Positions 1 through 33,863 of a DNA stretch of 33,863 bases are shown here, piece after piece. Under the pieces are notes generated by a model. That model was given only the letters and a program-made list of their open reading frames with translations. It was not told the DNA's origin and did no database searches. Positions within the stretch are counted from its first letter, which is position 1, and the number at the start of each line of letters is the position of its first letter. Position numbers and translations under genes: made by a program. The DNA lies in NCBI GenBank assembly GCA_949742505.1, contig CATJPU010000296.1:1-33863 (forward strand). Direction: 5' to 3'. The DNA is from an uncultured Lachnospiraceae bacterium (GTDB taxonomy: Bacteria; Bacillota; Clostridia; Lachnospirales; Lachnospiraceae).

Positions 1-471
1 GTCGGCGCAATTCCGATTCCGATTATCGTGATGGCGGTTGTGATTGTCATTGCTGTTTACCTCATGGAATTTACAAAATACGGGAGATATATCCGCGCAG
101 TGGGAGGAAATGAGCAGGCGGCTCTGGTGTCAGGAATCAATGTAAGGCTGATTAAATTTTCCGCCTATGCTATAGCGGGCGTTACTTGCGCGATCGCCGG
201 GATTCTGCTGTCGGCAAGGACTATGACCGGTCAGCCGGCATCCGGGGAAGGCTATGAGCTGGACGCCATAGCGGCGGCAGTAATCGGAGGAGCGAGCCTC
301 TCAGGAGGCGTAGGCACGATTTCCGGAACGGTTGTAGGTATGCTGATTCTGGGAGTTCTGACCAATGGCCTGGATATGCTGGGCGTGTCCTCTTATTATC
401 AGCAGGTAATTAAAGGAGTTATTATTGTAGCGGCTGTATTGCTTGACAGGAAGAAGCATTCGAACGAATGA
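1..471 (+). CDS. Sugar ABC transporter permease, RbsC type (3' part only)
   Basis: The reading frame is open from base 1, so this is the C-terminal part of a gene that begins outside the window; the ATG at 28 in the ORF track is internal. The residues resemble the last half of RbsC/BPD_transp_2 family permeases: an EAA-loop-like stretch (GRYIRAVGGNEQAA), several hydrophobic helices, the conserved ASLSGGVGTISGT segment and a short charged tail (LLDRKK). Such proteins form the membrane channel of ribose/xylose-type sugar ABC importers. It lies 49 bp upstream of the matching substrate-binding protein, so the two belong to one importer operon; the ATPase must lie further upstream. The transported sugar cannot be read from this fragment. 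Confidence 0.9.
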   Translation, partial: VGAIPIPIIVMAVVIVIAVYLMEFTKYGRYIRAVGGNEQAALVSGINVRLIKFSAYAIAGVTCAIAGILLSARTMTGQPASGEGYELDAIAAAVIGGASLSGGVGTISGTVVGMLILGVLTNGLDMLGVSSYYQQVIKGVIIVAAVLLDRKKHSNE

Positions 472-520
472 TACTGCGAAGGAAAGCAGATCAGAATAAA
501 AAAGAAAAGGAGAAAACAGT

Positions 521-1495
521 ATGAAAAAGAGATGGTTGGCAGGAATGTTAGCGGTAATGATGGTGTTTGGTTTGCTGGCCGGGTGCGGTTCGTCTGGAAC
601 AGAGGAGAAAACCGGCGGGGAAGAGACGGAAAAGGAAGAGAGCGATAAAGAGCAGGTCACCGTTGCATGTACCTGGCAGGATTTGGCAAATGAGTACATC
701 ATGCAGCTTGCAGAGGTAGCGGAGAGTTACTGTGAGGAAAAGGGGTATAACTATGTATCCGCTGACGGCCAGGGCGACGCGGATAATCAGGTATCCCAGG
801 TTGAGAATTTCATTACGCAGGGCGTAGATGCAATTGTACTGAATCCGTATGATAAGGACGGCTGCATTCCCTGTGCTCAGAAAGCGGCGGAGGCAGGGAT
901 TCCGATTGTAGTAGTTTGTACGCAGTTATCAGATTTAAGTTCCGCGACTGCATTTGTAGGTTCTAACGATGTGGAAGCCGGAGAGATTGAGATGCAGATG
1001 GTTGCAGACGCGATTGGGGGAAAGGGCGATATCGCGGTAATTCTGGGACCCACCGGTATTTCAGCGCAGGCAGACAGAAGCAAGGGAATCCAGAATATTC
1101 TTGATAAATATCCGGACATCAACGTTATTTACGAAGAAAGCGCCAACTGAGACCGTGCAGAGGCTATGACCCTCATGGAGAACTGGCTGCAGACCGGAAA
1201 GACAATCAACGCAGTAGTTGCCCAGAATGATGAGATGGCCATTGGGGCATATAATTCGATAGCGGCGGCAGGCAAACAGAACGATATTCCAGTGGTAGGA
1301 ATTGATGCGATTGCAGATGCATTAAAGTCAGTGGAAGATGGCGGACTTCTCTGCACCGTATTCCAGAATGCGACGGCACAGTCTCAGACTGCGATCGATG
1401 TTGCGGTGCAGGCCGCTCAGGGTGAAGAAGTGGACGACTGGTATGATGTTCCCTTTGAACTGGTAACCAGTGAAAATGTTGCAGACTATAAATAA
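521..1495 (+). pseudogene. Sugar-binding lipoprotein (RbsB-like) interrupted by an in-frame TGA
   Basis: The frame runs from ATG 521 (good AAAGGAG upstream) to 1495 and would encode 324 aa, normal for periplasmic-binding-protein family 4 (RbsB-like). It begins with a lipoprotein signal (LLAGC, lipidated Cys near residue 22) and an acidic linker. One TGA at 1148-1150 cuts it at residue 209; the frame resumes at once with DRAEAMTLMENWL and the usual AQNDEMAIGA and VVGIDAIADA motifs. In this family the interrupted position is normally Trp, so TGG to TGA is the simplest reading. The ORF track splits it into 521-1150 and an internal 1166-1495. If the stop is real, the second lobe is lost and the importer lacks a working receptor. 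A sequencing error is possible; selenocysteine is unlikely at a Trp position. Confidence 0.85.
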
Positions 1496-1522
1496 GAGGT
1501 AGTTACACGAGGAGAGAAGATT

Positions 1523-3985
1523 ATGAAGGATTTAATGATGCAGTGCCTGGAGCTTTTGGAGGATGAGACGCAGACGTCTCCCCGAATCCAAAAACTGCGC
1601 GAACAGTATTTTGCAGTGGACCCGTCCATTTGCGCCGAAAGAGGAGTGCTGATTACAGAGTCTTATAAAGAGACAGAGGGAGAACCCCAGGTACTTAGAA
1701 GGGCAAAAGCCCTGGATAAGATTTTAAGTGAGATGACGATCTATGTAAATGACGGAGGACTTCTGGTTGGGAATTTGGGTTCTGTTCCGCGTTCTGCACC
1801 GGTTTTTCCGGAATTTGCAGTAGACTGGATTGAAAAGGAGCTGAATGGAGACCCTTACTATTTCCCAGACAGGCCGGGGGATGCGTACCAGATTGACGGG
1901 GAAACAAAACGCGTTCTCCTGGAAGATGTGATTCCTTACTGGAAAGGCAAGACTCATGAGGACCGGGTGAAACTGCTGCTTCCAGAGGAAGCCAAAATTG
2001 CCTGCCAGCAGGTCCGGGGCTCTGATGAGGACTGGATTATGACAGGGGGAGACGGACATATCATCGCTGATTACAGAAGAGTTATCAGAGAGGGACTGTC
2101 AGGGGTTATCAGACAGGCGGAAGATGTGCTGGCATCCTTAGAGCCGACTTTTCCAGAGGACATTGAGAAGATTCCATTTCTCAAGGCGGCGATTATTGCA
2201 GATAAAGCAGTGTTAAAGTTCGCAGCCCGGTATGCGCAAGAATTAAGAGAGCAGATGCAGCAGGAACCGGATGGGCGCAGAAAGAAAGAGCTGGAGGAAA
2301 TGGCTGAGATTTGTGACAGAGTGCCGGCGCAGCCCGCGCGTACCTTTCAGGAGGCCTGTCAGACTATGCTGTTTGTAAATTTTTCAATCCAAATTGAAAG
2401 CAACGGTCATTCCATTTCCTTTGGACGCATTGACCAGTATTTATATCCGTTCTTTATCAGGGATATCGAAGAGGGCAGACTGGATGTAGAGAAAGCATTT
2501 GATATTATGTGCTGTATGTGGCTGAAGGTGAATGAGCTGTCGAAGCTTAGAGACTGGCCAAATACAGTGACCTTTGTAGGAAATCCCCTGTTCCAGAATA
2601 TGACCCTGGGCGGGCAGACAAGGGACGGACGGGATGCAGTCAACGAGTTGTCTTATATGGCCCTTGCCTGTACGAAAAAGCTGAAGATGATACAGCCGTC
2701 TATGACGGTACGCCTGTATCAGGGAACGGACAGAAAATTTATCAAAGAAGCGGTAAAAGTAATTCGAAGGGTGGGAAGCATGCCGGCATTCTTTAATGAC
2801 GAGGTAATTATTCCTTCCATGCTGAATATCGGTTATACATATGATGACGCAGTAGATTATGGAATGGTTGGATGTGTGGAACCGGCTGTTCAGGGCTGCG
2901 GAGGCGGCCGTTACGGCGCTGGTTTTCCGAATTTTGCAAAGTGGGTAGAGTTAGCCGTTAACGGAGGAAAGGACCCGAGGACAGGGATTACCTGCCAGCC
3001 CCAGGAGAAAGATTTGAGCCAGTGTGAGACCTTTGAGGAATTTATGGAATGCTTCCGGCTGCAATTGCGTTATTTCCAGAGAATGCATGTGATATGCGGC
3101 AATGTTGTGGATACTTCATGGGGTGAAATGACGCCGAATCCGTTCCTTTCTTCGGTAGTGGAAGACTGTATCGGCCGGGGAAAGGAAATCAAGCAGGGCG
3201 GTGCGAAATACGACAATACAGGAGGCCAGAATGTAGGAGTTATCTCGGCTGCCAATGCGCTGGCCACAATTAAGAAGGTGGTATTTGACGATAAGGCAGT
3301 CTCGGCAGAACAGTTAATGCACGCGCTGGCGACGAATTTTGAAGATATGGAGACGACGCCAAACGGAGAAGTTATCCGTCAAATTCTGGTAAATGCCGAC
3401 AGCAAATTCGGCAATGACAATGATATGGCTGACGGGATTGCAGCGGATATTATGCGTTATTTTGCAGAGGAAGAGCGCCAGTATATTAATACCAGATACG
3501 GGAAAGGACCAGTTGGCGGACATTTTATTCCTTCTACGGCTACCGTTTCGGCAAATGTCGGAAACGGTGAATGCGTAGGTGCGACAGCGGACGGAAGAAA
3601 GGGCGGAGAACCGATTACGGAAGGGACCTCTGCATTCCGGGGAACGGATAAGGAAGGCCCGACAGCGCTCTTAAATTCCTATGCGAAGCTGCCTAATGTA
3701 CTGATGCCGGGCGGACAGTTATTTAACGTGAAGATTACGCCGTCTTCAGTGGATACGGAAGAGGGACTGGATAACTGGGTATCGCTGATTACGACGCTGT
3801 TTGCAAAGAAGGGGATGCAGATTCAGTTTAATATCGTGTCGGTGGAGACGCTGCAGGAGGCTAAGGAAGAACCTGAGAAGTATAAGGATTTGATTGTGCG
3901 GGTGGCCGGGTTCAGCAGTTATTTTGTAACTCTTTGCCCGCAGGTGCAGGAAGATATTATTGCAAGGACGGAGCATGTGCTCTGA
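1523..3985 (+). CDS. Glycyl radical enzyme of the dehydratase/C-O lyase type (PFL-like family)
   Basis: This 820-aa protein is a full-length glycyl radical enzyme. The thiyl-radical Cys lies in GCVEP (Cys451, Glu453), the Cys-x-Glu pattern of the glycerol dehydratase, choline lyase and related eliminases rather than the Cys-Cys of true pyruvate formate-lyase. The C-terminal loop is VRVAGFSSYF (Gly796 the predicted radical), with Phe where Tyr is common. Other family landmarks are GDGHIIADY and ESNGHSISFGRIDQY. The start at 1523 has a GAGGAG site 7 nt upstream. A cognate activase follows after a repeat element, then an FGGY kinase, with a sugar ABC importer before it; this suggests a sugar- or polyol-derived substrate. 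Recently described relatives open phosphorylated 1,5-anhydrohexitols (YbiW/PflD), but subclass cannot be fixed by eye. Confidence 0.9.
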   Translation: MKDLMMQCLELLEDETQTSPRIQKLREQYFAVDPSICAERGVLITESYKETEGEPQVLRRAKALDKILSEMTIYVNDGGLLVGNLGSVPRSAPVFPEFAVDWIEKELNGDPYYFPDRPGDAYQIDGETKRVLLEDVIPYWKGKTHEDRVKLLLPEEAKIACQQVRGSDEDWIMTGGDGHIIADYRRVIREGLSGVIRQAEDVLASLEPTFPEDIEKIPFLKAAIIADKAVLKFAARYAQELREQMQQEPDGRRKKELEEMAEICDRVPAQPARTFQEACQTMLFVNFSIQIESNGHSISFGRIDQYLYPFFIRDIEEGRLDVEKAFDIMCCMWLKVNELSKLRDWPNTVTFVGNPLFQNMTLGGQTRDGRDAVNELSYMALACTKKLKMIQPSMTVRLYQGTDRKFIKEAVKVIRRVGSMPAFFNDEVIIPSMLNIGYTYDDAVDYGMVGCVEPAVQGCGGGRYGAGFPNFAKWVELAVNGGKDPRTGITCQPQEKDLSQCETFEEFMECFRLQLRYFQRMHVICGNVVDTSWGEMTPNPFLSSVVEDCIGRGKEIKQGGAKYDNTGGQNVGVISAANALATIKKVVFDDKAVSAEQLMHALATNFEDMETTPNGEVIRQILVNADSKFGNDNDMADGIAADIMRYFAEEERQYINTRYGKGPVGGHFIPSTATVSANVGNGECVGATADGRKGGEPITEGTSAFRGTDKEGPTALLNSYAKLPNVLMPGGQLFNVKITPSSVDTEEGLDNWVSLITTLFAKKGMQIQFNIVSVETLQEAKEEPEKYKDLIVRVAGFSSYFVTLCPQVQEDIIARTEHVL

Positions 3986-4060
3986 TCTTCTGGTGAACTG
4001 TGTCTTTCAGGCGGGCCGCAGTGCATGTCTATGGATTGCGAAGACAGATGTATAATGCAG

Positions 4061-4256
4061 AAAAAGAGGCTGTACTAGAGCGTGTTTGAAAATTCATTCC
4101 TACAATATGCCGCCCAACTTCACACCAGATTTTACGCTGAATTTGGTCAATGTAGTCCGCTACGCCTCCCAAATCCAGCATAAAATCTGATATAAATTGG
4201 GACGACATCTTGCAGAAAGCAATTTTCAAACACGCTCTAGAAATATGGCCTCTTTT
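4061..4256. terminator. Possible interrupted terminator stem flanking the MITE-like element
   Basis: AAAAGAGGC at 4062-4070 is complementary to GCCTCTTTT at 4248-4256, just outside the MITE-like element. Without the element the two arms would form a short A/U-flanked hairpin after the radical-enzyme gene, like a small intrinsic terminator. Either the element landed in a terminator loop or these arms belong to the element's own family. No direct target-site duplication is obvious apart from the palindromic CTAG ends. Confidence 0.4.
4075..4240. mobile_element. MITE-like element with 20-bp perfect terminal inverted repeats
   Basis: The segment starts with CTAGAGCGTGTTTGAAAATT and ends with its exact reverse complement. 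The symmetry continues inward for about 75 bases per arm with scattered mismatches (for example CAGATTTTACGCTG against CAGATTTTATGCTG), so the transcript would fold into one very long hairpin. There is no room for a transposase. This is the build of a non-autonomous element moved in trans. It separates the radical-enzyme gene from its activase. Its right end also adds an in-frame upstream extension to the activase ORF (track start 4197), which should not be taken as protein. Confidence 0.8.
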
Positions 4257-4271
4257 AGTGAGGAGAAAAAG

Positions 4272-5162
4272 ATGAGCGATACTGGGAAAATATTTAATAT
4301 TCAGAAATTCAGCACCCATGACGGACCCGGTATCCGTACAGTAGTATTTTTGACGGGGTGTCCGATGCGCTGTATCTGGTGTTCTAATCCAGAGTCTCAG
4401 GAGAGGTCCGGCGCCATACTCTGGGATGAGAGAAAATGCATCGGATGCGGACTCTGTGTGCAGGCATGCGCGCACGGCATTATTCCGGGAATGCAGGGAA
4501 TTGATGAAAGATGTATCCGGTGCGGGGAATGTGTGAAGCGCTGTCCCTCTACGGCGCTTGAGCAGATGGGCGAGGATATGGCGGCGGAGAAGGTCATGGA
4601 AGCGGTCAGGAAGGATAAGGCATTCTACCAGGAGTCAGGCGGGGGAATTACGATCTCCGGGGGAGAGCCTCTTATGCAGCCGGAATTTGTGACTGCGCTG
4701 GCACAGGAAGTAAAAAGAGAAGGATATCATCTTGCAATTGAGACAACCGGATATGCGGACTGGAGCGCGGCGGACAGAGTATTCGGGCTGTGTGATATGA
4801 TTCTGTATGATATTAAGCATATGGATTCCGTACAGCACAGGAAATATACAGGGGTGCCGAATGAAAGGATTCTGGAGAATGCACGCCAGGCGGGAAGGAA
4901 GGGGTATCCGTTGATTTACCGGGTTCCGCTGCTTGGCGGAGTGAATGCAGATATGGAAAATATGAGAGCGCTGGGGGAGTTCGCGATAGAAACAGGAGTG
5001 AAGGAGATCCATCTTCTGCCCTATCATACCTACGGAGAGAATAAATATAAACTGCTTCGGACCAGGTATCGGTGTAATGCATATCGTCCGTCTGAGAGCA
5101 AAATCAATGATATACGCAAGCTGTTGGAAAGAAAGGGATTTGCGGTAAAAACAGGAGGCTGA
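4272..5162 (+). CDS. Glycyl radical enzyme activase (radical SAM)
   Basis: This 296-aa radical SAM enzyme uses S-adenosylmethionine to abstract hydrogen from the glycine of the partner encoded upstream. The SAM cluster motif is CPMRCIWC (C-x3-C-x2-C) near residue 35, after HDGPGIRT. It is followed by an inserted two-cluster ferredoxin domain (CIGCGLCVQAC and CIRCGECVKRC), as in activases of dehydratase-type glycyl radical enzymes. ISGGEP and later LLPYHTYGENKY are also family-typical. I place the start at ATG 4272 because GAGGAG lies directly upstream; the longer ORF start at 4197 is inside the repeat element. The 286-bp gap from its partner gene is unusual for such pairs and is explained mainly by the element. 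Confidence 0.93.
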   Translation: MSDTGKIFNIQKFSTHDGPGIRTVVFLTGCPMRCIWCSNPESQERSGAILWDERKCIGCGLCVQACAHGIIPGMQGIDERCIRCGECVKRCPSTALEQMGEDMAAEKVMEAVRKDKAFYQESGGGITISGGEPLMQPEFVTALAQEVKREGYHLAIETTGYADWSAADRVFGLCDMILYDIKHMDSVQHRKYTGVPNERILENARQAGRKGYPLIYRVPLLGGVNADMENMRALGEFAIETGVKEIHLLPYHTYGENKYKLLRTRYRCNAYRPSESKINDIRKLLERKGFAVKTGG

Positions 5163-5289
5163 AAGCGGAATAAGAATAACGGTTCAGGCAGTCTGGTGCC
5201 TTGATGGATTTGGCTGTAAGAAAGCGATAGACAGCAGAGCGAGGTTGTCCGGACTATAGTAAAAAAGGATTGGATTAGGAGGAAACGGT

Positions 5290-6831
5290 ATGGCATATTT
5301 TATGGGAATTGACGCCGGGACAAGCGGTATTAAGTCAGCAGTTATTGATGAGGAAGGGACGGTTCTGGCAATCGGGTATGAGGAATGCGATATTATTACG
5401 CCAAGGCCCGGCTGGGTAGAGCAGAATCCAAAAGACTGGTGGAAGGTATGCAATAGAGCAGTAAAACAGGCTGTGGAGAAAAGCGGAGTGGGAGAAGAAA
5501 TTCAGGGAATCGGGTTCTCCGGGCAGATGCAGGGATGCGTACTTATGGGAAAGGACGGAGAGGCAATCGGCAACTGCCTGATTTGGCTGGATCAGCGTTC
5601 AACGGCTCAGGTAAAGCAGATTGAAGAGCTGATGAGCGAGGAAGAGATGCTGTCCATTACAGGAAGCACCTGTCTGAACAGCTACCTGGCTCCGAAGCTG
5701 CTGTGGCTGAAGGAGAACAGGGCTGAAGATTTTGAAAAAGCAGATTCAGTGATTTTTCCGAAGGACTATTTAAGATATTGCATGACGGGAGAGATTGCGA
5801 CGGAGGTTAGTGACGCTTCCTTGTCCTTCCTGCTGGATGTGCCAAAAAGAAAATGGTCAGATACGATTGCAAAGAAACTGGGAATCCCGGAATATCTCCT
5901 GCCTGAGAGATTGCTGGAATCTCAGGACACAGCCGGATATCTGAGAGAGTCTGTAGCCAGAGAATGGGGGATTAAGCCAGGAATCCCAGTGGTTGCCGGA
6001 GGCGGAGATCAGCCGGCCGGAGGCATCGGCATGGGAATCGTGGAAGAAGGGATTATCGGTTCTACTATCGGGACATCGGGAGTTATCTTTGGGTGTACTG
6101 ACAGGCCGTTTGAGGACAGGCAGAAGCGGGCGGTTATGAGCATGTGCCACGCAGTACCCGATAAATGGTGTTTTTTAGGACTTGCGCTGGCGTCTGGCGG
6201 TTCCTTTAAATGGCTGAGGGATACGTTATTTGCAGACAAGAAAGTGGAGATGGCGGCGAAAGGGCTGGATGTATACGATTATATGACCGGGCTGGCGGGC
6301 GGAGCCGCGCCGGGAAGCGAGGGACTGACATTTCTTCCATATTTTAATGGAGACAAGACTCCGATTAACGACGAGAATGCGAGGGCTGTATTCTTTGGAT
6401 TGTCTTACCGTCATGGCTTAGAGGCAATATGCAGAAGCGTGATGGAAGGAGTAACGTTCTCTTTGAGGGATACCATAGAAATCTGCCGGGAAAAGGAGAT
6501 GCAGGTGACAGAGGTGCGGGCCGCCGGAGGAGGAGCTAAGAGCGCTCTGTGGCGTCAGATTCAGGCAGATATCTATCATGCAAGGGTTGTTACCACGAAT
6601 ATGGAGGAAAGCGGCTGCGCGGCCGGAGCCATTATGGCGGCTGTGGGAACGGGACATTTTAAGGATATCAAAGAGGGATGCGGCGCGATATTGAGAGTTC
6701 AGAATATCACAGAGCCGATTGCAGAGAATGTGAAGATTTATGACGAGTACTATGAGACTTACCGGAATTTGTATCCGGCGCTGAAGGAAAGCTACGGAAG
6801 GCAGGCAGAGATTGTTGCAAAATATTTTTAA
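5290..6831 (+). CDS. FGGY-family carbohydrate kinase, xylulokinase-like
   Basis: This 513-aa protein should phosphorylate a sugar or polyol with ATP in the cytoplasm. The N-terminal phosphate loop MGIDAGTSGIKSAVID, the catalytic-Asp segment GGGDQPAGGIG (Asp240) and the adenosine motif GGGAKSALWRQIQADI are all present, in an order and length typical of XylB-like FGGY kinases. The start at 5290 has TTAGGAGGAAAC upstream. It follows the activase by 127 bp and ends at a terminator, so it is the last gene of the locus. Substrate cannot be assigned: D-xylulose is the default family guess, but the radical-enzyme context makes another ketose or polyol possible. Confidence 0.9.
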   Translation: MAYFMGIDAGTSGIKSAVIDEEGTVLAIGYEECDIITPRPGWVEQNPKDWWKVCNRAVKQAVEKSGVGEEIQGIGFSGQMQGCVLMGKDGEAIGNCLIWLDQRSTAQVKQIEELMSEEEMLSITGSTCLNSYLAPKLLWLKENRAEDFEKADSVIFPKDYLRYCMTGEIATEVSDASLSFLLDVPKRKWSDTIAKKLGIPEYLLPERLLESQDTAGYLRESVAREWGIKPGIPVVAGGGDQPAGGIGMGIVEEGIIGSTIGTSGVIFGCTDRPFEDRQKRAVMSMCHAVPDKWCFLGLALASGGSFKWLRDTLFADKKVEMAAKGLDVYDYMTGLAGGAAPGSEGLTFLPYFNGDKTPINDENARAVFFGLSYRHGLEAICRSVMEGVTFSLRDTIEICREKEMQVTEVRAAGGGAKSALWRQIQADIYHARVVTTNMEESGCAAGAIMAAVGTGHFKDIKEGCGAILRVQNITEPIAENVKIYDEYYETYRNLYPALKESYGRQAEIVAKYF

Positions 6832-6837
6832 AAGAAA

Positions 6838-6871
6838 CAAGCCGTCGGAAAATTGTATTTCGGCGGTTTTT
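6838..6871 (+). terminator. Intrinsic terminator after the kinase gene
   Basis: GCCGTCGGAAA and TTTCGGCGG form a GC-rich stem with one bulged G and a short loop, followed by TTTTT. It begins 6 bp after the kinase stop codon and closes the radical-enzyme locus. Confidence 0.75.
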
Positions 6872-6909
6872 GATTGCATAGTTACAGGCAGCAGGTTTTG
6901 TATCGTTTG

Positions 6910-6938
6910 TTGATTTTACTGATAGAAATAGATATACT
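6910..6938 (+). promoter_or_regulatory. Sigma-A type promoter for the orphan anchored protein
   Basis: TTGATT (6910-6915), a 17-nt spacer and TATACT (6933-6938) lie between the kinase terminator and the next gene. This gives a leader of about 120 nt before ATG 7067. Confidence 0.65.
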
Positions 6939-7066
6939 AAAAGATACAGAAAGTATTATTTTGCATTTTGCGGAAATAAAGTCGTAATTGGAGATTGACG
7001 ACGTATATTTTACTGAATATTAGCAGTTCAAAAAAGAACAAATTAAAGAAAATTGAGGCGAATGAT

Positions 7067-8704
7067 ATGTCAGGAGTGAAGCAGACCGGCGCAAATTCCG
7101 GTTCGGCGCAATCTGTTGCCGCAGCATCGGTAATGGATGCCAGAATTGCTAAGAAAAGCGCGGAGCTAGAAGCGGGGCAGGTTTTGATTACAGAGACTGC
7201 GAAACAGGCAGCGCAGGCGAGACAGGAGCTAGAGCGGGAGCGTACAGAGAAGGAAACAGAAAAAGATTACGAGAGAGACGGGGAGGATGACAAGAAGGAT
7301 ACGTCGGAACTGTCGAAACAGAGTAAGTGGTTTGGAATAGAGGGGAAACTGCCGGAGAATATTGACGTCAGATGGACGCTTGAGATGATGCAGGAACTGT
7401 GGGAGGCGATGCAGCGCTGGATGCCGGTAAAGGATCAGCCGCTGGCTGCTCAGCTGGAGGAATTATCAAAGCTTTATCTTGCGCTTTTGGAGGCGATTTT
7501 AACCCATACGATGGGAGAAGAACAGGCGGCGCAGGCAGAGAGGCTGAATGCGGTTCTTGCGGAGAAGTTAAATCTTCTGCTGCAGGTAGATTTGAAAGAC
7601 TTAAAAGAGCTGTTAGAGAAGACCGGCCAGACCGATACGCTGAATCTTGTGAAAGCAAGTATCTACAGACAGACGACAGGAGAGTCTATATCCGGGAGGG
7701 CGGCATCTAAGTTCTATGCACAGGGCAATACGGCGTCGTTTCGAAGTTCCCGCTATTTTATGCCGGAATTAACGGGACAGGGAGGAAGCCGCAGCACAGG
7801 TTCTGCGTCAGAACGCGGCGGCGTGTATTCCGGAGGAGCCATGGGGATGAACGAAGGAAGAATCTATAAGCTGGCGGACGGCAGGAGCGTTCAGATGAAT
7901 CAGGCATTTGACACCCAGAGAAAATTGGGCGAACTGCAGATAAGCCAGAGAGGCAGGGCGCTGGGCGGAACAGGGGAAGGCGGTTACGGCGCAGGAGGCA
8001 TTTCAGTGGGGAAGACGGCGTTTTCAGGGAAGGAGCTGGAGGAGGCGAATCGTCTTGCCGCCCATGTGAATGGCAGCGGTAATTTGCTGAAGCATGCCGG
8101 AATTGGCGCGCAGAATGATGAGGTAAAAGGACTCATTGCTGCGATTACCAATTTGAAAGGGCAGGTGTATGCGGCAGGGGCCGATAGGAATAACAGCATG
8201 GTAACTCCCTTAAGGAATGCGATAAACCAGATGGTGGATTATTATCTTACGCAAAAGGGAATGTATAAGGTGTATTATCACACAACCGGCGTTTATGAGC
8301 AGACGAAAAATTCGCAGAAAGCCATAGAAGAGGGGCTGGAATATGCGTACCGCCTGTTTATTGAGAAGAAGGCGGATGAAGCGTACCATATGCAGGAAGC
8401 TTATTCTGACAGAGCCGGTTTCTTTCAGATGCTTCTAAAAGGGCAGACCATACAGGCGGATTTGATACAGGGAATGCGGCTTTTGGAGAAGAACTGGCAG
8501 GAATTTCTGCGGGCAATCGGAGAGAATGAAAAGCGGGGAATCGTGCTGAAGATGCAGAAATACAGTCCATGGGGAGTTCTGGCGGAACCGGAAGAGATAA
8601 AGAGAGAGGCAAAGCAAAAGAGAAGCAGGATGGTTCTGATTGAGGCGGCATGTATAGCGGCGGTGATACTTGTTTATATTTGTTACCGCATATTTTGGGG
8701 ATAG
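7067..8704 (+). CDS. Unrecognised C-terminally membrane-anchored protein
   Basis: I do not recognise this 545-aa protein. From ATG 7067 (weak GAGGCG site; the track start at 6995 would add 24 aa with no good site) it has a Ser/Ala/Gly-rich N-terminus, a charged Glu/Lys/Arg stretch around residues 65-105 likely to be coiled coil, and a helical Leu-rich region about 120-215. A Gly/Ser-rich middle (about 240-330) is followed by a second helical half. One strongly hydrophobic segment lies at the very end (EAACIAAVILVYICYRIFWG). There is no signal peptide, so it would be a tail-anchored protein with most mass in the cytoplasm. It stands alone between a promoter and a decayed gene. No catalytic motif was seen. 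Confidence 0.75.
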   Translation: MSGVKQTGANSGSAQSVAAASVMDARIAKKSAELEAGQVLITETAKQAAQARQELERERTEKETEKDYERDGEDDKKDTSELSKQSKWFGIEGKLPENIDVRWTLEMMQELWEAMQRWMPVKDQPLAAQLEELSKLYLALLEAILTHTMGEEQAAQAERLNAVLAEKLNLLLQVDLKDLKELLEKTGQTDTLNLVKASIYRQTTGESISGRAASKFYAQGNTASFRSSRYFMPELTGQGGSRSTGSASERGGVYSGGAMGMNEGRIYKLADGRSVQMNQAFDTQRKLGELQISQRGRALGGTGEGGYGAGGISVGKTAFSGKELEEANRLAAHVNGSGNLLKHAGIGAQNDEVKGLIAAITNLKGQVYAAGADRNNSMVTPLRNAINQMVDYYLTQKGMYKVYYHTTGVYEQTKNSQKAIEEGLEYAYRLFIEKKADEAYHMQEAYSDRAGFFQMLLKGQTIQADLIQGMRLLEKNWQEFLRAIGENEKRGIVLKMQKYSPWGVLAEPEEIKREAKQKRSRMVLIEAACIAAVILVYICYRIFWG

Positions 8705-8745
8705 GTGCATAGATCAGGTAAGAATGTGTTACGATGGAGCAGGTG

Positions 8746-8980
8746 ATGAGAAATAAAAGCGATTGAAGAATGGAACAGACCGCCTCTGGCGGAATACTCC
8801 TTTGAGGTATTATGGAAAGACGAGGTTACGGCCGGCGTACATGTGAAGGGGCATCGGGCCGAGATATCCAGATATGTGATTCACCCGGTTAAGCAGCTCT
8901 TAAGCGCTGCTATTTCAGTTGGAAAATTGTAAGCTGTGAATGAAATCGAGTCATTCTATGAGCTGATTGAATCAGACTAA
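8746..8980 (+). pseudogene. Decayed small hypothetical gene
   Basis: An ATG at 8746 with GGAG 7 nt upstream starts a frame that stops after ten codons. Dropping one G at 8750 restores MKIKAIEEWNRPPL, which then runs in one frame through SFEVLWKDEVTAGV and RYVIHPVKQLL to TAA 8930-8932; the same frame then continues to TAA 8978-8980. The composition is clearly protein-like. I read it as a remnant of a small Lachnospiraceae hypothetical protein with an early frameshift and a degraded 3' end. Function is unknown. Confidence 0.55.
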
Positions 8981-8983
8981 GTG

Positions 8984-9034
8984 TTGTGTGTTCTATGCGG
9001 TAGATTCAAAGTGTAGAACGCATAGCGCTTTTTT
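8984..9034 (+). terminator. Intrinsic terminator
   Basis: CTATGCG (8993-8999) pairs with CGCATAG (9019-9025), and an alternative GTTCTA/TAGAAC pairing lies in the same segment. CGC then TTTTTT follows at 9029-9034. It isolates the decayed gene from the two-component operon. Confidence 0.65.
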
Positions 9035-9099
9035 ACTATATTAAGAAACTTCTTCCCCTGTATAATAAAAAACTCCGGGGATACGCAGATAAATTAGTA

Positions 9100-9135
9100 T
9101 TCTTTTAACTTTATTTAAGGATTCGCTGTTATACT
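9100..9135 (+). promoter_or_regulatory. Promoter region with TTTAA direct repeats before the two-component operon
   Basis: A good -10 box TATACT lies at 9130-9135. Upstream, TTTAAC (9104-9109) and TTTAAG (9114-9119) form a direct repeat with a 10-bp period, one helical turn. This is the arrangement expected for tandem OmpR/PhoB-family regulator sites, so the downstream regulator may control its own operon. No good -35 box at 17 bp is seen, which fits an activator-dependent promoter. Confidence 0.45.
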
Positions 9136-9178
9136 TAGAGCGCAAAGTAGAACAGCAGAGGGAAAGGGGAAAATGCTC

Positions 9179-9856
9179 ATGCGTTTATTATTAGCGGAAG
9201 ATGAGAAGGCGCTGTCAAAAGCGCTGGTTACGATTCTTATGCATAATCACTATTCAGTAGATGCGGTTTACAACGGACAGGATGCGCTGGACTATCTGGA
9301 AACGGGTATTTACGACGGTGTGATTCTGGATATTATGATGCCGAAGGTGGACGGAATCACTGTTTTGAAGACCATACGCAGCGCGGGGAATAAGGTTCCG
9401 GTGCTGATGCTGACTGCCAAATCGGAAATCGACGACCGGGTGTTGGGATTAGACAGCGGAGCCGACGATTATCTGACGAAGCCATTTGCAGCGAAGGAAC
9501 TGCTTGCCAGGATTCGCGTCATGACAAGGAGGAAGACGGAAGCGATGGACACAATGCTTTCCTTTGAGGATATCGCTCTGAACCGGGCAACATTTGAACT
9601 GACTTCAGGCGATTCCGCTATTCGGCTGGCAAATAAGGAATTTCAAATGATGGAGCTGCTTTTGGAGCATCCGGGGCAGGTGATTTCTGCGGAGCGGTTC
9701 ATGGAGAAAATCTGGGGATATGACAGCGATGCAGAGCTGAATGTGGTATGGGTAAATATTTCCTATCTTCGGAAGAAATTAGCGAAGTTGGGCAGCGCGG
9801 TACAAATCAAAGTAGTGAGAAATGCAGGTTATCTGGTGGAGGCGGTTCATGATTAA
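9179..9856 (+). CDS. OmpR/PhoB-family response regulator
   Basis: This 225-aa DNA-binding regulator has a receiver domain (residues 1-115) with the acidic pair in LLLAEDE, phosphoacceptor Asp51 in VILDIMMPKVDG and the conserved Lys in DDYLTKPF. A C-terminal winged helix (about 130-225) ends in SYLRKKL and VVRNAGYLV. I prefer ATG 9179 because the GGGG ribosome site is 9 nt away, while for ATG 9173 it is only 3 nt. It overlaps the histidine kinase gene by 8 bp. The operon continues into VTC and DUF4956 genes, its likely targets. Confidence 0.93.
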   Translation: MRLLLAEDEKALSKALVTILMHNHYSVDAVYNGQDALDYLETGIYDGVILDIMMPKVDGITVLKTIRSAGNKVPVLMLTAKSEIDDRVLGLDSGADDYLTKPFAAKELLARIRVMTRRKTEAMDTMLSFEDIALNRATFELTSGDSAIRLANKEFQMMELLLEHPGQVISAERFMEKIWGYDSDAELNVVWVNISYLRKKLAKLGSAVQIKVVRNAGYLVEAVHD

Positions 9857-11069
9857 ACGGTTGCGGCGAAAATTTATTGTGATTACCATGTGTTCCATCT
9901 TAGCGGTTCTCGGAGGAATCATTGGGGGGATTAATCTGGCCAATTATATCAGTATTAATCAGAGGGCAGACGAGAAGCTGACCCTGCTGATGGAAAACAG
10001 AGGTCAGTTTCCGCGTCAGGGGGAAGAACCAGAGAAGAAGCCGCTTCCTCCCGGTATGTCTCCGGAGGCGCCTTTTGAAACCCGTTATTTTACAGTAACG
10101 GTAAATGCAGAGAATAAAGTGGTTTCAGCGGATTTAGGAAGAATTGCGGCAGTCTCCCGCCAGACGGCGGAACGCTATGCAGTTGAACTGTATGAGAAGG
10201 GTGAGAAAGAAGGCTTCAAAGAGTATTATAAGTACCGGGCGGTTGAAGAGGAAGAGGGGATTATGTATGTATTTCTGGACTGCGGGCGCGAGTTGTCCAC
10301 ATTTTATTCATTTTTAGGTATGAGTATCTTCATTAGTCTGTGCGGCTTATCGCTGGTTTTTATCCTGGTATTATTTTTCTCAAAACTGGCGGTAGGGCCG
10401 GTTGCGGAAAGCTATGAGAAACAGAAACAGTTTATTACAGACGCCAGTCATGAGATTAAGACGCCGCTTACGATTATTGACGCCAATACGGAAGTGCTGG
10501 AGTTGGAAAATGGGGAAAATGAGTGGACTGCCGGGATTAAAAATCAGGTGCGGCGGCTGAACTCCCTGACAGAGAAGCTGGTATTCTTATCCCGAATGGA
10601 GGAGGAACAGACGAAACTTCAGATACAGGAATTTTCGATTTCTGAAACTGTTTTGGAAATCGTGCAGTCATTTGAACCGGTAGCAGAGATGAAAGGAAAG
10701 GACTTTCAGGCGGAGGTCCCGCCGAATCTTTTCTATTATGGGGATGAAGTAATGTTCCGGAGGATGCTAACCCTTCTGCTGGATAACGCGGTAAAGTATT
10801 CCAGTGAGAATGGTGTGATAAGACTGACTCTCCGGAAAACAGAGAAACATGTAGAACTTGTGCTATGGAATACAGTGCCGGAAATCCGGCAGGGGAATCA
10901 GGATATCTTGTTTGAGCGGTTTTACCGGCCAGACTCCTCCCGTAATTCCGAGACAGGAGGATATGGGATTGGATTGTCGGTGGCAAAAGCTATTGTGACG
11001 GCGCATAAAGGGAAAATACATGCCAGGAGCGGGGATGGGAAATCCATAGAGTTTCAGATTGTGCTGTAG
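9849..11069 (+). CDS. Sensor histidine kinase
   Basis: This 406-aa membrane kinase is the partner of the preceding regulator; ATG 9849 overlaps the regulator stop. It has an N-terminal membrane helix (about 12-33), an extracytoplasmic region of roughly 125 residues with a Pro/Glu-rich segment, and a second helix (about 155-180). The phosphoacceptor His201 lies in SHEIKTPLT; the ATPase domain has an N box (DNAVKYSS) and G box (GGYGIGLSVAKAIV). A HAMP domain is not obvious between TM2 and the H box. The ORF track start at 9822 lies within the regulator gene. The signal it senses is not evident. Confidence 0.92.
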   Translation: MIKRLRRKFIVITMCSILAVLGGIIGGINLANYISINQRADEKLTLLMENRGQFPRQGEEPEKKPLPPGMSPEAPFETRYFTVTVNAENKVVSADLGRIAAVSRQTAERYAVELYEKGEKEGFKEYYKYRAVEEEEGIMYVFLDCGRELSTFYSFLGMSIFISLCGLSLVFILVLFFSKLAVGPVAESYEKQKQFITDASHEIKTPLTIIDANTEVLELENGENEWTAGIKNQVRRLNSLTEKLVFLSRMEEEQTKLQIQEFSISETVLEIVQSFEPVAEMKGKDFQAEVPPNLFYYGDEVMFRRMLTLLLDNAVKYSSENGVIRLTLRKTEKHVELVLWNTVPEIRQGNQDILFERFYRPDSSRNSETGGYGIGLSVAKAIVTAHKGKIHARSGDGKSIEFQIVL

Positions 11070-11103
11070 ACAGAAAATTCAGAAATTAGGAGGAATTAAA
11101 CGA

Positions 11104-11820
11104 ATGGATATTCAGAATGTATTTCAGAGGTATGAGATAAAGTATATGATTTCTAAGGAGCAGCAGGAGAGGATACTGCGAGGGATGGAGGCATATATGG
11201 AGGGGGATGCTTATGGGCGGAGTACGATTTGTAATCTGTATTTTGATACGGATAATTATCTGCTGATACGGCGTTCGCTGGAACATCCGGTGTATAAGGA
11301 GAAACTGCGGCTTAGAAGCTATGGGACGGCGAAGCCGGATAGTCAGGTGTTTATGGAATTGAAGAAGAAATATCAGTCGGTAGTTTATAAGCGGCGGATT
11401 GGAATTACGGAGAGGGAGGCTATGCGGTGCCTGCGGGGGGAAGAGTCTCTTATGGATACGCAGATTGGGCGGGAGATGGATTATTTTCTCCGGCAGTATC
11501 AGTATCCCCGGCCGGCGGTATTTCTTTCTTATGAAAGGGAAGCTTTTTACGAGAAGGGCGACAGGGATTTCAGGGTTACGTTTGATGAGAATATTCTTTG
11601 GCGGGATTCGGAATTGTCTCTTCTCGAGGGGCCTTACGGTACACCGGTTCTGGATGAGGGGCAAGTGCTGATGGAGATTAAGACCGGCGCGGCAATCCCT
11701 TTGTGGATGACGGCGCTGCTGACAGAGAATCATATTTATAAAACTTCGTTTTCAAAATACGGAACAGTATATCAGAACCTTTGCGAAAATCAAATGGGAG
11801 GAATGTGTTATGCCGGATAA
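11104..11820 (+). CDS. VTC-domain (polyphosphate polymerase-like) protein
   Basis: This 238-aa soluble protein resembles the VTC tunnel domain of eukaryotic Vtc4 and its bacterial relatives. Family signs are the basic N-terminal motif FQRYEIKYMIS, the LYFDTDNY strand, KEKLRLRSYG, MELKKKYQSVVYKRR and the late acidic MEIKTGAAIP with FSKYGTVY at the end. The domain binds polyanions and in Vtc4 polymerises phosphate from ATP; in bacteria of this type the activity is largely unproven. The start at 11104 follows TTAGGAGGAATT. It overlaps the DUF4956 gene by 11 bp, implying translational coupling, and lies 34 bp after the histidine kinase. Confidence 0.85.
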   Translation: MDIQNVFQRYEIKYMISKEQQERILRGMEAYMEGDAYGRSTICNLYFDTDNYLLIRRSLEHPVYKEKLRLRSYGTAKPDSQVFMELKKKYQSVVYKRRIGITEREAMRCLRGEESLMDTQIGREMDYFLRQYQYPRPAVFLSYEREAFYEKGDRDFRVTFDENILWRDSELSLLEGPYGTPVLDEGQVLMEIKTGAAIPLWMTALLTENHIYKTSFSKYGTVYQNLCENQMGGMCYAG

Positions 11821-12505
11821 GGTGTTTGGAGGAATATTTGACAATGGAGGAGCGGCGGTGATTGCGGTGCCGGATTTCCTGATTTGCGTAGGCGTGTCGC
11901 TGGTTATCGGCGTATTCTTAGCGCTGGTTTATACATATCGGAGCCGGTATACGAAGAGCTTTGTGATTACTCTTGCAATTCTTCCGGCGGTGGTCTGCGT
12001 GGTGATTATGATGGTAAATGGAAATGTAGGGGCGGGCGTTGCCGTGGCGGGAGCGTTCAGTCTGGTACGTTTTCGCTCCGCACCCGGGACGGCGAAGGAA
12101 ATCGGCACGATTTTCCTTGCAATGGGAGCGGGACTGATTGCAGGTATGGGATATCTGGGGTATGCGGTATTATTTTCCCTTTTGCTGGGATTGGTGATGC
12201 TGTTTTATCAGAAGATTGGACTTGGGGAGACGAAGGGAGCGTCCAGAGAGAAGACGCTGCACATTACCATTCCGGAGGATTTGGATTATACGCAGGTGTT
12301 TGACGACCTGCTGGAGAAATATACCAGCGCGGCGGAGGTGGTGTCGGTGAAGACGACGAATATGGGGAGTTTGTTCAAACTGACATATCAGATGACATTG
12401 AGGAATGTGACAGAAGAAAAGGAATTGATTGACGCTCTGCGCTGCAGGAACGGCAATCTGGAAATCAGCATTACCAGACAGGAGGCGGCGGTCTATGAGC
12501 TGTAG
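11810..12505 (+). CDS. DUF4956 family membrane protein
   Basis: This 231-aa protein has about four hydrophobic segments in its first 140 residues and a soluble C-terminal domain (about 150-231) with an alternating beta pattern. The conserved SLVRFRSAPGTAKEIG stretch between helices marks DUF4956, a family usually encoded next to VTC-domain proteins, as here. The start overlaps the VTC gene, with GGGAGGAA just upstream. I infer that the VTC protein works at the membrane with this partner, but no biochemical role is established to my knowledge. Confidence 0.85.
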   Translation: MPDKVFGGIFDNGGAAVIAVPDFLICVGVSLVIGVFLALVYTYRSRYTKSFVITLAILPAVVCVVIMMVNGNVGAGVAVAGAFSLVRFRSAPGTAKEIGTIFLAMGAGLIAGMGYLGYAVLFSLLLGLVMLFYQKIGLGETKGASREKTLHITIPEDLDYTQVFDDLLEKYTSAAEVVSVKTTNMGSLFKLTYQMTLRNVTEEKELIDALRCRNGNLEISITRQEAAVYEL

Positions 12506-13749
12506 GAAGAAAATTATTTCAGGATGCATACTTTTGGCGGTATGTGCATGGCTGATAACGGGATGTGCTTCCCCGGAGAAAACGGAGGATAAGAAGGCGG
12601 AGGAGAATGCAGCAGAGTCCGGCTCAGATACGATAGATACTAGTGAGATGTTTTCAAATCGCGGATGGGATGTTCACCCTGTCTTCCGGCAAAGATGGGA
12701 TTCAATCGGATTATGGAACAGAGACAGAAGAAACTCCGGAGGGCAAAGGATTTATCTACATCGCAGGAGGGAAGTTTCAGATTACGGCGGGGGACGACGG
12801 ACTGCAGGCATCTTCCTTTGTCCGAATCGCGGACGGGACATTACAGATTGCGGCGGAAGACGACGGGATTCACGCAGACGGAGAGGCTGCTGTACACAGT
12901 GGGGAGCTCATCATTTCAAAGAGTTATGAGGGAATCGAGGGACAGACGGTGGAGATTACCGGCGGAAATATTCAGATACTATCTGCGGATGACGGGCTGA
13001 ATGCTTCCAGCGGAAACGGGCAGAATCATACTGCTGGCGGGCAGAGAGAAGAGCCATTTGCATCAGATGAGGATTGTGTGATTCAGATATCCGGCGGCAA
13101 TATAGTAATCAATGCTTCCGGCGATGGGATTGATTCCAATGGCAATCTCTATGTGTCCGGAGGAGAGACTTATGTATACGGTCCGGAAAACGACGGCAAC
13201 GGCGCTCTGGATTACGCGGGAGAGGCAGAGATAACCGGGGGCGTATTCGCCGCTTCGGGAGCCGGCGGGATGGCGCAGAATTTCGGGGAGAGTTCTTCGC
13301 AGGGAGCAATGCTGGCGACGCTTCAGGAATGGGCGGAGGGAACGGCGGCGCTGACGGACAGCTCCGGCGCGGAGGTGTTCTCCTGCACGCCGGAAAAGAA
13401 ATATAATTCTATTCTCATCAGCACGCCGGATATACAGGAAGGAGAGACGTATACCTTAACGGCCGGAGAACAGCAGGTTACCGTAGAGATGACGGGACTG
13501 ATATACGGCGCCGGAGGAATGGGCGGAGGAATGGGCGGAGGAATGGGCGGCGGAATGGGCCGGCCAGGACAGGGAGGAATGCCGGAAGATATGGGAGGAC
13601 AGCCGGGAGAAGGAATGGAAACGCCCGGGGGTATGGGAGAGCGTCCGGCAGGAGAGATGGAGCCGCCGGGAGACATGGGAGGTCCGCACGAGGGAGGAAT
13701 GGAGCCGCCGGACTTCATTTGGCAAAGTACTAATAGTTCCATGGCGTGA
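12495..13749 (+). pseudogene. Beta-helix-like carbohydrate-binding lipoprotein with an internal out-of-frame deletion
   Basis: The gene starts at ATG 12495 (AGGAGG 10 nt upstream, overlapping DUF4956 by 11 bp) with a lipoprotein signal ending LITGC and a linker to DTSEMFSNR. After about 12660 the sensible protein continues only in the +1 frame as IADGMFTLSSGKDGIQ and repeated GG-x-I/F-x-I/V-x-x-x-DDG units, then a Gly/Met-rich tail with GGGM repeats. In relatives I know of this type, the DTS(E/D)MF segment is followed by well over 100 residues before the first DGxFxxxSGKDGI repeat, so the join looks like a deletion that also shifts frame. The ORF track shows it as two pieces (12429-12929 and 12643-13749). 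The second has no signal peptide, so a working surface protein is unlikely unless frameshifting occurs. Confidence 0.75.
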
Positions 13750-13805
13750 AAAACCGTGGGGGTTAACATAAATACTTTTGAATTTCGGATGATAGTAGAA
13801 AAATA

Positions 13806-13892
13806 TTTTGATAATCAAAACGCTTGACAATCAAATGATTTGGTTATATACTTTGAACTTGAAACAGTTTGCTGATCAAAATAATTATTTGA
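13806..13892 (+). promoter_or_regulatory. fab operon promoter with FabT-like palindromes
   Basis: A near-consensus sigma-A promoter, TTGACA (13824-13829), 17 nt, TATACT (13847-13852), drives the fatty acid operon. It is surrounded by palindromes of FabT (MarR family) type. TTTTGATAATCAAAA is a perfect 15-mer at 13806-13820, CAAATGATTTG lies within the spacer (13832-13842), and TCAAAATAATTATTTGA is near-perfect at 13876-13892 in the leader. Binding at the spacer site would block RNA polymerase. The regulator is probably the MarR protein at 23404. Confidence 0.8.
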
Positions 13893-13904
13893 AGGAGAAC
13901 CAAA

Positions 13905-14861
13905 ATGACGGGAAGGATATGTGGAACAGGATTCTGTGTGCCGCATCGTGTGATGGACAATGAAGAGCTAGCCCGCATGGTGGAGACCAGCGATGAATGG
14001 ATAAGGGAGAGAACCGGCATTGCAAAACGCCGTATCATTACGGAAGAAACTACCGTATCCATGGCGGCAGAGGCGGCTAAGCAGGCGCTTGCGGACGCGG
14101 GAATCGCAGCGGAGCAGGTGGAGCTCATTATGACAGCGACCATTTCTTCCAATGTAATTCTTCCCTGCGCGGCCTGTGAAGTGCAGAAGGAAATCGGAGC
14201 ATTAAGCGCAGCGTGTTTTGACATAAATGCAGCCTGCTGCGGGTTTCTGACAGCCTACCAGACGGCGCAGGCATACATAGAGGCAGGAATCTACCAGACG
14301 ATTCTGATTATCGGAAGCGAGAGCTTGTCAAAGCTGACCGACTGGAAGGACAGGGGAACCTGCATTCTGTTTGGCGACGGCGCAGGAGCGGCGGTACTGA
14401 AGGCGGGGGAGGGAGAAGGCTTTCGCAGCATCCTGCATTCTGACGGCGGCAGAGGAGAAGCTCTCACCTGCAGCGGTAAGCACTGGAAGTCGGGTGAAGA
14501 CGACACAGGATTTATGAAAATGGACGGCAGGGAGGTATTTCAGTTTGCAGTAAAACGAGTGCCGGAGGTAATCAGAGAGGTATTGGAATTAAATCACTGC
14601 AGTCTGGAAGAAATCGACTATTTTGTGGTTCATCAGGCTAACCGCAGAATCATAGAAAGCGTAGCCAGACGGCTGGGAACGGATGTTCAAAAGTTTCCAA
14701 TGAATCTGCAGGATTACGGCAATACTTCCTCCGCAAGTATCCCTATATTATTGGCGGAGCTTAGGAGGAACGGCACATTGAAGAAAGGAGACCGGATTCT
14801 GATGGCAGGATTCGGAGCAGGGTTATCCTGGGGAGCCGGAATTGCCGACTGGGGAATTTAG
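13905..14861 (+). CDS. fabH: 3-oxoacyl-ACP synthase III
   Basis: FabH condenses an acyl-CoA primer with malonyl-ACP to start each fatty acid chain. The 318-aa protein has the thiolase-fold catalytic triad: Cys111 in NAACCGF, His in VVHQANRRI and Asn in DYGNTSSASIP. SDEWIRERTGI near residue 30 and the C-terminal GFGAGLSWG are typical. The start follows GAAGGAG, 8 nt away. It is the first gene of the operon, directly behind the FabT-type promoter. Confidence 0.96.
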   Translation: MTGRICGTGFCVPHRVMDNEELARMVETSDEWIRERTGIAKRRIITEETTVSMAAEAAKQALADAGIAAEQVELIMTATISSNVILPCAACEVQKEIGALSAACFDINAACCGFLTAYQTAQAYIEAGIYQTILIIGSESLSKLTDWKDRGTCILFGDGAGAAVLKAGEGEGFRSILHSDGGRGEALTCSGKHWKSGEDDTGFMKMDGREVFQFAVKRVPEVIREVLELNHCSLEEIDYFVVHQANRRIIESVARRLGTDVQKFPMNLQDYGNTSSASIPILLAELRRNGTLKKGDRILMAGFGAGLSWGAGIADWGI

Positions 14862-14881
14862 TGTATCCGGGAGCGCACCCT

Positions 14882-14936
14882 ATGGCCATTCGGCCATTTC
14901 ACAATGTTTGGATTATAATGCTGTAAGAGCATTTTA
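14882..14936 (+). promoter_or_regulatory. Two tandem hairpins in the fabH-acpP spacer
   Basis: ATGGCC-ATTC-GGCCAT (14882-14897) and AATGCT-GTAAG-AGCATT followed by TTT (14917-14936) are both perfect 6-bp stems. The second resembles a weak attenuator or terminator, and a TATAAT at 14914-14919 overlaps it without a good -35 box. An ATCAAAA half-site like those in the fab promoter follows. The pair may set the relative level of acpP mRNA by partial termination or processing. Confidence 0.4.
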
Positions 14937-14980
14937 ATCAAAAATAAATGAAGAGTAAAATGAAAAGGAGAGAAAGAAAC

Positions 14981-15205
14981 ATGTTAGAGAAAATACAGGA
15001 AATGATTGTTGACGCGCTTGGAGTAGATGCGGCAAAGGTAACGGAAACAGCATCCTTTAAGGAGGATTTGGGAGCAGATTCTTTGGATTTATTCGAGCTG
15101 GTGATGGCTCTTGAGGATGAATACGGGGTAGAGATCCCGACGGAAGAGCTGGAGAAGATGGTTACCGTCGGAGACGTTGTAAAATACATCGAGCAGAATC
15201 AGTAG
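14981..15205 (+). CDS. acpP: Acyl carrier protein
   Basis: This 74-aa acidic protein carries growing acyl chains on a 4'-phosphopantetheine arm attached to Ser34 in [10 protein letters not shown]. Four-helix ACP features are clear: hydrophobic helix I, the [16 protein letters not shown] helix II and a C-terminal [11 protein letters not shown] place the start at ATG 14981, with AAGGAGAG about 9 nt upstream; the ORF track start at 14948 adds 11 basic residues absent from ACPs. It is the shared substrate carrier for every Fab enzyme in the operon. Confidence 0.96.
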
Positions 15206-15244
15206 CGGCGCGGAAATTATGGAGATATGCCGAGGAGGATAGGT

Positions 15245-16183
15245 ATGAAAACCGAGATAACAAAATTATTGGGAATCCAGTATCCGATTATACAGGGCGG
15301 CATGGCCTGGGTGGCGGAGTGTCATCTGGCGGCGGCTGTTTCCAATGCGGGAGGATTAGGCTTAATCGGCGCGGCAAACGCGCCGGCGGAGTGGGTTCGC
15401 GAGCAGATTCGGGAAGCGAAGAAGCTGACGGATAAACCGTTTGGCGTCAATATTATGCTGATGAGTCCCTACGCGGATGAGGTAGCGAAGATTGTTGCGG
15501 AAGAACAGGTGAAGGTCGTGACTACCGGAGCAGGGAATCCTGAGAAATATATGAGTATGTGGAAAGAAGCCGGAATTAAGGTGATTCCGGTGGTTGCTTC
15601 CGTAGCGCTGGCAAAGCGTATGGAGCGCTGCGGCGCGGATGCGGTGGTAGCAGAGGGATGTGAGGCAGGAGGACATATTGGGGAAACCACGACCATGGTA
15701 CTGGTGCCCCAGGTTGCAGAGGCAGTAAAGATTCCGGTGGTTGCCGCAGGAGGAATCGCAGACGGAAGAGGAATTGCCGCGGCATTTATGTTGGGAGCAA
15801 AGGGTGTGCAGATGGGAACGCATTTTGTGGTGGCAGACGAATGTATTGTTCACGATAATTACAAAGAGCGTATCCTAAAGGCAAGCGATATTGATACCAG
15901 AGTAACCGGAAGAACCACCGGGCATCCGGTCCGGGCCCTCAGGAATGAAACGACAAGAAAATACTTAGAGTTGGAGAAAGCAGGAGCTTCCTTTGAAGAA
16001 TTAGAAAAGCTTACTCTTGGCGGACTTAGAAAAGCCGTAGTAGACGGTGATGTGAAGACGGGAAGCGTGATGGCAGGCCAGAGCGCAGGTATGGTAAGAG
16101 AGAGAATGTCCTGCAGGCAGCTGATTGAGAAGCTTGTCAGGGAGACGGACGGGCTGATGAAAGGATGCGGATGTTATGAGTAA
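15245..16183 (+). CDS. fabK: Enoyl-ACP reductase II (FMN-dependent)
   Basis: FabK reduces trans-2-enoyl-ACP in the last step of each elongation cycle. The 312-aa TIM-barrel protein belongs to the nitronate monooxygenase/FabK flavoprotein family: PIIQGGMAWVA at the N-terminus, GCEAGGHIG (flavin-site His region), PVVAAGGIADGRG and LGAKGVQMGT. Its place between acpP and fabD supports FabK over nitronate monooxygenase. The start at 15245 has GAGGAGG 6 nt upstream; the track start at 15227 lies before that site. A FabK-type reductase is not expected to be sensitive to triclosan, unlike FabI. The gene overlaps fabD by 8 bp. Confidence 0.93.
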   Translation: MKTEITKLLGIQYPIIQGGMAWVAECHLAAAVSNAGGLGLIGAANAPAEWVREQIREAKKLTDKPFGVNIMLMSPYADEVAKIVAEEQVKVVTTGAGNPEKYMSMWKEAGIKVIPVVASVALAKRMERCGADAVVAEGCEAGGHIGETTTMVLVPQVAEAVKIPVVAAGGIADGRGIAAAFMLGAKGVQMGTHFVVADECIVHDNYKERILKASDIDTRVTGRTTGHPVRALRNETTRKYLELEKAGASFEELEKLTLGGLRKAVVDGDVKTGSVMAGQSAGMVRERMSCRQLIEKLVRETDGLMKGCGCYE

Positions 16184-17096
16184 GATTGCATTTATCTATC
16201 CCGGGCAGGGAGCGCAGAAGGCCGGAATGGGAGCTGATTTCTATGAAAACAGCGAGATCGCAAGAGCCATTTACGACGAGGCGTCCCGGGTGCTGGGACT
16301 GGATATGAAGGAGCTGTGTTTTGAGCAGAATGACAGGCTGGATATGACGGAATATACCCAGGCAGCCATGGTAACTACCTGTCTTGCCATGACCAGAGTG
16401 ATAGAAGAAATGGGCGTAGAACCGGACGTTACGGCCGGGTTAAGCCTTGGCGAATATTGTGCCGTTGCTGTCTCGGGAGGTTTTGACGATATGGATGCGG
16501 TCAGAACGGTAAGAATCAGAGGGATTCTGATGCAGAATACGGTTCCTGCCGGAGAAGGCGCGATGGCGGCCGTTATGGGAATGGAAAAGGAAGCCATCGA
16601 ACATGTATTAGCGTCCATGGAGGATGTAACTATTGCAAATTACAATTGTCCGGGACAGATTGTTATTACCGGAAGGACAGGAGCGGTACAGGAAGCCTGT
16701 GGCCGGCTGAAAGAGGCAGGGGCAAGACGCACGATGCCATTAAAAGTCAGCGGCCCGTTCCATTCGCCTATGCTTGCTGAGGCAGGGAAGGAGCTGGCGA
16801 AAGAGTTGGAGAAGTCAGCGTGGAAGAGCCTTGCGATTCCTTATGTGACGAATGTGACGGCAGAGGAGGTAACTGATATATCAAAGACGCCGAAGCTTCT
16901 CGTCCGTCAGGTCAGCGCGCCGGTAAAGTGGGAGCAGAGCATGGAAACCATGATTCGAGCCGGGGTGGACGCCTTTGTAGAAATCGGTCCGGGCAGGACT
17001 CTTACCGGTTTTTTGAAGAAGATTGCGCCAGAGAAGAAAGTTCTTCAGATTGGAACATGGCAGGATATTGAGAAGGTACTTCAGGAACTAAAGTAA
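16176..17096 (+). CDS. fabD: Malonyl-CoA:ACP transacylase
   Basis: FabD moves malonyl from CoA to AcpP, supplying the extender unit. The 306-aa protein has the N-terminal [12 protein letters not shown], nucleophile Ser90 in GLSLGEY, where GHSLGEY is more usual, a conserved Gln11, and the catalytic-His segment SGPFHSPM. The C-terminal [14 protein letters not shown] is family-typical. It overlaps the fabK end by 8 bp, so it is probably translationally coupled. Confidence 0.95.
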
Positions 17097-17119
17097 TGTG
17101 GCGTAGGAGGAGAGAAAGC

Positions 17120-17860
17120 ATGTTAGAAGGTAAGATTGCGGTTGTCACCGGAGCATCCCGGGGAATCGGAAGAGCAATTGCCCTGGAACTGGCGGCCAGA
17201 GGAGCGGAGGTTATTATCAATTATAACGGTTCTGCTCAGAGCGCCGGGGAGGTTAAGCAGGAAATAGAAGAAAAAGGCGGAAAGGCAGAGACCGTTCAGT
17301 GCAACGTGGCGGATTCCAGCCGGTGCACAGAATTTATCAGCGAAGTGATAAAGAACTATGGACGGATCGACATTCTGGTAAATAATGCAGGAATTACCAG
17401 AGACGGTTTGCTGATGAAGATGTCGGAGAAGGATTTTGACGACGTGGTTGCGACTAATCTGAAGGGCACATTCAATACCATACGCGCGGTCTCCCGTCAG
17501 ATGATTAAACAGAAAAGCGGAAGAATTATCAACATGTCTTCGGTGGTGGGAATTTGCGGAAACGCAGGACAGGTCAACTATGCGGCGTCGAAAGCAGGTA
17601 TTATCGGCGTGACCAAATCTGCGGCAAAAGAAGTTGCTTCAAGGGGGATTACCGTCAATGCGGTGGCTCCCGGATTTGTCGGTACGGAGATGACGGCAGT
17701 GCTTTCTGATAAAGTAAAAGAAGAATCCATCAGGCAGATTCCATTAGGAAGGTTCGGGAAACCGGAGGATATTGCAAAAACAGTAGCGTTTCTTGCATCG
17801 GAAGAAGCGGGCTATATTACCGGGCAGGTGATTCAGGTAGACGGAGGATTGGCAATATGA
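17120..17860 (+). CDS. fabG: 3-oxoacyl-ACP reductase
   Basis: FabG reduces 3-oxoacyl-ACP with NADPH. This 246-aa short-chain dehydrogenase has the Rossmann motif [16 protein letters not shown] at about residue 88, catalytic Ser141 (MSSVVG), Tyr154 and Lys158 (YAASK), and the C-terminal [13 protein letters not shown] start it at ATG 17120, after GGAGGAGAG; the track start at 17096 overlaps the fabD stop and adds a basic stretch not found in FabG. It overlaps fabF by 4 bp (ATGA). Confidence 0.96.
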
Positions 17861-19101
17861 GTAAGCGCAGAGTAGTAGTGACAGGAATGGGGGCGGTGAC
17901 CCCGATTGGGAATAGTACCGCAGAATTTTGGAGCGGAATCCGGGCAGGAAAAGTAGGAATCGGGCCGATTACGGCATTTGACACGACAAATTATAAAGTA
18001 AAGCTGGCGGCGGAAGTAAAAGATTTCGATGCGAAGGAACACATGGACTTTAAGACGGCGAAGCGGATGGAGAGATTTTCTCAATTTGCCGTAGCGGCAG
18101 CTGGAGAAGCCTTCCGGGATTCCGGGCTGGATATGGAGAAGGAAGATGTGTTCCGGGCCGGCGTTATCATCGGTTCCGGTGTAGGAAGTCTTCAGGAAGT
18201 GGAATCGGCTGTGGATAGGATTGAAAAGAAAGGACCTTCCAGAGTCAATCCTCTGTTAGTTCCCAGAATGATTGGCAATATGGCGGCCGGAAATGTTTCT
18301 ATTCAGCTGGGATTTCGGGGAAAATGCACCAACGTGGCAACGGCCTGCGCGACAGGAAGCCACTGCATTGGCGACGCATTCCGGGCAATCCAGTATGGGG
18401 ACGCGGATATTATGGCGGCCGGAGGCGCAGAGAGCTGTATCTGCCCTACAGGAGTAGCCGGTTTTACGGCGTTAACAGCGTTGTCTGAGAATCCAGACCC
18501 AATGCGGGCGTCAATTCCATTTGACAAGGACCGGGGAGGCTTCGTAATCGGAGAAGGAGCCGGAGTTGTGATTCTGGAGGAATTGGAGCACGCAAGAGCC
18601 AGAGGAGCGCACATTTATGCGGAAGTAGCAGGGTACGGCGCGACCGGGGACGCTTATCATATTACCTCGCCGATTGAGGATGGAAGCGGGGCCGCGAAGG
18701 CCATGGAACTTGCTATGGAAGAGGCGGGCGCAGTTCCGGAGGATATTGATTACATCAATGCCCATGGAACCGGAACGCATTACAATGATTTATTTGAGAC
18801 AAAGGCAGTAAAGAGCGCTTTGGGAAAGTTTGCAAACAGCGTAGTAATGAATTCCACCAAATCTATGGTGGGCCATTTGCTGGGAGCGGCAGGCGGCGTA
18901 GAATTTATCGTCTGTGTGAAATCTATTCAGGAGGGTTTTATCCACCAGACCATGGGGACCAGAGAGACAGACGAAGAATGTAATCTGAATTATGCCATCG
19001 GAGCGCCGGTAGAGAAGCCGGTACATTATGCGATGAGTAATTCCCTTGGTTTTGGGGGTCATAACGCGTCGCTGCTAATAAAAAAATATGAAAATAAATA
19101 G
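17857..19101 (+). CDS. fabF: 3-oxoacyl-ACP synthase II
   Basis: FabF extends acyl-ACP by condensation with malonyl-ACP. The 414-aa ketosynthase has Cys164 in [11 protein letters not shown], the first catalytic His in [11 protein letters not shown] and the second in [13 protein letters not shown], with the C-terminal [11 protein letters not shown]. It starts within the last codons of fabG (ATGA overlap). With FabH as the only other condensing enzyme seen here and no FabB, it would carry all elongation steps. Confidence 0.96.
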
Positions 19102-19146
19102 AGACGAATCGCTTGAAAGCGATAGAAGTCGTTGAGGATAGAGAAG

Positions 19147-19569
19147 ATGGAATTTGAAAATCTGTTGACGTTAATCAAGACAGTTTCGGATTCGAAACTG
19201 ACAGATTTAAAATATGAAGAAAATGGAGTGAAACTGCATCTGGTTAAGAAACAGGGACGCGTTCCTGCAGAAGCAGTACAGCCAGCGCCTGCAGCAGCGG
19301 TGAGCGTACCGGCTGAAGCTGCGCCTGAGCCGGAAGGCAGGATTATGAAATCCCCATTAGTGGGAGTGTTCTACACAGCGCCTGCAGAGGATGCGGAAAG
19401 TTTCGTATCAGTGGGAGAGGTTGTGAAAAAGGGACAGACCATGGCGATTATCGAAGCCATGAAACTGATGAATGAGATAGAGTGTGAATTTGACGGAACA
19501 TTAAAAGAAATCTATGTGACCAACGGACAGCCCGTGGAATACGGTCAGCCGTTGTTCCGGATCGTTTAG
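19147..19569 (+). CDS. accB: Biotin carboxyl carrier protein of acetyl-CoA carboxylase
   Basis: AccB carries the biotin that shuttles CO2 between AccC and the carboxyltransferase. The 140-aa protein has a helical N-terminal part, a Pro/Ala/Glu linker (residues about 40-64) and a biotinyl domain with Lys106 in IEAMKLMNEIE, where EAMKMMN is the usual form. ATG 19147 has GAGG 9 nt upstream; the track's TTG start at 19132 is not needed. A small stem-loop (ATCGCTTGAAAGCGAT, 19108-19123) lies in the 45-bp gap after fabF. Confidence 0.95.
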   Translation: MEFENLLTLIKTVSDSKLTDLKYEENGVKLHLVKKQGRVPAEAVQPAPAAAVSVPAEAAPEPEGRIMKSPLVGVFYTAPAEDAESFVSVGEVVKKGQTMAIIEAMKLMNEIECEFDGTLKEIYVTNGQPVEYGQPLFRIV

Positions 19570-19579
19570 GAGGAAGACG

Positions 19580-20008
19580 ATGAACCATTTGAATATGAAG
19601 CAAATTCAGGAGATTATTCCTCACAGGCATCCCTTTCTGCTGTTGGATTATATCGAAGATTATGAACCGGGAAAATACGCGGTGGGATATAAATGCGTGA
19701 CCTACCGGGAAGATTTCTTTCAGGGACATTTTCCGGGAGAGCCGGTGATGCCGGGCGTTCTGACGATAGAGGCGCTTGCCCAGGCTGGTGCGGTGGCTAT
19801 TTTAAGTCAGGAAGAAAATAAAGGAAAGACGGCCTATTTCGGAGGAATTAACCAGTGCAGATTCCGGGGAAAAATCGTACCCGGAGACAAAATACGCTTA
19901 GAAACTGAGATAATCAAACAAAAAGGACCGGTAGGAATCGGCAGGGCTGCGGCGAGTGTGGACGGCAAAACCGTAGTTTCGGCGGAGTTAACCTTTATGA
20001 TTGGGTAG
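19580..20008 (+). CDS. fabZ: 3-hydroxyacyl-ACP dehydratase
   Basis: FabZ removes water from 3-hydroxyacyl-ACP. The 142-aa hot-dog protein has IPHRHPFLLLD at the N-terminus and the catalytic His50 in GHFPGEPVMPGVL with Glu64 in the following helix (IEALAQAG). TAGGAGGAAG precedes ATG 19580. It sits between accB and accC, the usual clostridial order. Confidence 0.96.
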   Translation: MNHLNMKQIQEIIPHRHPFLLLDYIEDYEPGKYAVGYKCVTYREDFFQGHFPGEPVMPGVLTIEALAQAGAVAILSQEENKGKTAYFGGINQCRFRGKIVPGDKIRLETEIIKQKGPVGIGRAAASVDGKTVVSAELTFMIG

Positions 20009-20017
20009 GTGGCGGAT

Positions 20018-21382
20018 ATGATTCAGAAAATACTGATTGCCAACAGAGGGGAGATTGCAGTGCGGATTATCCGGGCCTGCAGGGAAATGGGAATCGGGAC
20101 GGTTGCGGTTTATTCAGAAGCTGACGCAAAAGCGCTTCACGTACAGCTTGCAGACGAGGCAGTATGCATCGGGCCGGCAAGCGCCGCGGAGAGTTATCTG
20201 GATATGGAGAAGATAATCAGCGCGACGATTGTAACAGGCGCCGATGCGATTCATCCGGGTTTCGGATTCCTGTCGGAGAATGATAAGTTCGCCCGGTTGT
20301 GCGAGCAGTGCAGTATTACTTTTATTGGGCCGCCCTCAGATGTGATTGCCAGACTTGGTAATAAACAGGAGGCGAGAAATGCGATGACTGCGGCCCATGT
20401 TCCGGTAATTCCAGGTACAAAAGAGGCGGTATACGAGGCGGATGAGGCTGCTCTGATAGCGGAGCAGATCGGTTATCCGGTCATTGTCAAAGCGGTGCTT
20501 GGAGGCGGCGGCAAGGGCATGCGGGTGGCGGAGAAACCGGAGGAATTGAAAGAATGTTTCCGGACCGCGCAGAAAGAAGCGGAAGCTGCCTTTGGAGACA
20601 GGGCAATGTATCTGGAGCATTTTCTGGTGCGTCCGAGGCATATTGAGTTCCAGATACTAGCGGATAGTTTCGGTAATGTGATTCATCTTGGGGAGCGGGA
20701 CTGTTCCGTTCAGAGAAATCACCAGAAAATGATTGAAGAATCCCCGTCGCCGGCTCTGTCCGGGGAGCTTCGGGAGCGGATGGGGAAGGCTGCCGTAGAC
20801 GCGGCAAAAGCGGCAGGTTATGTAAGCGCAGGAACCATAGAATTTCTGCTGGATGATAAGAAAGATTTCTTCTTTATGGAAATGAATACCAGGATTCAGG
20901 TGGAGCATCCGGTAACGGAATGGGTAACCGGAATTGATATCGTAAAAGAGCAGATTCGGATAGCGGATGGCAGGAAACTGTCTTACAGCCAGGAGAATGT
21001 ACGACTGACAGGTCATGCTATCGAATGCCGGATTAATGCGGAGAACCCAGAGAAGGACTTTCGTCCGTCGCCCGGAACCGTTACAGATATGTATCTGCCG
21101 GGGGGCAAAGGGATTCGGGTAGATACAGCCATTTACAGCGGATGTACCATTCCTCCGTATTACGATTCCATGATTGCCAAGCTGATTGTCTGGGCGAAGA
21201 ATCGAAAGGAGGCAATCTATAAGATGCAGAGCGCGTTGGGCGAGGTGGTTATCGAAGGGGTGGACACCAACGTAGATTACCAGTATGAGATCCTGCATCA
21301 TCCGAATTTTCTATCCGGCAATATAAACATTGGATTTATAGAGGATTTGGAGCAGAGCAGAGAAGAGCCGTCTGTGCAGTGA
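20018..21382 (+). CDS. accC: Acetyl-CoA carboxylase, biotin carboxylase subunit
   Basis: AccC carboxylates biotin on AccB using ATP and bicarbonate. The 454-aa ATP-grasp protein shows KILIANRGEIAVRIIRA, the glycine-rich lid GGGGKGMR, ERDCSVQRNHQK, and the MNTRIQVEHPVTE signature. I choose ATG 20018 (AGGTGG 5 nt upstream); a GTG at 20009 directly after the fabZ stop would add three residues. It is followed by a 126-bp spacer before accDA. Confidence 0.96.
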   Translation: MIQKILIANRGEIAVRIIRACREMGIGTVAVYSEADAKALHVQLADEAVCIGPASAAESYLDMEKIISATIVTGADAIHPGFGFLSENDKFARLCEQCSITFIGPPSDVIARLGNKQEARNAMTAAHVPVIPGTKEAVYEADEAALIAEQIGYPVIVKAVLGGGGKGMRVAEKPEELKECFRTAQKEAEAAFGDRAMYLEHFLVRPRHIEFQILADSFGNVIHLGERDCSVQRNHQKMIEESPSPALSGELRERMGKAAVDAAKAAGYVSAGTIEFLLDDKKDFFFMEMNTRIQVEHPVTEWVTGIDIVKEQIRIADGRKLSYSQENVRLTGHAIECRINAENPEKDFRPSPGTVTDMYLPGGKGIRVDTAIYSGCTIPPYYDSMIAKLIVWAKNRKEAIYKMQSALGEVVIEGVDTNVDYQYEILHHPNFLSGNINIGFIEDLEQSREEPSVQ

Positions 21383-21508
21383 GACGTCTCGTTTTATGGC
21401 GGCGGGGCTGTGGGAGGAACGATACTCATAACTGCCGCTTTGCGGTGAAGGATGGAATGGGACTGACGGCTGCGCAGACAGAATATATAGAAAGAGGAGC
21501 GGGTGGAT
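21383..21508 (+). other. accC-accDA spacer
   Basis: This 126-bp spacer is long for the operon. It holds a minor hairpin (CCGC-TTT-GCGG near 21433-21443) and the self-complementary CTGCGCAG. No promoter, riboswitch or small gene was recognised. Confidence 0.3.
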
Positions 21509-23245
21509 ATGAATCTGGAAAATATGTTTAAAAAGAAGGCCGTTCGTACAAGAATGGAGCGTTCCCAGGCGGAGAGCAGGCCGGAGGTCCCTGAGGGACT
21601 GTTGAAAAAATGCAATAAATGCGGCGGAGCAATCATAGCCAGAGAAGCAGAAGAGCAGAATTATATCTGCCCGAAATGCGGAGGATATTTCCGTATTCCG
21701 GCGTACAAACGAATTGAGCTTCTGGCGGATGAAGGAAGCTTTACGGAATGGGATATGGAGGTTGATACAAATAATCCGTTGGATTATAAAGGATATACGG
21801 AGAAGCTGGAAGGGTTAAGGAAAAAGACCGGGCTTCGGGAAGCCGTAGTGACCGGGTATGTCAGAATTAACGGTATAGGAGCGGCCGTTGGCGTATGCGA
21901 CGGGCGGTTTATGATGGCGAGTATGGGAAAGGCTGTGGGAGAAAAGATTACAAGGCTGGCCGAGCGGGCGGCAGAGGAACGGCTGCCGATTATCTTATTT
22001 ACTTGCTCCGGCGGAGCCAGGATGCAGGAAGGAATGATCTCTCTCATGCAGATGGCAAAGACGGCGGCGGCTATGAAGCGGCACAGCGACGGGGGGAATT
22101 TAAGCATCAATGTTCTTACGGACCCTACTACCGGCGGAGTTACTGCAAGCTTTGCCATGCTGGGAGACATTATTCTGGCAGAACCCAGGGCGCTGATTGG
22201 ATTTGCCGGGCCGAGAGTTATTGAGCAGACGATTCGGCAGAAACTTCCAAAGGGTTTTCAGCGCTCGGAATTTCTGCTGGAGCATGGATTTGTGGACGAG
22301 ATTATAGAACGTCATAATCTGAAAGAAACGCTGGGGCGTATTCTCAAACTTCATCAAAGCGATAACGCTGGAAAGGTGCAGGAAGATCATCCGGCGGGAA
22401 GAACGGTAGAAAAACCGGACGTTAAGGCAGAGGCAGGAATGAAAGAATCTTGCAGATACCAGGATATCCCGGCGTGGGAGAGAGTGCAGATTTCCAGAAA
22501 GGCAGACAGGCCGTCGGGAAACAGCTATATACAGGCATTATTCCCGGATTTTATCGAACTTCATGGGGATCGCTATTATGGAGATGATAAGGCAATCGTA
22601 GGGGGAATCGCTCAGTTTCATGGAAGGCCGGTTACGGTAATTGCTCAGACGAAAGGCTGTACCACGAAGGAAAATATTGAGAGGAATTTCGGAATGCCGT
22701 CGCCGGAAGGATACCGAAAGGCGCTGAGGCTGATGAAGCAGGCAGAGAAATTCCATCGTCCGGTTATTTGCTTTGTGGATACGCCGGGAGCCTTCTGCGG
22801 ATTAGAAGCGGAAGAGCGGGGACAGGGCGAGGCAATCGCAAGAAATTTGTATGAAATGTCGAATCTTGAAACTCCGATTCTCTCAATTGTAGTGGGAGAA
22901 GGGGGAAGCGGAGGGGCGCTTGCCATGGCTGTGGCAGACGAGGTATGGATGCTGGAAAATGCAGTATATTCAATTCTGTCGCCGGAAGGATTTGCAAGCA
23001 TTTTATGGAAAGACGGCGGGCGCGCCGAGGAGGCGGCGGAACTAATGAAAATGACTGCAAAAGACTTATTGGGGCTTGGGATTGTGGAACAGGTCATTCC
23101 AGAACCGGAAGCGTTTTCCGAAGAGACGCTGGAGTCCGTAGCAGACCGTCTGGAAGCGGAGATTGCCGGATTTCTTGAAAAGTATACGGCGCTGGATACC
23201 AAAGAGCTGCTTAAAACCCGTTACCAGAGATTCCGGGAAATGTAA
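21509..23245 (+). CDS. accDA: Acetyl-CoA carboxylase carboxyltransferase, fused beta-alpha (AccD-AccA)
   Basis: This single 578-aa protein joins the two carboxyltransferase subunits that are separate in E. coli. Residues about 1-285 are AccD: a C4 zinc ribbon (CNKCGG then CPKCGG near residues 34-55) and [27 protein letters not shown] charged, poorly conserved linker (about 285-310) leads to Acc[41 protein letters not shown] and [11 protein letters not shown]. It transfers CO2 from biotin to acetyl-CoA to make malonyl-CoA. ATG 21509 is preferred (AGAGGAG 10 nt upstream) over the track's GTG 21503. It ends the biosynthetic part of the operon; fabT follows with its own promoter. Confidence 0.95.
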
Positions 23246-23254
23246 GAAAATTAG

Positions 23255-23284
23255 TTGATTCTTTCCCCGGAAAGTGGGTATAAT
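23255..23284 (+). promoter_or_regulatory. Promoter for the fabT-like regulator
   Basis: TTGATT (23255-23260), an 18-nt spacer and consensus TATAAT (23279-23284) lie just after the accDA stop. The predicted transcript starts about 110 nt before ATG 23404 and includes the structured leader. Confidence 0.65.
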
Positions 23285-23293
23285 AAGTGCAGT

Positions 23294-23382
23294 AAAAATT
23301 TCCGCTTGTGCCGCCCGGCGTTGCGTGAGAAAGCGCTCTGTTCCCGGCAGGCAGCTCTGGGCGGCTCGGGTGGAAAAATTTT
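23294..23382 (+). ncRNA. Structured 5' leader before fabT, unknown class
   Basis: Nested complementary arms enclose the segment: AAAAATTTCC (23294-23303) with GGAAAAATTTT (23372-23382), then a perfect GCCGCCC (23310-23316) with GGGCGGC (23359-23365), then smaller inner hairpins such as CTG-CAG. The outer right arm ends in TTTT about 20 nt before the start codon. This could be an attenuator or cis-regulatory RNA. It does not match a riboswitch class I recognise. Confidence 0.45.
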
Positions 23383-23403
23383 AAATGTTGGAAGAGGGAG
23401 CGT

Positions 23404-23883
23404 ATGGACGCGTACAAGACGGTGAACGATGTTTTGGTTAATCTGATTAACGAAGTGTGGGTGCTGGAAGGAAAGGCTATTATTACAGGAGAATTTCAGG
23501 ATCTGACGAATAACGATATGCATGTGATTGAAGCCATCGGCAAAGGCGGGGGGGATAATATGTCTTCGATTGCGAAGAGGCTGAATATCACTGTAGGAAC
23601 GCTGACTTCTTCCATCAACAGACTGGTTAAGAAAAATTATGTGGAGCGATTCAGGAGCGAGGAAGACCGGCGCATTGTGCTGGTGAAACTACTGGATAAG
23701 GGAGTGCGGGCATTTGATCATCATGCGGAGTACCATCGCAGGATGACGGAGGCAGTGCTTGCGAAGCTTAAGGAGGAGGAAATTCCGGTGCTGGTGAAGA
23801 CACTGGCAGGGTTTTCAGAATTTTTCCGGGAATATCGTACCTATACCTCGTCGGACGATAGTCCGCCGGTCCGAAGGGCATAA
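23404..23883 (+). CDS. fabT: MarR-family regulator, probable FabT
   Basis: This 159-aa winged-helix protein should repress the fab operon when bound to acyl-ACP, by analogy with streptococcal FabT. The MarR core is visible: the HTH SSIAKRLNITVGTLTSSINRLVKKNYVER (about residues 57-85) and the wing SEEDRRIVLVKL. Dimerisation helices lie at both ends. In many Firmicutes this gene is first in the operon; here it is last, with a separate promoter and leader. The final codons (SSDDSPPVRRA) lie inside the first of three hairpin repeats, so the C-terminus may have been rewritten by repeat DNA. The palindromes at the fabH promoter are its likely targets. Confidence 0.8.
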   Translation: MDAYKTVNDVLVNLINEVWVLEGKAIITGEFQDLTNNDMHVIEAIGKGGGDNMSSIAKRLNITVGTLTSSINRLVKKNYVERFRSEEDRRIVLVKLLDKGVRAFDHHAEYHRRMTEAVLAKLKEEEIPVLVKTLAGFSEFFREYRTYTSSDDSPPVRRA

Positions 23884-24000
23884 GTTAAGGTGTGCCTGGA
23901 AGGTATATCTTGTCGGACAATAGTCTGAATGTGAGTAATTTATAGATAGCAGGCAGGAAGGTGCATGGAACGTATACTTTGTCGGACGAAGTCCGCCTGC
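23836..24000. repeat. Three degenerate hairpin repeats
   Basis: The pattern GTATA-nCTn-GTCGGAC-GA(TA)-GTCCG occurs three times, with TCGGAC at 23851, 23913 and 23982 (spacings 62 and 69 bp). Each unit can fold as CGGAC/GTCCG (middle copy degenerate). Intervening bases also share GTGCCTGGAA/GTGCATGGAA-like words. The first copy overlaps the end of fabT. Confidence 0.65.
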
Positions 24001-24007
24001 CCAAAAG

Positions 24008-24058
24008 GCATGCCTAAGGCGTGCCCTTGGGTATGAGTTACGGTCTGCGCACTTTTTT
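24008..24058 (+). terminator. Possible terminator after fabT
   Basis: AGGCATGCCT and GCGTGC/GCGCAC arms precede TTTTTT at 24053-24058. Pairing is imperfect, so this is a tentative end for the fab/fabT transcripts. Confidence 0.4.
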
Positions 24059-24093
24059 GCGATAGAATCCTTCAAGATAATTTGTTGAATGGA

Positions 24094-24123
24094 TTGAAAT
24101 AGGATGCCTGAATGGATTATAAT
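24094..24123 (+). promoter_or_regulatory. Promoter for purine nucleoside phosphorylase
   Basis: TTGAAA (24094-24099), an 18-nt spacer and TATAAT (24118-24123) lie about 45 bp before ATG 24170. Confidence 0.6.
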
Positions 24124-24169
24124 GTGAAGAAAGAATCTAATTTACAGAGAGAATCAAGGAGGATATACT

Positions 24170-24991
24170 ATGGCACAGGGATACAAAGGATTAGAAGCGG
24201 CGATTACCGCAATCAGAGAGAAGACAGATTTTGTTCCGGAGACGGCGCTTGTTCTTGGCTCCGGCCTTGGTGGGTTTGCGGAGAGAATTGATGTAAAAGC
24301 AGAGGTAGAGTATACGGATATTGAGGGATTTCCGGTATCAACAGTAGCGGGACACGAGGGTAAATTTATCTTCGGATATGTGAAGAAAGTTCCGGTTGTC
24401 GTGATGAAAGGAAGGGTTCATTATTACGAAGGCTACGAGATGGAGGATGTGGTGATGCCAATCCGGCTGATGGGTATGCTGGGAGCTAAGACATTAATTC
24501 TGACTAATGCGGCAGGCAGCGTGAATCTGGATTATAAGCCGGGGGATCTGATGATTATTGAGGATCAGATTTCCGCGTTTGTTCAAAGTCCCTTAAGAGG
24601 ACGCAATATGGAAGAGCTGGGAACCCGTTTCCCGGACATGAGCTGTATTTACGACAAAGAGATACAGGATAAGATTGAGGAAATAGCAAAGGAACTTAAG
24701 GTATCCGTTAAGAAAGGGATATATCTGCAGTGGCAGGGTCCTAATTATGAGAGCCCAGCAGAGATTCGGATGTTCAGAGGACTGGGCGCGGATGCGATTG
24801 GTATGAGTACCGCATGCGAAGCGATAGCCGCAAGGCATATGGGGCTTCGGGTCTGCGGGATTTCCTGTCTGACGAATATGGCGGCAGGGATCTTAGACCA
24901 GCCCTTAGACCACAAAGAGGTTCAGGAGGTTGCCAATCAGGTAAAGGATTCTTTTGAAGCGCTTGTGTCGGAGATGATTGCCAGAATTTAG
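24170..24991 (+). CDS. punA: Purine nucleoside phosphorylase (trimeric type)
   Basis: This 273-aa enzyme cleaves guanosine/inosine-type nucleosides with phosphate to give the base and ribose 1-phosphate, in purine salvage. Motifs include the phosphate loop GSGLGGFAERI, AGHEGKF, KGRVHYYEGY, LTNAAGSVN, YLQWQGPNYESPAEIRM and the base-binding SCLTNMAAGI. Its length suits the low-molecular-mass homotrimer class. CAAGGAGG precedes the ATG. It appears to be a single-gene unit: own promoter, and a hairpin downstream. Confidence 0.94.
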   Translation: MAQGYKGLEAAITAIREKTDFVPETALVLGSGLGGFAERIDVKAEVEYTDIEGFPVSTVAGHEGKFIFGYVKKVPVVVMKGRVHYYEGYEMEDVVMPIRLMGMLGAKTLILTNAAGSVNLDYKPGDLMIIEDQISAFVQSPLRGRNMEELGTRFPDMSCIYDKEIQDKIEEIAKELKVSVKKGIYLQWQGPNYESPAEIRMFRGLGADAIGMSTACEAIAARHMGLRVCGISCLTNMAAGILDQPLDHKEVQEVANQVKDSFEALVSEMIARI

Positions 24992-24997
24992 ACGGGA

Positions 24998-25056
24998 GCT
25001 GCGGACAAGCGGCAGAAGGCGTAACAGTACAGATCGTCTTTGGCGCTTGCGGCAGC
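24998..25056 (+). terminator. Hairpin after punA
   Basis: GCTGC..CAAGCG (24998-25011) pairs with CGCTTG..GCAGC (25044-25056) across a loop of about 30 nt. There is no U-tract, so termination is uncertain; it may be a processing or stability structure. Confidence 0.3.
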
Positions 25057-25124
25057 GGTATTAGCTCTTTAGAGTGATGAGAAATTCCTGACTGCAGGAA
25101 AAGAAGCGGGAGGAGATCAGTACG

Positions 25125-26552
25125 ATGATATATAAATGCAGTATATGCGGTTATATTTTTGATGAAGAGAAGGAAGGCAGGAAGTTTTCAGAGCTGTCAG
25201 AATGTCCGCTTTGCAGGCAGCCTGCGGATAAGTTTGTTCCGGTAGAAGAAGAGATGTCTGCAGATGCCGGAACCGGAGAGGCAAACGTCTCTGCAGAAGA
25301 TGAATCAGAAGCGGGGGCCGGAGAGATTTCTCTGGATTATCCGAAGGAGACCCGGAAGACGGATGCGGATTACCGCTATATGAAGGAGATTCATGAGATG
25401 GCGGTTACCGGAAAGAGCATCATTGAGGCTATGGGAACGCGGATGCCGATGCCGGATTGGGATGATATTCTAATCCTTGGCGCCCAGTTAAATCCCATGC
25501 CTTTGGATGAACATGCGCCGGTATCTACTATGACAGTGATTGGGAAACATGCCAAGAAACCGATGATACTTGGAACACCGGTGTACATTTCCCATATGTC
25601 TTTCGGAGCGCTGTCCAAGGAGACCAAGACGGCTATGGCCATGGGAAGCGCTATGGCGAAGACGGCTATGTGCAGCGGAGAAGGCGGAATCCTGCCGGAG
25701 GAGAAAGCAGCGGCCTATCGTTACATATTCGAGTATGTGCCGAATCGGTACAGCGTGACAGACGAGAACTTAAGGAGTTCCGACGCCATTGAGATTAAGA
25801 TTGGACAGGGAACCAAGCCGGGGATGGGCGGACATCTGCCGGGAAGCAAGGTGACGCCGGAGATTGCAAAGATTCGGAATAAACCGTTGGGAGAAGACGT
25901 CATCAGTCCGTCAAAACTTCCGGGAATTGATACCAGGGAAGACTTAAAGAAACTGGTTTCTGAGCTTCGCAGACGAAGCGACGGGCGGCCGGTAGGAATC
26001 AAGATAGCGGCAGGCAGAATTGAACGGGATATGGAGTTCGCGGTATCTGCAGAACCGGATTTTATCACGATTGACGGAAGGGGCGGAGCAACGGGAGCGT
26101 CCCCGGCAATCATTCGGGATGCGACAAGCGTTCCGACGATTTATGCGCTGCATCGCGCCAGAAAATATCTGGACAGTATCCGGTCGGATATTGAACTTGT
26201 GATTACAGGCGGATTGAGAGTATCCTCCGACTTTGCCAAGGCAATAGCTATGGGCGCGGACGCAGTTGCAGTTGCTTCAGCGGCGATGGTGGCCGCAGCC
26301 TGCCAGCAGTACCGGATCTGCGGTTCCGGGATGTGTCCGGTGGGAGTAGCTACGCAGGATGAGACGCTTCGCGGCAGGCTGCATGTGGAGGCGGCCGCGA
26401 AGAGAGTTGCCAATTACTTAAACTGCTGTACCAGAGAGCTGGAGACATTTGCCAGAATTACCGGGCATGAGGATATTCATGAATTAACGGTGGAAGATTT
26501 GTGCACGATTAGCCGGGAGATTTCAGAATTTACCAATATCCGGCATGCATAG
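25125..26552 (+). CDS. Rubredoxin-like domain fused to a glutamate synthase-type FMN domain
   Basis: This 475-aa protein begins with a rubredoxin-like knuckle (C5-x2-C8-G and C27-x2-C30, with CPLCRQPADKF), then an acidic linker (about 40-75). A glutamate synthase-like TIM barrel follows (SHMSFGALSKETK, GQGTKPGMGGHLPG, IDGRGGATGASP). The C-x5-C-x4-C cluster site ends in CPVGVATQ, matching the 3Fe-4S site of GltB. It lacks the glutamine amidotransferase domain and has no GltD neighbour, so calling it glutamate synthase is risky. The fusion suggests an electron-transfer flavoprotein oxidoreductase fed through rubredoxin iron; the substrate is unknown. GGGAGGAGATC lies upstream of ATG 25125. Confidence 0.85.
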   Translation: MIYKCSICGYIFDEEKEGRKFSELSECPLCRQPADKFVPVEEEMSADAGTGEANVSAEDESEAGAGEISLDYPKETRKTDADYRYMKEIHEMAVTGKSIIEAMGTRMPMPDWDDILILGAQLNPMPLDEHAPVSTMTVIGKHAKKPMILGTPVYISHMSFGALSKETKTAMAMGSAMAKTAMCSGEGGILPEEKAAAYRYIFEYVPNRYSVTDENLRSSDAIEIKIGQGTKPGMGGHLPGSKVTPEIAKIRNKPLGEDVISPSKLPGIDTREDLKKLVSELRRRSDGRPVGIKIAAGRIERDMEFAVSAEPDFITIDGRGGATGASPAIIRDATSVPTIYALHRARKYLDSIRSDIELVITGGLRVSSDFAKAIAMGADAVAVASAAMVAAACQQYRICGSGMCPVGVATQDETLRGRLHVEAAAKRVANYLNCCTRELETFARITGHEDIHELTVEDLCTISREISEFTNIRHA

Positions 26553-26608
26553 CGAATCGTTAGGCGATAGCTGCGATAAGTCTTTTAACAGTGGGTTATT
26601 CGTACATT

Positions 26609-26641
26609 AGTTCCTGCGGGGAGTCTGCCCGCAGGACTTTT
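26609..26641 (+). terminator. Intrinsic terminator after the rubredoxin-fusion gene
   Basis: CCTGCGGG (26613-26620) and CCCGCAGG (26628-26635) form a perfect 8-bp stem, extended by AGT/ACT, with ACTTTTC after it. It separates the oxidoreductase from the selenoprotein candidate. Confidence 0.8.
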
Positions 26642-26688
26642 CAGGTGTCCGGCTTACGGATAAAGATAACGGAAGGAGTGTACCGGGA

Positions 26689-27021
26689 ATGGTAGAGCTG
26701 AATGAGAATGCAGTTGCTTATATGAAGAAGAGAGGGTTTCAGGATATTGTTCTTGATGTAATCCGGTATACCAGCTGATGCGCGCCTCCGCGTATGGAGA
26801 TATCAGTAGGATTTGCTGATAAGACGAAAGAGTACTATATAGAGAACGATTATATTCGGGAACAAAGCGTGTTTGGCTGGGTGTATTATCCGGCGAAGGG
26901 AGTGGAACTTAGCGGTCGGATTGCGATTCGTTATATGGAATATCCCTGGCTCAGCACTTTTGAGATCGAAGGAATCCACGCTGTAACCGAAGATGGAGAA
27001 TTAGATGATAAAAGGGCATGA
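26689..27021 (+). CDS. Probable selenoprotein with a Sec-Cys (U-C) motif
   Basis: From ATG 26689 (AAGGAG 11 nt upstream) the frame reads MVELNENAVAYMKKRGFQDI, reaches TGA at 26776-26778, then continues as CAPPRMEISVGF to a normal TGA at 27019-27021: 110 aa if the TGA is read as selenocysteine (residue 30). The ORF track shows only the part after it (26794). The TGA sits directly before a Cys codon, giving Ser-Sec-Cys, like the redox CC/Sec-C site of a small HesB-like clostridial (seleno)protein family as I recall it. A hairpin downstream (TATCAG, loop TAGGATTTG, CTGATA; 26801-26821) could be a bacterial SECIS; a smaller CTCC/GGAG stem lies nearer. Coding quality is even on both sides. It abuts the MATE gene. 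If Sec is not inserted, this is a nonsense pseudogene. Confidence 0.7.
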
Positions 27022-27022
27022 G

Positions 27023-28390
27023 ATGAAGAAGAACAGACAGATTATATTAACGGAAGGACCGATTCTAAAATCGCTGGTTGCGCTGGCGGTGCCGATTATG
27101 GCATCGTCTTTTTTGAATACGGTGTATAGTATTACGGATATGGCATGGATTGGAATGCTTGGCTCAAAGGCGGTAGCAGGCGTGGGAGTGGGAGGCATGT
27201 ATATCTGGCTGTCCCAAGGGTTATCTTCCCTTGCAAGAATGGGAGGTCAGGTTAACGTAGCCCAGGCATTTGGCCGGGGGAAAAAAGAAGAAGCGGCAGA
27301 CTATGCAAAGGCGGCGCTGCAACTTGTTCTGGTGTTTGGCGTCTTGTTTGCGTCAGTCAGTGTGGTTTTTGCAGAGGGACTTGTATCGTTCTTTCACCTG
27401 GGGGACGCTGCAGCAGTCCGGTATGCGCAGAGCTATCTTAGAATTACCTGCGGTCTGGTTATATTTTCCTATCTGACGGTGGTGCTGACAGGGATTTATA
27501 CAGCCCAGGGAGATTCTAAGACGCCTCTTCTGGCTAATGTTATCGGACTTGTACTGAATATGGTTCTGGACCCGGTATTGATTCTTGGCATTGGTCCGTT
27601 TCCAAAGATGGAGGTAAATGGTGCGGCTGCGGCTACGGTGCTGGCGCAATTTATGGTGATGCTGGTAATGATGCTTAAGGCGGGGGCTGGCAGCAGAGAG
27701 CATAATGTTCTGGCAGGAATCCGTATTCTGAAGCTGTCAGAACGCAGATACTATAGAGGTGTGTTTCGGATTGGGACGCCGACAGCGATACAGGGAACGG
27801 TATACTGCATGATTTCGATGGTTCTTGCCCGGATGGCGGCGTTCTTCGGACCAGGCGCAGTAGCGGTACAGCGCGTGGGAGGTCAGGTAGAGGCGTTGTC
27901 CTGGAATACGGCAGACGGTTTTGCGGCGGCAATCAACGCATTTACGGCACAGAATTACGGCGCAGGTCAGATGGAGCGGGTAAGAAAGGGATATCGCATC
28001 TCCTTCTGGACGACGGCTGTGTGGGGAGGCCTGATTACACTTGTATTTCTCTGTTCTCCAAGACTGATTTCGCAGATTTTCTTCTATGAAGCGGACGTTA
28101 TCAGGGAATCGGTGGGCTATCTGATTATCATTGGAATCGGAGAGGCCTTTATGTGCGTAGAACTTATGACGGTAGGAGCGTTGTCCGGTCTGGGAAGGAC
28201 GAAACTCTGCAGCATTATCAGCATTATATTTACCGGCTCAAGAATTCCCCTTGCTCTGATACTTTCCAGTACTTCTCTGGGGCTTAAGGGAATCTGGTGG
28301 GCGCTGACCTTATCCTCCATTGCGAAGGGAGTAATCTTTACGGCCGCCTTCCGGCGCGTGTCTGTACACCGGATAAATCAGATATCATAA
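27023..28390 (+). CDS. MATE family efflux transporter
   Basis: This 455-aa integral membrane protein has about twelve hydrophobic helices in two similar halves, as in multidrug and toxic compound extrusion transporters driven by Na+ or H+. Family signs include EGPILKSLVALAVPIMASSFLNTVYSITDMAWIG at the N-terminus and NVIGLVLNMVLDPVLI at the middle. ATG 27023 directly follows the selenoprotein stop and has AAAGGG upstream; the track's 27005 start would overlap that gene. Substrate is unknown. Confidence 0.92.
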   Translation: MKKNRQIILTEGPILKSLVALAVPIMASSFLNTVYSITDMAWIGMLGSKAVAGVGVGGMYIWLSQGLSSLARMGGQVNVAQAFGRGKKEEAADYAKAALQLVLVFGVLFASVSVVFAEGLVSFFHLGDAAAVRYAQSYLRITCGLVIFSYLTVVLTGIYTAQGDSKTPLLANVIGLVLNMVLDPVLILGIGPFPKMEVNGAAAATVLAQFMVMLVMMLKAGAGSREHNVLAGIRILKLSERRYYRGVFRIGTPTAIQGTVYCMISMVLARMAAFFGPGAVAVQRVGGQVEALSWNTADGFAAAINAFTAQNYGAGQMERVRKGYRISFWTTAVWGGLITLVFLCSPRLISQIFFYEADVIRESVGYLIIIGIGEAFMCVELMTVGALSGLGRTKLCSIISIIFTGSRIPLALILSSTSLGLKGIWWALTLSSIAKGVIFTAAFRRVSVHRINQIS

Positions 28391-28414
28391 AATTCCTCCC
28401 ATGAAACATCTGCA

Positions 28415-29290
28415 TCAGTAATATTTTTCATTGGTGAGAATTCCCTCGTACTGTTTCTTATGAAACCGTTTGGTAAATAGCTTGCATTTGCACAGGAATA
28501 TGTAGTAGACATTTAATCCGCATCCGCGCAATGTCTCAAAATTACCCTGTCCCTTTGAGATGAGCAGGTCTGCATTGTGAATAATCCGGGAGGCCTCTTC
28601 AGAAATCTTAGGCAGAAATGTTCCGGTGATGCCGGTTCCGTTTCCGGTTACCCGCGCGATATCAGTCAGCCCTGTTTGAATAGCGTCTTCCATCGTAGCG
28701 TCATTTAAGGCCGGCATTCCCCGGACGATAATATCTACCTGAATATCCGGGAACTGGGACTGAATAGCCCGGATTAACAGCTTGTCCAGAACGACCTCCC
28801 CGCAATTATCGGTGATATAGGTAAGGGTCCTGGCGTTTTCCAAATCCGTATACAATTCCAGGAAGATGTGTTCGTCAATTTCCTGATTAGGGGCTCCTGA
28901 TAATAATTCAAATAATTTGTCGCTGTCTACGTTGTCAAGCGCGCCGAAGTCAATATAATTTCCGATCATTACATACTGTATGGCCCGCTTAATGGGATTG
29001 TCCGAAGACTTGATATCGGCGGATATTTTAGCCTCCTGCTCCAGCATCAGTCTGTTAAAAGATTGCTTAATCTCTGTGAAATCGAAGGAATAACCGAACA
29101 TTTCTTTCTGAAGATTCAGGATATAGTCTGTCACAACGGGAGCGCCTTCTTCGGGTTTGGCGGATGACAGGATGGTGAAAATCCGTCTCATGTACTCCAT
29201 TCGTTCTGTTTCGGAGGCAGTCTCCGGGTAATCTCCTAAAAATTTGTTAGCCATGCACTTGAGGCATTCAGAATTCCATCTTGTAGTCAT
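28415..29290 (-). CDS. DUF89 / ARMT1-like metal-dependent phosphatase
   Basis: This 291-aa protein is the only clear minus-strand gene. DUF89 signatures are present: CLKCMANKFL at the start, the metal-site YITDNCGEVVLDKLL (about residues 157-171), RGMPALNDAT and ISKGQGNFETL. Characterised DUF89 proteins are metal-dependent damage-control phosphatases acting on unwanted sugar or cofactor phosphates; the substrate here is not known. AAGGAG lies 7 nt before the ATG on the minus strand. It is convergent with the MATE gene (24-bp gap) and divergent from the ABC exporter. Confidence 0.85.
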   Translation of the reverse strand: MTTRWNSECLKCMANKFLGDYPETASETERMEYMRRIFTILSSAKPEEGAPVVTDYILNLQKEMFGYSFDFTEIKQSFNRLMLEQEAKISADIKSSDNPIKRAIQYVMIGNYIDFGALDNVDSDKLFELLSGAPNQEIDEHIFLELYTDLENARTLTYITDNCGEVVLDKLLIRAIQSQFPDIQVDIIVRGMPALNDATMEDAIQTGLTDIARVTGNGTGITGTFLPKISEEASRIIHNADLLISKGQGNFETLRGCGLNVYYIFLCKCKLFTKRFHKKQYEGILTNEKYY

Positions 29291-29331
29291 ATTTCTTCTC
29301 CTTATCGAAAATTATAAATCGTTCTGTGTCT

Positions 29332-29360
29332 GCTATAGTATGGTTTGCACAGGCAGGCAA
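29332..29360 (-). promoter_or_regulatory. Weak promoter for the DUF89 gene
   Basis: On the minus strand TTGCCT (29360-29355), a 17-nt spacer and TATAGC (29337-29332) are placed about 40 bp before the start codon. The -10 box is poor. Confidence 0.3.
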
Positions 29361-29385
29361 TAATTATGAAATATTTATTTTTGGC

Positions 29386-29443
29386 TTTTGGTTTTGGCAT
29401 CTATCTATTATACTATACCATATTGGACATTGGTCGTCCAATA
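29386..29443 (+). promoter_or_regulatory. ABC exporter promoter with an inverted-repeat operator
   Basis: A TATACT -10 box lies at 29409-29414, with a weak TTTTGG at the -35 position (17-nt spacer). Just downstream, TATTGGAC-ATTGGTC-GTCCAATA (29421-29443) is a perfect 8-bp inverted repeat. Its position over the start site fits a repressor (MarR or TetR type). No regulator gene adjoins the exporter inside this window. Confidence 0.6.
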
Positions 29444-29489
29444 ATATAGGGGAATGTCTGAACAATATAGATTACAGAGGTGAGGAAGA

Positions 29490-31256
29490 ATGCCGGAGAG
29501 AAGAAAAGGCCGTTTTGGTTTAATCTTACGATTTTCAAGAGAAGCGAAGAGATATTTTTTCATTGTACTGGCGGCGTCCTTTGTATCTACGGTTCTCAAT
29601 GCGCTGATTCCAAAGATTTTCAGCTTTACCATAGACGAGGTGCTGGCGCCGGGAGGAATCTCGTATTTAAAGGAGCATTTGTGGATATTGTCGCTTCTGG
29701 TTGCCGGGATAGCGCTGGTTAATGGGGCTGCCATTTATTTATATCGGAGCAATACGGCAAAGGCGGGAGAGACCTTCGCGAAGAATATGAGGGACATGCT
29801 GTTTTTTCATGTGCAGCGTTTGCCGATGAGCTGGCACAGTAAGAATCAGACAGGGGATATTATCCAGCGGTGTACGACGGATGTGGAGACGATTCGGAAT
29901 TTTGTGGTGACGCAGGTGTTAGAGGTATTTCGGACAGTATTTCTGCTGGCAGTTTCTCTGGGAATGATGTTTTCTATGAACCGGAAACTGACGCTGGTTG
30001 CGCTGGCATTTATTCCAATTGTAATGGCATACTCAGGAGTCTTTTACCAATTGATTGCAAGGAATTTTACCAATGCAGACGAGGCGGAAGGGGAGCTGTC
30101 TACGGTAGTGCAGGAAAATGCCACCGGGGTCCGGGTAGTGCGTGCATTCGGCAGGGAAAGATTTGAAATCGACAGGTTTGACGAGAAGAATCATGTATTT
30201 GCCAGGCTTTGGATTAAGCTGGGAACGCTGTCGGGGCTGTACTGGGGAGTGGGAGAGCTGATTACGGGATTTCAGGTTATCTTTATTATTACCCTTGGAG
30301 CGATAGAAGCGGTACATGGGAATATTACCGCGGGAGAATTTATTGCCTTTGCTTCGTATAATACGACGCTGGTGTGGCCGGTGAGAAGTCTGGGACGTAT
30401 CCTGTCAGAGATGAGCAAGGCGGGCGTGTCCTTTGACCGGGTGAATTTTATTTTGGATTCGGCTGAGGAGGATATGTCAGAAGCGGGAAAAGAGCCGGAG
30501 CATATGGACATTGCTTTTGAGCATGTGACCTTCGGATATGAAGAAGGAGGTAAGGTTCTGGAGGATGTGTGCGTTCACATTCCGGAGGGAGCGACTTATG
30601 GAATTTTAGGAGGGACCGGGAGCGGCAAGTCCACTCTGGTGCATCTTCTGGACCGGCTCTATGATCTTGAGGAAGGGAACATATTTATTGGAGGAGCGGA
30701 TATTCGCGAGATTTCCAGAGGGTGGCTGCGGGAACATATCGGCATCGTGCTTCAGGAACCCTTTCTTTTTTCCAGGACCATTCGCGAAAATATTGCCGCC
30801 GCGAACCCTTCCGCTTCGATGGAGGAAATCCGGGAGGCGGCGCGGATTGCCTGCGTGGATGACGCGATTATGGGATTCCCCGACGGTTATGAGACGATGG
30901 TGGGAGAGCGCGGGGTTACCTTATCCGGCGGTCAGCGCCAGAGGGTGGCCATTGCCAGAATGCTGCTTGCGAAAGCGCCTATTATGGTATTTGACGATTC
31001 TCTGTCAGCGGTGGACGCCCAGACTGACTCCCGAATCCGAAAGGCGCTGAAAGAGAAAATGAAGGATGCCACAGTAATTTTGATTTCCCACCGGATTACA
31101 ACCCTGATGGAAGCGGACCGGATTCTGGTGCTGAATCATGGAAAGGCAGAGGAAATGGGAACCCACCGGGAGCTGATTCATAACGGAGGAATATATCAGA
31201 AAATCTATGAGATACAGATGAATCGTGATGACAGACGGCTGCTGGAGGAAGGATGA
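29490..31256 (+). CDS. ABC exporter half-transporter, degenerate-site subunit
   Basis: This 588-aa protein has six membrane helices (about residues 20-300) and an ATPase domain (about 335-580). Walker A is GGTGSGKST and the signature is canonical LSGGQRQR, but Walker B ends MVFDDS, with Asp at the catalytic Glu position; the H-loop His is present (LISHRITT). This marks it as the degenerate subunit of a heterodimer such as BmrCD, LmrCD or TM287/288, contributing its signature to the partner's active site. GAGGTGAGGAAG precedes ATG 29490. The partner follows 100 bp later. Substrates of such exporters are often drugs or peptides; none can be named here. Confidence 0.93.
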   Translation: MPERRKGRFGLILRFSREAKRYFFIVLAASFVSTVLNALIPKIFSFTIDEVLAPGGISYLKEHLWILSLLVAGIALVNGAAIYLYRSNTAKAGETFAKNMRDMLFFHVQRLPMSWHSKNQTGDIIQRCTTDVETIRNFVVTQVLEVFRTVFLLAVSLGMMFSMNRKLTLVALAFIPIVMAYSGVFYQLIARNFTNADEAEGELSTVVQENATGVRVVRAFGRERFEIDRFDEKNHVFARLWIKLGTLSGLYWGVGELITGFQVIFIITLGAIEAVHGNITAGEFIAFASYNTTLVWPVRSLGRILSEMSKAGVSFDRVNFILDSAEEDMSEAGKEPEHMDIAFEHVTFGYEEGGKVLEDVCVHIPEGATYGILGGTGSGKSTLVHLLDRLYDLEEGNIFIGGADIREISRGWLREHIGIVLQEPFLFSRTIRENIAAANPSASMEEIREAARIACVDDAIMGFPDGYETMVGERGVTLSGGQRQRVAIARMLLAKAPIMVFDDSLSAVDAQTDSRIRKALKEKMKDATVILISHRITTLMEADRILVLNHGKAEEMGTHRELIHNGGIYQKIYEIQMNRDDRRLLEEG

Positions 31257-31353
31257 TGAGACGGGATTTTGCTGCTTGTGCGGCAGGCAGCTCCCGATCG
31301 AACAGGCAGAAATTTTGCATCTGCAGCAGGAGCGGGGCTTAAAGGAGGGATGA
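31228..31353 (+). CDS. Possible 41-aa Cys-containing small protein between the ABC genes
   Basis: A frame too short for the track begins at ATG 31228, inside the end of the first ABC gene, and runs through the 100-bp spacer to TGA 31351-31353. It encodes MTDGCWRKDDETGFCCLCGR and then a Glu/Gln/Leu-rich helix. The CxxCG-x-x-LP piece looks like a zinc-knuckle half. Its stop lies in the ribosome binding region of the second ABC gene, suggesting coupling. No strong Shine-Dalgarno is seen for it, so it may be chance. Confidence 0.3.
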   Translation: MTDGCWRKDDETGFCCLCGRQLPIEQAEILHLQQERGLKEG

Positions 31354-31356
31354 GAA

Positions 31357-33186
31357 ATGGAGAACAGGAAGGAAAAAGAGATGGAACAGAAGAATTTCAG
31401 CCTGTCTATATGGAAGAAGATGCTGCCCTTCTTCCGGCCTTATTATCATTATTTTGCAACCACAGTCAGCTTAAATGTGCTGCTGGTACTGATGGACGCA
31501 GGGGTTCCTTTGTTTCAGAGCTATGCCATCGACCATTTTATTGTGCCGGGGAGCCTGAAGGGGATCGGCCGGTTTGCCGTTATTTACGGGCTCGCGATTA
31601 TCGTGCAGACGGTGAGTCTGTTTTTCAGCGTGCGCGCGGCGATTCATATTGAGATGAATGTAGGGAAGGATTTGAAACGGGCGCAATTTGTTCATCTGCA
31701 GAAGCTTTCTTTTTCCTATTATAATACGACTCCGGTGGGGTATATTCACGCCAGAGTTATGAGCGATACCCTTAAGATTGCGACAGTGCTTGCCTGGGGG
31801 TTGGTGGACATGTTCTGGGCCTTCGCCTATGTGGCCGGCGTGTTTGGGATTATGTTTGTGCTGAACTGGCGTTTGGCATTGATTGTGCTGCTGGTGGTTC
31901 CGCTGATCGCACTTCTTACGTCTTTTTTTCAGAAGCGGATGCTGCTTTGGAATCGGAAAATCAGGGAAACCAATTCTGAGATTACGGGAGCCTTTAACGA
32001 AGGGATTACCGGAGTACAGACCAGCAAGACGCTGGTTATGGAAGGGTTAAATGATAAGGCGTTCCGGGAGATTACCGGCCGGATGAAAGAAAGTTCTATG
32101 ACCCTTGCGAAGCTGACTGCTGTTTACATGCCGCTGATTCTATTTTTCAGCTCTATGGTAACGGCGTTTGTGCTGGCGAGAGGCGGGTACTTTGTACAGA
32201 ACCAGTTGATTGCGCTGGGGACGCTGTCTGTGTTCTTATCGTATGCAGTGGGAATCTTTGAGCCGATTCAGCAGCTTGCAAGGCTGTTGTCAGATCTGAT
32301 ATCCTGTCAGGCAAATATTGAGCGGGTGACGGATTTGCTGGAACAGGAACCGAATATTACGGATTCACCGGAAGTGCGGGAGAGATACGGCGATTCCATG
32401 CATCCGAAAAAGGAAAACTGGGAGCCGATAAAAGGAGATATTGAATTTCGGGATGTGACGTTTTGCTATCCAGATGGAAAGGAAAATGTGCTGGAGCATT
32501 TTAATCTGAAGATTCCGGCGGGAACTACGGTGGCGATTGTGGGGGATACCGGCGCCGGTAAATCGACGATTGTCAATCTGGCGGGGCGGTTCTTTGAACC
32601 CACCGAAGGGAAGATTCTCATTGACGGCAGAGATTACAGGGAGCGTTCCCAACTCTGGCTTCACAGCCAGATTGGCTATGTGCTGCAGAATCCCCATCTT
32701 TTTTCCGGAACAATTCGGGAGAATATCCGGTACGGAAGATTGGAGGCGACGGATGCGGAGGTAGAGGAGGCCGCCAGACGTGTATCGGCTGACCAGGTGA
32801 TTTCCCGGCTGGAAAGGGGGTATGATACAGACGTAGGCGAAGGCGGCAACCGGCTGTCGACAGGGGAAAAGCAGCTCATTTCATTTGCCAGGGCGATTCT
32901 TGCGAAGCCGGCTATTTTCGTACTGGATGAGGCTACGTCCTCCATAGATACTTGGACGGAGCAGTTGATTCAGAAGGCAATCGATCTGCTGCTTGAGGGG
33001 CATACTTCATTTATGATTGCGCATCGGCTGTCTACAGTGAGAAATGCAGATATGATTCTGGTGATGAAGGATGGGAAGATTGTTGAGCAGGGGAATCACA
33101 GAGAACTGATTCGGAAGAAAGGGCAGTATTACCAGTTATATTCGAAGCAGTTTGAGGAAGAGCGGATGCTGGAGGTATTTCGATGA
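31357..33186 (+). CDS. ABC exporter half-transporter, catalytic-site subunit
   Basis: This 609-aa partner has six membrane helices (about 25-315) and an ATPase domain (about 355-600). Walker A is GDTGAGKST and Walker B has the catalytic Glu (FVLDEATSSID), with H-loop MIAHRLST. Its signature is altered to LSTGEKQ, complementing the first subunit's intact LSGGQ, so one of the two composite ATP sites is consensus and the other degenerate. AAAGGAGG lies 6 nt before ATG 31357. A terminator follows about 75 bp after the stop. Confidence 0.93.
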   Translation: MENRKEKEMEQKNFSLSIWKKMLPFFRPYYHYFATTVSLNVLLVLMDAGVPLFQSYAIDHFIVPGSLKGIGRFAVIYGLAIIVQTVSLFFSVRAAIHIEMNVGKDLKRAQFVHLQKLSFSYYNTTPVGYIHARVMSDTLKIATVLAWGLVDMFWAFAYVAGVFGIMFVLNWRLALIVLLVVPLIALLTSFFQKRMLLWNRKIRETNSEITGAFNEGITGVQTSKTLVMEGLNDKAFREITGRMKESSMTLAKLTAVYMPLILFFSSMVTAFVLARGGYFVQNQLIALGTLSVFLSYAVGIFEPIQQLARLLSDLISCQANIERVTDLLEQEPNITDSPEVRERYGDSMHPKKENWEPIKGDIEFRDVTFCYPDGKENVLEHFNLKIPAGTTVAIVGDTGAGKSTIVNLAGRFFEPTEGKILIDGRDYRERSQLWLHSQIGYVLQNPHLFSGTIRENIRYGRLEATDAEVEEAARRVSADQVISRLERGYDTDVGEGGNRLSTGEKQLISFARAILAKPAIFVLDEATSSIDTWTEQLIQKAIDLLLEGHTSFMIAHRLSTVRNADMILVMKDGKIVEQGNHRELIRKKGQYYQLYSKQFEEERMLEVFR

Positions 33187-33262
33187 CTTGCAGTCATTGC
33201 TGTTTGCTTCACTTCCTTAATAATCGCTATTATGAAATAACGATCTGCCGCTATATCATGAA

Positions 33263-33295
33263 CGCCGCCGGGTGAAAAGACCCCGCGGCGGTTTT
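33263..33295 (+). terminator. Intrinsic terminator after the ABC exporter
   Basis: CGCCGCCGGG and CCCCGCGGCG form a GC-rich stem with a GAAAA-type loop and one mismatch, followed by TTTT. Confidence 0.75.
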
Positions 33296-33702
33296 GCCGG
33301 AGCGTATCGGCAACTATTGCGTAGGCCCATGTCATGTTATATCCAGTTCTTCCGTAATTGTCCATTCAGCTACCTACTAAACTGTACATGAACATATCCG
33401 GTGTCGGCGGCTGTGAAGTGTTTGGCTGCAAATCGGACGTCCTCCTTTAATGAAATTGGCGAAAAGTAAAAAAGAGAAAGCGTATGTTACTCATGCGCTT
33501 TCTCTCTCTGTCTCTCTTTACACTTTCCTGAAATCTAGTATAGAGTATTTGGTGAAAATAGTCAATATTCAGATGGATAAAGTAGAGAAATATATAAATA
33601 TTGTATGAAGGTCTGCCTGACAGTGATATGGATATTATGTCTATATTTAGAGGGATGGGGGCAAATAATTGTGCAAAGCAATGAAAATTATAGTGCAAAG
33701 GT
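33296..33702. other. Non-coding stretch between the exporter terminator and ptsH
   Basis: No convincing gene is seen on either strand; the minus ORFs 33129-33365 and 33447-33698 lack protein character or overlap terminator stems. The stretch holds one strong hairpin (33473-33505) and a direct repeat GTGCAAAG (33671-33678 and 33693-33700, 22 bp apart) just before the ptsH promoter, which could be a regulator site. Confidence 0.5.
33473..33505 (-). terminator. Strong hairpin, terminator-like on the minus strand
   Basis: AGAGAAAGCGTATG and CATGCGCTTTCTCT pair around a short loop. Read on the minus strand it is followed by TTTTTT; on the plus strand by a pyrimidine run (TCTCTCTGTCTCTC). It could work in both directions, yet no minus-strand gene was found to its right. 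Confidence 0.5.
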
Positions 33703-33731
33703 TTGACAAGCGTAACCGAAAAGGGTATACT
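33703..33731 (+). promoter_or_regulatory. Strong sigma-A promoter for ptsH
   Basis: Perfect TTGACA (33703-33708), a 17-nt spacer and TATACT (33726-33731) precede ptsH, giving a leader of about 75 nt. Confidence 0.85.
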
Positions 33732-33812
33732 TAATAGTATCAGTGTGTATAGTTATGACTGGGACTTTACACAGAATATTAAGCAAATATAACAATAAGG
33801 GAGGAAGATATC

Positions 33813-33863
33813 ATGGTATCTCAAAAAGTAACAATCTCAAATCCTACAGGAATTCACGCTAGA
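33813..33863 (+). CDS. ptsH: Phosphocarrier protein HPr (5' end only)
   Basis: Only 17 codons lie in the window: MVSQKVTISNPTGIHAR. The NPTGIHAR segment holds the His15 that accepts phosphate from enzyme I in the sugar phosphotransferase system. AAGGGAGGAAG lies upstream of ATG 33813. The rest of the gene is outside the window. Confidence 0.92.
   Translation, partial: MVSQKVTISNPTGIHAR

Follow-up and report, generated by a model that had tools for sequence, protein, structure and literature searches.

What does a glycyl radical enzyme (GRE) do when it is encoded beside a sugar importer and a sugar kinase? This question is raised by a 33,863-nucleotide stretch of DNA from a gut-type anaerobe, an uncultured Lachnospiraceae bacterium (the window), which is one whole contig and for which the original prediction proposed an uncharacterised sugar or polyol pathway. 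That idea is supported by an eliminase outside the named subgroups, an importer and a kinase. The reading that we tentatively favour, at somewhat less than an even chance, is that a pentitol is converted to 1-deoxy-D-xylulose, then to its phosphate DXP, and finally to acetyl-CoA and glyceraldehyde 3-phosphate, through the second of two radical polyol modules. This reading offers a specific and testable function for an uncharacterised GRE branch of sugar-importer operons.

Gene order and the interrupted importer

The window starts at a contig end, and its first 99 bases are the last 99 of another contig, C120, in an exact suffix-prefix overlap across which the frame of the sugar ABC permease RbsC2 is continuous. 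The C-terminal part of this permease (BPD_transp_2) lies at 1–471 on the forward strand, like every window gene described below, and its N-terminal part is the last open reading frame (ORF) of C120. Judged from sequence, C120 and the window carry two adjacent GRE modules in tandem, with the window holding the second. Read towards the window, the gene order on C120 is AE1-RbsA1-RbsC1-SBP1-GRE1-kinase1-lyxose isomerase-LacI-RbsA2-RbsC2. With the window cut off at this end, the ATPase, the regulator and the rest of the permease are off-window rather than absent, and the suggested upstream search for an ATPase and a regulator indeed recovers RbsA2, LacI and the remaining RbsC2 on C120, via the 99-base overlap.

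The presence of an RbsBC-type importer and an FGGY kinase beside the GRE had been predicted as well, and it holds with corrections: the importer genes lie upstream and the binding protein is interrupted. The gene for SBP2, an RbsB-type substrate-binding lipoprotein (521–1495), has an in-frame TGA at 1148–1150 that leaves two ORFs in one frame, 521–1150 and 1166–1495, both halves being assigned to Peripla_BP_4. The residue aligned to this TGA is Trp in two homologues, the binding proteins of G758 and L060. This nonsense codon raises the possibility that the second module is degenerating in this strain, which counts against the favoured explanation. Downstream of the GRE gene, GRE2 (1523–3985), and before that of its activase, AE2, there is a near-palindromic, MITE-like fold-back element (4075–4240). 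No Rfam RNA was found in the window or on C120; the element has 72-nt arms that are 81% complementary, and its DNA fold has a z of -8.8.

GRE2 active site and subgroup placement

GRE2 is an intact ORF of 820 aa with PFL-like (1.1e-203) and Gly_radical (5.2e-30) Pfam domains. Its active-site motif is GCVEP, with Cys451 at codon 2873–2875 and Glu453 at codon 2879–2881, so that the ORF, the domains and the motif all agree with the Cys-x-Glu eliminase that had been predicted. The glycyl residue, Gly796 (codon 3908–3910), aligns to Gly763 of glycerol dehydratase (GDH) and stands in the motif RVAGFSSYF, which is RVAGYSAxF in most relatives. Every feature expected of an eliminase-class GRE is therefore present, namely both domains, the Cys-x-Glu pair and the Gly of the glycyl loop. 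Furthermore, in pocket residues taken from the alignment, the diol-dehydratase relay is retained: Cys451, Glu453, His179, His296, Ser297 and Gly796 correspond to Cys433, Glu435, His164, His281, Ser282 and Gly763 of GDH.

A dedicated activase is also encoded. AE2 (4272–5162), a radical-SAM GRE activase with ferredoxin-type 4Fe-4S motifs (Radical_SAM and Fer4 domains), scores 339.6 bits with TIGR02494, against a cut-off of 174.35. This gene, too, falls inside the span 1523–6831 to which the original prediction referred.

The trees, the curated models and the pocket residues set GRE2 apart from the subgroups of glycerol/propanediol, YbiW, PflD, HypD, CutC and sulfonate enzymes. It stays under every NCBIfam equivalog cut-off, and the HypD, CutC, sulfonate and arylacetate identities are all rejected on this ground (554.7 bits against 1100 for HypD, 549.1 against 1050 for CutC, 587.7 and 553.9 against 1000 for sulfopropanediol dehydratase). 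The impression that the sequence matches none of the choline, isethionate, hydroxyproline and glycerol subgroups is thus shared by the cut-offs, the tree and the pocket, and clear membership in a known subgroup was not found by equivalog cut-offs, by AU tests or at the positions of GDH Asn156 and Asp447.

A candidate route through 1-deoxy-D-xylulose

The FGGY neighbour (5290–6831) is xylulokinase-like, as had been proposed. It passes the xylulokinase equivalog cut-off (TIGR01312, 472.9 bits against 380.25), its best PDB match is E. coli XylB (2itm), and it keeps the equivalents of the catalytic Asp6 and Asp233 and the GGGD and GTSG motifs. However, its substrate pocket is altered, with GQMQG and SYLAPK in place of GQMHG and GFTAPK. 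The five GRE-linked kinases form one clade (SH-aLRT 99) throughout which Gln or Leu stands in for XylB His78, and Leu, Trp or Val for the Thr of GFTAPK, whereas E. coli XylB and five other xylulokinases compared keep GQMHG and GFT. In our alignment, His78 coincides with GlpK Glu84, one of five specificity-determining positions (PMC3245297). A plasmid xylulokinase with 41.6% identity has no GRE or TPP-complex gene alongside.

Between modules 1 and 2, identity is 86.2% for the kinases, 36.5% for the GREs and 28% for the binding proteins. Such near-identical kinases next to two unrelated GREs suggest that two substrates enter one kinase step, in keeping with a kinase that acts on a shared GRE product. 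By analogy, YbiW and PflD share one product, and different GREs could likewise feed one kinase substrate here. Module 1 ends in a D-lyxose-isomerase-like gene, however; this counts against the favoured route, being a poor fit to a 1-deoxyketose, and suggests that the kinase also takes D-xylulose.

The importer is an ABC system, and the substrate would therefore enter unphosphorylated. We infer that this substrate is a five-carbon sugar alcohol, taken in by the RbsABC-type importer, the likeliest candidates being xylitol and D-arabitol, the two pentitols whose C3/C4 configuration matches that of D-xylulose. GRE2, once activated by AE2, would remove a terminal hydroxyl with Cys451/Glu453 and the His179/His296/Ser297 relay, following a diol-dehydratase mechanism in which hydrogen is abstracted at C2 and the C1 hydroxyl is lost. 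The resulting 1-deoxy-ketose, 1-deoxy-D-xylulose, would then be phosphorylated to DXP by the dedicated kinase. An acetoin/pyruvate-dehydrogenase-type TPP complex (E1 alpha/beta, E2, E3) would finally cut DXP between C2 and C3, yielding acetyl-CoA, NADH and glyceraldehyde 3-phosphate. The absence of an aldolase from the window, already noticed in the original prediction, would be explained if such a complex performs the cleavage, as the operon of genome G758 suggests. Enzymatic precedent exists for each of these steps, and no described route of this kind was found in the accessible literature. The more specific version, in which two different GREs convert xylitol and D-arabitol to 1-deoxy-D-xylulose and DXP is catabolic, being split by an acetoin-dehydrogenase-type complex, is doubtful. 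DXP is a precursor of isoprenoids and vitamins. If the route is real, sugar alcohols, perhaps some from the diet such as xylitol, would be used through radical chemistry that bypasses the usual polyol dehydrogenase, acetyl-CoA would be made directly and an isoprenoid precursor would serve as fuel.

The cleavage step is suggested by other genomes. G758, which encodes the 59% identical GRE ortholog and a kinase with 50% identity, has the order SBP-GRE-SorC regulator-kinase-activase-E1a-E1b-E2-E3, all on one strand. In G793, which came from a survey of E1-beta loci and not from a kinase search, a kinase with 66% identity is divergent from SorC-E1a-E1b-E2-E3 and accompanied by an RbsBAC importer, with another GRE and an activase about 8 kb away; in G008, some 8 kb separate module 1 from a SorC-E1-E2-E3 operon. 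What speaks against this step is that the TPP complexes of the window genome are on separate contigs, with none in the window or beside it on C120, and the complex acting here would be encoded on C241 or C138. Between G758 and G793, the E1 proteins do not pair as mutual best matches. Moreover, the same SorC-E1-E2-E3 locus occurs in G003, from the genus of the window genome, where a genus search gave no GRE of the GRE2 lineage and a kinase search no such kinase. The full four-gene set of G758 is that of an acetoin or pyruvate dehydrogenase complex, and because pyruvate dehydrogenase is as ready an annotation for its E1-beta as any other, this complex could do no more than oxidise pyruvate or acetoin; it differs from such complexes in that its genes form a single run with those for a GRE, a sugar kinase and a SorC sugar-binding regulator.

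Alternative readings and relatives of GRE2

Glycerol dehydratase (1r8w) is the top PDB match of GRE2 both by sequence (643.9 bits) and by fold (AlphaFold2 model, mean pLDDT 90.1; TM 0.94/0.98), and the B12-independent glycerol and 1,2-propanediol dehydratases share its fold, its Cys/Glu/His/His-Ser relay and its glycyl loop. An ordinary dehydratase of this kind among unrelated neighbours is nevertheless scarcely credible: Asn156 and Asp447 of GDH, which we take to be substrate residues, are Trp171 and Gly465 in GRE2, an AU test rejects the GDH/PD grouping (p = 0.0005, for a grouping picked after a quick tree had been seen), and the neighbours differ, with no microcompartment or aldehyde-dehydrogenase genes near GRE2 in the window or on C120, as first noted from the letters. 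Related systems include YbiW and PflD, the AG6P and AM6P lyases of E. coli anhydroglycolysis, which are likewise Cys-x-Glu GREs of sugar or polyol catabolism and, like the tandem locus as we read it, two different GREs leading to one deoxyketose that is then cleaved. Their substrates are PTS-phosphorylated before the GRE step and an aldolase follows (FsaA adjoins YbiW), whereas the tandem locus has an ABC importer and a xylulokinase-type kinase, and neither an FsaA-type aldolase nor a PTS context occurs in the window or on C120. GRE2 is about 42% identical to their GRE and falls in a separate clade (AU p about 1e-37 against YbiW clade membership, this grouping also having been picked after the quick tree), and both tree and gene context rule out a YbiW ortholog.

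A phosphorylated GRE substrate, as originally envisaged, would require that the FGGY kinase phosphorylates the polyol before the GRE dehydrates or ring-opens it, in the manner of YbiW and PflD, whose substrates are anhydrohexitol phosphates. GRE2 does belong to the broader clade that includes YbiW (SH-aLRT 100) and shares with it a Gly at GDH Asp447, a nearby Arg (GGR/GYR) and a GDxH motif; but the Arg and GDxH are frequent in that clade, whose members have varied neighbours, the kinase resembles ketose kinases, ABC import would deliver the substrate unphosphorylated, and the contrast in identity between kinases and GREs is more in keeping with one common GRE product than with two polyol substrates, which makes this order unlikely. 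Less likely again is a hexitol or other polyol giving a 1-deoxyhexulose or another deoxysugar, with kinase and lyase differing to match. Related GRE loci carry different C-C lyases, by sequence reading FucA-type aldolase (L050, L060), FsaA-like (L053), DeoC-like (L085) and class II FBA (L093, L095), and substrates therefore clearly vary in the family, but the pentulose-kinase cut-off and the D-lyxose-isomerase-like gene point to C5. As nutrients, free anhydro-pentitols are rarer than pentitols, and this, together with the separation from the YbiW clade, makes it improbable that an imported anhydro-pentitol or cyclic ether is opened by the GRE to the same 1-deoxyketose and then phosphorylated. 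On the tree, GRE2 does fall on the YbiW side, and YbiW and PflD carry out C-O ring opening, both giving 1-deoxyfructose-6-phosphate (PMC12441222).

The pentitol route would concern a rare lineage. About 1,650 genome searches gave one ortholog, that of G758, so that only two members are known; viral contigs held no close relatives of GRE2. A constant kinase combined with a variable GRE would also give a handle on the substrates of related orphan GREs. The single match in a collection of genome contigs is 37% identical to GRE2, and plasmid GREs are all below 60% identity, those examined belonging to pdu microcompartment or allose-type loci.

Sequence and placement of the glycyl radical enzyme

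The glycyl radical enzyme of the window (GRE2; 1523-3985) is encoded by a complete 820-aa ORF with Pfam matches to PFL-like (E 1.1e-203) and Gly_radical (5.2e-30). Its Cys-x-Glu active site, GCVEP at Cys451/Glu453, is confirmed, and the radical loop reads RVAGFSSYF, with Gly796 aligned with Gly763 of glycerol dehydratase (GDH). The acid-base and radical residues of GDH are conserved (His164, His281, Ser282, Cys433, Glu435 and Gly763, GDH numbering), while in the alignment Asn156 is replaced by Trp171 and Asp447 by Gly465. The E. coli anhydrohexitol-phosphate lyase YbiW and many of its relatives likewise carry a Gly at the Asp447 site, with an Arg nearby.

The original prediction of an uncharacterised sugar or polyol enzyme was right. 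The sole NCBIfam assignment is the subfamily TIGR01774, and all equivalog models, covering HypD, CutC, sulfopropanediol dehydratase, arylacetate decarboxylase and PFL, fall far under their cut-offs. In a quick tree of 48 sequences, GRE2 pairs with a protein from genome G758 (SH-aLRT 100), within a larger clade that includes YbiW (SH-aLRT 100) and excludes GDH and propanediol dehydratase (PD). Uniting GRE2 in a single clade with the GDH/PD group (p 0.0005) or with that of YbiW (p about 1e-37) was rejected by AU tests, whose groupings were chosen post hoc once the tree was known. Structurally, the enzyme as predicted by AlphaFold2 (mean pLDDT 90.1) is closest to GDH (TM 0.94/0.98), with PD and YbiW slightly lower; since all four share one fold, this match cannot discriminate between substrates. 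The window's own genome encodes four more Cys-x-Glu-type enzymes (contigs C125, C141, C120 and C245); in addition, C301 has a PFL-like match and C297 a short, separate ORF with a glycyl-radical domain.

Two modules, probably adjacent, with near-identical kinases

The window covers all of contig C296, part of an 82%-complete assembly of 351 contigs. GRE2 is preceded by an RbsC permease fragment and the binding protein SBP2, and followed by a radical-SAM activase (AE2; 4272-5162) and an FGGY kinase (kinase2; 5290-6831). A search of the genome for RbsC located the N-terminal portion where contig C120 ends, and the last 99 bases of C120 match the first 99 of the window exactly and in frame. Because such an exact overlap is typical of a k-mer assembler at a graph junction, we infer, on strong grounds, that the contigs are joined. 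Along C120, a reverse-strand DeoR regulator gene is followed by AE1, RbsA1, RbsC1, SBP1, GRE1, kinase1, a member of the D-lyxose-isomerase family, a LacI regulator gene, RbsA2 and the beginning of RbsC2; this contig thus holds the importer ATPases and regulators that were to be sought upstream. From the join and this gene content, the window set would therefore be the second of two adjacent modules.

The two kinases are 86.2% identical, and the remaining pairs share 36.5% (GRE1/GRE2), 47% (AE1/AE2), 48.8% (RbsA1/RbsA2) and 28% (SBP1/SBP2). The simplest reading is that the two enzymes act on different substrates to give one shared compound, which the kinase would take. A known parallel is provided by YbiW and PflD, which both yield 1-deoxyfructose-6-phosphate (PMC12441222). 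Another two-enzyme, one-kinase arrangement occurs at loci L087 and L088, where two glycyl radical enzymes, one PflD-like, flank an FGGY kinase at a single importer locus.

An in-frame TGA (1148-1150) splits SBP2, both halves lying in one frame that is otherwise intact; two homologues have Trp at the aligned position, and the TGA could stem from misassembly, from variation between strains or from decay. Between GRE2 and the activase lies a 166-bp near-palindromic, MITE-like fold-back (4075-4240; fold z -8.8) with arms of 72 nt that are 81% complementary. A plasmid search with this element gave no match, and its 17-nt terminus is present in four IMG/VR contigs.

The kinase clade and the TPP-dependent complex

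Kinase2 scores above the cut-off of the XylB equivalog model (472.9 against 380.25), and E. coli XylB is its nearest solved relative. Among 295 relatives, its clade was found only in the window's genome (two copies) and in G008, each time beside glycyl radical enzymes. The five kinases linked to glycyl radical enzymes group together as a single clade (SH-aLRT 99). Relative to E. coli XylB and five other xylulokinases, they carry Gln or Leu in place of His78, and Leu, Trp or Val where GFTAPK has its Thr; an additional plasmid sequence, translated in the wrong frame, was left out of this comparison. GlpK Glu84, one of five specificity-determining positions of the family (PMC3245297), would correspond to His78 in our own alignment. 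The apparent loss of polar groups at both sites is consistent with a substrate with one hydroxyl fewer.

Some 1,650 genome searches, from genus to phylum, returned a single GRE2 ortholog above 50% identity (59%, in G758). Its contig encodes, on one strand, a binding protein cut by the contig end, the ortholog, a SorC-type regulator with a sugar-binding domain, a kinase (50%), an activase, and E1 alpha, E1 beta, E2 and E3 of a TPP-dependent complex. The pyruvate-dehydrogenase-type annotation of this complex follows from the cut-offs passed by E1 alpha (TIGR03182), E1 beta (pyruvate-dehydrogenase-type subfamily) and E3 (lipoamide dehydrogenase); acetoin dehydrogenases are closely related to this type. 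In G793, reached through a survey of E1-beta loci, a 66% kinase diverges from a SorC-E1a-E1b-E2-E3 gene set; next after the kinase come a DUF4432 protein and an importer, and a glycyl radical enzyme and activase lie about 8 kb off. As G758 and G793 were found through GRE and E1-beta searches, this co-occurrence is a biased count. Furthermore, the SorC-E1-E2-E3 operon about 8 kb before module 1 in G008 proves little by itself, since G003, of the same genus as our genome, has the operon in the same setting, and there the genus search found no enzyme of the GRE2 lineage and the kinase search none of the GRE-linked clade. Our genome has two E1-E2-E3-type complexes, on C138 and, with a SorC regulator, C241; a skipping-rope RNA (RF02924, 40.4 bits) lies at 17190-17274 of the C241 locus. 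On its contig C9, G758 also has, by sequence reading, a second E1-E2 set with a divergent E3, located beside a DeoR-type regulator and apparent polyol dehydrogenase genes.

A candidate pentitol pathway and other loci

The enzyme class was already known; new here are the tandem structure, the constant kinase with exchanged glycyl radical enzymes and the TPP-complex operon of the ortholog, which together suggest a specific pathway. We hypothesise that a free pentitol would be imported and dehydrated to 1-deoxy-D-xylulose, which would be phosphorylated to DXP and split TPP-dependently into acetyl-CoA and glyceraldehyde 3-phosphate. By stereochemistry, 1-deoxy-D-xylulose would result from terminal dehydration of xylitol and of D-arabitol alike, which would explain two glycyl radical enzymes with one kinase type. 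Precedents exist for every step: 1-deoxy-D-xylulose is a substrate that E. coli XylB phosphorylates, and pyruvate dehydrogenase makes it from pyruvate and glyceraldehyde (PMC3424233); a title cited there also names pyruvate and acetoin dehydrogenases as forming 1-deoxyketoses. Against this pathway stand the lyxose isomerase of module 1, the broken SBP2 and a genome whose TPP complexes are unlinked to the modules; moreover, the complex is possibly a plain pyruvate dehydrogenase or acetoin enzyme.

Six related loci (L050, L060, L053, L085, L093 and L095) carry differing C-C lyases as read from sequence (FucA-type, FsaA-like, DeoC-like and class II FBA), which suggests a family of deoxygenate-phosphorylate-cleave pathways. 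Two further glycyl radical enzymes are on plasmids, in Citrobacter with pdu microcompartment genes and in Chloroflexota with allose genes (L125, L126). In the rest of the window, a 569-aa protein with no Pfam match (6995-8704) separates kinase2 from a two-component system, beyond which lie a row of VTC-domain, DUF4956 and Cthe_2159 proteins (11059-13749) and an ordinary type II fatty-acid synthesis cluster (13905-23883) that includes genes for acetyl-CoA carboxylase and for a MarR regulator.
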